Positions 1 through 64,000 of a stretch of 64,000 bases of DNA are shown piece by piece. Made by a program: the position numbers and the translations under genes. The DNA is taken from NCBI GenBank assembly GCA_963930775.1, contig OZ005689.1, positions 23,682,058-23,746,057 of the forward strand, given 5' to 3'. The DNA comes from Cliona cf. orientalis. Its lineage: Eukaryota; Porifera; Demospongiae; Clionaida; Clionaidae. How positions within the stretch are numbered: position 1 is the stretch's first letter; each line of letters opens with the position of its first letter. The notes below the pieces were generated by a model, which did not search any database, was not told where the DNA came from, and saw only the letters and a program-made list of their open reading frames with translations.

Positions 1-1
1 A

Positions 2-136
2 CATGTTGAGCGAGCTATTGGATGTATTAAGAAGTATCGTATTTTAACTAGTGTTATTCCCTCAGTATCTCCTTATGTCGATAGTATTGGTTTATTTGTT
101 GTGCTCTTACTTTCCACTAGTAGTCGAGGTAGATAA
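2..136 (+). pseudogene. C-terminal fragment of a DDE (Harbinger/DDE_Tnp_4-like) transposase
   Basis: An open frame enters from the left edge and ends at TAA 134-136. It reads HVERAIGCIKKYRILTSVIP and then a hydrophobic tail. The pattern HVERAIG-x-IK-x-YRIL-x-x-VIP is the helix around the third acidic residue in DDE_Tnp_4 transposases of Harbinger-like and related elements; this E would be the catalytic Glu. Only the last 44 codons are inside the window, so I cannot tell whether the gene is intact upstream. The family is known from many animal genomes; the superfamily name is inferred from this short motif alone. Confidence 0.6.
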
Positions 137-240
137 ATTATCAGATGCTAATTTAAGCTTATGATAGACTCTGAACTTGAGTCTTAGTTATTGCTATAAT
201 TTTGTTCTGTGATTTTTGTGTACTTGTGCAATATCATATA

Positions 241-678
241 CAGGGGCGTAGCTAGCATAGGGCTCAGCGGGCTCGAAACCCCCCCCCCCCCCTTTGTCTT
301 CCCAAAGTGGGCTCAGTGGGTGGGCCCACTGTCTATGGATGTACAATAGCTTGGCCTGACAAGCTGAAGCTGCATGATAAACTATTTAAAATTTGCAACT
401 AAAATGATATAAAATACTAAAGTTTGTATACTTACTATTTTAAGCTCGTTCAGACATGTAGCTGCTAAGTGCTTAGGCTAGGCAGCCTCCACTCCAAGAT
501 ACGAGTTCGAAAGGTCAAACGATGGGCATGGTTGAGTGCACAGTACAGGTAATTATCAATTAACCATGGTCACGTGACATATTAGTGGGCGTGGTCAACT
601 GAAATTTTTCGCGCGCTTTGTGCACACTCCTTTTCTATACTCAGCCCCCCCTTTCAATAAATCCTGGCTACGCCCCTG
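241..678. mobile_element. hAT-like MITE with CAGGGGCGTAGC termini
   Basis: The left end begins CAGGGGCGTAGCTAG and the right end finishes CTGGCTACGCCCCTG, so the ends are inverted repeats of about 15 bp. The interior (438 bp overall) is non-coding and holds a poly-C run near 281-292. CAGGGGCG termini are typical of hAT-derived non-autonomous elements. I could not see a clean 8-bp target duplication (flanks atcatata and gtatagat), so the superfamily is inferred from the termini. Confidence 0.65.
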
Positions 679-896
679 GTATAGATTGCTGAAAGATGGA
701 TTCTTTTGTATAAGTGGTGGCTTTTAGAAAAGCCAGTTAACCGATTATGCGCCAAGACGCAATGCGCGCGCGTGACCCCGGGCAGCCGAATTAATTGATC
801 GGTAACGCCCTCAAGTGAGACCGCATGACTAAAACTGGTTATAGCTGCCCAACAGTGAAAGTTCACTATAGGCAAGTTGTTACCAGGACGAAGGGG

Positions 897-925
897 TACG
901 GAGGGTTTTCCCAAATCCGGTCACA
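897..925. repeat. Solo terminus of the TGTGACCGGATTTGGG MITE family
   Basis: This 29-bp block is the inverted terminus that also bounds the elements at 31979-32636 and 34935-35603. Its partner terminus is not visible upstream and the DNA to its left does not match the interior of those copies. It abuts, and probably truncates, the LINE fragment to its right. Confidence 0.6.
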
Positions 926-1260
926 AATATTATTAACAGAAGGGGGCTGAGCACAGAGCCTTGCGGCACTCCAGAGATTACTGGAAGAACAGGAGACTCT
1001 TCACCGCCGACGACAACTGACTGAGACCGACCCGATGGATAGCTATAGATCCATTGGACAAGATATTGATTTATGCCGATCTCTTCAAGTCTTTGCAGGA
1101 ACAGGCTGTAGTACACACTGTCGAAGACCTTCCTCCGGTCAAAGAAAATGACACACGTGTCATTGCCTAATTCAAGTCATAGGTGATGAGAGAAGTAGAC
1201 GCAGTACATCTCCCTGGCAGAAAGCCCCACTGTAGAGGGTGGTGAATACTAAGAAATATT
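926..1260 (-). pseudogene. Truncated non-LTR retrotransposon reverse transcriptase
   Basis: Read on the minus strand, the fragment shows in order a degraded WGFLPGR segment (about 1235), a FFDRRKVFDSV segment (about 1120-1150, the first catalytic Asp region) and SGVPQGSVLSPLLL (about 945-985). These are consecutive RT finger and palm motifs of LINE elements. The reading frame shifts near 1150 and there is an in-frame stop between the first two motifs. The catalytic YxDD box is absent because the sequence runs into the MITE terminus at 897-925. No endonuclease domain was seen upstream. It is a dead fragment; the LINE clade cannot be assigned. Confidence 0.75.
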
Positions 1261-1834
1261 GGAAGATTAACAGGTTGGTTCAGTACTTTGGCAAGTTGCT
1301 TCACGTCCTTTTCAATTGTGTTGGTACGGACACTTTACAATTGCCTGCAAGCAAAGCAAAAATGATATTGTCAAAACACAATACTGTCATGTGATTAATT
1401 TGAAGAACCTTGGTGCAAAGTCTATGTGCACATCGGAGGGGAAGAGCCTGGTTCGAGGCTAAGCTAGCTCTACGTAACACATTGAGATCCAGCAGTCAAC
1501 AGCTGTCTCAAACCATACGTCCTCTCTTATCAGATAAAATTAAACTGCAGTACATTAGTCAATTGCAGCTTACACAGACATAGTCTGGTCCTTCCTTCAT
1601 AGCAGAAATAAAAGCCTGGGAAGCTTCAAATAGTGTTAAACTCTGCCGGATTCTCTGCTTTTTTGCTATTCTCTCTTCTTGACACTGCGTCATCTAGTGA
1701 AGCTTGTTTCCTATGCAGAAGGGTATAATAATTATTATCAGTAATTGTATATAAACATTCTAATGCACTACCATTTCTTTGATGTAGCATCCTTTTGCCC
1801 AGGTATGTTCATATGCAAAAAATGGCAATTTTCA
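1261..1834. other. Unassigned spacer
   Basis: About 570 bp with no convincing coding frame. The part next to 1260 may be further degraded LINE sequence on the minus strand, but stops are frequent and I recognise no motif. Confidence 0.4.
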
Positions 1835-2480
1835 GTTCAATGATTTTTGCCAATACTGGCAATCTTTGACATCTATCTCTCTATAGAAAGTTACCAATTC
1901 TGGCAAGCTTTGACACCCGTCTCTCTATAGAGAAGACTGCACTTGTCCGAAGTTGCCATTTCTGGCAATCTTTGACACCCATCTCTCTATAGAGAAGACT
2001 ACACTTATCCGAAGTTGCCATTTCTGGCAATCTTTGACACCCATCACTCTACAGAACACTTATCCAAAGTTGCCAATTCCGGCAATCTTTAACATAATAT
2101 TATTATTTATCTGTATAGAGAAGACTACACTTGTCCGTCTAAAGTTGGCAGTCTGACTTATCCAAAGATGCCAATTCTGGCATTCTGACTTGTCCAAAGT
2201 TACCATGCCAATTCTGGCAATCTTTGACATCTATCTCTGTATAGAGAAGACTACACTTGTCTAAAGTTGACAACTCCGGCAGCCTGACTTGTCCAAAGTT
2301 GCCAATTCTGGCAATCTGACTTGTCCAAAGTTGCCAGTTCTGGCAATCTTCATTCTCTCCAACAAGAGAAGACTGCACGTGTCCCAAGTAGGCAATTCTT
2401 ACAATCTGACTTGTGCAAACTTGCCACTTGTGGTAATTTTTTAATATCAGTTGTCCAAAACTTGCAATTTTTGACATAAT
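1835..2480. repeat. Imperfect tandem array with palindromic TTGCCA...TGGCAA core
   Basis: A repeat containing TTGCCAATTCTGGCAA, followed by TCTTTGACACC and TCTCTCTATAGAGAAGACT, recurs across about 640 bp. In the left half the period is about 60-65 bp. In the right half (about 2150-2350) the palindromic core recurs every 25-30 bp with ACTTGTCCAAAG linkers. Both the core and CTCTATAGAG are self-complementary, so the array can form serial small hairpins. Open frames across it are only repeat translations. Confidence 0.8.
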
Positions 2481-2818
2481 AATATTATGGCAAGATAATT
2501 ATACTTTTAATAATTATAGTTACTAGAATTTAGGAATGAAAAGAAAAAATACTACGATGATAGTGCAGATAAATCTATTTTTTTTTATCTTATCCTTATT
2601 CTTATTACACAAAAAATTAATAATGATACAGTAAACATAATATTGTCCAAAGTCATGTATGCTAATTGTCCTCGAATTATCTGAAGGCCAGCATTAGCCT
2701 GCTCATTCACTTGACTATTAATGCTCCTAAGATCTACTGAGAGTCTGTAAGTATCAAAACTGTATCTTGATGTACATCCTACGTGGCTCTTCCAATGAAA
2801 CCGATCCACAACAAATAG

Positions 2819-3256
2819 TGTATTCATCAGAACAGCTCTACACTGTCGCAGGCTACTTCGAGACAGCAGCAGGGTACACCTCGCCACCAGACCACTTCTC
2901 AACAGTTGCAGGGTACACCTCGCCATCAGAACAGCTCTACACTGTCGCAGGCTACTTCGAGACAGCAGCAGGGTACACCTCGCCACCAGACCACTTCTCA
3001 ACAGTTGCAGGGTACACCTCGCCATCAGAACAGCTCTACACTGTCGCAGGCTAATTCGAGACAGCAGCAGGGTACACCTCGCCACCAGACCACTTCTCAA
3101 CAGTTGCAGAGTACATCCAACCAACAACCGAAGACACCATCACCATATGAATCAGAAGATGAATTGCTACCACCAGCTAAGAAGCAAAAGTTTACACCCT
3201 TGGCACTCAAAAAACCGAAGAGAAACGTTACAAAACCAAAACGATATGAACATTAA
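2819..3256 (+). CDS. 3' exon encoding 33-residue Q/S/T-rich repeats and a basic tail
   Basis: An exon can start after the acceptor aacaaatag at 2810-2818; upstream in that frame is a stop. The frame runs through a 99-bp direct repeat (units at about 2828, 2927 and 3026) translated as 33-residue repeats rich in Gln, Ser and Thr with the submotifs QNSSTLSQA, RQQQGTPRHQ and TTSQQLQ. It ends in a Pro/Ser/acidic segment and a Lys-rich tail (KKQKF, KKPKR, KPKRYEH), stop at 3254-3256. The tail looks like a nuclear-targeting or DNA-contacting extension. I do not recognise the protein and cannot find its 5' exons. A long antisense frame (2585-3127) is the mirror of the same repeat and is not called. 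Confidence 0.45.
   Translation, partial: CIHQNSSTLSQATSRQQQGTPRHQTTSQQLQGTPRHQNSSTLSQATSRQQQGTPRHQTTSQQLQGTPRHQNSSTLSQANSRQQQGTPRHQTTSQQLQSTSNQQPKTPSPYESEDELLPPAKKQKFTPLALKKPKRNVTKPKRYEH
2828..3115. repeat. 99-bp coding minisatellite, about 2.9 copies
   Basis: The second copy starts exactly 99 bp after the first and the third 99 bp later. The first two copies are almost identical and the last diverges at its 3' end. Because 99 is divisible by three, copy-number change keeps the frame. Confidence 0.85.
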
Positions 3257-3798
3257 CTCTATACTACTATAGCTATAACATTGCTATTATATATTTGCAT
3301 ACAATGCACTTTTTTTGATACCAAACTTGTGTAGCTGTCGGTGTTCACTAGCGACTTCGATCAGTAATGGCTGGCGGTTCTACGGGCGATGTTTCATAAA
3401 CAAGTGAGTTTCAACTGTATAAGGCGAGTATATAGTTGCTAGCATATCCTAGTATAATCCTAGTATGATTATTATGAACGCCTTTTATATAAATTTATTG
3501 GTGCTCTCCCTATCACAGTTACATGCTGTACAGTGTATCGCGACCAGATAAGTATGGGTGTCCTATGATCGAATTGAGCAACGATACAGAAATTGGGGAA
3601 TCTGAGCAACTATCTGTGCAAGAAAAAAAAGTGCATCAAGAGCTACGGACTGCCTTTTCAAACTCGAAGAGTCATGGAGAGTCTTCCGGACTTGAGATTG
3701 TTCCGTCTCCCCGACTAAGGAGTGTGATGAGATCCAAATTGAATTGGATGGGGTCAGCGTTAAGTAGAGAATGAACAGCAAAGAAAGAAAGCAGCTAT

Positions 3799-5078
3799 TT
3801 GAAAGATGGGAAGAGTGACTGGGAGCTCACAATAAAAGCGTCCGAAATAACACGTTCCTCCATGGTAGATGAAAATGCTCGTCTGGCTCTTCAACTAGAG
3901 AGTGTGAAGGAGAGAGATACAGTTAAGAAGGCCAATGAATTAAAAGCAGAAGTACAAGTATTAACACAACAGGCTTCCGATATGGCCGTACAATGCTTAT
4001 CCGTTCGTAAAGACAAGGAAATTTACCCAATGAACTCAACAAGGCAAAAGTGTTATTCTAGCCGACATCATAAAAGAAGTGGATAATATCAATGAACATG
4101 GACTGGAAGTGAATGGTGTGAAAGATACCGTACATTTTTACTTGGGTGCAGACTGGAAATTCCCTGCCATGGCATGTGGGATTAATGCAGCTAATTTAAA
4201 GTATGCGTGCATCTGGTGTACCTGTTCTAATGATGACAGGTACAAGGTTGACAAGGAATGGTCAATCACGGATATCGAAAAAGGAGCTTGTACCATAAGC
4301 TCAATATCAGCGTCAAAACTACCAGCCAAATCTCCGAGACGATTCAACTGCTCTTGTACCCCCCTCTTTCAAGCTATCCCAATCCATCGTATCATCAACA
4401 ATTTGCTTCTCTTTCTGAGTATAACAGAAATTTTGATTAATCTGTTGATTACAGAATTGTGTCGCATGGATGGAGTTGAAAAATGTACTTCACTGGATAG
4501 TTGTTTATATCTGCAAGGAATCACGCACAATTAAGTGGAGAGATCTTACAGGACTTGAAAAATACAAGCTTTTCTCAAAGATCAACATTCCAGAACTTTT
4601 CCCAAACCTTCCAAATGCACCTACGATACAGGAAATTTGGAATTCATTCATGAAGCTCAACAAGGTCATTCATTCTCAAGTTATCTCAAGTATTGAAATT
4701 GAAACCTTCAAACAAGGTGCTAAGGCATGGCTTCAGCTCTTCCTAACAGTTAATCAAACAAAACACGTTACACCAAATATGCATGCTATGGTTGCACACC
4801 TACCCGAGTTCATGCAGTTGTATGATGGTATAGTGCTGTTTACTCAGCAAGGTTTGGAAAACTAAATGACGTGTATACACAGTACTACTTTTGAAGCACC
4901 AAACACCGCGAACTGGAATCGTTGGAGCAATTGCTATTGAAGAATTGCTTAGAAACAATGGAAGACAAGGGATATGATTGGAAAAAAAACCCTCAAAAAT
5001 GCTCAATTTGTTCATCATATGACCACAACAAACGAAAGTGCCCTTTAAATGGAAACCCTAACAGTGCACAACCTTAAC
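3799..5078 (+). pseudogene. Transposon-derived protein with coiled coil and C-terminal zinc knuckle
   Basis: Three frames in series make up one broken gene. First is a heptad-rich segment with several Leu/Ala/Glu-rich turns (about 3860-4020). Next is a segment with HFYLGADWKF, ACIWCTC and EWSITD (4080-4530). Last is a segment with KWRDLTGLEKYKLF, QTKHVTPNMHAM and FTQQGLEN (4470-4865). In the same frame, past TAA 4863-4865 and TGA near 4892, it continues to a CX2CX4HX4C zinc knuckle (about 5000-5041) and stops near 5078. I recognise the order of motifs from an uncharacterised transposon-like family abundant in sponge and cnidarian genomes; its superfamily is not known to me. Frame changes near 4080 and 4525 and a shortened central domain show that it is dead. 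A further frame at 3523-3774 may belong to it. Confidence 0.6.
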
Positions 5079-5232
5079 AAGCAGCATACAAAAACAAGAG
5101 CTAGTGTTGGCTATCAAATTTTAGTTCACGATTTTTTTCACTCTCCATTATGTTTGCATCATGAGTTATAGCCTTGGCTATCAAATCTAGGCTCCTAGAG
5201 ATCATGTTTATGTAAATCAGTATCTCTCTGTC

Positions 5233-5672
5233 ACCGTATTGTCTCTAATTTTACGGACATCTCTAATTATCCGTACACCATTTCGAATTATTTTTTTACC
5301 TCTAATTACACCGGACAGTCAATGAAGTTTGAATTTTTGTTGTTCTAATTATTCGGACATCGTTGGACAGCTCGCGCTAGCGTGGTACTGATCGAGCAAA
5401 AGTTGCAATGGACAGCTACTTCCTTGGTGGTACTGAAGGAGGCGAGTTGTTCTCTTTCCCACCATGAACAGGGAGTTCCAGGTACCGTCTCATTTTCTCA
5501 ATCTCTGCAGCTGCTCGATCGCACGTCCATTTGACCGAATGCGCATGCGCGAAAGTGTGTTTTAATTTATCGGACACTTCAAACGCCGGCTATTTTCGTG
5601 TGCTCTAATTATAGCGGACGTTGGCCAAAATAATTATTTTTCTGGTGTCCGTTAAATTAGAGGTAATACGGT
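5233..5672. mobile_element. MITE with CCGTATT...CTCTAAT termini
   Basis: The left end reads ACCGTATTGTCTCTAATTTT and the right end is its near reverse complement, ending TTAGAGGTAATACGGT. Both are followed internally by the ACGGACA block. A TA follows the right end; the left flank is CA. A related but longer-spaced element with the same CCGTA-CTCTAAT end lies at 61503-61998. The 440-bp interior is non-coding. TA-flanked short termini suggest a Tc1/mariner-like MITE. Confidence 0.7.
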
Positions 5673-6011
5673 ATGTTTCACATCTGATTCATGAGTTAGC
5701 CTTGGCTATTAAATCTCTATAGGATCCTAGAGATCCTGTTTGTGTAAATCAGTCTCTCTCTCTCTAGCTCTATCACTATTTCAGATTAAACTTTATTTTA
5801 TTAATGGTCAACAATACATCTTTTTCACTCGCTCTGTTATGTTTCATATGAGCTAGCCTTGGCTATTAAATCTAGACTCCTAGATTTGTGTAAATCAGTC
5901 TCTCTCTCTCTCACTCTTATTATTGTGAATAATATTTCAGATTAAATTTTGATTTATTAATGATCGACACAAAAATACATCTTATAATCATTGGCTACGC
6001 CATCTCGAATA

Positions 6012-6575
6012 CTAAGTTATAGCCTCGGCAATAAAGACTCTAAATGACTGTCCATGTGGCTTGTAGTCTACAAGGGGAGCTTTTTTGGTGAGATACAAGC
6101 AAACTGTCTCCTTTGTGGTGTAACAGAAATCACCATTGATGTTCAAGCCTCTGATGTACCACTTTTCACCTAATATTGTGTCTAAGTCTGGTTTAAAGGT
6201 GCTGGGGACACTTAAAAAGGAGAGAGGCATGAAAAGTATATCATTAAAACATACTCAGACTCATATACAGTCTTATCGAAATCCATGACAATCTTTAGAT
6301 CCGGACTTCCTTTCCGTGAATTTTGCAGCCTAGATTTGATAGCCAAGGCCTGCTCTTGATGCAAAGAGAATGTATTAGATATAATATAGTAAGCACACAG
6401 GCTCACAGATGTCTACTATCTAATCTTCATCTTTCCACTCATCACCAGTACTGCCATATCCTATATAGTGTACCTTCACTTTGCATGCCTCCTGCTCTAA
6501 GATATCAATTGGATAGTGTGTCCTGTGTCTTCTTGCGACGTAAAGATCTTGAAAGCACTGTGTCAGACATAGCCT
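6012..6575 (-). pseudogene. Fragment with a chromo/Tudor-knot-like segment
   Basis: On the minus strand an upstream segment reads KVKVHYIGYGSTGDEWKDED followed by TAG. The aromatic and acidic pattern (HY-x-GY ... DEW) resembles the beta-barrel of chromo-barrel or Tudor-knot domains. A second exon-like segment follows (about 6370-6255) containing HQEQALAIKSRL and LKIVMDFDKTVY, with a possible GTATGT donor. The last exon starts after tgtccccag and encodes LDTILGEKWYIRGLNINGD, ending at TAG 6012-6014. I do not recognise the full protein. The in-frame TAG inside the barrel segment argues for a pseudogene, or for a misplaced intron boundary. Confidence 0.4.
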
Positions 6576-6724
6576 TATAAATCTCCGCGAGTATATTTCT
6601 TCTGCATAGTGATGTTAGCAGCCATTTCTGCAGCTGTCTACATGTAGTGTGCATAATCAGTTCATAGGTCAAGCTACACTTACTTATTATTCATATTATT
6701 CACCACATTAACTCTCAATAGGGA

Positions 6725-7712
6725 TCACTTATAAGGGCTTGTATAGTGGCCAGCATGCATTTGTCCAGCCCTATATGACCAATGTTTTGTAATGATTTCA
6801 GCGTGTGTGTTTGAAGTTGCTGTGGCTGTTTTTCGCGCTTGGCTAAAGATCCTCTCCTGGTTCTCCGTATTAACGGAGCGAAGGGGGATGATCTCCATTT
6901 GTATAGGTGTATGAGCAACTAAGGCGTGTAGGTAGGTAGCTACCAAACATCCTTGTCTTAGTCGTTCCAGCATGCAGGTGTGTGAAGAGATCTTCACAAA
7001 GCTCATGGTGCAGCCATGTACAGTTGTAAAGTTGAAGAATCCTCCTTTGTGTGCGCTTTTCAGCTGGTAGATACGTACAAGATTTGTGACATTCTTATTA
7101 CAGTTTCTAGCAGATTGATTATGCGCTTATCGACCTGTTGCTGTCGTAGATTTAGATACAGATTCAATATAAGGATTCAATGGTCTGCACATCATTTTAT
7201 CACTGACAGTAGCTGAGATGATGTCTTCACAGGTCTTTCTGGTTCCAGGTAGCTCCTTACACATGTTGATGAGGTGACCTTTTAAGGTCATGCAAAGGCT
7301 CACAATGTAATACTGTGTAGTGCTCAAGATTGAGGTCAAATAACTCCCTGTTGGGTTGAGAAGTAAGAGTGGGCACACGTTAGGATACCTTTCAACATAG
7401 CTTCTAGGTAATTCTTGCATTTATTGATATCAAAACTTCCCCGTGCATGAAGCTCCTCCCTAATTTGCTGCACCCTGAGAAGGTCAAGGTTTTAACTCAC
7501 CTTGTTGCCTTCCCAGTTTTCCTGCTATGGCTATATGCTGGATATCATGAAGGCTTCGCCACAGTGTATGAGCTAGGTCATCAATCGTCACCTCTCGAAC
7601 TCTACAACCACCACATTTGTACTTGCCTCCTTGCTGGGTTCCCCTTTCATACTGTTCACCTGGATGGTCACCTACGAAAAAGCATAGTTTATCTGTAGTA
7701 GGGACTCCATTT
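6725..7712 (-). pseudogene. Transposon-like protein of an unnamed sponge/cnidarian family
   Basis: Minus-strand reading gives an exon with CFFVGDHPGEQYERGTQQGG and KCGGCRVREVTIDDLAHTLW (about 7500-7712) that ends at a GTGAGT donor. After a very short gap comes a segment with ELHARGSFDINKCKNYLEAM, then, after a frameshift near 7340, YTVLHCEPLHDLKGHLINM (about 7260-7330). A more downstream block has LHALVAHTPIQMEIIPLRSV and NTENQERIFSQAR (about 6800-6960). I recognise EPLHDLKGH and NTENQER as landmarks of a repetitive uncharacterised family in early-branching animals. The frame breaks and a missing central stretch indicate a dead copy. Confidence 0.6.
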
Positions 7713-7917
7713 GATGCTTGAATGTTTTCTGAGAGTCAGTATAGGCAATTGAGCCTATCTTGCAATAAAGCAGCCTGACCCTCTGATGAAGAGCAACTAA
7801 TGTGAATCATATGGATGGAAGGACTCTCAATAGTTGATTGAAGATTAAAATTCACCCATCATTTTAGTGATAATATTTTAGGGTAGCTTATCATGTGGTA
7901 ACACAGTCAGTGGATCT

Positions 7918-8547
7918 ATGAATAAGCCCAAACGTTCCGCCATGTCGGGCGAACCGTCTGACTGCGATTGTAGTTTACGGAGTACGTTGCTAGTCCTCAG
8001 CAGTTGTCAATCATGCTCAGCTGGTTGGCACACAAGATGGCAAGGTCCTCGTACCTCTACGTACAATTGGGCAACCTTTTTTGACCAATCATTCAGACAG
8101 CAGGCTTTGAAAGGCATCAAGTCGATGCATCACTTGACTTTCACCAGCACCAAACGTGGCTGTGTAATTGTTAAGGATAGCGTCGATGGTCTGGAAAAAG
8201 AGATCAAGCTAATACAAGATGACCATTGGGCACCCACAGCTGATAGCTTGCCTCCCACCATACCACCCCCTGGGCTGTCACTTGAACGTAGGCAACATCT
8301 GTTTGAAAAAATTCGAGAATTTTGCCCAGTAGAGTATCAAGATCTCGTCTGTCCAGACCCTGCAAAAGAGAACACTCCACCTCTACACCTACAGCTACAC
8401 CTAAACCTAAGCAACAGAGGAGGCACTGATTTACTTCCTATTTATTATTTTTTGTACCGTTCATCTCTTTTATATCTGTACATGCTTTACATGCTATTCA
8501 GGAAACTATTCATAGGCATTTATTTACCTTGCCTCTCTCTCCATTGA
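7918..8547 (+). pseudogene. C-terminal part of a transposon-like protein
   Basis: An open frame of 209 codons. The central part reads YNWATFFDQSFRQQALKGI, MHHLTFTSTKRGCVIVKD, then PPGLSLERRQHLFEKIREF and a cysteine/proline end (VCPDP). This matches my memory of the C-terminal tail of an uncharacterised repetitive transposon protein in sponges and Hydra, where a W/Y-rich segment is followed by a GLS-x-ER motif. The first about 45 codons and the hydrophobic last about 50 codons look unrelated (read-through). It is an isolated tail without its N-terminal domain. Confidence 0.5.
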
Positions 8548-8639
8548 AACAGCCAACATATTGTACCTTACCTGGGTGCTCACTTGTATTAGCTGACATG
8601 CTATTTGTGCATCCTATGTCTTATATGGACATTATATAC

Positions 8640-8659
8640 AAAAAAAAAAAAAAAAAAAA
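8640..8659. repeat. Poly(A) tract
   Basis: A run of 20 A follows tatatac about 90 bp after the preceding open frame. It could mark the 3' end of a retrotransposed copy, but no AATAAA signal and no target duplication were recognised. Confidence 0.8.
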
Positions 8660-9437
8660 TCTGTGTTCTTCGATGTTGTAGTACGGCCAGTCTTCAAAAT
8701 AATCTATCAAATAGTGGTAAAAGGGCATTATAAAACTAAGCTAAAGACCCCCTTACCGTATTAGCCCATACGCTTACCTTGCCACTTCGTTCTCTCTAGG
8801 ATCTTAAGGTTATGGGTGACAGTTTCATGAATAATTAATGAGGAAATATTTTCGTTTATACAGGATCGCAAGAACCAGATATCAACGAACTGTTTGCATA
8901 TTATAATACTGTATATCAATACATACTTGCATACAAATAATAAAGAATGTATCTGTTCATCCAATCACTAGAAACGGCCAATAATTTCGAACATTCTTGC
9001 GTCAAATTTAGCCTTGGAAACGCCACAAATGACATCTTTAGCACAACTCAGGGGTAGAGAATTCCATCCGTTGCAGTACTGGAGTTGGTTTCTATCGACT
9101 AAAATACACTAAAAGCTGATATACAAACGAAAGTGTCCAGGTGGCAACCTCGAACGGCATCGACCAATCGAGGTTCTAAGCCAACTGGGCACCAGCAAGT
9201 TAACCAATTGTCCATAAAACCTAACTCCAGCACTGCTCACATGAATACTTCACTTGGTAGGCATCGGTGTACATCCTAAATTCCTACGAGCATAGAGAAA
9301 CTTGACGCAAGAGATTCTCACTTCATGGTGTAAGGGTAGCTACACTTATTTTCGCGACCTTCTGAATCCAAATGACGTAATGCTAATTAAATGACCAACT
9401 GAATCAATTCCCGCCCAACACACGGGAAGTTTAAAAC
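8660..9437. other. Non-coding spacer
   Basis: About 780 bp with no supported gene. A possible TACCGTATTAGCCC terminus near 8755 resembles the CCGTA MITE ends, but no partner was found. Confidence 0.4.
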
Positions 9438-9472
9438 ATGGGTTACTTAGCAGCGAAACGGTCTATATCACC

Positions 9473-11318
9473 ATGGTTAACAGAAGGAACAACCTGTACG
9501 GAAGGAATGGATCTAGGCATGTCTTCCAGAACAGGAGGCAAACAGACTACAGGAGAAGGGCCCGTGCATTGTATAGAACTAAACATAAACTCAGGAGAAG
9601 AGTTGATGTTCCCACAGCCAGTTTGAGTACATGTAGTACCAGGAGAGCAGCTCTACAGAGAACCAGACAAGATGAAATGACCAGTCACTCTAGAGATACT
9701 ATTATAGGTACATTCACCAGCTCAAGTTCTCACACAGCATTCAATACTGGTACCTCCACAGCAGCCTCTCTTTCTACTTGTAGATCTCGTACCCACAGAA
9801 CAATTGGTATTGGTACTACAACTGCATCCAACCTGCTAATAGCAGCCACTCCTCCCATAGGTACATTAACTAGTTCTGGTCAACTCAATAACGACACTTC
9901 CTCCACTCTGCCAACTGCAGCCACTCCCTCTTCTGCTACCACTCCCTCCATTCTCTCTCTTGCTGCCATCCCCATAGCAGCCACTCCCCCTTCTGCTACC
10001 ACCCCCCTCATAGTGGTCACTCTCTCTACTCCCTCCACTCTCCAAACTGCGACCACTCCCCCCACAGCAGCCACTCCCTCCACTCTTGCAACTGCTACCA
10101 CTCCCTCCACTCTTGCAACTACGATCACTCCCCCTACAGCCCCCACCACTGCAAGCACAGCTAATGCAACCAGTTCTTGTGCAGCAGACTCAGCGACAGG
10201 TAGTCAATCCCTGCAAAGAAACGAAACAATTGAAGGATCACGCACAATAAACATGGACAAACTACAAGAGTATATTCAAGAGATAAGTATTCATGCTGCA
10301 TAATGTAATGCTGGAGTCACCCTAAGTGGTGAAAAAAGGGAAGGGCTTACCTCAATTATCCGTAGTCGATGTCAAGGATGTCAGTACGAAATTGAACTGG
10401 AGACTTCATGGAAGGTGAAGGACCACGTAACTATCAACGGTGGGAGTGTAACATGGCGGCAGTGTGGAGCCAGATGACAACAGGAGGAGGCTATACACAG
10501 ATAAAGGAGACTATGAGCATCTTGGGTGTTCCAGTCATGGACAAAGTCAATTCACGAGAACAGAGGAAGACATCAGTGAATGGTGGGCAAGTAGACTGGA
10601 GCAGTCCATGCTTGAGGCTGGAAGACAGGAGAAAAGCCTGGCAGAAGCGAGAGGTGACTACCATCAGGGAGTGCCTGCAATTACAGTTGTTGTGGATGGA
10701 GGATGGTCAAAGAGATCACACAAGCATTCATATAATGCTAAGTCAGGAGTGGATATTATTATTGGTCAGGCTACTGGCAAACTGCTCCACATAGGAGTGC
10801 ACAACAAATATTGTACTGCTTGTGCTCAAGGTGCTTCAGAAAGCATACACAAGTGCCACAAAAATTGGAGTGGGTCATCATCAGAAATGGAGACGGATAT
10901 TATATTGGAAGGATTTAAGAAAGCAGAACAGACACATGGCTGGCTCTACATTCATTTCATTGGTGATGGTGATAGCTCTGTATACCCCCACACTTTTACT
11001 ACAAGTTCCAATATGGGGCCGAGAGATCATCAAATTGGAGTGCGCTAATCATGCATGCAAGTGCTACTGAGCTTCACTTGAAAAGCTAGTGGCAAAAAAT
11101 CCAGCATACAAAGGAAAAGGGAGGCTAACTGAAAAAATGAGAAAGAAATTGACCACCTCAGCTAGGTATGCAATAAAAATGCGCAGTATTGATCCTGACA
11201 GGGAAAGTGCTTTAAAACAGCTCAAACTTGACCTAATTAAAGTACCTACTAATTGTGCGGGTGGATATATCCCCAAATTGCCCCAGAAACACTCATATAA
11301 GCAACTTACCCTTTGCTG
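9473..11318 (+). pseudogene. Mutator-like transposase (VDGGWSKRSHK type) with Thr/Ala/Pro-rich N-terminus
   Basis: An N-terminal Arg-rich segment is followed by a long low-complexity stretch built on TAATP/SATTP/TPSTL units (about 9880-10150). The frame continues through TAA 10301-10303 into CNAGVTLSGEKREGL and CQGCQYEIELETSW. The core reads PAITVVVDGGWSKRSHKHSY, NKYCTACAQG, SSSEMETDI and FIGDGDSSVYP (10690-10990), the DDE catalytic region of animal Mutator-like transposases, with the first Asp in VDGGW and another in GDGDS. The frame then shifts near 10990 to IKLECANHACKCY, meets TGA near 11068 (usually a sense codon), and continues as SLEKLV...KGKGRLTEKMRKKL to 11318, where homology ends. 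At least two stops and two frameshifts: dead. No terminal inverted repeats identified. Confidence 0.78.
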
Positions 11319-12117
11319 AGCATTTCTAGCGTTGTGAATGACTCCGTTTGGTATCCGCTGTCGGTCGTCAATTTTAAGGTCAAAGGTCGTGCTTTCAGCC
11401 CCACCCCCTCCAAATGTGCATGCATCAGCCCTTCCCCTGTCCATCTGCGCACACGCATATCGTTCATCGTGCCACGTGAACTTTGCGCACTGCCGAGATA
11501 ATTGGTAAGTTTTGTGTCTGTGTCTGTCGTGTGTGACACGATTCGCACAGCTACGTGTCGCATTATCGTAGTGTAAGTTATGTCATAGTTGTGAGATGAT
11601 CTCTACTTGTGTGAGCATTATATTATATGATAAATATGGCGTACTGATACTTTTCTCGTCTTTCCTGACTATCGAACTGTATGCATGTCGCCTAATTTAC
11701 TGGGCTTGGAACGCTAGGTTTGTATTGTTATGACTGGGGAGGAGGAAGGTTCTGGTGTTATGCACATTATATACGAGACTAGTACCTGCTGTAGCCAGGA
11801 GTGGAGCCAAATCAGATTGCTACACGTCATCACCAATTTTTACAGGGCTTGCTAGTAGGTTACTAGACTACATCTCACGAGTGAGGTTTTGCACCCAGGC
11901 ATAGCAGCTAAGCATTGGTACAACTCCAGTATGGGCACAACACCAGATCCTTTCTCTTCCTGATATGTTACGAACTGAACGGAAGGGAAGTTTTCCCAAT
12001 GTACCTGATTGCATATTCTCGTACCCATACGCAGATCGGAAAAAGAGTGTGGTGAAATGTTTATTCAACTTTGGTTCCAGATGTACACAACATAATATTA
12101 TGACATGCAAACAAATA
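11319..12117. other. Non-coding spacer
   Basis: Open frames here (for example on the minus strand 11306-11563) have no recognisable domain and no splice context. Nothing is called. Confidence 0.4.
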
Positions 12118-12414
12118 CAGTGGAAACCCTCTAAAGCGGACACCATTGGGAGCAAAATTTTAGTCCGCTATAGCGAGGTGTCCTTAGCTCAGGGGTAGTG
12201 GTTGACCATGCCCCTCCTACAATTGAGGCCAGCTATGATAAAGTATCACTGTGGGACCAAAATAAGTGTTCGTTATACGGAATAGCGGGGTGTCCACTGT
12301 TGAGAGTGTTTGAATATATTGAAGTCTATGGAAATAAAATCCGGACATTCAGAATTGTCTGTTATATCGCAGGTGTCCGCCGTTGAGGGGTGTCCGTTAT
12401 GCAAGGTTCCACTG
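12118..12414. mobile_element. pogo/Tigger-like MITE (CAGTGGAA ends)
   Basis: It starts CAGTGGAAACCCTCTAAAGC and ends GCAAGGTTCCACTG; the termini are inverted and followed internally by GGACACC / GGTGTCCG. CAGTGGAACC...AAAGCGGACACC is a common signature of pogo-type Tc1/mariner MITEs in invertebrates. A TA precedes the left end. The 297-bp interior repeats GGTGTCC several times and has no coding potential. Confidence 0.8.
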
Positions 12415-12892
12415 ATAACGTGATCACAATGTTTTGCTTATGTACACAATTCATGCAGCCTTACACCCAGCCGGGGGCCTTGAAACCACAATCTTGGCAA
12501 ATTATGGAGTCCAAGTGACTCAGTGCCTGATTCTCAACCAGACGATCAAACGGCAGCTGTATAAATGAAATTTTCCTGTCCCAGTAGACAGGCATGGATC
12601 ATCCACATCCTCGCCAGCTACATTTGAGCTTATAACCCTCATCTGAACTTTACGGACACTATTCTGAAAGGACGCAATGATATATTGCCGGAACCATATG
12701 CATTTCATCATACGTTCATTTTCTGCATGCAACAAAGAGGCTGGGCACAAGACTACTAATTACAGGGATAGTAATCTCAATGTGGCTTGTACTTGCACCA
12801 TGCATTGTAGCGAGATCAAAATTGCCATCACAGATTGATGTACAGTAAACTTACAAAAAATTTCAAAAGTGGAAGAAAAAAAATCCAAAGAT

Positions 12893-12978
12893 CAAGCGGA
12901 GTTCGAACCCACGACCACCGCTCCACCAGCCCCAGCCCTAGTCCGCTCTGCCAACCCAGCTCGCCGCTGCTGGATGTC
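12893..12978 (-). repeat. tRNA-derived (SINE-like) sequence
   Basis: On the minus strand the stretch has an A-box-like TTGGCAGAGCGG, then about 45 bp later a B-box-like GGGTTCGAACTCC, the spacing of an internal RNA polymerase III promoter. The cloverleaf arms do not pair well enough for a functional tRNA. It is followed by an A/T-rich tail. I infer a SINE head or tRNA pseudogene. Confidence 0.45.
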
Positions 12979-13086
12979 GTTTTTTTTGCCACCTTTATAC
13001 GCCTTGTCACTATAATACTAACCCTTTGTCAACAACCATAGCCTAAACCCAAAACCCCTCATCACTAACCGATTACCGAAACCCAA

Positions 13087-13108
13087 CCCCCCCCCCCCCC
13101 CCCCCCCC
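13087..13108. repeat. Poly-C run of 22
   Basis: One of several long G/C homopolymers in the window (others at about 281, 24642, 26035, 30588, 44000 and 59795). Length is as given and may be unstable in sequencing. Confidence 0.85.
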
Positions 13109-15292
13109 GCTACTAACCTCACTAGCCGTCTAGTGCTCAGTATTACTGGCTATTAGTATTAGTATAGCTAATAATAGAGCTGCTGGTACTCCAAGCACTA
13201 AATCTTGGGTACCAGTGCCGGTACGGTACAGTGTTGAAAAAAGTCTCTGCAGAAACTAAAACTAGGCTATAACTAGCCATACATTGTGCCCGTGTATGAG
13301 TAAGAACTGATGAAAATGTACCCGACAATACCTACTTTTTGAGCTTGACAATGTGATGAACATCGTTTACGCTTTGCCCAACTGAGTAAATTATGTGCTC
13401 AACAAGGGAGTCGCTGCCATACATCCCCGGAGCAGCTAGATATCTTGATCATGCAGACAAGCTAGCTAGCATTGGTCTATACCTTGAGCTACAAAACTCG
13501 AGTGCTCTATTGTTTTACACAGTAAACGCTTCCGCTACTTGCTAGTTAGTTGGCGAGGCTATAGGGAATTGTACGTACAGCACCACTTACTTGTGTAAAT
13601 CCAGCAGAACCTATAGACACTTGTAGCCCAGAAGTGAATGGCTGACTGGGTTATGAACAGCAATGAGCTTCCTTTGGACTAGCAACTTCCAAGGCCTATA
13701 ATCTTAGTCTCAGAGCTGTGCAACATCATTCATTCCATGATGACACTCCTGCATATTGTGGCCCGGCGCCCCTGCTTTGCCCATTGCATCAGTGAAATTT
13801 ATCTATAATCAGATCTGCTGACATGGCCTAATAATATTGCCTAATACCAACATGAAGCCTTTAAAGTCAAAGGCAGGAATAATCTTGCTACCACACATTT
13901 GCAATGTTTTCTGCCCATGCGCTACGTGAGGGGCGGGATCACGCATAATCCAGTGCACTACGAAACAGTTAGAGCTCTATAGAGCACATACCCCATCGCA
14001 CATTGCATCTCTGTCTGCATAGAAATGAGAGCTGCAGCAGTAGTGTGCGTATGTAGCTGACGTATATACATGACATGGCCCACAGTGGATGGGTAGTTGA
14101 TAGGTGTCGCCAACAAAGACGCAGTGTTTGCGATGCTCGTGGGCCTTGCAAAACAATTTGAAGCATAATGAAGACAAAATTTAGACTACTTATATGGATT
14201 TCTTGTAGTTACTAGTCGATCAGATGCCTAGATGTCCAGATCTGGCTATTTTGTGGTGACAGACTAAACCAATTACTTTATCCCTTGTGCATGTGAGCTG
14301 GTAATGTGTTCCTGGTGTTATTCACTAGCTCAGCATGTGTACGAGGCTGTACTAGTGTCATAATTATGGAGGGTGTAGTCATTAATTTTTGTGAGAGGGG
14401 TATCCATCTTATTTGGGAGTGGTCATTCAGAGGTAGAAATTTCATCTTGCTGTGGTGTATACTTCCTTGGGGGTATAGTATTCTGTATGGGGAGTAGTAC
14501 ACTAAAAAATTTGGTAGGGTAGCTATCTTTAGTAGGTGTATGGCTACTTTTCATATTGGGATCATATATTTATTAGTGAAAGATGTATAATAATAATAGC
14601 TAGTACTATTGTTTTGGGAGGGGTGTTCATTTCATTTGGGGGGGGGTGTCTTTTATTGCTGGAGGGGTGGGGCATTTCTTGGGGTACTGGGTGTAAATAC
14701 CAGCCACACCCCTACACGCACAGAGCTAGCTAGCTAGCAAAGGTCATATGATCAGTTATTGTCCTGTAACAAGGTCAAAGGTCAATGATACTATGCTTTA
14801 AATGGATCGAAACCTTTCTATTGTCGCTGTGCATCCAACACTCATGTATTTGATGGTTATGAGGATCTTATTGAAGAAAGCTTATAAATGTTCACATCTT
14901 GGATTGTGAGAGCCATCTGACAATGCCGTGGCGCCAGTTGCTATCATGCATGCAGATTTGCTGAGAAAATCATATGATTAGGATTAGGAACGTACTGTTA
15001 ACACGCACGGTGATTTAAGTGATTCTAAACTAGCTAAATATGTTGTAGTTTTGGACAAGATGATTCTCAGCAGTAACCCCTCCGCCTACACTTTGCAGCA
15101 AATACGGTAATCTGCTCTACAATACTCTATCCGTAGTGTCATGGGCACTTGCCCGGAACACTATGGTATTACCCCGTGTGCATATTAAAGTAATCGGGTG
15201 GCTTGGCATTTTTCAATCTTTCTCCTCATTGAAGTCAGCTGCCTGAAGCTCCCACCCTCGGGTGGCATGATGAGTCGTTGATGGCTTCTACC
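13109..15292. other. Non-coding spacer before the 5.5-kb transposon
   Basis: About 2.2 kb without a supported gene. A G/T-rich strand-biased stretch lies at 14310-14710. Short frames are not backed by splice sites or motifs. The 9-bp target copy GCTTCTACC lies at its right edge (15284-15292). Confidence 0.5.
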
Positions 15293-15330
15293 AGGAGCTT
15301 ATGAGTGCTGCGAAGCAGCGCGATGGAGCG
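15293..15330 (+). repeat. Left terminal inverted repeat
   Basis: 38 bp, preceded directly by the target copy GCTTCTACC. One mismatch to the right terminus. Confidence 0.9.
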
Positions 15331-15513
15331 CTTTACTACTAGAATCACGTTTCGTAGAATTAGCTACAACCATTTGCCTTATATGGCATCACACCTTGCA
15401 GGTGCTAAGTGGCATGCAGTTGTGGGTGTATGCGGTTATGTAATCAATATCGCTTGCGCGTGACGCGACGAATTGCAACGCTAGCGCTGAGTCAGCTACA
15501 AGCAGCGTCAACG

Positions 15514-18500
15514 ATGGACCCTAGAACTGGCGTGAAGCGCTCTCTGCCTCTGAGAACTCCCCACCGAGAGGCCGGCGCTCCCAAGAGACGACGACTAGTA
15601 CTTGATACTGCGAGTCGTACTGGACGCCGACTTCCTCCTGAGATGGCTGGGCAGATGGCTACCTTCAAGTTGGCAGGGAGTCCAAAAAGGAAAGCGTACA
15701 AACCTCGCAAACGCCCATCTCTCAGCAAAGGTAATCCTGTATTAAATCTACAATCGGCTAGCCCTATTTTACACTCGTAATTATTTAGTGATTGTTACTG
15801 CTGCGGATCCGGTGCCAGCTCCCTGTAATCCAATGATGCTTACTGCACAAGATAAAGTGCTGCGTTTGCAAGCCACATTTCCCTCTGTTCCCAGTTTCAC
15901 CCATATAGATGCTAGCACAACCTGGTTGGTTTTCTGCTCTCCGATTACGACAGTTAACCCCGCTCAAGTTCCCTACTCTAACCCTAGAGTTGTTGAACTC
16001 ACTGTCACCTCGGGACGTTTCCATCTTGAAGCTAACTTCCATCTGGTGAAAAGTTTTACCCTTGAGGGAAATGAAGAGCAGCTACACTCACTCATCATGT
16101 CTCTCCAGAAAGATAGTGGCTATGTACTCTGCCCTGGCCTACCATCTTCACTTGCACAGTCAGTGACATTTGGAAGCAAGAAGCTACGAAGGTGGGGCCC
16201 CATGCTTCAACGGTCAGATCATGCGGACTGCTTAATGTGGTACCATACCTCTCATGCTAGTACCTCAAGCATGTGCTCTAAGTGTAGTCGTCTTTCTTAT
16301 CACCTGCAAGATATGATCAAACGAAAGCAGTCCATGTCTCCTGCAACGAAACGAAAGAGAACGTCAGCGGGAAGCAGATATCCTAAAGTGTATTTGACAC
16401 CGAAGTCCCTAGCAGAGCGAGTGAAAAATGAGAAAGTACAAGCAATGGCTGACAAGAAAGCTGCAAGGAAGGTTCGAAAAATTGACATTGATGTTGACAA
16501 CATCACGAGTGAAGATCTCATTGCTGTGGTGGCTGAGCTCGAATGTACTTCTAAAGATACCTTGGAGCAATTATTAATTGAAGCTGACCGTGCAGGTATA
16601 ATATGTGAGCGGATTTGAGAAAAGGGCCCACTTCGCACATTTTCCGAAATTTCGTTTTAAATCGCGCATAACTTCTGAACTGTAGTAGCTATGAGCTTCA
16701 GACTTGGAGCAAACATTCTTCAGTCATTAGTCAACACTCGCTGTAAATTTCGCGCCCCGCCCACATCCGGTGTGGGCGTGGCGCCCGCGCGTATCGATCG
16801 CGTTCGAAATCGGCCATTTTATGCCTCACTTCAAGCGTTCAGTGCTTTGGACAGGAGCTTAGCCAGACTCTCTAACGTTGGATATATTTAGTAGAAGGCC
16901 TGATCTGCTTACAAACCAAGCCAGAAGCCTAAGGCTCTTATAGTTTTTGTGTGGTGACAGCTTGAAAAGTGCCAAAAATTCGCGTTTTGCGCGAAGTGGG
17001 CCCTTTTCTCAAATCCGCTCACATATCTTTAATTACAATAACTTGGGATACATTCAATAACATGCATGCCTGTAGGTACTGGGGACATTCTCCGGCAAAA
17101 ATGGAAACAGGATGTCACGGACAGGATTGACTTTACAAAGGACCAGGAGAAGAACTGTAAGTTGCTTATTCTAGGTACACTGTTGATGTCAAGTTGGTGT
17201 GTACATGTGTAGGTGTAGATTGTGGTTCACGTGGAAATCGGAGTATGATCACCATTCGAATGGGTATGTGATTTTATTATGCTGGGTAGCCATTGCAATT
17301 GTACACATTTCACATAAATGTAGCTCTTGCTGTATATGCCAGGAGTCCTGCTGCTTACCATGCTCTTCGAAGTTTCCGGCTCTTACAGCTACCGTCTGTT
17401 TCAACCCTGCAACAGTTTAAATCCAGTTACACTGAGAGAGCAGGTGAAGTTGAGTCAAGACTCAAGGAGGAGTGTGACATCTACCACCAGAGACAGCAGG
17501 AAGCTAAAGAAAAGTGAAAGTTGGTACCTCTTGGTGAAGGATCGCTCATATTTGACGAGGTCAAAGTGACAGCAAAGCTGCAATGGAACAGTCGTGACAA
17601 CTCGCTTGTAGGGTATGCTATGACGGGTGATGAGATGGCCTCCATGAATGATGTTTACCAGTACTTGGACAAGGACGAGTGTGTTCCCAAGATAGACTAC
17701 GTCATGCAGACTATGTGGCGAGATCACTCCTCAAACTGTGACATCATTGGGCCATATTATACGAGTAGTGGTAGCATGATAGCTAGTTTCTCACTTTCCT
17801 GCGTCATGGATGCCATTAGGAAATTTCATGCATACGGATTTAAGGTAGTTTAATTAAATCACTTTCAATTAATGTTTTATTGTACATGACTATTATTATT
17901 TAGGTCACAGCCTTGATTTGTAATGGTGCTTCCTCCAATCTCACAATGTTGAAGATGCTAATTGGACGGCGTGGTATCTTGGGATATGACAAATTGCAAG
18001 CTGATATTCACAGTATTCCAGCCAAATTTACAAATCCCTTCTCTGGTGAACAAGTGTTTATTATTGTTTGCCCTTCACACCAGGTGTTTATTACTTGCTT
18101 CTAAACCTGTTAATAGTGTACAAATGAAGTTTCCCTCTTCTTTTGTAGCTAAAGTCAATGATTGCTGCTCTGTACAACTCCCGAGCAGATGGTTCGAAAC
18201 CCAACCGTTTAAGGCAGGGAAACAATGCAATACCCTTTGGGTGGGAGGCCATTGAAGGGATGTTAAAAAGAGAGGTACAAAGGATTCAGAGTGGTAAACT
18301 GGTCCGAGTTCCAGGATTGAAAGAAAGCTTTGTACACCGTGACACCTGGACTAGACTCAACATAAAGCCAGCTAAGATCATGCAGGTAATACATATTGAA
18401 TACATCACTGTTGTGTATGTTATGTGCTTACATGTATAACGATGTATTATAATAGCAAGAGTATGTGTTGAGTGAACTTGAGGAATACACCATGCAAACC

Positions 18501-19095
18501 CCCGCTCCAGAGGACAGTGCAAGTGTTCAACATGACATTGTTGTGATGTACCTGAAGGCATGCAATAAGGTGTTCGAACGGGGAATTCTGGAAAAGAAAG
18601 GCTTCATCAAGTCCACACAGAGTCCACTCTTAACATCAATGGTTTAGTTTTTTCTCGGAGTGGGCATACAAGGCAATCAATGAAGGTAAAGTGCACATGT
18701 GTACGTCCACTCAAATAATATACCACATCGTAATAATTATTTCATCACTTAATGTAGGGTACTCATTTTCGGAAACATCGGATCGCATGTTCCTTTCATG
18801 GCAGACGTGGGATCTTTTACGTTTTATGCACTACGGCTTCACTGGATTTTGTGAGGAGTTCTTAAGAAAACATCCAGGTTACACCATCTATCCCATACGC
18901 CTTAATGGAAGTGCTGTGGAGACACTTTTTAGTCAATGTAAGTACTCCAGTGGTGGAAACTTAATGTCAGCTAACTATGCATCCGCAAGAGCTTTAGTGC
19001 TCATCAAAGGCTGTATTTCTGGCAAGTACAAAGGTGATGACTACAGATATGCCCCATTGTTTGTTCGACAACATCAATTAAAGAGATCCAAGTAA
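15514..19095 (+). pseudogene. P/THAP9-like RNase H-fold transposase, nine exons
   Basis: Exons by GT-AG sites and phase: 15514-15730, 15789-16595, 17076-17156, 17213-17263, 17323-17844, 17904-18083, 18149-18385, 18456-18685, 18758-19095 (an upstream in-frame ATG exists at 15409). Exon 1 has a basic APKRRR segment. Exon 5 carries LIFDEVKVTAKLQW, resembling the first catalytic Asp region of P-element/THAP9 transposases. Exon 6 carries ALICNGASSN where relatives have an Asp (CDGAS/CDGTS). Exon 9 carries RLNGSAVETLFSQ, a candidate third acidic residue. Lesions: an in-frame TGA near 17516 just before LVPLGEG, a frameshift near 18643 and the D-to-N change. These suggest an inactive copy that could be mobilised only in trans. 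Domain naming rests on motif memory. Confidence 0.75.
16604..17023. mobile_element. TA-flanked MITE (TGTGAGCGGATTTGAG ends) in transposase intron 2
   Basis: The ends are inverted repeats beginning TGTGAGCGGATTTGAGAAAA, with GGGCCCACTTCGC following. TA lies on both sides (16602-16603, 17024-17025). The same end type (TGTGA...GAGAAAAGGG) bounds 31560-31976. It sits inside the intron between exons 2 and 3 of the host transposon, a nested insertion that leaves the splice sites intact. Confidence 0.85.
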
Positions 19096-19371
19096 CTTCA
19101 AAATTAATTATACATCCTAATGTATTGCTGTATAACATGTCATGACAGTCTCATTAAAGCCTAATACAAGATTGTTTCTCAGATGCATACACCTTTAGTT
19201 TATCTCTTAATGCTACATCCTTTGTTTGACTCAATACGGTTTACCACAGCGGCACACTGAAGTAGAGAGTTCATCATAGTGTTAATTATACGGGAGAGTA
19301 ACTCTGAGAATATTTCATCTATGAGTGACGGTGGACACTCAATTGGTTGCAATGAATCTTTCATCAGATGG

Positions 19372-20518
19372 TCACACATTGCACGAAACTTCCTTCAAAC
19401 TATCATCTGCTAAAATACTATCCTTGGTAACCTACAAAAGAATAGTTTGCATCACACATCTTCCCTGTTTGCACATGCACATGGATGTTTCACATGCATG
19501 CGTGCACACACACACACACACACACATTCACACTTATATTATTGGAACCCACTCCTAATCACACTTTCATACCCCCCCCCCCATACACACACAACGTTAA
19601 CACTTATCTGCATGCACAAACCCATACAAAGTGCATTGAGGTTGTTAATGTGTAAATCACCTTGGATATCGTTCGACCATCTTTCAGTAAAGCCTGCATG
19701 TTGAGGGTACGTTTGATTTTCACTGAACATCTACGGCAAAATGGCAGCAGGCTCTGTCGGGGGAACTTCATTCGTCCCCGGTCTTGCTTCTCTAGAATGG
19801 CAGGAATGACTGTTTTATCCTTCTCAAGTAACAATTGCAACAATGACATTTGCTTCCGAAAGTTCTGCTTCCTCGTGAGGGTATAGTGCTTTGCCTTTCT
19901 CGAGCGACTCCAGCAACTTCGTGCACGAAAACGTATACAAACATGCAGACTGAACCCAAAAAGGCGATACGTTACATCATCATCGGCTGCTACTGGCATG
20001 GATGAATCTTGACGAATCCCTGACTCACACCTTGTTCTTAAATTGTCTAAAATCATATCTCTTTGCCGAACTATGTATGTCAACAGAGCTGAAAAGACAG
20101 ATGACATCACTGCACTCCTACACTCATCAGAAATACCACAAGAATATCCACTGGTAAGCTTACTCCATTCTTTACAAGTCGCCTCTGTAGACATACTAGC
20201 ACTAGCAACAGCGTACGTTGCACTGTAGTTATTCCACGCAAGGAGCAGACGTATATGACGTTCAGCTCCTTTAGAGCACTCACCTACGTACAGCGAGCAG
20301 AACTTATTCACCTCATCCTTGAGTAGTTCGCGAAAGGCTGGGCTACGCTCTCTAATTAGGTAGCACCATAGGGCTCGTCTCTCTGGGAACACGTAAATGT
20401 GTCGTTCCTTTTGAACCTCCTTTACCACCACCGCTTGGATCACATCGATATCCGCCTTTCGTAGTTCTCTGGCGATGCTTCTGAGTTCACTTAGTGCTAG
20501 TCGCTTTCTTTTAGGCAT
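19372..20518 (-). CDS. Transposon partner protein of unknown function
   Basis: A long frame on the minus strand starts at MPKRKRLALSELRSIARE (ATG 20518; another in-frame ATG at 20599) and runs to a GTGATT donor after TCCAAG (exon end 19661). A downstream acceptor (ttttgtag, exon start 19431) continues in phase for about 19 codons to TGA 19372-19374. Another frame across the same segment stays open to TAA at 19200-19202, so a frameshift in the last exon is possible. The protein has a basic start, mostly helical composition, several Cys (CRRCSVKIKR near the end) and no domain I recognise. It converges on the transposase gene within the same inverted repeats, so it is probably an accessory factor of the element, like the second genes of other two-gene transposons. 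That role is inference. Confidence 0.6.
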
Positions 20519-20745
20519 ATCAAAAATTACTGCACAACGGTTCACGCACCGTTTATAGCGTACAGCATGGCATACACGCGGTACGCGCGAGTTGTGCAAT
20601 CGCGACCGCGTACGTCATCGTTATTCACAGCCACTTGTCAACCACTTACCGTACATCCTCAATGCGGGATCACACCTTCCTTATAAGGCGTTTCATGATG
20701 CGCGTGGTTTACGAAACGTGAATTCCACCCCATACCAGAGATAGA

Positions 20746-20783
20746 CGCTCCATCGCGCTGCTTCGCAGCGCTCATAAGCTCCT
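20746..20783 (-). repeat. Right terminal inverted repeat
   Basis: 38 bp, followed directly by the target copy GCTTCTACC at 20784-20792. Confidence 0.9.
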
Positions 20784-20792
20784 GCTTCTACC

Positions 20793-21880
20793 CATGCCAA
20801 AAAAACGTCCGCAAAAGCGCGCCACCTATGTGCACCATTGTACGGAGCACGCCGTAGCACTTCTAACGTGTGTACAACATAGTGCGCGACTTACATGTTA
20901 ATTCACGCAACAGCCCAACGCGTTCAACGCACTGATGCAGTGAGATCGATGCACACATCGACATCGCCATGGCAAGATTCGGTATTATTAGCTTACCTTC
21001 TCTATAGGTATACCCATAATTTATTATAACTTTTGTCTACTTACAAAATTATTATTAGTTTAGTCCCACGGTAGCTGCAGGTGACTGTTGATCGAGCGAT
21101 ACAAACGGCGTGATCGTGGGTCAACCAGATCCTGATGACAGCGTAGTCTCGCTAGCCAGCCTCTTATATTGACCTCTGAGTCTCGATCATCAACATTAAT
21201 AATCTCATACCTAGCCTTGCTTCGGCCACAGGGTGAAACTAGTAGCTGCCCACTTGACTTGGACAATATGGACACATGAGCGCGGGTTATCGTCACGATC
21301 ACTACCAAACCAGTTGGTTTTTCCTACTCGGCAACAATCATAATTATTATTATAACAAGAGGGGGTGCAGTCGCGGAATTCTATGGTATTACGACAAATG
21401 AATGTCCATTACATGTGGAACCGCTATAATTGCGATACTACTATGTAATCCAGCTTATCTGTGTCCAGCAGAAGGCCTAGGTCCTATCTTTTTCCTAAGT
21501 AGCCGTTTACGGCAAGTCTTCTGAGTCGTGACCCAAATGCATGCATGTGAAGTGTAGTTTGTTGACGGTCACTATCCATTCATGCATACTATATATGTAT
21601 GAAATGCATATTATATATGTATGAATGTGGTGCATTTCTGTTGATATTAATTTTTATCACAAGTATGTTTAATGTCACAATCATGGGATAATGTGGCTAG
21701 CATGCATGATCATCTATTAACAGTACATGCTCACAAAACATAGAGACGTAGTTCATGCACAAACAGTATCCTGCCTGGTCAAGATTGTCTATTGGTACCG
21801 TGCGCATGCGCAGATTGAAGCGGTTGCAGACACCACACCCCTCATAGCAAGCAACTACCAACTAAGTGTGCAATGGCAAC
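20793..21880. other. Non-coding spacer
   Basis: About 1.1 kb. A minus-strand frame at 21060-21308 has no recognisable domain. A direct repeat built on ATGCATACTATATATGTATGAA occurs near 21580-21625. No gene called. Confidence 0.4.
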
Positions 21881-21884
21881 GTGC

Positions 21885-22262
21885 TCGCTCTGCTCTGCTC
21901 AAACATTGCTACCGAACTACAGACAGGTAAGACAAAGAACAGACCTCGCCTCGCTTCGCTCAAGGCTTGGTGGCTAGCGCCAGCGCCTGCTTTAGCAGGC
22001 CTCTCGAAACGCGCGGCACTTTCGTGCCAATCGTTCAACAATGCGTCTCTATGGCCCGAGGCATTAAGGCCAACCTTCTTTTTTGCACACGGCCCTACAG
22101 TTCTGACCAATCCTGAGCCTTGTAGTGCTGCTTCTCTCCACCCGCGCCACGCATTCATAGCAACCGGGCGCATCCAAGACGCGTATCCATGCCCTCATGT
22201 AATGACACGGACTATAATTATAAGAAAAATGATCGTCTAAAAAATATTTTTCGTTGTATATA
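21885..22262 (-). repeat. Interspersed repeat, copy B (reverse)
   Basis: Reverse-complement copy of the repeat at 63365-63725; a more diverged copy lies at 34216-34500. The diagnostic end is ACGAAAAATATTTTTCAGAC, then TTATATAGTCCGTGTCATTACATGAGGGC and GGATACGCGTC. It also has a GC-rich interior with GCCTGCTTTAGCAGGC hairpin. Non-coding. It abuts the truncated 3' end of the Tnp2-like pseudogene at 22291. Confidence 0.7.
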
Positions 22263-22290
22263 TATAATAATATAACAAGAAACTTAGAAC

Positions 22291-24330
22291 TTAATTTTGC
22301 CTTGTAGATGGAACACAGATAATATACCTAGTAGGTGAGCCAAAATCCATAAACAGACACTTTCGTTCGATTGTATTGGCCTCAACAACTGACCAGTAAC
22401 GTATAAGATTGTTATCAAGAGGTGTCTGTCCAGGTTGAAGACAGTGTAAACAGCCAAATTTACCGTTGAACTGCGGCATGTTTGTTACTTGGGCCCTAGC
22501 AAAGAGGTCTATTGCACACATTAATAGCATTGCATGTGCCTGGTACACTCCATCAGGTGTATGAACTTCAATACCTAGATAGGTACAATAATTATAGTAG
22601 TAGTAGTAGTAAATACACTATACACACACATGCACAAATCACACACGCCCACCCACATACATGTACTCTTAGGGGGAGGATTGGGGTGCCCTGTAAAATA
22701 ATCATGTTCCTGGACAGATACACACACAAGTGATAATGTAACACGTGTATGCACACACACACATATTCAGTACTATAAATTGCACATGCCACAAATCACC
22801 CATCACCCTAAAACATACCTTCTCGATATAGGCTGCTAATCTCTTGCAGGGGCGGATCCAGGATTTATCAGAGGGGAGTTCTTTAATACCGGGTAGTATA
22901 ATAGTATGCGTGCGAATTTGTAAGCCATGCCCACTTTGCTCGTTGACCACGCCCACTTCTCGCTAGATTGCGTGTTCAAGGTCTTGTGATGCACTCCAAG
23001 ACTTCAAATCGACCAAATATCACTAAGAAATGTCCAAGTAGGTGAGCTAAAGACAGGGGGTTTAGTACTGTAGCTAGCTAAAGGCATGGGGGGTTCTATG
23101 AAGCCTAGATTTTACACTACTATACAGGCTAAGTACTAGACACCTAATCAGAAAGGGGGGTTCGTTCGAGCCCATCGAACCCTCTCTGGATCCGCCCGTC
23201 TTGAATCACAGTAGAAAAAAATAAGTTCATCAGAGGTTTGTTTTTTGAAAACCACAATCTTGCTAGAAGGACATTATCCCTCACAAATTTATAGTATATG
23301 TACACACATCATTAAGTTACCATAAACTATATCATTATAAAGAGTGATCATAATTCCTTGGATTTATTAAAGAAATATGCAAACAATGCATATTATGTAC
23401 ATATACATATCAGTGTTGACATGCATCCATACTGTACAGTGACATTGTGCATACAATGTACATGCACCTGTACCTTTACGTTTTGGTAGCTCATTTACCA
23501 CAATCCAGACTGGCCATAGTGTTGCCTTGGATGAGCGAAACACAGCAACAAGCTTATGTTGGCAGGATGAGACAAAACTCCTTATGCTTGGTGTATCCTT
23601 CACCATCATAGACATCCAAAATAATGTGAGGGTCATAATTAATTGAATTAAACCTTTCTTGTAGTAGATCCCACGTTTCTTTTTCTGTCAGAAATATTAT
23701 TTCTATATAATCAGAACATTACCTAATTTACGTAAAGATTGGGATAACCAAACAGGAGTATTAGGTTAATATATCACATTACTTACCTTCCATCATTTTT
23801 TTTATCTGAGGACCAATGGACACGGTAAGGAACGTCCCTTGATGTCGACCGTAGCAACCCGCTGTTGTGCAAACCGAGCCTTGTGACGTGCCTGCAAGGC
23901 ATACCTCACAATAGTAATGTACAGTTGGCTGCGAGTGTGGAAATATTATGTTGCTGAATAATTGCTTGAGACGGTGAACACTTAGAGGGATTTGAACTGA
24001 AGGTGGTAAAAATGCTGATACTAGCTGAAGAAGTTCAGTGAAAGCCCTGTGTCAAACTATGCTTTATTACATAGTAAAATAAAAGCAGATAACCATCAAA
24101 CACAGTTACTAGTCTTGGATGCCTCGTACAAAGGTGAGGTGGTAAGTAAGGTGCGTTCACCGATGCTATCTTCCTCTTCATAGTCTTCAGTAGAACTTGC
24201 ACTACTGAGTGAGAGACAACTCATCCTCTTCACTCAGTTCATCGAATGAACTCTCAGAGGAATCTGTTGGGCTTCCTCCATAGCACTCCTCACTTGAGCT
24301 GTCTGAAGGCAGCAAACTATCAGATAACTA
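22291..24330 (-). pseudogene. Tnp2/CACTA-like transposase, second copy (decayed)
   Basis: Minus-strand exons: an acidic Ser/Glu-rich N-terminal exon (about 24330-24100, with a frameshift) ending SPLYEASKT; 24046-23787 with AFTELLQLVSAFLPPS, CEVCLAGTSQGSVC and HQGTFLTVSIGPQIKK; 23684-23480 with DVYDGEGYTKHKEF and, after an internal deletion/frameshift, SSKATLWPVWIVVNELPKR; 22574-22291 with YQAHAMLLMCAIDLFARAQV and NMPQFNGKFGCLHCLQPGQ. This order is the N-terminal and central part of a transposase family widespread in cnidarians and sponges, similar in layout to Tnp2 of CACTA elements. The C-terminal half is missing. It is divergent from the BEN-domain gene starting at 25074, the same pairing as in the element at 45780-58212. 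A hAT-like MITE (22847-23200) has inserted in its last intron. Confidence 0.75.
22847..23200. mobile_element. hAT-like MITE (CAGGGGCGGATCCAGG ends)
   Basis: The left end reads CAGGGGCGGATCCAGG and the right end CTCTGGATCCGCCCG. CAGGGGCGGATCCAGG is a classic terminus of non-autonomous hAT elements. The interior of about 350 bp has G-runs and no coding frame. It lies within an intron of the Tnp2-like pseudogene. Confidence 0.75.
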
Positions 24331-26034
24331 ATATAAGAACAATTGGCAGCATGCAGTTGCCACAGTAAAAACTTATTTAATCGCAGTGTCTAGAGTGCCG
24401 GCAAATTTATATACAAATTTGTATTGCCATATGCAGAAGGGGGCGGGGACTAGGGCTACATAAGAGTACAGTATTTTATATGGACTTACCGACACTATAA
24501 CGCTTAAATTGCAGTGCCGGTACCGGCACTGTAGACACAATATTGTACCTTGTGGTTTTGCAATTTTATGAACAGTGAACATCACTTATTTCAAATTAAT
24601 GGGCAACTACCTATCTACACATAATATACACTGTACTAGCCCCCCCCCCCTGACAAACATAATTTATGCCATGTTATTATTATGATTATTTATATTGACT
24701 GTACCTTTCTCAGATGGTTAAAGCAGAGGACTAGCGCTTGTAGAATCGTAGGTAGTGTCTAATAGACTCTCGCCTTCATTTTCACCACCTGTACATATTC
24801 TAATCTCCGACATTTCGTCAAGATCCAGACTCCCAGAGATGCCAGACTCCTATTGCTCCTCGACAAATTCCTCAGGGCCAACATCCTGGTGCATATCACG
24901 TGTATATCACATGCACGCTCGTATAATTAAATATGCGGTTATCTGCTGCACTCGGGATCAGCTGGGCTAGCTACCCGGTATACAGCTATACAGCTAGGAT
25001 ACAGCTACAGGACGATCGAGGAGTACACCTCTGTGTATATATACGAAGTGCATTCATCAATAGTCTCGGATTTATGGCAGAACGGAAACGAAGACGAGCC
25101 TCCGGTGGAGGATTGACGAAGAGAGTAGCGCGTAAGCTATCAAAACTTATATGACCATTACTTTTTTTATACAGGCAATAAGATGGTGTGTATTTACCAG
25201 CCAATCATACGAGAAGGATCAAGTGGCAAGAACGGTACCGTGAAAATTTTCAACCATAAAAGATACCGGTGACCCAAAACCCTGTCACAATAGCACGTGA
25301 AATTTGGGTGCCGTTTATGCCACTTGACCCGTGAAAATTTCACTCTCTTTAATACAGTATAGTAATATTGTATACCAACGGTATCTGTTTGTTTTGCAGT
25401 TGAAAAAGCTACTGTTCGTATCCGTTTTCTTGACAGCACTTAAGTGTATGTTCTTTCATGGGTGGAGTTGCTGACAATGGAGGAGATGCCGTTTGAGAGG
25501 TATGAGGATCTCATTGCTAGAGTGGAGGTGAAGGCACCCTGGCAGGATCGTCAGGGGAATTTACATATGCAGATGCTGTTGTACTTTCAGAGGAAGTTGT
25601 AAGTAATCAACAGTTGTTTCTACCATAAATCAGTGGGTGAGGTGGTACATTATTTGGGATATCAACACATGTGGAAGAAAAAGAAGCCACTTCAGTCATT
25701 TGTGCAGGTGAAGAAGGTAAGGAATCCTATAATTTTGCATGATGCTCCTATAATATGAATTTTATCATTGCTTGCTGTTCAGGTACTGGTACCGCTTCTG
25801 CAGCCACCAGTAAGGAGTAAGGGCATGGATAAAGGTATGTTGGATAATTTTCATAAAAGGAGTACATTATGGTTTTATAAACCTCTTGTGGTCAATTAGC
25901 TGGAATTCAACACTTAATTTATACTATTCATTCGTTATCAGCTAATACTTTGATGGGAATCAAATTAGTCTTGGTTGATCCAGAATGTGTTTGTTTTGAC
26001 TTGGTCAGCTGAGAATCCTTTTGTGTGTGTGTGT

Positions 26035-26058
26035 GGGGGGGGGGGGGGGGGGGGGGGG
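26035..26058. repeat. Poly-G run of 24 after (GT)n
   Basis: A GT dinucleotide run (26022-26034) passes directly into 24 G within an intron of the BEN gene. Confidence 0.85.
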
Positions 26059-26218
26059 ATCCCCATAGTTGATGCACTAGCCTGTAATATTATTGTAAGG
26101 TTACATATACACTCCAATAGGCATGACTGCCATGTTTCAGTTAATAGGGTCTTTTTTGAACGTCCATACTAATGGTGCAAATTCTGAAATATTTTATCCT
26201 TGATGTATATTTTACTAC

Positions 26219-26697
26219 TGTATATGCTTGAACCCCGGGCTTCTATTTCCTTTGTGGCTCTCGAGTCCTGGCTACAGTTTTTAAATGGGCCAGCATTATT
26301 TGTGTAGCACCATACTGACTCCTGGTCACATGGCGCATGCAGTGCCGCATGGTACGTATACAGCAGCTTTAGATTTTGTTTCTGCCTTCTCCATAGCCTT
26401 TACCTTGCAGGAATACGTTTCGTTTTTGGGCCTCTTGATTGACCATCGATAATACAGGGGGACAAAGCTTACAGAAGGAGCTGCAGGTCTCTGCTCAGTG
26501 GCATACATGATCACCAGTGCAACTACTAAGACCACACTTGCAGCTAACTCCTAGTGCGATAGGTGTCACACCCCCTCAAAGGCACCTGGCCTTTATCTGA
26601 GATCCAGCATTAATTTTTCTCAAGACTCTGACGAACCCCTGGCTTCTAAACGAGACCGGTGTCTATTTGGGGGAGGCTTCTGTTTGAGCATATATAG
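26219..26697. mobile_element. MITE with TATATGCTTGAAC...AGCATATATA termini
   Basis: The left end (TATATGCTTGAACCCCGGGC, then TTCTATTTCC) and the right end (GGAGGCTTCTGTTTGAGCATATATAG) are inverted. A half copy, CTCGAGACCC...GGGAAGCTTCTATTTGAGTATAT, lies at about 39480-39540. Non-coding and intronic. Confidence 0.55.
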
Positions 26698-28530
26698 TAT
26701 GTGATTTTTTTTTCCAGAAACTAAGGCAAAATCTAAGCAGACAAAGACTAAAATGGTGCATTTTTTATTAAGGTCCATTTATATGATCATTTGTGTGGTT
26801 TAGATATGTAGTCCAAAACGAAAGGAAACTACTCCCAAGTCCAGTAGGTGTTGATTTATTTAGCAATGTTATATGTAATTTATTCGTGTGTAGGAGGAAA
26901 AGGTAAAACGATGAGCAAAGAGAAGGTATTAAGTTTTTATATGTAGCATAATAATAAAAATTAATGTGTGTATTACAAGTATATACAGTTACGCACCGAT
27001 GCTAGCAAGAGTGTTGAAAACTTATCATGGCCAACATATCACAGAATGGTTAGTAGGGTGTACTACTGTCAACAGTGTAGGGATTTATATCTACTGCTGG
27101 TTTGTATAGAACTTCAGGAGTCAGCAATGGATACCAGCAAAGAATCCGTGGCCAGTAATGAACACATGGCCAATAAAGATGGAGAGGAGAAGCTACTAAT
27201 TGAGGGCATGCTTCAGCCCAACATAAGCCATTGGATCCTACTGATCCACCCCCTACCAACATTGATTTATCTTCATTTGAAGTGACAGTGCAAACTTCCA
27301 AATAGCCTTCTGAATATAAAACTAAGCCCTCCCCACTCCCATCCATTGTGCAACAAGAAACACCGCCTTGTAGCATGTTAACTCCCATGCCAAACTGATC
27401 TTTTCTTGTTTTGATCAACGATATTTTACACCCGATTCATTTGGTTTTATTCCACCTTCAATTACTCGCCGCCACACATATCCTCCACATAATCAGTTGG
27501 GAAATTCCTCCAATTATGGTTTTGGCTACTCGAGCTCTGGAGCTGTAGTAATTAGTATAGTATGAGCTATTGAGATGTACCTACATGTCATAAATTATTT
27601 TTCAGGAAGAATTTGATCATGACAGTTATTCTGTAGGTTCCAGTAGCTCTTATCTCTCGCAGGTATACACATGGTTATTATACTAGGCACTCTTAATAGT
27701 GATAATTTAATTTATTTGTACCGGCTCTTCTTCAGCGTAAGAGCTCTGATGGGTCAAGGTTCACCTCTCCCCCTACTTCTATGGACCTAGAGTTTGTAAG
27801 ATAGTTAAAAGGTATACACAAACTTTATTATCTTATATTATAATAATATTATACAGGTTTATACCCATTGGATATCGCCTCTGAAAGTTCAGTTGGACCG
27901 AATAATTGAATCTGAATTTCAGAAATTTAGTCGTCACCATTAGAGGGTGATTCTGGATACACTCTTCCTAAGCCTGTTTCTAAAATCCCTGGTAATTATT
28001 AATAGTAACTGTTATGTTATAACATTGCACTCCTGCATGTATGATACATGTAGCTACATTCTTACATGCTGCTGAATCAGATTACGTGGATACTGCTGAT
28101 TATTTCAGTGAGGAGAGTTAAATTTTGAACGCGTAAGGTAATGGTTGTCATGCGCATGCTCATACGCCCGCACTACACCATCAATCTACCCCACAAACAT
28201 ACGTACAAATACATATAAAACCGCTTCCTGTCTCTCGCGTATTCGAGGCTCGCTCAGGCTTGCCCCGAATAAAAAACCTAATAGCAGCTGAGATCTATAC
28301 CAAGGCAGTGTCACTACAAGCATACAGCTAAGATTGATCACCAGTACCTGTACCCTATGATCTGACATTCAGGAACCACTTTTAACCTCAAAATAAAACT
28401 CAAGAAACGACATAGATAGAGCCTACAACTGTATAAATCTATCCCTGCAGCAGGCTTCATTGAGTGGACGTGCCACTTGTATGAATTACACTGAGAAGAA
28501 ATATGGTATTACACAGCATTGAGACGAGCA

Positions 28531-28551
28531 AGAGAGAGAGAGAGAGAGAGA
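28531..28551. repeat. (AG)n microsatellite
   Basis: About ten AG units. A second shorter AG run is at 28701-28718. Confidence 0.9.
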
Positions 28552-30016
28552 TGTATACCATAATTATAGGAAGTATTCACACAACAAGCTTAAGATATCA
28601 ACATAGAGAGCAACACCAAGATATACACATACAAGCGCTCAGGCAAGGGAGGTAGTTATATATCAATAGAGATAAGGAGAAAGAAAGAGAAACGGAGAAA
28701 AGAGAGAGAGAGAGAGAAATATATGCAGACATTTGAGGGAGCAGATAGATGAGGTAACATGTCTCAGAGAAGAGAGAGAGAGGATGAATTGGTAATCAAT
28801 ACATGTGGCCACACCTGGGTACTACAACAAAGTACTAGGCAGAGTTTCACACTGCGTCACATGATTTACACTTCCGGGGGACCTCTGTTATTCAAAAGCA
28901 TCGTTACGAATGTCCATGCAGTGTTTGTGGTACCATGTTTTACACACATCACACTCGGCCATTGTATCGCCTTCTTCCTCGGGCAAGCGGCAGGAGCAGT
29001 AAAGGTCTCGCACATGGGGTTGGTACCCCAATAGCTAGGCCTGAGAAGCTACTGAAGTATCACAGATTGCTAGTGCTAGTATAATAGCTATAGTCTAATA
29101 ATGTTGATCACCTATACTACAATAGTCTACACGCCATGACCATGAGTCCAAGTATACCTGTAGCCAGGCCCTGATCAGGATGACAAGCCTCCATGCAGTC
29201 ATCTTCATGCTCAGGAAAGTGGAGTCTACCAGTACACTAAGTGAGAAGCCAAGTAGTGCAGGTACGTGTATGTTAGAAGAGTACTTTTTCATTGATGATA
29301 TTCTATTCATATACATCAAAATTTACACCTTTGATCTACATGCACAGGCAAGGCATTGTCTTCCACCCAAGACAGCAAGACAGACCTATCTGAATCAGGA
29401 CCTGGTATGAAATACGACCATATCCACAGTAGCTAGCATACCTGTAATGGTCCGTGCGGTAAAAGGTTGTCAATAATATTATAGTGCGTGCATAGTCTAC
29501 ATCGATGCCTCAATTGCAGAGATGAGAGCCACTTCAGTCACAGAAACGATTTTCATGTCCTAGAAAGCTCTATCAAGGCCCTGAATTTTTCACGAATTAT
29601 CTCATGCTATAGGTTGCACCATATTGTGATAACCATGGCAGAGTTAATTATTGGGAATAATTAATAGTAATACATGACATTGTAAACTATACACATCTAT
29701 AGTAAGAAAATAATATTGTAGGTTGCTATCTTGGGTATCCACAAAAGGAGAAGCATAGGGTGTGGATTGACAACCTCTCACAGCAGCGTCTAGAAGAAGC
29801 CGAAAAAAGTGCCACGGATTACATTTCCTTGGGAAAGCCGTTACTCCTGCAAATTATTTTCTCCAAAGTGTTAGAGGAAGCAGGAAAGTGGTGCTGCACC
29901 AAAAGTAAGGGACGGCAAGTCTCGGATCAAGAGAAGCTCTGTGGAATAAGACGTAAATGAATGATTGTGCATTGTATATACAATGTCCTATTGCTTATAA
30001 TATACTGACTCCCTCT

Positions 30017-30019
<3 letters not shown>

Positions 30020-30051
<32 letters not shown>
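30020..30051. repeat. (TC)n microsatellite
   Basis: About sixteen TC units in the last intron of the BEN gene; the pyrimidine run lies about 40 bp upstream of the final acceptor. Confidence 0.9.
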
Positions 30052-30054
<3 letters not shown>

Positions 30055-30719
30055 CCTACTTGGCCCCACCCACTAAACTTCCTCTCATGCATAGTGCATC
30101 TTCACAAAAAGTTTTCATCCAAGCTGGGACTTAAATTCAAAGGAAAGGAGGAGGCTGATAAGTGGGACAAGGCTGTAAAGAAGATGAATGCACACATCCG
30201 CTACCAGTGAAGTGCAGCGCTGAAGGATGGTGCCAAGAATGATCCTGGGTCTGGATCTGAAAGTGAACTGTCCAGTTAATTATTTAGCATTCCAACTCAA
30301 AGATATTGAAATTACTGACTATAACTTATACAGGCTGTCTCTGCTGCAACACTGATTATGCTATTGAGATGGGAGTGTTCTGCGTGTATTATTGGAAAAG
30401 TTAATGGGCGTGGTAAAGGTCGTTAGCATGCACGAAATGAGTTGACGTGGACTAATAGGAATAACTGTTCTCTACATCAAGTCGATATACACTGGATAGT
30501 AGAAGCTAAGGTGCTATAGATGGAGAGCTAAACAGCTGCAGTTACCAAGTAAGAAAGATCGACTCAAGTGATCGACAAAAGTATGCTGGGGGGGGGGGGG
30601 GGGCTGTGGGGAGCGAGGAGGTTTATACCCCTTTAGTACGTAATTATAGTCTCTAGCTACTCCATTTATTATGTTAAGCTATATAATTATTGACCATAAT
30701 ATAACATAAATGAAGGACA

Positions 30720-30907
30720 CCATTTAGTCGCGCGCTAAAACCGATGATGATGTTGTGCATTGAATTGGTATCGCGCTGATGGCATTATTGACGCGCGTTA
30801 ATCCACGCGCCAACGCGCTAAAATTCCTAACAGGACTAGCATGATACTTCGCGCCAATGATGCGTAGTAACGTTATTTTTGCGCAGGGTAGTTTTCACAT
30901 CCGAGTT
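30720..30907. repeat. GC-rich block, possible right end of the copy-2 element
   Basis: A CpG-rich stretch with many GCGCG blocks follows the BEN gene. Its reverse complement ends CGGATGTGAAAACT...ACTACGC, weakly similar to the CCCGTGTGGAAAAGT...ACTACGC terminus at 58212. Similarity is short, so this is tentative. Confidence 0.25.
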
Positions 30908-31559
30908 ACATGTATGCTTCAAATTCTCTGTTCTAAAAAATTACCAGATGTCAGCAGAGAGGCAATCTTAGCGAGTGGCAAGTATATTACATTCATCAAA
31001 AATTGACTTTATTTGTTTGATAAAGGGTTACAAACTGTATAAATCACATCAGGTGTGCCATGTGCTGTTTAAACCGCATACTGCACATGCCAGACTATAA
31101 TTGTGACGCATAAGTGAATGCAAGAGCACACACTAGGGTACATGTACATTGCGAGTGTGTAACTTTGCATGGTAAGTGCACTACTGTGGCAATAATTGTG
31201 CACACGTGGTATGTGTTCTACCTACAGAGCTCTAATTATATTTAGTAGTTGCCTAGCAACCAAAGTATAGGCAATTTGCCAGCTATGGGAAGGGGTTGGG
31301 TCATCATAAAGTAGGCCAATGATGAACAGAGGTCAACTACCAACAAAATAGTTGTCTGGCAGTATTTGGGATGCATTCGACCATGCATCTCATGCACCCT
31401 AATTACTGGCAGAAACTATTGTGTATAGATCAGTATGTCGTTGAAGTCAACTTCATGTGGCTGCTTGTAGAGGGGCATGTATATTTTATCTGCATCTGTG
31501 CACTTAACTCTGTTATAATTGAATAAGCAAAAAAATTGTGTTATCTTGGAGTGTATATA
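30908..31559. other. Non-coding spacer
   Basis: About 650 bp, no supported coding frame. Confidence 0.4.
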
Positions 31560-31976
31560 TGTGATAGGATATGAGAAAAGGGACCATAGCACGCAAAACG
31601 CGATTTTTTGCCATTTTTCAAACTGTCACCATTTCAAGGCCTCAAAAGTCCTGGGCTTCTGGCTTGGTTTGTTAGCAGTTTGGGCCTTCAATTTCACAGA
31701 TCCAACGTTAGAAGCCTGAGCAAGCCTCCTGTCCCGATCAGTGAGCCGCCAAAGCAAGGCATAAAACGGCGATTTTTGAACACGATCGACGCGCGCGCTC
31801 GCCCCGCCCACACCGGAAATGGGCGGGGCTCGCGATTTGCAGCGAGTGTAGTAGGATGAAAGAATATTCATGCCAGGTTTGAAGTTCGTAGCTGCTATGG
31901 TTCCAGAGATATAAACGTTTTAAAATGAAAATTCGGGAAATGCGCGATATGGTCCCTTTTCTCGTATCCTGTCACA
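31560..31976. mobile_element. TA-flanked MITE (TGTGATAGGATATGAG ends)
   Basis: Inverted ends begin TGTGATAGGATATGAGAAAA with GGGACCATA following. TA precedes (31558-31559) and follows (31977-31978). It shares the TGTGA...GAGAAAAGGG end with 16604-17023. The interior includes a CCGCCCACACCGG block also present there in diverged form. Confidence 0.85.
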
Positions 31977-31978
31977 TA

Positions 31979-32636
31979 TGTGACCGGATTTGGGAAAACC
32001 CTCCGTATGGGATCCGCGCGCGATTCGCGCAAAGCGCGTTTTTAGTAGCTCAGGTCTAAATTTGTCAAAGTCCAGATTTTGTCATATACATGTCGAATAA
32101 CCCTTCTTCTAACTGTTGCCCTCTTCTACGGAGGCTAGTCGTGCTATACGAAGGCGAAATAAGCCTTCATTTTGACCCACCTAGTTCGTACACGGAGCCC
32201 GTTGCTATGGGCGGTAATTAGAATTCTCTACCTAGATACAGCTAGATTCATCGATCTACTGTACGTTCGCTTACCTTTTTAGCTTCTTGGGCATCTAAGA
32301 ACAATCGCTTGTCCTTGTCAACAACGAAATTCAACTCTTGCTCGATCTTTACGTTCATTTCGAACGGCTCCGCCCAGGTCCATTTAATTGATTTCCGGGT
32401 CACGCGTAGTATGCGGAAACGCCATACGCGTGCATAGCAACGCCTTTAGACCGTAATTTCTCAATTATTGGGGGTGTGGCGCGATCACAAACAAAGCGCT
32501 GTATCTCCACAACGAAGCGCGCGATCGGCCTATGACTTGAACGCGGGTTACCTCTATGGTAGAGCTTATCAACCATGCATCAAACTCAATTTTCTGAAAA
32601 AATCCCATACGGAGGGTTTTCCCAAATCCGGTCACA
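31979..32636. mobile_element. TA-flanked MITE (TGTGACCGGATTTGGG ends), copy 1
   Basis: The inverted ends TGTGACCGGATTTGGGAAAA and CCCTCCGTATGGGA bound 658 bp. It begins directly after the TA that closes the preceding MITE, so the two share one TA. The interior is the reverse complement of the copy at 34935-35603 and includes TAGCTCAGGTCTAAATTTGTC. Confidence 0.88.
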
Positions 32637-34215
32637 TATAGCTACTGCTATGAAAACTTTATAATTATGAGTTTTTATTCAGGTTCTTGGTTGGGTAACA
32701 GATTTAGTCATAGCAAGTACCGTAGTTAATCGAATACAATGCGTGATCCAATTTAATGCAATAAATTAGGTATCCTTGTTCTTATACCAACACTGCCAGA
32801 ATGAGAATGATGAATGTGCGGCATGAGTTTGAGGGTAATATCATGATTTCAAAGATACAGTACTTGAAGGCAAGAGAGCAAATTTTTTGAACTTCTATTA
32901 TTATGAGCTTCACTGTGCTTAGTAACATCTACAGATAATTATCACTTTTATCATCTTTTTGCACAACTCATTATCCCCATATATAGCTAACAGAGAAACG
33001 TACAAGTTTAGGGTTTTTTTTTAAAACCATTTTTCACAAATCTTGGACAAAGGTGGCACTATCACAAGAGTACTTTGGAGTTAAATCTTCAAATTTGGGG
33101 ATCTGAAACAAGTACATTGAGAGGTCCAAGTGGATTTTCTTAACTCAGAGTACTTTCAAATAGAAAACCAGAAGTTGTTGACACTCTGAAATGACATTTT
33201 TAATGATATCCGACAAACCATACTTCCCTTAGCCTTCAAATTTGGGTCCAAGTAACTTCATATGGTGCCATATCAGAGGGAAAAGTGCAGTTTCTTAACT
33301 CAAAACAATAAGCTTTTTCTATGCCAAAAGTATTTCTCAAAGTGGAACCGCTTGTGAAGCCATGAAACCTAAACTAAAGAAAATTATTACATCACATAAA
33401 TCTAGCTGGAAATATCAAGAAAATGTAAAGGGTCAAGGAAGCTCAAACTAGTGTCAGTTGCTATTATTTTTCTTTACATTTACCTTCCTCTATGAACCAA
33501 GGCAGTGTGGCCCGGGCTGTTTATATCATGATTGTGTGTTTATGTCGAGCTCCTCCAGTTACAGAACGATTGAGCTGTCCATGATAGAGCACTTGCTGCT
33601 CCTGTCAGTGGAGATAATATTATATGCCACGTACTCATGGTTTTCTGTGGTGTTGTATTAGTGAATGGTCTGTATTGTGGTATAATCTTTCTCTTCTTAA
33701 AGCTCATTCGGGACAAATGTGAAGGCTTGTTGTGTATATAATGGCTGATTATTGGCTAGTCAGCTTTGGATGATTTCACTATAGAATGTTTTCCAAAGCA
33801 GCTACGAGTACACATCATCCGACTTGTAATCAGAATAGGGTGAGGAGATATTAATTTACATTTCGATCCAGGAATCAGCCTGCCTGCGCTGCCTTATGTT
33901 GTAGGCTGGCGCTTGTATATAGAATGGAGTTTCAGAACGGGACAAGCGCCAGAACCTCGCTCTAGGATGCCACTGCTACTGGATATGTACATCAGAATCA
34001 GGACCTGTGAACTCTAGCACTGAGAGATCGGGGACAAAACTTGAGCGGTAATTGGTTGCTTACGCTATTGTGTTCAGCAATTTTAAAGTCGAGATCTTCA
34101 TCGTATCTCTATACATAGTATAATTGTTGGACTGAGTCTCGTCATCTTTTCACTGCTCCATGGCATACACTCAAATCAGATGGTTGTACAATTAAGTTAG
34201 AGGAGTTATACTATA
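32637..34215. other. Non-coding spacer
   Basis: About 1.6 kb, A/T-rich, with no gene supported by motifs or splice structure. Confidence 0.45.
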
Positions 34216-34500
34216 TTATACAATGAAAAATATTTTTCAGAGCGACAATTTTCTTATATAGTCCGTGTCATTACATGAGGGCATGGATACACGTCGAGTT
34301 ACCAGTAGCGATCGCAGATAAGTCATGGATACACGTCTTGGACACGCCCAGTTGCTATGGACGCGCTGCGCCGCCGAGTGGGCGGATAGAAAGTCCGTCC
34401 GGCATTGCTTTTATGACGAGCCTCATTGGTCAGAAATTTAGGGCTGTGTGCACAGCTACGTACATCACGGTTATCCATGGCAACCAGAGCGTCTTTCGAG
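34216..34500 (+). repeat. Interspersed repeat, copy A (diverged)
   Basis: Contains AAAAATATTTTTCAGAGCGA, TATATAGTCCGTGTCATTAC and ATGAGGGCATGGATACACGTC, matching the ends of 21885-22262 and 63365-63725. The internal part differs and includes a GGACACGCCC segment. Confidence 0.6.
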
Positions 34501-34934
34501 ATTTTGTGTTCTGAGAGCTGTATCTTGGTCGTTGTTTGCGAGACAAATGAGTGATTTGTTTGACAAAGAGTCGTTCTGAATTCCGTATAGTAAGTGGCTT
34601 TCTTCACTTTTGGCATGTTCATGGATTCTTCTCTTTCAACAGGGAGCTTAGCAAACTGTAGTCAAGTTTTGCTGGCTATCAAGGCAGTTCATTCAAATCA
34701 GTCAAGGTGTATATAGGACTGGAGTTCGGTTAGCTACCTCTACTGACACTTATTCTACAAATGTATTTATCAACGACAAAAATGTTTACTCATGGGTAGG
34801 ACAATATCCTGTTGTATTTGGGGCTTACTTTCCATTATTTTATATCTATTTATTGTAGTTACCTTTAACCAAGAGCATAGATATCATACCGGTATTCTGT
34901 TAGTATATATGTGTTAGTGGGGTGTTTTATTATT

Positions 34935-35603
34935 TGTGACCGGATTTGGGAAAATCCTCCGTATCGGATTTTTTCGGAAAATTGAGTTTGATGCATGGTT
35001 GATAAGCTCTACCATAGAGCTAACCCGCGTTCAAGTCTTAGGCCGATCGCGTGCTTCGTTGTGGAGATACAGCGCTTTGTTTGCGATCACGCCACACCCC
35101 CAACAATCGAGAAATTACAGTCTAAAGGCGTTGCTATGCACGCGTATGGCGTTTCCGCATACTACGCGTGACCCGGAAATCAATTAAATGGACCTGGGCG
35201 GAGCCGTTCGAAATGAACGTAAAGATCGAGCAAGAGTTGAATTTCGTTGTTGACAACGACAGACGATTGTTCTTAGATGCCCAAGAAGCTAAAAAGGTAA
35301 GCGAACATACAGTAGATCGATGAATCTAGCTGTATCTAGGTAGAGAATTCTAATTACCGCCCATAGCAACGGGCTCCGTGTACGGTGGCTGTGCCGACTA
35401 GGTGGGTCGAAATGAAGGCTTATTTCGCCTTCGTATAGCACGACTAGCCTCCGTAGAAGACGGCAACAGTTAGAAGAAGGGTTGTTCGACATGTATATGA
35501 CAAAATCTGGACTTTGACAAATTTAGACCTGAGCTACTAAAAACGCGCATTGCGCTAATCGTGCGCGGATCCCATACGGAGGGTTTTCCCAAATCCGGTC
35601 ACA
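34935..35603. mobile_element. MITE (TGTGACCGGATTTGGG ends), copy 2, inverted
   Basis: 669 bp with the same inverted ends as 31979-32636 but in the opposite orientation. Flanks are TT on both sides rather than TA. Sequence between copies is very similar, implying recent spread. The start of the following hydrophobic frame overlaps its right end. Confidence 0.85.
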
Positions 35604-36076
35604 TTTGTGACGTGTATACTATTGGATCATTTGTGGTCATTGTACTATGGAAGCAGTGTTTAAGGCACGGTGTTGCATGCAGTTATGATAAAAATACTAA
35701 TGTAGTGGCACATTTTATTGGTAGTATTTATCATGTTTGTATCTGTGGATATTATAGTGTTTTTTTGCTACTTATTGTTGGTAGTGTTTTGTTCATTGCT
35801 GCTGGATATGTAGCTTATCCTAAATGTTTTAAATATCATACACTGATATGCTTAAAAGATTTCCTTAAAGCTGTACCATTCATAGCTCTGCTTCATTTAC
35901 TCCTGATGCTAAGTGGTGATATAGAAGTGAACCCTGGCCCTAAGACCAATTCAAACAGGCGTACGGCAAAAAGTAGATTCATATCTGATTTGAACACTAA
36001 TGCAAGCTTAGCTCACTCTGATCCCAAAGAAATAGCTACAAAATACCATGTGAGTGTTCGAACTGTTCAAAGATGA
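35604..36076 (+). CDS. Hydrophobic leader ending in a 2A-like motif
   Basis: The frame (open from 35561, first Met inside the MITE) encodes two or three hydrophobic segments (e.g. YSVFLLLIVGSVLFIAAGYV) and then LLMLSGDIEVNPGP at about 35897-35941. DIEVNPGP fits the D-x-E-x-N-P-G-P consensus of 2A ribosome-skipping peptides, which are known from several invertebrate retroelements and genes. About 45 polar residues follow, including EIATKYHVSVRTVQR, a helix-turn-helix-like stretch, then TGA. It lies directly upstream of, and in the same orientation as, the Helitron frames, so it is likely that element's N-terminus. The function of the motif here is inferred from sequence only. Confidence 0.55.
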
Positions 36077-36099
36077 CTTAGGGATCGTTTACCATTAAG

Positions 36100-38800
36100 A
36101 TTTACAAGTGATAATCCTTTTTTTGACAATCCTGAATTGATACTTGAGCGTGACGAGTCGCTATGTGAAAAATATGATGTACATGTTAGATCTGTTAAGA
36201 GAACTACCAACATTCCAGGTTTGCATGTAGTGTTGATGTGGATAATGCTGATAATAGAGTTGGCAAAAAAGTATGGTGTTCGAGCAGCAACAATCAACAT
36301 ATGGAAAAAGGAAGCGGACGCACAATGGTCAATTTGGCATGAATACTGTGAACAAAATATTGATTGTAGTGATGGGTTTGAGAGTATGTGCGAGCCGATT
36401 TGTATTTGTTGTGAGTGTGGGATAATTTTGTTTCCATGTGATGTCAAATGGGTGGACAGTAGGAAGAAAACCTCTCCTCCAGTGAAGAGCTTTTTGATGA
36501 TTTTGAGTCATTACCAGATTGTATTAAGGATGTAGCTGGCTTTGGTGAATCCCGTAGGCTAGCAATAGGATCATTATACTGTAGCACATTCAAACCATCC
36601 AACTATTCCTATGTGCATAGTTTAGGTCCAATTGGATATGGTGTCTATAGATCATTTGAGGGGCATGGCAGGGATACTTCAATTTCAAAAGCACATTGGA
36701 GACATAACTGTACCCTATGACAGAGAAGCCGTTTTGAAAGCCTTTCACTGGCTAAAGAAAAACAATCCCTTATATGAATAATTTTTGGCCCAGTTAGAAA
36801 CACTATATGCTTACTTTCCAACAACAACCATGAGTGGAGCTGGGAATCCTCTTCCTATGAAAACTGGTGACATTGAAATAGTATCCGGTAAACAGCTTTC
36901 TGCTGAAGATCTTGGGCAATGTGAAGGAATGATCATAGAAGCCGATCCACTAGCTGGCGTTGCAAATGCTCAGGTTCAAGGGATAAATGACTTGACATTG
37001 TTGGATAATGCTGGTGTACAAAGACGTAGAATAGCTAGTGACGAAGATTTGAAACTCCTTAGTACGTCATACAAAATGAGCTTAAGAGATCCCAAAATTG
37101 AGGAGAAATTGTTTCCACATCTATATCCATTTGGTAGAGGGGCTTTGACATGACTCTTCGCTCATCTTCACTTAAGGTGGTAACTCATGGCCAGTATGCA
37201 AAAATTAGATTGATGCATGCTGATACTAGATGGCGTCATGACAAAGTATGGCCTTTTTTGCATATGATTGGGTCATGAAATTTAGAATAATATTAATGTA
37301 CAACATGAAATGTTCTAGGATTGCCATTGAGAACGATAATCGTGACCTACCACTTACAAAAGAGTATGTTTTATCAGATTTGGGTAGTGGTGAGAAAGTG
37401 CACAACAAACTAGGTCAGTATATCCCCCCAACTCTACCAGGAACAAAAAAGTATTGGGCCAAAGAATACTTGGATTTAGCTGCATTTTGTGAAAGATGTG
37501 GTGTGCCAGACTTTTTTGTTACTCTAACGGCAAATGACAATTGGCCAGAACTGAAGAAGTTCCTTAATGCTGTAGCTCCACATTTTCGACCTGTGGAAAC
37601 CACAGTCCTTTCATGCAACTGTTTAGAGCTTTGAAACCTCTGTTATGGGGCAAAAAAGTGTATTCGGACATGTTACTGATCACTGGCAGAGAATAGAGTT
37701 CCAGAATAGGGGGGCTCTTCACATCCATATGCTTTTGTGAGTGGATAATTCTGAATCGAAGGAAGGTAAAGTGTTGGCAGTTGTTCCTAGGGAGGTTGGC
37801 TATGTCAATTTACGAGAAATGGTTTTAAAATACCAGATACATAGCTGTCGACCTGGCTGTTGTTTCAAGAAAGACGCCAAGCATACATTGTGCAAGTATG
37901 GTTTTCCTTATGCCTTAATAAAAGAAGATGGTCTAGATGAGTCTGGCATTCGATATAATTATGCCAGATTCGAAAGTGAGGATGCCAAGGTAGTTCCGTA
38001 CAATAGGGAGTTATTGAAGGCATGGGATGGACACATCAATGTACAGAGAGTTACTCAGTTGGGTTTAGTGAGGTATTTGGTTAAGTATGTTTCTAAAATT
38101 GAGCCTACATTCACACTGAGTGTAAAATAAAATAAGACCGAAGTTGACAAGTACTTTACAATGAGACTAATTGGAGCACCTGAGGTGGCAACAACTTTGC
38201 TATCTTTTCAAATTGCTGGCGGTACCAGGCAAGTTTCTTTTTTGGATACCAATTTTGTTGAAAAAAGGATGAGCTGAAAAGTCTAGAGGAAATCAGTGAA
38301 CTAGAACATGAAAGTAGTAATGTGTTTCGTGATTCATTGCGGGAAAAAAATGCGGATAGGCCAGTTGAACTAGAGGATGTCAGGTATCCTGACTATTTAG
38401 CAAAATGGGAAATTTTTAGTGACTACAGCAGCATTCCCCAAAGTAGACGTGTGCATGTATACACTGATGCCCAAGGTAGACATGTATGCCAAAGATTAAA
38501 GGAAGTCATCCCTAGGTGGATGTTTCTTAGTCTATTGGATGGGGAACTGTACTACTATCAGCATTTATTATTAAATATAGCTTTAGAAGTGAGAAAGACT
38601 TGCTGAGTAATAGCAACATTTCCAAAACCTACAAGGAGGAGTGTTACCTACGAGACCTGATAAAGCAGGAGGATGCCATTAGTTCCCTTGAAGATGCGGC
38701 GAAACGTAGTTTTAGTGTTCATTACATACACAGACTAGCTAAGATGCTGATCCTCCAAAACAGGGCAGGCCAAATGTTTCATTCAGCCTATTCAGAATGA
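36100..38800 (+). pseudogene. Helitron Rep (HUH endonuclease) region, broken
   Basis: Successive plus-strand frames read as one Helitron-like N-terminus and Rep. They include a Cys-rich CEPICICCECGIILF (about 36385-36430), KLFPHLYPFGRGAL (about 37108-37150), DFFVTLTANDNWPEL (about 37507-37552), the HUH motif in RGALHIHMLL (37710-37737), and the two-Tyr motif region VRYLVKYVSK (about 38067-38096). A post-Rep segment with LLSFQIAGGTRQVSFLD and one with DGELYYYQHLLLN follow. Lesions: frame changes near 36535, 37150 and 37630, an in-frame TGA at 37738-37740 right after the HUH motif, and stops near 38130 and 38600. No Pif1-type helicase domain is present before 38800, so it is truncated. Helitron termini were not identified. 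Confidence 0.8.
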
Positions 38801-39298
38801 CATTGAATTGATTGAATTGCCAGCTCTTGAAGCCGGAAGTCAGGTGAGTCATAATATTATGGTAATTAGGTAGCTGGGTCAGAAGGTAATTAAGTTAATG
38901 GCATCACTGGTCATAGTCAACAATGTTTTTTTTTACCAGAATCAGACCAGCCAACAGCCACCGATACTTCAGTGTAGATTATGGACTTGCAGGGGTATTG
39001 CCCACAGCTACATATGGGCGGAGGAAGGGGCCCGGACCAATGATTTGTAGCCTTTCAGTTTTGGTTGCATGGAGGAGTTGGCATTATTGTTAACCTTGCA
39101 AGTTGCAAGTTTAGGGAGAAATCCTATAATTAGCTCTTGTGTGACCTTTCCTACTACTTATCATACCTTTCTGACCCCAGTTGCTGCACTGACCAGTAAA
39201 TGTCTGTGGAGTAGGCTGCTATATAAGCAGCAGAATAATTTTGTAGTGCCCACTGAACCCCACTGAACCATATACCTGTCTATTTTTTTTTTGGCTAG

Positions 39299-42200
39299 GT
39301 ATCTGAGAATGTTCCCCATATAAAGTGTGAAAAGTGTGAGGAGATGATTCCCATGATCCAGCTCCGTCATCATGTGGAATCTTGTACCAGGTACATGAAT
39401 CTACATGTAGATCTACATGTAGGAATTCACTACCATAATATATGCTCAAATACAAGCACAGCTTTTTAATTTTCCTTGCTCTCGAGACCCTAAATGAGAC
39501 TGGTATTTATATGGGGAAGCTTCTATTTGAGTATATACGGTACTAGTTTAGTGCTAGCTGTATAACATTGATTTATCGTAATTATGATGGTTGCTCTCAT
39601 AATATAATATTCAGAACCTATCAAGGAAGTGATTCCTCCATGAAGACATCTGGAAAGGAACAGGGAATGGTATGTTGATAACAGTGTATAATATTATTAT
39701 AGGCAGTAAGAAGATTAAGAAGCCAATGGTGGAGGTTTTTGTAGTATTTAGCTCCGTAGCACAGCAAGGATTATTATGGAACAATACAGAGACACAACTG
39801 AACATTAGACATAAACACTGGCATTTTATATGCATGCATAACAGGAAGTATAATAATGATGATACAGGAAATAATAACAAGTCATGACATCATATTTAGT
39901 AATAATTATTAGTTCATACCACATCCCCCCTTTAAGCCAGTCTCTCTGGCGGCTGGATATTCGCTCCAGTCCTGGTACGCGTCATGATCCTTCTGGGAGG
40001 TGTAGCCGGTGCTGGCTGTTGCTCTGTCTCAACCGCATTCTCAGGTATGGAGTCTTGCTCCGTCTCGAGTGCGACAATGAGATGGCTCCTGTTTCTCTGG
40101 AGCTCTCCCGAGTCTGTCTCCACCACGTACGATCTCGGCGTTTCACAATTCTACCTGAGATTGGCCTGTCCCCAGACGTTGTCCATACTTCCGAATCATC
40201 TGGAATGTCAGGGAGTTTCTTAGCTCCATGGCGACTGTCAAACTGTTCTTTCTGTTTCCTCTTAAATTCTGCATTTTTCTCTCTGAACTCGTTTAGATAC
40301 GACCACTGAGGTATCAGCATAGCGTTTGACTGTGGGACAGCTGTGCGAATCCTTCGACCCATACATAGCTCTGCTGGACTGTATCCGCACCATGGGTGAG
40401 GGGTTGCACGATAGCTCAGAACGGCTATGTGTGGATCCGGCGACTTCATTAACATTCTCTTGATAGTTTGAACCATTCTCTCCACCTGCCCATTACTTTG
40501 GGGATATCTTGGACTGCTTGTTACGTGGCTGAAACCATAGCTGCTTGCAAACATGGCGAACTCTTGAGACGAATATTGAGGTCCATTGTCACTGCGAACT
40601 GTTTCCGGGATACCGTGACGGGCGAAGATCGTTTTCAGTGCAGCAATGACTTGATTTGAGGTAGTTGAGCTCAGTTTGATCACTTCTGGATACCTCGAAA
40701 AGTAATCCACCACTAGCAAGTACTGACTCTTGTCTAGCTCGAATAAATCGGTTCCTACTAACTGCCACGGGTATTCAGGTAGTGGAGTCGTGATCAAAGG
40801 CTCTCTCTTGTTCCTAGACCGTTCTGCACATTCTCGACAGTTTTGCACCAGCTGAGCAATTGCATGCATCACACCAGGCCACCAAACCGACATTGTGACT
40901 CTGGCTCTGCATCTCTCTATCCCTTGGTGGCCCGCATGTATCCTCTTTAGCGTCTCTCTCTGAAGGGACTTCGGGACGACAATTCTGTTATTGAACAGCA
41001 ACAGGTTGTCACACACGGTCAGGTGGTCCTTGAACTTGTAGTACGGTGTAATTTCGGAGGATATAAACTTTTTCTGTGGCCACTCTGTCATACAGTATTG
41101 TCGTAACTGCTCACACACTGCATCTTGTTCCTGAGCCTTTCTATATTCTCCCAATCTCTGAGGAGTTGCAGGTAAACATCTCTGCGTGATAGCTTCCACA
41201 AAGTCCTCGACTTCTTCTTGTAGGGGGTCCTCTATTGTTTCAGGGACAGGAGCTCGGGATAGTGCATCAGCTGTAAACAACTGCTTCCCCGGAACGTGGT
41301 AGACAGTGTAATCAAACTTTGCAAGTCGTAAACGAAAGCGTACTATACGTGGAGGTAGAGCGTCGAGATTCTTTGAGTTTAGAAGAGGAATGAGGGGTTT
41401 GTGATCAGTTTCAATCGAGAACTTCCGGCCCAATACGTAGTCGGAAAACTTCCCGCAGGCCCAGGTTAAGGCTAACGCCTCTTTCTCGATCTGGGCATAT
41501 CTCCTCTCTGTAGGCGTCATCGACCTTGACGCGTACGCTACTGGTCTCCAATCTTCCTTCTCCTGCTGCAGTAATACGGCCCCTAAGCCAAATGATGAGG
41601 CATCTGCTGAGATTTTAACTTGCACAGTAAGATCGTACAGTGTTAGAGTGGTTGGTTTCACCAGTTCCTCTTTGATACTAGCAAAAGCTTTCTCTTGGTC
41701 AGGTCCCCAGAGCCATGCACGTTTCGAACTGAGTAGCTCACGTAGAGGTTGCGTTATTTCAGCTATGTTGGGGGAAAACTTTCCTAATTGGTTGACTAGA
41801 CCAAGAAATCTTCTTAGATCTGATACTGAACGGGGTGCTTCCATTCTCGTGATGGCTTGCGTCTTATCTGGATCTGCTTTGACTCCAGTGCGATCAATGA
41901 CATGTCCGAGGAATTTGATTGTCGTTTTGTTGAATTCACATTTGCTGGGGTTGAGTGTGACGTGAGCGGATTCGAGTCGCTTTAATACTTTGGCGAGTCG
42001 TTCGCGGTGTTCTCCTTCGTCCTTTCCAAACACTAGCATGTCATCCATTTGACAGACTACTCCTTCCAGACCTTCTACGATGCGATTCATGCGTCTCTGG
42101 AATATCTCTGGAGCACTCGAGATTCCGAACGGGAGCTTGTTAAAAGCGTATCTGCCAAAGGGTGTAATGAAGGTAGTTAGCAGGCAAGATTCCTCTGATA

Positions 42201-45200
42201 GCGGAATCTGCCAAAAGCCGCTGTTTGCGTCAAGTTTCGTGAACAGGCTGCTCCCGACAGCCGTGCGAGGGTATCATCAACCTTGGGAATAGGATGAGTC
42301 TCTCTCATTACACTTTCATTGAGTGCCTTCAAGTCTACGCATATGCGGACGTCGCCGGACTTCTTTGGCACGACCACCATGCCGGCACACCATGGTGTAG
42401 GTTCGCTCACTTTCGATATCACTCCTAACGACTCCATTCGCTTAAGTTCATCCGATACTTTTTCTCGCAACGGGATTGGCACATTCCTTGGTGTATGCAA
42501 GGCACGGGGTTTGGCATCGTCCTTCAACTTGATCGTATACGGTTCACCAAAGTTGCCTAGACCCGAAAATACAGTGTGGAATTCTTTCTTGACATCCGCG
42601 AGGGAACTGTAGGTACTTTCAACTCTCTGTACTAGCTTGAGTGTAGTAAGTGCAGGTAGACCAAGGAGGTTATTTTTGAGTCCTCTCACCACGAAAATGG
42701 TCTCCTGGTAGGACTTGTCCTTGACGGTGAGCTGTCCCGTAAACTGACCCAGAACTTTGAGCGACTGATAGGCTGGGCCATACAGAACTCTGGTCGGATG
42801 CTCAAGTCTTTTCCCGTAAACTTGCTTATAGGTTGCCTCTGACACCGCTGTGACCTCTGCTCCCATGTCAAGTTTGAACTCAACTCTTTTGTTATTGAGA
42901 CTCACGGTGCTTCTCCAACAGGGACTGGATCCACTAGACAGTGTTCCCAGAAAAGCTGCTCCTTCTTCCTCAGCCTCTAACTCCGCTGTGGAGGCTTGAG
43001 ATGGCTTGGACAGACAGTGAGCTTTAAAATGGCCTCTCTTTTTACAGTTATGGCAGACAACATTCCTGGCAGGGCATTTCTCGTTCCCCTGGTGTTTCTC
43101 CTACCACAACGCGTACACCTGGAGGCTGTTGCACCACCCTGCGGTTTGGGAGTGGCGCCGACCTTCCCACGAGGAGGTCGCCTAGCGGTTTGTCGACTCA
43201 CGTCTTCCACCAGGTGTTCTTTTGCTGATGTGGCGAGCTGCTGTGACTGCTGCCTTACTGCATCTTTTTGGTGTGTGGCCGTCTTTACTTTCTCCAATGT
43301 AAGGTCATTTTGTAGCTGTAGCTTCTCCGACATACTCTTGTCGCGTATGCCGACAACTATACGATCGCGAAGTATGTCCTCTTTGAGCGCTCCGTATTCG
43401 CACGTTTCGATCAGCTCATACAGCACGGTAATGTACTCGTCTGTCGTCTCGCCCTCTCGTTGATCTCTGGTGTTAAATTTGGCTCTTTCATAAATGATAT
43501 TTTTCCTCACGTCGAAGTACTCGTCAAACTTGGCCACAACGTCCTTGTACTTTTTGCGCGCGTCTTCTGTGATGTTCGTTGAGGCCAGCACTCCCTCGGC
43601 ATCGTCGCCCAAACAGTACAACAGGGTGCTTACTTGACGTGCCTCGTCCTCCTTGCTTAGTCCGGACGCACTAAGAAACTGCGTAAAGCGCCTCTTCCAC
43701 TTTACCCACTTGTCGGGCTTTTTGAAGTCAAACGGCTGTGGCGGTGTGACGGGTATCGATTGCGCCATCCCACCGCTGCCACCATGTAGTATTTAGCTCC
43801 GTAGCACAAGGATTATTATGGAACAATACAGAGACACAACTGAACATTAGACATAAACACTGGCATTTTATATGCATGCATAACAGGAAGTATAATAATG
43901 ATGATACAGGAAATAATAACAAGTCATGACATCATATTTAGTAATAATTATTAGTTCATACCACAGTTTTATGACCAAATTTTAAAGTGGCAGGTAGTTG
44001 GGGGGGGGGGGAGGGGGGATGTGCATACATACTTGAGCTAAGTTTGTGTGCGGTGGCTATTCTATCACTCTGTAGTGTGTCTGTGTCTATTATATACTAC
44101 AGTAGCAAGTAATACTAACAATACACGTATGTACTACAGGCAAATATGTTATAGTTATAGCACGGGGCCAGGGAGTTATGGCAGTAAACCGACCCGAGTC
44201 CGAGGGCGTAGCCCGAGGACAAGGGCGGTTTACGTCGCCATAAATCCCTGGCAACTGTGCTATAACTATTATATATCCCACCTGATTGGCTAAAAGTCAC
44301 GCGCACCATAGTCTACATGCATAGCAACAACCGTTCTAACCTAGCAACAATAGTTCTGAACAGAAAGAGAGTTGCACAGTAAAAACAAACCAGCAAAGAA
44401 GCAACCGATGACGGATGGCTTGAGTCATGGAACCATGGCTAGTTAAATCAACCAGTGCTTCAGCTTTCCGTGAACAGAAGACAGTCAGGTAGCTTAGAAA
44501 ACAAATAGAATAGTTTCACTGTTCAACAAACTCGGGCAATGGCTATTGAGACTTGGACCAGCAGCTATTAAACACAGTTCACTTGCAGTTGAACTTGCCA
44601 CGTGGTAGAACTGACAGATCGAGTGATAGCTAATTGGTTCCTGATTAGTGTCAATTAGTGTGCGTGTGTTTCCGTGTCTGTGTAAACAATGTCTACTGCC
44701 TATGTACAGTGGAGTGTGCAACCATGGTGCAATCAGTAGTGGCACTGTGCTGATGCACACGCAAATATAGTAGGTATGATGTGACTGCTTGTGTGAACTA
44801 AAACAATGGCTCTGATTGGTCAAAGTAATAGCCAGAGGGAGTGAAATATGGATCATATTTTCCCTTGTACCCCTCAGGGAGGGAAAATATCCTAGTTATA
44901 CCCCGGCTGATATAATACTTAGGTATACTTAGGTGGGATATATTGTTGGAGATACACCATCAAACTCGAGGAGTGCAAGTCCTACAAATACACCTTCACC
45001 AATCTCTATATCTGTATGTACACTATCAGTTGTACTCCCAGATGTATGCTTTTTGTTGCTGTGCTTTGCAGATCAGTTGTCTAGGATAAGTTAGGGAATG
45101 GCACCTGTGGCTGTCAGTATATAAACTGACAACCTTTGTGATTTATATTAACTGAATTAAGCACTTCAGAGCCACTGCCTATTTACCCTTTCCACTGGAC

Positions 45201-45571
45201 AACTGACTTGCAAAGTTTTCCTATGTATACCTTAGCCTTGTCCCCAGGCCACTCCCATGTTTCTGCATGTAACATTGAAAACATGGGAGTGGCCTGGGGA
45301 TGAGGCTATGTACATGTATACCATAGATGATTTCCACTAAGCTCTAATGCAGGCAGGTGCGGGTGGAAATCATAAAAGTTAATTTTTTGTCTGTGATAGG
45401 GCTATTGAAAACACTGAAGATATCATAGCTTTGCTTCGTCATGAAAATAGCGTCAATCTTGAAACTGATGAAAATGTTCTCCATATTGATGTGAGACGGG
45501 ATTGTTTGATGATCTCTGATGCTATTAGAGAAGGGCAAAAAAGTAAAGTTGATCCCCAGAAGGTTTTGAAG
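39299..45571 (+). CDS. 5' exons of a HECT E3 ligase-like gene (UBZ-like finger and linker)
   Basis: Exon 39299-39390 (acceptor ttggctag, donor GTACAT) encodes CEKCEEMIPMIQLRHHVESC, a CX2C...HX4C finger like UBZ4/Rad18-type ubiquitin-binding fingers. Exon 39615-39669 joins in phase and is Ser/Gly/Lys-rich. A candidate exon at about 44952-45010 encodes a Ser/Pro-rich linker (NSRSASPTNTPSPISIS). Exon 45400-45571 ends KSKVDPQKVLK with a GTAAGT donor in phase 0, exactly the phase needed to join the HECT exon at 58671 (VCFVGESG). An upstream candidate exon near 38940-39045 (DYGLAGVLPTATYG) is uncertain. The intron 39670 to about 44951 contains the whole Ty3/gypsy element. The start of the gene is not found and may have been disturbed by the Helitron. 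Confidence 0.55.
39740..39923 (-). repeat. 3' LTR of the Ty3/gypsy element
   Basis: 184 bp; TG...CA ends in element orientation; preceded in element orientation by the polypurine tract. Confidence 0.9.
39982..42235 (-). CDS. Pol: reverse transcriptase (C-terminal part), RNase H, integrase
   Basis: The main open frame starts at Met 42090 but homology extends a little upstream in frame. RT palm box QMDDMLVFG (YxDD type, with Gln in place of Tyr) is near residue 15. RNase H follows with ISADASSFGLGAVLLQ, EKEALALTWAC and DHKPL. Integrase has an N-terminal zinc-binding region (HAGHQG...CREC) and catalytic core residues in GTDLFEL, SDNGPQYSS and QSNGQVERM. A basic C-terminal tail ends at TGA 39982. 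Order RT-RNase H-integrase is that of Ty3/gypsy. A frameshift near 42235 separates it from the upstream RT segment. Confidence 0.9.
42177..42960 (-). CDS. Protease and N-terminal reverse transcriptase segment
   Basis: The frame contains FKLDMGAEVTAVSE, an aspartic protease active-site motif (D-[TS]-G with Met at the second position), then a linker and the RT finger region (VPKKSGDVRICVDLKALNES, HPIPKVDDTLARL). The last about 18 codons before the stop are out of frame relative to the RT that continues in the next frame, so a single frameshift near 42240 breaks the polyprotein. Upstream, the frame is open to about 42960 and links to the Gag zinc knuckle in the same frame. Confidence 0.85.
42977..43768 (-). 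CDS. Gag
   Basis: It starts MAQSIPVTPPQPFDFKKP, 17 bp inside the 5' LTR and overlapping the end of the primer-binding site. It has a helical capsid-like region with KWKRRFTQFLSASG and EYITVLYELIETCEYG. The nucleocapsid end begins CTRCGR, after which the annotated frame loses homology. In the neighbouring frame a CX2CX4HX4C knuckle (CHNCKKRGHFKAHC) is present. So a frameshift near 43115 separates Gag from the knuckle and Pol. It may be a mutation or a programmed shift; sequence alone cannot decide. Confidence 0.88.
   Translation of the reverse strand: MAQSIPVTPPQPFDFKKPDKWVKWKRRFTQFLSASGLSKEDEARQVSTLLYCLGDDAEGVLASTNITEDARKKYKDVVAKFDEYFDVRKNIIYERAKFNTRDQREGETTDEYITVLYELIETCEYGALKEDILRDRIVVGIRDKSMSEKLQLQNDLTLEKVKTATHQKDAVRQQSQQLATSAKEHLVEDVSRQTARRPPRGKVGATPKPQGGATASRCTRCGRRNTRGTRNALPGMLSAITVKREAILKLTVCPSHLKPPQRS
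43785..43965 (-). repeat. 5' LTR of the Ty3/gypsy element
   Basis: 181 bp; differs from the 3' LTR mainly by loss of 3 bp in the GCACAGCAAGG stretch. Flanked by GTTTT. Confidence 0.9.
44148..44939 (+). repeat. About 0.8-kb interspersed repeat with a long hairpin head, copy 1
   Basis: Direct repeat of 62343-63144. The first 120 bp form an inverted repeat: GTTATAGTTATAGCAC...CCAGGG.GTTATGGC...TAAACCG pairs with CGGTTTACGTCGCCATAA...CCCTGGC...GTGCTATAAC. The rest (44268-44939) is bounded by ATATCCCACCT and AGGTGGGAT, an inverted end pair, so this is likely a MITE with a fold-back companion. It lies within the HECT gene intron. Confidence 0.8.
45234..45307. repeat. Long hairpin, 29-bp arms
   Basis: Arms AGCC..TCCCCAGGCCACTCCC and GGGAGTGGCCTGGGGA..GGCT pair over 29 bp with two mismatches around a 15-bp loop (about 45263-45277). 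GTATAC-containing flanks are also shared. It lies about 90 bp upstream of the 45400 exon of the HECT gene. Confidence 0.8.
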
Positions 45572-45779
45572 GTAAGTACATACTGATTTTTGCTAGACTA
45601 GGGATTTCCCCAGAAGCAAAGCCCAGTTGGGGTTTAAATGTAGTCTCCACCTGCACCCTTTCTTTAGTTAGTCCATACATAAACATGGCGGCACTGCTGA
45701 GGTGGAGAGGCTTCATCTCTGCACTAGATTGCATGACGATCTTTTACTATAATACAGAGTTTATTTCAGGATTTCACTT

Positions 45780-45800
45780 CCCGTGTGGAAAGGTCCGCGG
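45780..45800 (+). repeat. Left terminal inverted repeat of the Tnp2/BEN element
   Basis: CCCGTGTGGAAAGGTCCGCGG; mirrors 58192-58212 with two mismatches. Confidence 0.7.
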
Positions 45801-46480
45801 TTATTGCGTGTAATTTCGCGGATTTCCGCGGATACATGGACGAAGATCTACGCGGCAGCGCGCCAAGACGCGCAGCGTAGATAGGTGAGCGTCCGTTTCA
45901 CACTGTCATTAACAGCTGGAGTGTAACAAGAGGACCAGCAGGATAAGAAAGCGCTGACAAATACATCGCGCATTGGCTGGCAGGTTCCGCGTTCTGCCGT
46001 ACTACACGAAGCGATCGAGCGCCAAACATTTTTAACGGCAAATTCGAGCTAGCCAATTATGTGCGAGCTTACCTATTCACTCGTTTAAGCTTCGATTGTA
46101 GTACACCAACAATTCCTAGCTGTAGCAGTATTAACTCATCAGCACAGTGCTGCTCTGATCTCGAGCGCGTTCTAGCGCTCTGGTCACGAGTTGAAGTTCA
46201 GAGGTTAATTAAATTCTTAGTAACCAACAAAAGGAAATACACAATAATAGTATTACTATTGTAAACTCAAGGCATGTGATACTATTTAGTTAGCTCTCAA
46301 GGCATGTGATTGTTTGCATGTATATTCTCTTTGTCCGAGTTCAGCTTTCGTCTGCAGGTTCTGCACCTCATGTTCAGCTTGTCACGCACTATCTTGCTCC
46401 ATTTATCATCGGCCTGCTCCTTTGGGACTGGATACTTGTAAAATGTTTGGTCTATCAATGGAAAGCACAGTGCACATACA

Positions 46481-48800
46481 TTAGATTATGTAGTCACTAT
46501 GGTAGCACCGTATTGCCAACATACATTTGATTCCCAATAGCACAGTTTGATCCAGGAGCTCTCTTCCCACAGCCTTTGTATAGCAGGACCTTGCCAATTC
46601 CTCCTCACTGAAAAAAACGTCCAATAACTTCTTGGCAAACGTGCCAGCATCAGGAGGGGGGCAACAATTCACACTGTGAAACAGCGCAACAGCTGCTTCT
46701 GACGGCAGAGAAAGTACCAGATGGTGTTTCGATTTAGGGTTCCCACAGACGATTTCTGTTGAAATAATATTTGCATGTGTTTTGACGATAATGTGCATGT
46801 CTCTATGATGATAATAATGCAACTACGTACAATGTGGTATTAGTATGTTTACCTAGTTTTCCTGTTTTCACTTTACCAGCTGCACTCTGCCCTGCTGCAG
46901 TCGGCTCAGCTGAGCTTGCCGTTACACTCTCTTCAAGTACACTCTTATCATCAAAATCACTCCTACCACCTTCAACTGATACATCCTGGTACACCTGTGT
47001 ATAAAATTAATACATATTAGTACATGACTTCCGCTTTAATGATACCCAAGTGGGTAATTTTAGCAATAAAGCACAAACCATAACATACCTTCTTGTGGCG
47101 CTTCCGGGACTTCACATCTTCAGCAACACCATCCACTTTCTGATTCAACGTTCAAACTGCAGCTCCAACCATAGCTTCAAGTTGTCCAGTTGTCCCTGCA
47201 CTGAACGCTCCAAAGTACCCTGTATGATTACATGTGTCATCAAACTTAATTGCCACTCCAGAAAGACACGTACACACACGCACATGCATGCACACACACA
47301 CACACATCACCTTATTCGTGAGATCCTTCACTCGTGGAGTGGATTGGCCTTGCACTATAAGCTCTGGTTCATGCTCTTCAGAGAGGTAGCCATCACCAAT
47401 AGAGATATTACCAGGGGACAGATTACCGGCAAGTACAAAGCCTTTGGGTTGTGATTGTGGTGGCGACTTTTCAGGTGATTCTTTTGGTGATACCAACCCA
47501 TCCAGTAGCTGCTCTGTCACTCGCATGTTCTCTGCGGCTGCCTTCTTCTTGCACGGCTTACTAGCTATTGCCTATAATATCAATGTTTTTCTTGTCAGTC
47601 AAAATTAGAGGAACTAACCCTAACCAGTTGACTTACAACTTGCCGGCGCTTCTTCACTGGTTGGTCATCATCACCTTTAGCCGAATTTACACTTTTCTTG
47701 CAAACTTTACGTCTAACCTGGAGAAATACAAGGTCATGTACTATCAACTGAATGAAACAGCTATAACTTACCGTCTTTCTCTTCTTTCTTGCTGGCTGCT
47801 GCTTGTATAAATCGCTACCTTCTCTTTCTGACTGGTGCTCACTGCTAGCTTCGTTATCATCTTCATTTCCATCACCATTGTCTTCCTTCGTCATATCATG
47901 TGCTAGCTGTCCTCCTTTCGACATCGTCATTTCAGCCTAAATACAATACTATTTGTCACATACTGTGCACAAACCAAGAGGAGTCCAACTTACATCTCCG
48001 GCAGTATCACCCCTTCCAATCTCGGACACTTTCTCTGAGCTGGCTTGAGCAGTCTCTCTATTGTTCGTTATCGCTACCTTCATATCCTTTTTGGAACCCA
48101 TGGCTAGTAGTTTGCCGGGATACTCAACCCACCTCGATCGTTCACGACACCTCACCAAACACATATCTCCAATACTCAGCTCACTATCACCATCAACAGA
48201 CTTCACATTCATCCTTTCCATAATACTGGGAGGAGTATTGGGCTCATCCCACTCAATGAGACAGTGAGTGTCTGTAGAAAAAATAGGATCAAGGAAATGA
48301 ATGATAGATAGATCCTGATCGCAAACAAACACCATTTACCTTTAAACACTGTCTTTTCAGCCTCTGAGGTAACTTGAGCACTCCCTTCATCTTCACCATC
48401 ACTTAAGCCTAGGTCATCTAGCCGTGCCATTTCTAGTTCCATCTCCTTTGATCCTACAGCCAGTAGCTTGCCTGGATACTCAACCCATCTTGATCGTTCA
48501 CAACATCGAATAGAGCACATCTCCCCAACATCTGGCTCACTGTCACCATCAACAGACTTCACGTTCTTTCTGTCAACAACACTGACTGGATTGTTGAGCT
48601 CATCCCACTCGATGAGACAGTCAGAACCTGTAGGCAAAATAATTTCGTGATCAAGACAGTAGGTCTCGATTGGTACCTAGCTATCAAGAACGGACAAGGC
48701 CAGTTACGAAAAGTGTCGGGATGGATTTCGGGTTTAATAGTATACGTTACTAGCATTACAATAAAATACCTTCATTCACAGCAGCACGAATCAATGCCAT
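46481..48800 (-). CDS. BEN-domain protein with two Tudor/SH3-like repeats, nine exons
   Basis: Exons with GT-AG sites (minus): 48800-48770, 48627-48340, 48271-47994, 47936-47772, 47717-47637, 47571-47311, 47219-47089, 46994-46854, 46755-46481. Exons 2 and 3 encode paired repeats: CLIEWDE, NVKSVDGDSE, RSRWVEYPGKLLA.GSK, a small beta-barrel-like (Tudor/agenet) pattern, clearly a duplication. Exons 4-6 are acidic then basic (ARKKRKT, VKKRRQ, KPCKKK), likely nuclear. Exon 7 has a coiled-coil-like QGQLDNLKLWLELQ. Exon 9 is the BEN domain: FAKKLLDVFFSEEELARSCY and LLDQTVLLGIK. About 550 residues. One single-base frameshift in exon 7 near 47150 is the only lesion seen. It is divergent from the Tnp2-like transposase; a targeting or chromatin role for the transposon is inferred. 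Confidence 0.8.
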
Positions 48801-49069
48801 CTTTACTCAATCGATCACACAGCAGGAGTAGATGATGATAACTGGTTGAACTGGAATACGAGTCACGTCGATACCAATCTGCCTTCAGCTTCGAGCTTTG
48901 AGACACGAGGTGGCAGGTAGCAGGTGGCGGGCGTTAAATAGGAGTATGCAGCACCACCACACCGCGGACCTCATCGGAAGCACGGTGATACACGCGGACC
49001 GCATCGGAAGCACGCGCGATCGCGCGAAGTTCCAAGTGATCCACGTGGATCAGGCTAAGTGAGAACCCA
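48801..49069. promoter_or_regulatory. Bidirectional promoter region between BEN and Tnp2-like genes
   Basis: 270 bp between divergent start codons. It contains short direct repeats (AGGTGGCAGGTAGCAGGTGG; GCGGACC.CATCGGAAGCACG twice). No TATA box is evident. Shared control of the two genes is inferred from arrangement. Confidence 0.5.
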
Positions 49070-50040
49070 ATGAAGACTCGTGTCAGTTGCCCAACGATGG
49101 ATAGCAGCGGTAGCGATTCGTTGGATTTTTCCTCTTCCTCCATGGATGAAGACTCTGTTTGCTTCAACAGTAGCCTATCTACAGAAGATCACAGCCAAGA
49201 TGACGATACCAGCAATATACTTGACAGTGAAGGCGACTTTGACCAGCCACTTTATCCTGGATCAAGTTTAACCTTCTTCGAGAGTCATCTCCAAGTGTTT
49301 CAATTTGCACTGCGCCATCGCCTAATTAAACTGGCGTTCAGTGACTTGCTTAACTTAGTCGACAGTCATCTCCCTAAAACCAACTCGATGGTTTCGCTGT
49401 ACAAGCTCAAGAAGCACTTCCTTCACCTCTATCAAGACATCACGTACACAACACACTTCTGCTGCTCAAGCTGTCATGCTGTTCTATCTACTCTTCAGTC
49501 GTCTTGCCCCAATAATTGTGAAGCTGAAGCCATGGAGTTTTTATCCATTTCTGTTGAGGCACAGCTCAAACGACGACTAGAAGGTATGCTATTAGCATGT
49601 GTTGTATTATACGTACTATATTATAGTATCATAGGATCTAAGTTTGCAATTGTTAGGCTAGGCCATTTCACAACTTTTGTATCGTTGTCGTAGACCCTGC
49701 CTTTTGGGATTGTCTGCAACGATTTAGCCGGCCATCTGAGCCTGGAGTTCTCAGGGATGCATTGGATGGAAGTGAATACAAGAAACACCACAAATTTGTG
49801 AATCAGCCGTGCAACGTCACTTTCACCCTCAACACGGACGGAGTGAGTTTGTTCCGATCGTCATCGGTGGATCTCTGGCCAATCTGGTTGGCAGTAAATG
49901 AATTGCCTCCAACAGTTCGGTATGTATGTGTGTACAGTAGCCCCCTTCCCTCCTTTCAAAACAACAACAAAAAACAAATTGCTGTATATACACTCACTCT
50001 GCACATACATGATTAGATTTAAGCGCAAAAATCGGCTGCT

Positions 50041-50470
50041 ACACTGTAAAAAATTTATCCTTAAAACAACAGTTGGTATTTGTAACAACTAATTTTAGAG
50101 TATTTATTTTTATTAATATGATTTTTGTTTTAGTAACTCAGTATTATTTTGGCATTTTGTTTAAAATTACTAATTTTAGTTATTTCAATCACAAATCATG
50201 GACTTAAAACAAGTGTTTAGTATTTTTATTAATATTGATTAAAACAATTAAAATAATTACAAATTAATTAAACCTTAATTTGTTGTTTTAATGAATGCCG
50301 ATTGAATCAACTACAACTAAAATCATTGTAATAACTAACTATTCCCTTTGTTTCAGAAATATGTTGTGTGATTGAAATAATTAGGCACAGTTTGTGTTTC
50401 AATTAATATTGATTGTTTCACAGCCAGCTATTTTTTTGTTTCAGGAACGTACAGTGCAATCAAAATTTAA
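50041..50470. repeat. Left A/T-rich subterminal array
   Basis: About 430 bp rich in ATTAATATTGATT, TTAAAACAATTAAAATAATT and TTGTTTCA words. Confidence 0.6.
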
Positions 50471-50755
50471 TTATCCATACGGTTGGAAAGTACATACGTC
50501 GATGATACAATATCATGACAAAATTAATGGCTAGCATAATGAAATATGCATAAATGCATGTATACGTACTTAAAACATACTGAAACACCATACCTTAACA
50601 CAACATAAACATTTTTGTCTACCTTAGATGCATTCGAGTACAAATGTAAAATAAATGGATAACTCAGAGATGTAAGTGACACAATCGTACCACCTAAACT
50701 TTCTTTCACAACATATGCATGATAATGTTCATCAAAATATTCTGTGATAAGTGTT

Positions 50756-53436
50756 TTAATATAAAAATGCAGTGTTATCTGGCAAAACTAGAATATCTAT
50801 GACTTTTCCAAACGTTGGTAACTCATTACGGGCATAGGTGAGTAATAGCACACAATTAACTTTATATGTACTATTAAAATACTTGATCCATGTGGGATGA
50901 CAAATTAATGCATCATTAGAAATAGCACTTGAGTTAAGGAGATGCTTAATGGAAACTGACTCTTCTCCAAACGACAGTACTTTTGATTGCCCCCCCACTT
51001 CAGGTACCTCAGAGAGATACCTACTTGCTTGTAATTGGTAGCATAGCCACCTCTGGTGTTTCTGGGCTACAGAAAAGTAGATGTTCTTAAAGTTGCCAAA
51101 TTTTGCGGCTTGCTTGCAAAGTTTCAGTTTCGATTCATATCTTATTGTCCACGAGTAAATAACTGGACCGAATCTCAAAATTTGCTCAGGATAGTGTACT
51201 AAAAAGTGCATGTTCGGTGTGATTGATGCATGAGGGTACACTTCCTTATACAGGTGGTGGTGCTCTTCAATTAGAGTTATTAGGTAGGCAACCGTATCAG
51301 CAGAACAAGAATGAGAAGTGCAAATGTCTAGTATACTCAGCAATAAGCCAAAGCATTGCCATGACTTATCATCAACTGGCAAAAAATGTCCAATAAGTAA
51401 GGGTAAGCATCTGCTAAGCAACCACATTTGAGATGCTGACTGGCGTATTGTTACCGTTAAAGCAGATGAGGAATCAATAGTAGCTGGCTTGTTAGAGCTT
51501 TCTGAATAGCCATAATCGAAAGACACTATAAGTTCATTTAAATTGTTAAGTTTAAAATATTTAGAACTCAAGCAGTGATCAAGAAGTTGGGTAAGCTCAT
51601 CGTGTACTATACCTTCTAAAAGATCATGCATAACATCATGAGGAAGATTTTTGACGACCGAAAAATGAGAGATATCCCCCAATATTGATCTGCGATTTAT
51701 CCCATAAGTGATCGAATGGTGTGAACTAAGTGGTCCAGTTAGTAGGTCACAGTGACGCTTGTGGCTTGAAGCAGTCCTTTGAGGAAACATATGTGACAAA
51801 AAATGACAAGCAGCCAGAGCATGTGTTGCCATACACGATCGACAGAATCGATACGACAAGGAAAAGCTCTCTTTAAATCCACCTATAGCGTGACTAGCTA
51901 AATTATCAGCTAAAAAGGCTAAAAGAGTTTCCCTTGAATGTTTGTGTACGACCAGTGGAACATGTGATAGTAATTCCTGTGGAAGCAAGAGTATTAATAT
52001 CGGATACAAAAGGGGACAGAATTGCATCTGGTGAATATTTGTTGATGTCATTCGTTTTTGCAACTGCAAATAAAAAGATGCACTTAAGTGCAGACCTGAA
52101 CTTAGGGTGTAGATTTCCAATTGTAAACAAGAAGATGCCTAGCTTATGCTTCTTACTAGACGATCCTAAGGGATTACAGACTTCGATGTCATCGTAATAG
52201 GCAATAATTTGTAGTGCTGATGGATCACTTGAAAACAATGGATGCTCATGATATTCTTGGCCATCGCAAAAGTCGTGTAATGAACTTCCACTAGTTCGAC
52301 GATTCGTACTAATGTGATCCAAAACATCCTCTCTACCCAGCACCTGCTTTAGAGTACTCAGTATAGGAACATAATAATAAAAGCTCTCACTTGCTGCCAC
52401 TCTTCGGCGCTTACTTCCAGAGCCACAAACTTTATACACGGTTCGACCAAGTTCCATTTTAACTGGTTCCTGTATTTTGGGGGGAGGGGGGTGTTTAATT
52501 AATGACATAAAATTTCATTGAATTGTTTATATGAAGGGTCGAGAACCAGAGTGGCCTAATCCCAAATTGAATGCAGAATAATGTCTAAAAAACTCAAAAA
52601 TGGACTAAAAACAAACACCCTAGCTACCAGGCTCTACCAAATCACTCAAATTTTCAAAAATGTGAATTTTCTGTTGCTCATGAAATGCATTTTAAACATG
52701 TTTTCAAGAGGGGGGGGGCTAACTCAGCATTTGTGGTTTAGGCCACTCTGGTTCACAGCCCTTCATATATTCCCCATCCCATACTTACTATCATGTTGAA
52801 TTCTTGTACACAAAATTTCTCTTGCTGGTATTTGTTCTGGAGTCCATCAAACGGCAGTATACAACTTTGAAATGCATTGTTGATCGTTATAAGCTGCTCT
52901 GGGTCATGAATGTTGCTCTTAATATCCACATGTACGCAGTGAAGACACTCATTAACGATTTTTTCACACCCTTCAACAACAGCATCGACTGCTACTTGTG
53001 ACAATCCCTTTCCTTCCCTTAACTGTAACAGGAAACGAGCACTTTTTCGACGAATATCACTGCTTGACAATGGCTCTGCATCATGCTGTGTCACCTCGTT
53101 CTCACTGCCCATCAACAAGAATGGATCATCCAGAGGCTCTCCAACTTGAAAGTCATGGCTTACAAGATCACTAGAGAGGTCAGACTGTGATATACTATGC
53201 CTTTCACTTAGAGATTGACCTGAATTACTCCCACACATTCGTTCTTTGTGGTTGCGGTATACGTGAGAATTCAGGGATGAAAATTTGGAGTATGTTCTCT
53301 TGCATCCATTGATTCCGCAGGTCACACAAAAAGAGGGATCGTTTGAGTGCGAAGATCGTAAGTGACTAAACCATTGAATCAAAGTGCTTGTAGTGAAGTC
53401 ACAAATGGGACAACAGTGAACGAAAATAGCAGCCAT
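50756..53436 (-). pseudogene. C2H2 zinc-finger/large-domain transposon-like protein
   Basis: Exon 1 (53436-52789) starts MAAIFVHCCPICDFTTSTLI and carries two C2H2-like fingers; the second contains CGINGCKRTYSKFSSLNSH. A GTAAGT donor joins in phase 0 to exon 2 (52469-50756), which starts EPVKMELGRTVYKV. It contains ADNLASHAIGGFKESFSLSY, CRSCMATHALA, LPHDVMHDLLEG, QSASQMWLLSRCLPLLIGHF, TPNMHFLVHYPEQI and RYESKLKLCKQAA. I recognise this order from a repetitive uncharacterised family in fish, corals and sponges with an RNase H-like D..D..E appearance (Asp in HDVMHD, Glu in RYESK are candidates). A one-base frameshift near 51930, between GRTQTFKG and TLLAFLADN, is the only lesion seen. About 780 residues. 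Confidence 0.75.
52470..52788 (-). other. Intron of the C2H2 gene
   Basis: 319 bp; GTAAGT donor and AATACAG acceptor on the minus strand; contains G-runs. Open frames within it are not called. Confidence 0.7.
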
Positions 53437-53633
53437 CGTTTGCAGATTGGGCGCGCGGGCATGCGCAGAGCTGCACTGAACACGTGTATTACCATGTAAT
53501 AGTCACGGGCAACCGCAAGTTTTGGCGCCATTTAGAGCTAGAGCAGCACCATTTTCGTGCAGCAGCTGATCGGGTCCGTGTTGAAAGCGTTGTTAAGTGG
53601 ATTATTATCTAACTTCCCGACGGAGTGGTAAAA
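53437..53633. promoter_or_regulatory. Bidirectional promoter region between C2H2 and SAM genes
   Basis: 197 bp between two divergent start codons; GC-richer than the surroundings (GGGCGCGCGGGCATGCGC). Shared promoter use is inferred from distance. Confidence 0.55.
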
Positions 53634-56411
53634 ATGGCGACAAAACCCTTTTCAGATTGGACGTATCTCGAAGTCTCCAAGTGGCTGAATGAAAATGGTC
53701 TACCACAAGACATTTGTGAAACGTTTGAAGGTGAGGTGGTTTATTTTAGAATATGGACAGGCTGTATTAAAGTTAAATTTCAATGAGAATTATTTTACCC
53801 CTGTGAGAGCTGGTGAAGAATAAAAACGTACTCAGTGTTTTTTAATACTTCTAATTAAAGCCTCTCATTCAAAATAATATGATTAAAATTCTTGTAGCCA
53901 GTTGTGCATTATGTAATTAGATTACCTGCATGTTAGAACGTAATAGAGAGGGTTCCTCAGTCTACACTAAGACCTACCATTTAATGACAAAACAGAAAGT
54001 ACATTTTCCTGTGTATCATTACGCACATGCCAGTATGTATTACGTAGGTACACACCATAATCTCATATACGCCTGTATAGACCCATTTCACGTGACGTCA
54101 CGGGGTGCGCGCAGTGGGCCGCCCTGGAGGACAACTGGAGCCGTTTTCTATGGCGAAAATATAAAGAGGCTGCCTTTGCCGCTTCTTTGCAAAGAAGGTA
54201 AGCATCCGTTTTCTCATGGTTGCAGTATGTTAGACTAACCACAGCGTGCTTCGAAATATCAGTTGGCTGGCGTTCATGCACAACGATAGAGCAATAGCAC
54301 CATTAATGCTTGCTAGTACACTTGTACTCCAACATGGCAGCCGTTGGGGAACGTTTTACGGATTTTCTTGTACGTGCAATGGGTCTATATGTATCCACAT
54401 ACCGTACCCTCCCTACCCAGGACAGAATGAATTTTTCTCATTTTTGAAGGCTTATTTCTCAAAGTGCCTCTATTCCATGCCACTGCTATGTTTTCCAGTT
54501 ATACCTATTGTGTTATGAAATAAATTGTCATAGTCATGCATGCACCTGACAGAGTGTGGTATTTATTTTGTTGGTGTAGATGAGTCTGTAGATGGAGCAG
54601 CTTTCTTAGATCTCTCAGAAGATGATGTCAAAATGATGGTGAAGCCACTCGGTCATGTCAAACGTGTGCTACGACTTCTATCCAATATCAAAACCAAGGT
54701 AATGATGCAATTTTCCATCAATAATTGGTGGTGTTTATATTATCGTGTAATTACAGGAAGCTGTGTCTGCAGGTGATTCCATACCTGCTGAAAAGATGGA
54801 CACTGCATCAGGATCCTCACTGGTTCTGCCCATATCTTCACCTGCTTCATCTGCAAGAAGCTGTGATTTAGAAGGATCCTCTGATAGCAGTTCGCAGTCA
54901 ATTAGTCCGACTACGGGGTACCTGTTAATTACAGCCTTCCCAAGTGCTTCAGTGCAGGTGTGATGGCGTCATTGGAAAAAAAGGATATGAAACCCAAAGT
55001 TCGAAGTGCTTTTGTGCGTGAATTGATTGTGCATATGACCAGCTATGGGGGAAAACCGTCCAAGAATTTCTGTTCTACCGTTGCCCGCAAAATTGTTTTG
55101 AAGTACCCTTTTCTGCGTGATGCTGTTGGGAGTGGTTATGTAAGTACCTGTAATTGTGGCCTGAATGTTCTTATAATATCAAATTCTGTGCAGGCCTCCT
55201 GGGAAAAACGCCTGATAGGACGGGTATACAACGTGTCTAAGGGTGAGAAAAAACGACAGAGTGAGGGAGAAGAAGCATCACCTCTAGCAAAGAAGCGACC
55301 AAAACTTTTAGACCGTTATCCGCCTCTGAGTCCGAGTGACATCACTGATGAGAGTACACATGAGCGCCACATGAAGGCTATAAAGGATGAGCTGGCAAGA
55401 GATAAACCACGCACCTGTGTTCTACAGGAGTTAATGGAACTAACATTTTGTCACCATCGTGAGTTTGTCCTCAGCTATGCTACCTCTGTTGATGAAATTC
55501 TTATGACATATCCTGCTCTTCGTCAATCTGATGTTGTAAGTACACTGAAGTGTGACTATACATACACTTGTAAATTGATAGTACATGGGAGTGGGATTGT
55601 GAGCTTAAATGAATATTTAAAGCTAAGACAAATTATTATTACTGTGTTGCATGTAATCGTAGATTATTCAGGAGATGGAACTGATTTTAAAAAGAGAGAA
55701 GGGTACTCTGCTCCGATGCTTCAAGGCGGAATGGCAGACAAAGTGGGTTCCTGCGATCATCAAATTTGCTGAATCCTATACTAAGAAGTCAAGTGCTGCT
55801 GTTGATGTTAGAGATTATGGTATAAATCTAGCAATTTCAGTGTGTAGTATAGTGTTGAAATTTATTGTATGTATATACAGATACTGAATATGATGACTAT
55901 GATCAAGTGCGTGCAGTTAGAGCATTGGCAGCAATTTTCACCGTCTTAGCAAAGAAGGATAAAGAGCAAGCCCCTCTTCATTACTGGTTGGAGGACTATG
56001 AGGTATGTTTAAAAATGTACACGTCTGTAATGCAAAATTACATTGTTATAACTTACACTTTAGATAGCTGAGGACCCTGAAATCTCTGCTGAAGAGGTAC
56101 CAAGGAGAAATTCTCCAAGGATTGGGAGGTTCATAGGAATTGACTGTCAACCTTCGTACTTCATTTTTATTGAACAAAAAGTGTATGTACAGGTATCATC
56201 ATTTGCCATGGCATTGCTCATTTGGTTTTCAAGCCACTATGTATTCAATCTTGAGTATCATAAGTATTATAGAGATGCTGCTATGTTTATGCAATAGTTT
56301 ATTTTTGATCTCTATGAGAATGATATGAAACAAAAAAAGCAAAACTACCTTACTGCAGTTACTGAGCTGCAGAAGTGCATTGAGCATCCAGTGTCTAGTT
56401 CTGCTCCATAA
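53634..56411 (+). CDS. SAM-domain, SAMD3-like protein, eight exons
   Basis: Exons: 53634-53730, 54580-54698, 54757 to about 54960, about 54960-55139, 55194-55535, 55673-55819, 55881-56002, 56064-56411. Exons 1-2 form a SAM domain (DWTYLEVSKWLNENGLP ... DLSEDDVKMMVKPLGHVKRV). Then come a Ser-rich linker, a conserved block (RSAFVRELIVHMTSYG, VARKIVLKYPFLRD, SWEKRLIGRVYN), a basic EKKRQSEGEE...KKRPK stretch, helical repeats (EYDDYDQVRAVRALAAIFT) and a C-terminal block (IDCQPSYFIFIEQKVYVQ, WFSSHYVFNLEYHKYY). The layout matches the SAMD3-like proteins abundant in fish and invertebrates. An in-frame TAG at 56295-56297 precedes 37 more homologous-looking codons ending at 56409-56411. The exon 3/4 junction needs a very short intron (about 38 nt) or a frameshift. 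Confidence 0.75.
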
Positions 56412-56580
56412 TAATAATAATATAGCCATGGTAATACTTGATACCTACTTATGTTTTGTTTTGTATGGTACACTCATGTATGTTTCAGCTTCAACATTCA
56501 ACTTAAAACTAATACTAGCTAATTGATTTAACAAGTCTTCATTGATTCTAATTAGTTTATATTGGCAGATTAACAAATTA

Positions 56581-56850
56581 TGTTTGGTTATTTTAACCAA
56601 CTATTGTTTGTTTCAAACGTCGCTAAACTGGCATTTTACCTAATTGTGTTTGGTTACTTTAACCAACTGTCGTTTGATTCACACATACCTAGACCAGCAT
56701 TTTAACTAATTGTGTTTGGTTATTTTAACCAACTGTCGTTTGATTTAAACATCGCTAAACCGGCACTTTAACTAATTGTGTTTGGTTATTTTAACCAACT
56801 ATTGTTTGATTCATACATATTGAGACTATCACTTCAATTAATTGTGATCA
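56581..56850. repeat. 67-bp tandem repeat, four copies
   Basis: Units start TGTTTGGTTA.TTTAACCAAC at 56581, 56647, 56714 and 56779, with GTTTGATTCA.ACATCGCTAAACCGGC following. The word GGTTATTTTAACC is palindromic. It is part of the right A/T-rich subterminal region (about 56500-57075). Confidence 0.85.
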
Positions 56851-58191
56851 ATTACTTCAATTAATATGTTTTGAATTAATGATGACCTGAATTGTCAATT
56901 TAATCATGTCATAATAATTATATCAATGAATTTGAGAATAGTAATACAATTAAAATAGTAATTATTAAATTAATGACAAAAAGAATTAATTAATTTAATC
57001 ACCACATTAATTACGTCAGTTTCAGTAGAAATAACTACCAATTTTAATTAAAACAAACAAATATTATTTACAGTAATAATATTTGGTTTTCTTGACGGTA
57101 AGCATATGTACTAATATCCATTATGTGCATGACAATACATCTTTAGGGGAGAATGGCTGTACTATGAATGTACACTTGCTGAAACATATGCCGGCATGCG
57201 TGGCTAACTGGGGACCTCTTTGGGCATACTCATGTTTTCATTTTGAGTCGGTGAATGATCACCTAAAAGCACACTATCATGGCACAAGAGCTATGAACTA
57301 TCAGGTATGTATACAATAGAATGTTATTGTCTTGTTTACTTATTTATGTGTGCACTTCCTTGTAGCTTGCTTTCTCCTACGTGATGCTCCAACTGGTAGG
57401 AAAACCACAACTATCACAGTCGTAAGTTAATTTTTCTATCGATTCCACATAATATTATGATGCATGTTCATAATTTGCTAACACAGAATCATGCTAATAG
57501 ATTGCCATGTGCTTGGGCCAGTTAAGAAAGTACAGGTGGAACAAGAGGTAGCCGACTCTCTGCATCAGAAGCTCACGATACGGGCAGACGTAGCTTCACA
57601 ATTTACCCGGGCAATTGTTGGTGGTGTGAAATACTATTCCCAAGCTTACACACGAGTCACAAAGAGAAACAGTTACACTGTATGCTATAAGGATGGAGGA
57701 GCTACACACTATGATTTGATAAAGTACTTTCTTTCCCTGCCAAACCAGTCTGTGGCTGTTTTGAACAAACTCAGTACCACATCAGATCATTGTTAGCTCG
57801 GGGACTAGGAATTCTTTGCTCTAGAGTTGTTCCAGTGAAGCTGCAAGTATCGCTTGAAATCATCCCTGTCAAGTCTCTTGTGTGTATTGTAGCTTTAGCA
57901 GTACCAACATATTCATTGCTGTGCCTCCAAACTGTATCACAGATGATTAGAATGTTGTCTTAAATTATTGTGCATTCAACTGTGCGCGCATGCATATTCG
58001 CGCACGCAATAATAATCGCAAGCGCGTTATTTTGTATCCCAGGAAGTACTGAAAGTGTGATAAATAAACGCGCATTTCCGCGGAGAACGCGCAATACGCG
58101 CCAATATCATTTGCGCACGAGCAGCAGGTATTCCGCACGTAACCGCGCGCGAGGGTGTGGCTCCGCGGAGTCAATCATTGCGCGCGTAGTG

Positions 58192-58212
58192 CCGCGAACT
58201 TTTCCACACGGG
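58192..58212 (-). repeat. Right terminal inverted repeat of the Tnp2/BEN element
   Basis: CCGCGAACTTTTCCACACGGG; mirrors 45780-45800 with two mismatches. Confidence 0.7.
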
Positions 58213-58670
58213 TTAAGAGAGGGCAAACACATAGCAGCAAACTTCAATGGAGGGGGGATCAAAAGCACCCCTGGTCCCCTGAAGTAAACTGATAATTATG
58301 TAACCATGGGATTTGGCAAAATATTTCATATAACAGATAAATAAACATGCATGCATCTTTATTCAATTAATTATTATTCAAGTATTTACATATAGGAATG
58401 CTGCAAAGATTTGATTAGCTAAAATGCTTCAAAGCCCTCATTATAATATTATGATTTTTGGTCCACATGTGCAGCTACATTTAAGAGTGAAATATCTAAT
58501 GCGAGTCAATTATATGGGTCATGGAAAATGAGTCTTTGCATAGCCCTAGTCTTGGCTCAGTCATACGCATAGGATGGGAAGTTATGTATAACCTCAACAA
58601 ATTTAGCTATTGCATAGGGATGCACCACATTTGATACTCTCCCACAATGCGAACTCTTGCTGTTATGCAG

Positions 58671-61144
58671 GTGTGCTTTGTTGGTGAAAGTGGGATAGAT
58701 ACTGGTGGCCCACGTAGGGAGTTCTTTCGCCTACTTGTGGAAGAAGGGTCAGCCAGGTATTTGGTGGGGACTCCCGGCAAGATGACATCCGCCTCAAATA
58801 CTATTGCTTGCCAGGTACATGTATCATTGTTTTTTTTGTCACATGTGTGTTGTCTTTAATTTCATAGCAATGTTCTTGTATTGCAGAAGTCAGAACTATG
58901 TCCATTGTACAAGGGGGACCCGGATTTCCTGTCCTACATGCCAATATTTACAACTATAATAATAGTGACGGGAAAGTACATTGGTGTGCACACACCTGAT
59001 GAGGATGTGGCTAACCCTACTGTGGTTGCTTTACTTCAAGAAGTAAGTTTTAAAAATTAGTATACAATTATAATTATAATAATATGTGACCGTCCATGAT
59101 ACGGAGCTGTTGCCATAGTTGCAGCTAGGCAAGCACGGCAGCTGCAGAGAAAAAAAACTCTCCAGACACTTCTTTCTTCGATTTTGTGTACTAACGATCT
59201 ATAGACACGCTTATCTTTTCGTTTTTTTTCCATCGAAACGCCGGCTGCTGCTTCCTTTCCAACATTTTGGCCGCCATCTAGCTCTTTGACTTAGTGGGCG
59301 TGGCCACATACTTTGCATAAACAGCGAGTATACGGACTTCCGCATGCAATGTACACAGCAATGTTTCATTGTGCTTGCTGCACATTTTTATTACGGGCGA
59401 TCCGGGTACATTTTGGCTCATATCTCCACGATTATACGGGCTAGAGACTTCAAATTTGCAGGAGCAATAGTTCAAAGGTTGTATTTGGTAATGGTGGCCT
59501 TAACTAAAAATCGGTTGTCAGCGCAATAATATATGGTTGGTTTTGTCATGGATGGTCACATATTATCATTATATACCGGCCAAGCACCCACTCCCTTGTA
59601 AGTGCCCATGTACCAGGTATAAGCGGTCAGTGTAACAGCTTCTATACAAATGTCCCTGGGAAGAGCCCATGTGGGCCAAATTCATGTACCCGGGACACTG
59701 TTATACACAATTAGGGTGGCTTTATACTTGACCAATCCTAATTATTATGTTTTTATTGTAGTGGCATATATACATGACATTGTGTAACTGGGGGGTGGGG
59801 GGGGGGGGGGTGTTGGAGCTTGCACAAGTGTTTGTATTATATGGCATGGCCATGTAACTGAGACCTCCAAGAGGCTAGATCATAGCTATCGAGCCAAAAA
59901 ATGGTGAAACGTTCAGTTTTTGGTGGGAAGGGACATGCACCCCCCCCCTTGTAAAAATTAGCCATATACATGCGTGGCTTCTGATATAATATAGGAGTTG
60001 TCATTTATGATAATCCACCACTGCACTTTTTATCAACAACAGTTGAATGGTTGCTGTGATGATCAGTCCATCAAGACTGTATTCACCAATGAAGACTACT
60101 TGGATATCCTCTACACTACTGGCTACTGCAAGCCAGTGACTGAAATAGCTATCAGGGACATGGCGGATATTAAGCAAGCACTGAAAATCCATTTTATGAT
60201 TAAGGCAGTCCTTGCTGAGATCAATGAGTTTAGAGACGGCCTAAAAGTTCTCTCAGTGTTGGATCAGATTCTCAAATATCCAGATATAATGAGGCCATGT
60301 TTTGTAGATGAGCAGGCTCCTCTTACTGCAGGTAGGTTCATAATGCTATTTAAAGTCTTTGTAACTACGCTATAATAAAAATTAATAAAATATTATGATG
60401 ATATTGTACATTTATAGTGACCATGAAGCAAACGTTCAGAGTACTATACTCCCCAAAGCACCTTCCTCAGTCCCGAAAGCGGGAGGAGACAATTTTTATC
60501 CTCTTTGCTACCTTTTTGGATAAATGTGAAGGTAATACCATAGTGCAGTAGTTGTCAGCGTGATCACCCTGTAACATACTTGTAAATGATGACCCTTTAC
60601 TGTAAGGGTACGAAGAGGGAGGTTTACACTAGGATTGGGTATTCACCTTGCACTAGTATCATAACAATCAGGGCTCTCCCCAGGAAGAGTTCAAGGCACA
60701 GTGGGTGGGCAGAGTTTTATCATCTTGGTTACTATAATATCAAAGAAATTGTATTATGGGTATGGGGGGGGGGGGGTGTGGGCTAGGCCTGGGAGAACAC
60801 TGACATTCTTATGAAAAATTGTTGCTACTTCTTGCAGCTGGAGAAATTATTGTAGCAGTAGAGTCCCTAACTGGACATGGCCAAGCATCAGAGCCACTCT
60901 TGCTAAGTGACATACTAGCATTCTTCACTGGAGCAGACAGGATCCCTCCTGGGGGGTTCTCTTAAAAAAAAACCCCTATGAGCCCAAGCTGAAATTTCTC
61001 CATGATGATGACGAGCCATTAGCTACTGCAAGCACCTGTGATCTTACTCTGCGCCTTCCGATCAAGTACCACAATGACCCTGAAAAAATTGAAGAGATGA
61101 TGATTCTTAGTTTCAAGGGATATCAAGGGTTTGGAAGGGTCTAG
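58671..61144 (+). CDS. HECT domain exons of an E3 ubiquitin ligase-like gene
   Basis: Exons: 58671-58814, 58887-59042, 59995-60331, 60418-60531, 60838-61144. The first opens VCFVGESGIDTGGPRREFF, the N-lobe signature of HECT domains. Later exons give SFMIIHHCTFYQ, EINEFRDGLKVL, then the C-lobe hinge SDILAFFTGADRIPPGGFS and LATASTCDLTLRLP, where the Cys (codon 61037-61039) sits at the position of the HECT catalytic thioester cysteine, and finally YQGFGRV. An in-frame TAA at 60963-60965 lies between GGFS and KKNPYEPKLKF, upstream of the catalytic Cys. Unless it is read through or a sequencing error, the protein would lose its active site. The first exon is in phase with 45400-45571. A MITE (59085-59560) lies in its second intron. 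Confidence 0.82.
59085..59560. mobile_element. TA-flanked MITE (TGTGACCGTCCATGA ends) in HECT intron
   Basis: Inverted ends TGTGACCGTCCATGATACGG and GTCATGGATGGTCACA bound 476 bp. TA precedes (59083-59084) and follows (59561-59562). It shares the TGTGACCG start with the 31979 and 34935 elements. Confidence 0.85.
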
Positions 61145-61502
61145 AGTTGGAAGACTTTGATTATTCCCTCTCTTAAAAAGTTGGAACTCAATGTCAAAAT
61201 ACTTGCAATAGAAAATCAAACTTCCTTTGATCCACTCTCTTGATCATGAATTACAATTTGAAGAAAATCCATTGTCAATGAAACATAATTGCCAAGTTAC
61301 AATAATTAATTTTAATTTACCAAAATGATGCCTAGCATAATAATACCCTGCTGCCATCCAGTGACAGATGTAACAGTTGCCTAAGGCTGGATAATTTTTT
61401 TTTCCCTCAGAATCCTCACAATGATGATGATTAAGTGAAAATTGACCTATATAGCATACCTGAGTTTTGGGCTCTGTTAATAGGTTCAGCCCCATTAATA
61501 AT
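61145..61502. other. Downstream flank of the HECT gene
   Basis: About 360 bp, A/T-rich, no gene supported. Confidence 0.4.
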
Positions 61503-61998
61503 TACCGTACTCGCTCTAATTATTCGAACATTCTAATAGCCCGAACGGCAAGTTTAAGTAATTTATTTGCTTCCTAATTCGTCGAACATCTTGAATTTCA
61601 AGTTTTCTCATCCGTTCTAAATCAACCGAACGGCCACGCGGTACGGCATGGCAGGAACTCGAGACTACTCTTCCACGTTCATCGAAGAGTGTGGCTACCA
61701 CATCTTGGACAGCATATAAGAGCGGAAAGGTAACACGGACACAGACGGCGATCATTTTGCGATGGCTCCTGAGAGCACAGCAATACTGAGAACTCTAGAG
61801 CTGACAACGATAAACATATAGTTGGACATCGACTGCTGTTTCTTCGTCGCTATAATAGTGCTTTCTCCATTTGCACCGGATCCGTTCTATTTACACTCGA
61901 ACAAACCATTGCCCGAATTAATTTACTTTCTATTTAACACCGAACGGCGATATTATTAATTATTTTTGGCCGTTCGGATAATTAGAGCGAGTACGGTA
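61503..61998. mobile_element. MITE with CCGTACTCGCTCTAATTATT ends
   Basis: Inverted ends (TACCGTACTCGCTCTAATTA and TAATTAGAGCGAGTACGGTA) bound 496 bp and can be read with TA as the target. CGAACGGC words recur inside. End layout resembles 5233-5672. Confidence 0.85.
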
Positions 61999-62075
61999 AA
62001 TTTTATTATAGGCATATAAAATTATTATAGGACCACAATAAAGTGTAGTGCATGGAACATTATTATTATTATTAT

Positions 62076-62115
62076 CAGGAGCATATGAGCCGCCCAGGCG
62101 GCTCATATGCTCCTG
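62076..62115. repeat. Perfect 19-bp-arm hairpin
   Basis: CAGGAGCATATGAGCCGCC and GGCGGCTCATATGCTCCTG are perfect reverse complements with a 2-nt spacer. The arm start AGGAGC-TATGAG matches the terminus of the 15293-20783 transposon at 12 of 13 positions. Confidence 0.9.
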
Positions 62116-62342
62116 TTATTAATATTATAACATCCCTAGTAGCAATTTATTTTTTTGAAATGATTGCCGAGTAAGGGTATTGAATTGTGAAATTTAATTG
62201 GTACAGACACAGGTCAATATGGAAACTGGTTCTATAAGTATTTTAAAAGTTTATCATCAGATTCTGTTTTCATTTTCAAATTATGCCACTTTAAAGCATT
62301 AATTTTGACAAATTACAATGCATAATACTAAGTATGCCACTT

Positions 62343-63144
62343 GTTATAGTTATAGTACAGGGCCAGGGATTTATGGCAGTAAACCGACCCGAGTCCAAGG
62401 GCGTAGCCCGAGGACAAGGGCGGTTTACGTCGCCATAAATCCCTGGCAACCGTGCTATAACTATTATATATCCCACCTGATTGGCTAAAAGTCACGCGCA
62501 CCATAGTCTACATGCATAGCAACAACTGTTCTAACCTAGCAACAAATAGTTCTGAACAGAAAGAGAGTTGCACAGTAAAACAAACCAGCAAAGAAGCAAC
62601 CGATGACGGATGGCTTGAGTCACGGAACCATGGCTAGTTAAATCAACCAGTGCTTCAGCTTTCCGTGAACAGAAGACAATCTGGTAGCTTCGAAAACAAA
62701 TAGAATAGTTTCACTGTTCAACAAACTCGGGCAATGGCTATTGAGACTTGGTCCGGCAGCTAATACAGTTCACTTGCAGTTGAACTTGCGACGTGGTAGA
62801 ACTGACAGATCGAGTGATAGCTAATTGGTTCTGATTAGTGTCAATTAGTGTGCGTGTGTTTCACTGTCTGTGTAAACAATGTCTACTGCCTATATATAGC
62901 TATGTACAGTGGAGTGTGTGTGCAACCATGGTGCAATCAGTAGTGGCACTATGCTGATGCACACGCAAATATAGTAGGTATGATGTGACTGCTTGTGTGA
63001 ACTAAAACAATGGCTCTGATTGGTCAAAAGTAATAGCCAGAGGGAGGGAAATATGGATCATATTTTCCCTTGTACCCCTCAGGGAGGGAAAATATCCTAG
63101 TTATACCCCAGCTGATATAATACTTAGGTATACTTAGGTGGGAT
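62343..63144 (+). repeat. About 0.8-kb interspersed repeat with hairpin head, copy 2
   Basis: Nearly identical to 44148-44939, 18.2 kb away in direct orientation; small indels only. Same hairpin head and AGGTGGGAT end. Confidence 0.85.
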
Positions 63145-63364
63145 GTATACGTACATAGTGCCCCTTTACCATAATACAATGAAGCTACTAGGGATGTGGT
63201 AATAGTTTCATTATAATAATTATAATAATGACGTTTACAATAATAATGTGCACATAAATTCAGTAGCTATATTATAGATCCACATCATAAAAAGTACCTC
63301 AATAGATCACAACCCTGAAAGTGCCATCAGCAGTGCACCACATAGCTAGCTATAATAATTATAC

Positions 63365-63725
63365 TATATACAACGAAAAATATTTTTCAGACGATCATTT
63401 TTCTTATATAGTCCGTGTCATTACATGAGGGCATGGATACGCGTCTTGGATGCGCCCGGTTGCTATGAACGAGCCGCACTACAAGGCTCAGGATTGGTCA
63501 AAACTGTAGGGCCGTGTGCACAAAGAAGAATGCCTCGGGCCATAGCTACAGCTAGAGACGCATTGTCGATCAAACGATCGGCGCGAAAGCGCCGCGCGTT
63601 TCGAAAGGCCTGCTAAGCAGGCGCTGGTGCTAGCCACCGAGCCTCGAGCGAAGCGAGAGGCGAGGTCTGTTCATACCTGTCAGTAGTCCGGTAGCAACGT
63701 TCGAGCAGACAGTCTGCACGAAGGG
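63365..63725 (+). repeat. Interspersed repeat, copy C
   Basis: Starts near ATACAACGAAAAATATTTTT and carries TATAGTCCGTGTCATTACAT, GCGGATACGCGTC-like and GGCCTGCTAAGCAGGC segments; reverse complement of 21885-22262. Non-coding. The remaining bases to 64000 hold no supported gene. Confidence 0.7.
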
Positions 63726-64000
63726 GTCACGTTTTCTATACACTTTCTTATTTGTATAGGAAGTACGTTGTTTACTTTGGTTGCCAGGTGCATGCGCCTA
63801 GGGCTAGCGTATTGCGCGAGCGCCAACGTATGCGCATTCATGATAATATATTGCGCACTAGTTGTATGAACGTGATTGTATACGGTTGCGCGCATTTTTA
63901 AGATTAATATTAGCGCCACCGCCAAAAAGGTCAGCGGGCCAGGCAGGGGTCAAGGGAGCCAAGTGCACCATACTACAAAAATCAGGATTTGATACCAAAA

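What the first reader, a model, noticed from the sequence alone, without database searches (positions are those of the whole stretch)
45780..58212. Recurrent divergent pairing of a BEN-domain gene with a Tnp2-like transposase
The same head-to-head arrangement occurs twice: 48800 (BEN, minus) / 49070 (Tnp2-like, plus), and 24330 (Tnp2-like, minus) / 25074 (BEN, plus). At 45780-58212 the pair lies between 21-bp inverted repeats. Repetition of the pair argues that the BEN protein is a component of the transposon rather than a host gene, a chromatin-binding accessory module.
Basis: partly seen in the sequence, partly recalled or inferred. Interest (0 to 1): 0.88.

Follow-up and report, generated by a model that had tools for sequence, protein, structure and literature searches.

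The report
Jumping gene carrying a BEN gene
This stretch holds a broken copy of a two-gene animal "jumping gene": besides its cutting enzyme it carries a gene for a DNA-binding BEN protein, a kind of protein known mainly as a chromatin regulator, and the two sit together in many places of this genome.

Summary
Window 45780-58212 is one CACTA/EnSpm-type element with CCCGTGTGGAAA ends and a 2-bp target duplication. It carries a Tnp2-family transposase head-to-head with a BEN gene. The second pair (24 kb) is real but degraded.

A cleaner copy (L028) shows that the window copy is dead: its transposase middle is replaced by a 7.0-kb inner element with its own divergent pair (Tnp2-like plus SAM-domain gene), and its BEN frame is broken.

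In the surveys, 27 of 70 Tnp2 loci have a BEN gene within 10 kb, all 27 head-to-head (chance about 0.3). Both genes show purifying selection; their divergences correlate (r 0.80, 8 loci). All 7 exact ends found in the genome belong to five such elements.

The BEN domains are closest to BANP among solved structures. BANP binds unmethylated CGCG, and six of six complete elements (three subfamilies) concentrate CGCG in their terminal 250 bp. I infer that the BEN protein is an end-binding partner, like plant TNPA. Binding is untested.

Unexpected: 22 of 25 Pfam-level BEN loci lie within 4 kb of a Tc1/mariner transposase, and 17 of 19 SAM genes are head-to-head with inner-type transposases.

The parts
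45780..45800 (+). terminal inverted repeat, BEN side
58192..58212 (-). terminal inverted repeat, transposase side
45778..45779 (.). 2-bp target-site duplication TT (left); right copy at 58213-58214
   Evidence: six of six complete elements have a perfect 2-bp duplication
45780..46029 (.). CGCG-rich subterminal array, BEN side (8 CGCG)
57963..58212 (.). CGCG-rich subterminal array, transposase side (14 CGCG)
46297..48800 (-). BEN-domain gene, 10 exons by projection from L028; frame broken in exon 7 (about 47150), upstream of the BEN domain
46300..46756 (-). BEN domain, exons 9 and 10
47982..48639 (-). two copies of a short N-terminal domain of unknown fold (exons 2 and 3)
48801..49069 (.). divergent promoter region; 6 CGCG lie in 48950-49070
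49070..50041 (+). 5' part of Tnp2-family transposase (exons 1, 2 and the start of 3)
57075..57950 (+). 3' part of the same transposase (end of intron 7, exons 8-10), with a stop and a frame shift in exon 10
50042..57074 (.). inner element inserted in the transposase, with loss of about 1.2 kb of the outer element; starts CACTGTAAA exactly at the boundary seen against L028
   Evidence: absent from L028. Its far end and target duplication were not proven
50756..53436 (-). inner element's transposase-like ORFs and C2H2-like ORF
   Evidence: Pfam matches are under the cut-offs
53634..56300 (+). inner element's SAM-domain gene, head-to-head with the former (approximate limits; SAM match under Pfam's cut-off)
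56570..56818 (.). 66-bp AT-rich tandem repeats near one end of the inner element
22327..24109 (-). second pair: degraded Tnp2-like transposase exons
25074..30207 (+). second pair: BEN gene of another subfamily (ATG at 25074, N-terminal domain 25366-25599, BEN exons 29706-29957 and 30001-30207)
30871..30888 (-). TIR-like sequence beside a CGCG cluster, BEN side of the second pair; partner end not found

Best explanation
The finding is a nested, inactive copy of a two-gene animal CACTA/EnSpm (TRC-type) transposon. SHOWN from sequence: the element has TIRs that start CCC, 2-bp duplications, a Tnp2 (Transposase_21) transposase and, head-to-head with it, a BEN gene that is enclosed by the same ends and evolves with it. 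INFERRED: the BEN protein is the element's own DNA-binding partner, filling the role of plant TNPA. Through its BANP-like BEN domain it binds the CGCG arrays next to both ends, helps to pair the ends for the transposase, and controls the shared divergent promoter, which often holds a CGCG cluster too. Because full-length BANP needs unmethylated CGCG, the system could sense methylation. The inner element is a Tnp2-like relative with another partner, a SAM-domain gene.
For: Structure: L028 is an un-nested copy with both genes open over ten exons; Transposase_21 E 5.9e-17. Ends: 7 of 7 exact TIR hits are ends of five such elements; perfect 2-bp duplications in 6 of 6 complete elements. Linkage: 27 of 41 BEN loci of the surveyed type lie within 10 kb of a Tnp2 locus, all head-to-head, chance about 0.27. 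Selection, L028-L032: transposase dN/dS 0.15 (0.09-0.25), BEN 0.22 (0.11-0.40). Co-divergence of 8 loci r 0.80, Mantel p 0.0016. Binding logic: best solved relatives of a family profile are BANP (4.6e-10), BEND3 (1.9e-6), BEND6 (4.1e-6); BANP and BEND3 bind unmethylated CGCG (PMC11472053, abstract and sections 4, 16, 18). CGCG in the two terminal 250-bp stretches: 26/35, 25/33, 22/32, 31/36, 31/36, 20/34 of all CGCG in six elements, each binomial p below 1e-12 (overlapping CGCG runs are not independent, and the six are three subfamilies). CpG o/e at the ends 1.5-2.1 against 0.5-0.7 in the middle. The Arg that reads a CGCG guanine in BANP (R316) lines up, by eye, with R in 9 of 10 distinct Tnp2-linked BEN sequences read.
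Against: No binding, expression or transposition data. L028 BEN scores 17.7 bits against Pfam's 23.2 cut-off, the L034 and L040 domains 20.0 and 16.9; L049 passes with 25.2. L050 has Leu for the key Arg. CGCG clusters are not unique to this family: the window also has clusters of 8 per 250 bp at 20576 and 31776, outside either pair's known ends. Clusters of 4 or more per 250 bp in the divergent region occur in 11 of 17 BEN-type and 1 of 7 SAM-type loci, only p 0.034, with a threshold chosen after seeing the data, regions of unequal length, and one cluster (L038) that may lie in a nested insert. 43 of 70 Tnp2 loci have no BEN, and 14 of 41 BEN loci no Tnp2, within 10 kb. One study finds that the isolated BANP BEN domain binds methylated and unmethylated DNA alike (PMC10206803, abstract).
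Confidence: 0.66

Rival explanations
1. The BEN gene belongs to the transposon, but acts on chromatin rather than on the ends: it keeps the divergent promoter open, or shields the element from silencing, without taking part in cutting.
For: CGCG clusters in the divergent region of 11 of 17 BEN-type loci; BANP is enriched at CpG-island promoters (PMC11472053, section 4); CpG depletion of the window (o/e 0.64) suggests a methylated genome.
Against: The CGCG concentration is strongest at the two ends, not at the promoter, in 6 of 6 complete elements.
Confidence: 0.2
2. The BEN protein is a self-limiting repressor: it covers ends and promoter and holds copy number down.
For: Plant TNPA can act as positive and negative regulator (PMC2613891, passages); only 7 exact ends were found.
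Against: The window copy, whose transposase is dead, also has a broken BEN frame. I did not search for BEN-only derivatives.
Confidence: 0.1
3. The BEN gene is a host gene captured or lying next to insertions by chance.
For: BEN proteins are mostly described as chromatin factors of the host (PMC10206803, PMC11472053).
Against: 27 of 27 linked loci within 10 kb are head-to-head, against about 0.27 linked loci expected; TIRs with duplications enclose both genes; co-divergence.
Confidence: 0.02
4. The window locus is a domesticated pair kept by the host.
For: None found beyond its presence; no expression data.
Against: Transposase lacks most of exon 3 to exon 7; both genes have frame breaks.
Confidence: 0.02

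Closest known systems
SmTRC1 and animal TRC elements (CACTA superfamily; PMC1636069, passages read, some from the abstract)
   Same: Transposase_21 domain, TIRs that begin CCC, 2-bp target duplication
   Different: No BEN partner appears in the passages read; the whole paper was not read
Plant En/Spm, Tam1, Tgmt CACTA elements (TNPD/TNPA; PMC2613891 and PMC1636069 passages read)
   Same: Tnp2-type transposase plus a second, DNA-binding product that recognises subterminal repeats; repeats and binding protein differ between families
   Different: There the second product comes from alternative splicing of one transcription unit; here it is a separate divergent BEN gene, and the ends are CCCGTG, not CACTA
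BANP and BEND3 (BEN proteins; PMC11472053 abstract and sections 4, 16, 18 read; PMC10206803 outline with abstract seen)
   Same: Closest solved BEN domains; known CGCG binders; the CGCG-reading Arg is mostly kept
   Different: Host chromatin proteins; here the gene is carried by a transposon and has a short N-terminal domain (twice in L028) without Pfam or PDB sequence match
TET/JBP-carrying fungal DNA transposons, EnSpm included (PMC12730594 passages read)
   Same: Unrelated transposon superfamilies share the same kind of methylation-related extra gene
   Different: Enzyme that acts on methylcytosine, in fungi; here a presumed CGCG-binding protein

Membership tests
CACTA/EnSpm superfamily, animal TRC type | Tnp2 (Transposase_21) transposase | tested here: met
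   L028 E 5.9e-17, 62 bits against cut-off 28.6; L049 and L050 also over cut-off
CACTA/EnSpm superfamily, animal TRC type | C(2)C and H(3-4)H motifs of the CMC transposases (PMC12730594) | tested here: met
   CTYC and HLLKH read by eye in the L028 protein; catalytic residues not verified
CACTA/EnSpm superfamily, animal TRC type | TIR starting CCC and 2-bp duplication (PMC1636069) | tested here: met
   6 of 6 complete elements
CACTA/EnSpm superfamily, plant type | CACTA core at the ends and 3-bp duplication | tested here: not met
   CCCGTGTGG or CCCGGGTG ends and 2 bp; filed as the animal type
BEN-domain proteins | significant match to the BEN profile | tested here: met
   L049 25.2 bits, over Pfam's cut-off 23.2; L034 and L040 under it; L028 17.7, under it; family profile hits BANP at 4.6e-10
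BEN-domain proteins | BEN fold (two strands and five helices, PMC11472053) | not testable with these tools
TNPA-like accessory proteins | second element-borne gene under selection | tested here: met
TNPA-like accessory proteins | binds subterminal repeats and is needed for transposition | not testable with these tools
   repeats are present; binding is inferred
Zisupton (KDZ group) | 8-bp duplication (PMC12730594) | tested here: not met
   2 bp in 6 of 6

The most novel reading that the evidence does not exclude
In this animal genome BEN genes are largely not host chromatin genes but parts of transposons. Two unrelated transposase superfamilies (CACTA and Tc1/mariner) each carry BEN, at least in the CACTA group as a methylation-sensitive reader of CpG-rich element ends. 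Host factors such as BANP and BEND3 may then descend from such transposon proteins, or share their early history.
Probability: 0.3. Interest if true: 0.92.

Novelty: new variant of a known kind. Interest (0 to 1): 0.77.

Why it matters
CACTA elements of plants need a second DNA-binding protein; this shows a candidate for that partner in an animal lineage, made from a domain otherwise known from chromatin regulators and viruses. It gives a direct test of how an element could read CpG methylation at its own ends. With the Tc1/mariner link it raises the question whether BEN chromatin factors have a transposon history. The SAM-domain partner of another Tnp2-like group suggests that the divergent two-gene layout is old and that the partner can be exchanged.

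Tried and rejected
Rejected: (1) dispersed short repeat as the source of the inverted repeats (7 exact sites, all element ends). (2) The larger inverted repeats at 16601-17026 and 31557-31979 as ends of the 24-kb pair: each arm is itself palindromic, so they look like two copies of a separate repeat. (3) BEN as host neighbour. (4) A BEN partner for all Tnp2 elements: 0 of 14 loci under 36% identity; inner-type transposases pair with SAM instead (BEN within 9 kb at 1 of 65, in tandem).

Led nowhere: the N-terminal domain has no Pfam or PDB sequence match. A search of the phage collection for the BEN domain found nothing. Literature searches, judged by listing only: 'BEN domain' with 'EnSpm' 0 papers; with transposon and transposase 5, none about a transposon-borne BEN gene; with transposable elements and sponge 1; with polydnavirus or domesticated 66, 10 listed; with mariner and transposable element, 1,635 papers hold two of the three terms, 10 listed, and the two that hold all three concern lateral transfer to Lepidoptera; EnSpm with SAM domain and transposase 0. 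Repbase was not available, so families named there could not be checked. A search with the L038-type transposase did not complete.

Limits of the counts: the genome search scored only part of its candidates (59 of 437, 71 of 343, 93 of 258, 150 of 165), so counts are lower bounds. Coordinates for searches were copied by hand; several second-exon hits of a gene were left out before clustering, and the second half of the window element was left out so that it counts once. Two BEN loci (C1:3417229, C3:9992489) came from HMM scans. The window's 24-kb pair is in neither list. BEN queries came from the pairs themselves and several loci are near-identical copies, so loci are not all independent events.
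Full report
OBSERVATION. The window lies at C1:23682058-23746057 of an unnamed 216.8-Mb genome. The 21-bp inverted repeats at 45780-45800 and 58192-58212 are real; none of 100 shuffles gives a match. They are flanked by TT on both sides. Between them are a BEN gene on minus (start 48800) and a Tnp2-like gene on plus (start 49070), 269 bp apart. The second pair, transposase exons 22327-24109 on minus and a BEN gene from 25074 on plus, is confirmed by homology, but only a TIR-like BEN-side sequence was found (30871-30888).

ANATOMY. The TIR pattern has 7 exact sites in the genome. I fetched the loci: all 7 are ends of five elements, namely the window, L028, L029, L031 and L032, and each of the five holds both genes head-to-head. 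L034 is a sixth, more distant one with CCCGGGTGAAAAGG ends. All six have a perfect 2-bp duplication: TT, GG, TA, AG, CT, and CT for L034. Four further loci have a TIR-like sequence on the BEN side (L033, L035, L040, L043; 1 to 4 mismatches); their other ends were not found or not fetched. L028 is 6688 bp long and collinear with the window element except that it lacks window 50042-57074 and has 1.2 kb of its own in that place. In L028 both genes can be read through ten exons with standard splice signals: transposase 765 aa and BEN protein 596 aa. The transposase matches Transposase_21 at 5.9e-17. L032 has a small frame slip near the end of its transposase. I did not check every frame of L029 and L031; those two are 99% identical at different sites with different duplications.

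THE WINDOW COPY IS DEAD. Its transposase lacks most of exon 3 to exon 7 and has a stop and a frame shift in exon 10. Its BEN gene has a frame break and stop in exon 7, before the BEN domain. The 7033-bp insert, bounded by comparison with L028, begins CACTGTAAA exactly at that boundary (the 9-mer alone is expected 0.9 times per window). It carries 66-bp AT-rich repeats near its other end and its own divergent pair: transposase-like ORFs on minus and a SAM-domain gene on plus, both with Pfam scores under the cut-offs. Its far end and duplication could not be proven.

LINKAGE ACROSS THE GENOME. In the first survey, transposase loci at least 36% identical to L028 had a BEN gene within 9 kb in 22 of 32 clusters (31 loci, since the window element counts twice), all head-to-head; those under 36% in 0 of 14. 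After a second transposase query the totals are 27 of 70 Tnp2 loci and 27 of 41 BEN loci within 10 kb, all 27 head-to-head, with about 0.27 expected by chance. So 43 Tnp2 loci and 14 BEN loci are without a partner in these lists. Of the unpaired loci that I read, two keep only the first exon of the BEN gene (L046, L048), one the N-terminal domain of the L038 type (L042), C6:5997160 is a 98% copy of a paired transposase (L039), and L045 showed none. One unpaired BEN locus, C5:6470340, has a transposase exon head-to-head in L037 that the genome search had not listed.

SELECTION AND CO-EVOLUTION. L028 against L032: transposase dN/dS 0.15 (95% 0.09-0.25, 734 codons), BEN 0.22 (0.11-0.40, 591 codons). 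L028 against the window copy: 0.27 (0.13-0.51, 427 codons) and 0.29 (0.16-0.52, 560 codons). Against L029 dN is 0.117 for the transposase and 0.244 for BEN (four short BEN exons not aligned), with BEN dS saturated (that script stopped with an error at its last comparison, BEN against L034). Pairwise distances of the two proteins over 8 loci correlate at r 0.80, Mantel p 0.0016 (two further loci, the 24-kb pair and L043, were dropped for short transposase sequence).

THE BEN PROTEIN AND ITS LIKELY TARGET. The L028 BEN domain is under Pfam's cut-off (17.7 against 23.2), as are L034 (20.0) and L040 (16.9); L049 is over it (25.2). A family profile of 8 sequences, one of them from a Tc1-linked locus, finds BANP (4.6e-10), BEND3 (1.9e-6) and BEND6 (4.1e-6) among solved structures, with no other molecule under 0.1. 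BANP and BEND3 recognise unmethylated CGCG, and BANP needs oligomerisation for that choice (PMC11472053, sections 4 and 18); another study finds the isolated domain insensitive to methylation (PMC10206803, abstract). BANP reads a guanine with Arg316 (PMC11472053, section 16). The matching residue, lined up by eye, is Arg in 9 of 10 distinct Tnp2-linked BEN sequences in which I could read the helix, and Leu in L050; it is Asn in the Tc1-linked L012 (alignment to BANP). CGCG is concentrated at the element ends in six of six elements, which belong to three subfamilies. The L034 ends use CGCGTA where L028 uses CGCGGA. In L028, 34 of 35 CGCG lie in the two ends or the divergent promoter. CGCG clusters also occur elsewhere: the window has two of 8 per 250 bp (20576, 31776) that belong to neither pair's known ends. 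The divergent-region cluster is less general: 11 of 17 BEN-type, 1 of 7 SAM-type loci, p 0.034 with a threshold set after seeing the data. The window is CpG-depleted (0.64) with raised TG/CA (1.22), as expected of a methylated genome, while the ends stand at 1.5-2.1.

MECHANISM. Plant CACTA elements make a Tnp2-type transposase and a second protein, TNPA, that binds the subterminal repeats and is needed for transposition (PMC2613891, passages). The element here has the same two-component design with a BEN protein as the second component. Shown: the layout, the ends, the selection, the CGCG arrays and the BANP-like domain. Inferred: that the BEN protein binds the arrays, that it helps the transposase, and that methylation matters.

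OTHER PARTNERS. SAM genes related to the inner one lie head-to-head with inner-type transposases within 9 kb at 17 of 19 loci (about 0.1 expected). Of the 25 BEN loci found with the Pfam model, 22 lie within 4 kb of a Tc1/mariner-type transposase (about 0.1 expected), 11 tail-to-tail and 11 in tandem, and none within 9 kb of the first-survey Tnp2 loci; 85 of the 107 Tc1 clusters have no Pfam-level BEN within 4 kb. The query family was recognised by DDE_3 (over cut-off) and a Tc3 helix-turn-helix model (under cut-off); the other Tc1 loci were recognised by similarity to it. Copies of one Tc1-BEN pair are 94% and 97% identical over the 3.2 kb held, both genes included (L014 against L015 and L012). 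Their ends were not established.

COMPARISON AND NOVELTY. By transposase, CCC ends and 2-bp duplication this is an animal CACTA element of the TRC type (PMC1636069, passages). The BEN partner was not found in the held literature, but Repbase could not be searched. I class it as a new variant of a known kind, with a bolder reading for BEN genes in general.

Noticed in passing
L008-L024, L026, L027 and three unfetched loci (coordinates): 22 of 25 Pfam-level BEN loci lie within 4 kb of a Tc1/mariner-type transposase: a second transposon superfamily that seems to carry a BEN gene. The three without are L025, C1:23074194 and C1:36769677.
   Followed up: partly
window 50042-57074: Inner element with a divergent Tnp2-like/SAM-domain pair; the same head-to-head SAM pairing at 17 of 19 SAM loci.
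   Followed up: partly
window 47982-48639 and L021:2652-3197: Short domain of about 65 aa, twice in the L028-type protein, that resembles the N-terminus of a Tc1-linked BEN gene (33% identity in the alignment, significance not tested); no Pfam or PDB sequence match.
   Followed up: partly
window 16601-17026 and 31557-31979: Two palindromic copies of a roughly 430-bp repeat in inverse orientation around the 24-kb pair; not taken as its ends.
   Followed up: partly
window 22084-22260 and 34217-34452: Inverted copies of another repeat.
   Followed up: no
window 19604-20599: 331-aa ORF on minus beside a CGCG cluster (20577-20607), nature unknown.
   Followed up: no
window 58680-60400: Exons on plus that look, from memory, like a HECT-type protein just outside the element; not tested.
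   Followed up: no
L045:87-1529: Long ORF that looks, from memory, like a P-element-type transposase, next to a Tnp2 locus without BEN.
   Followed up: no
L039:1460-4525: Repeat-rich stretch where the BEN side would be expected, next to a 98% copy of a paired transposase.
   Followed up: no
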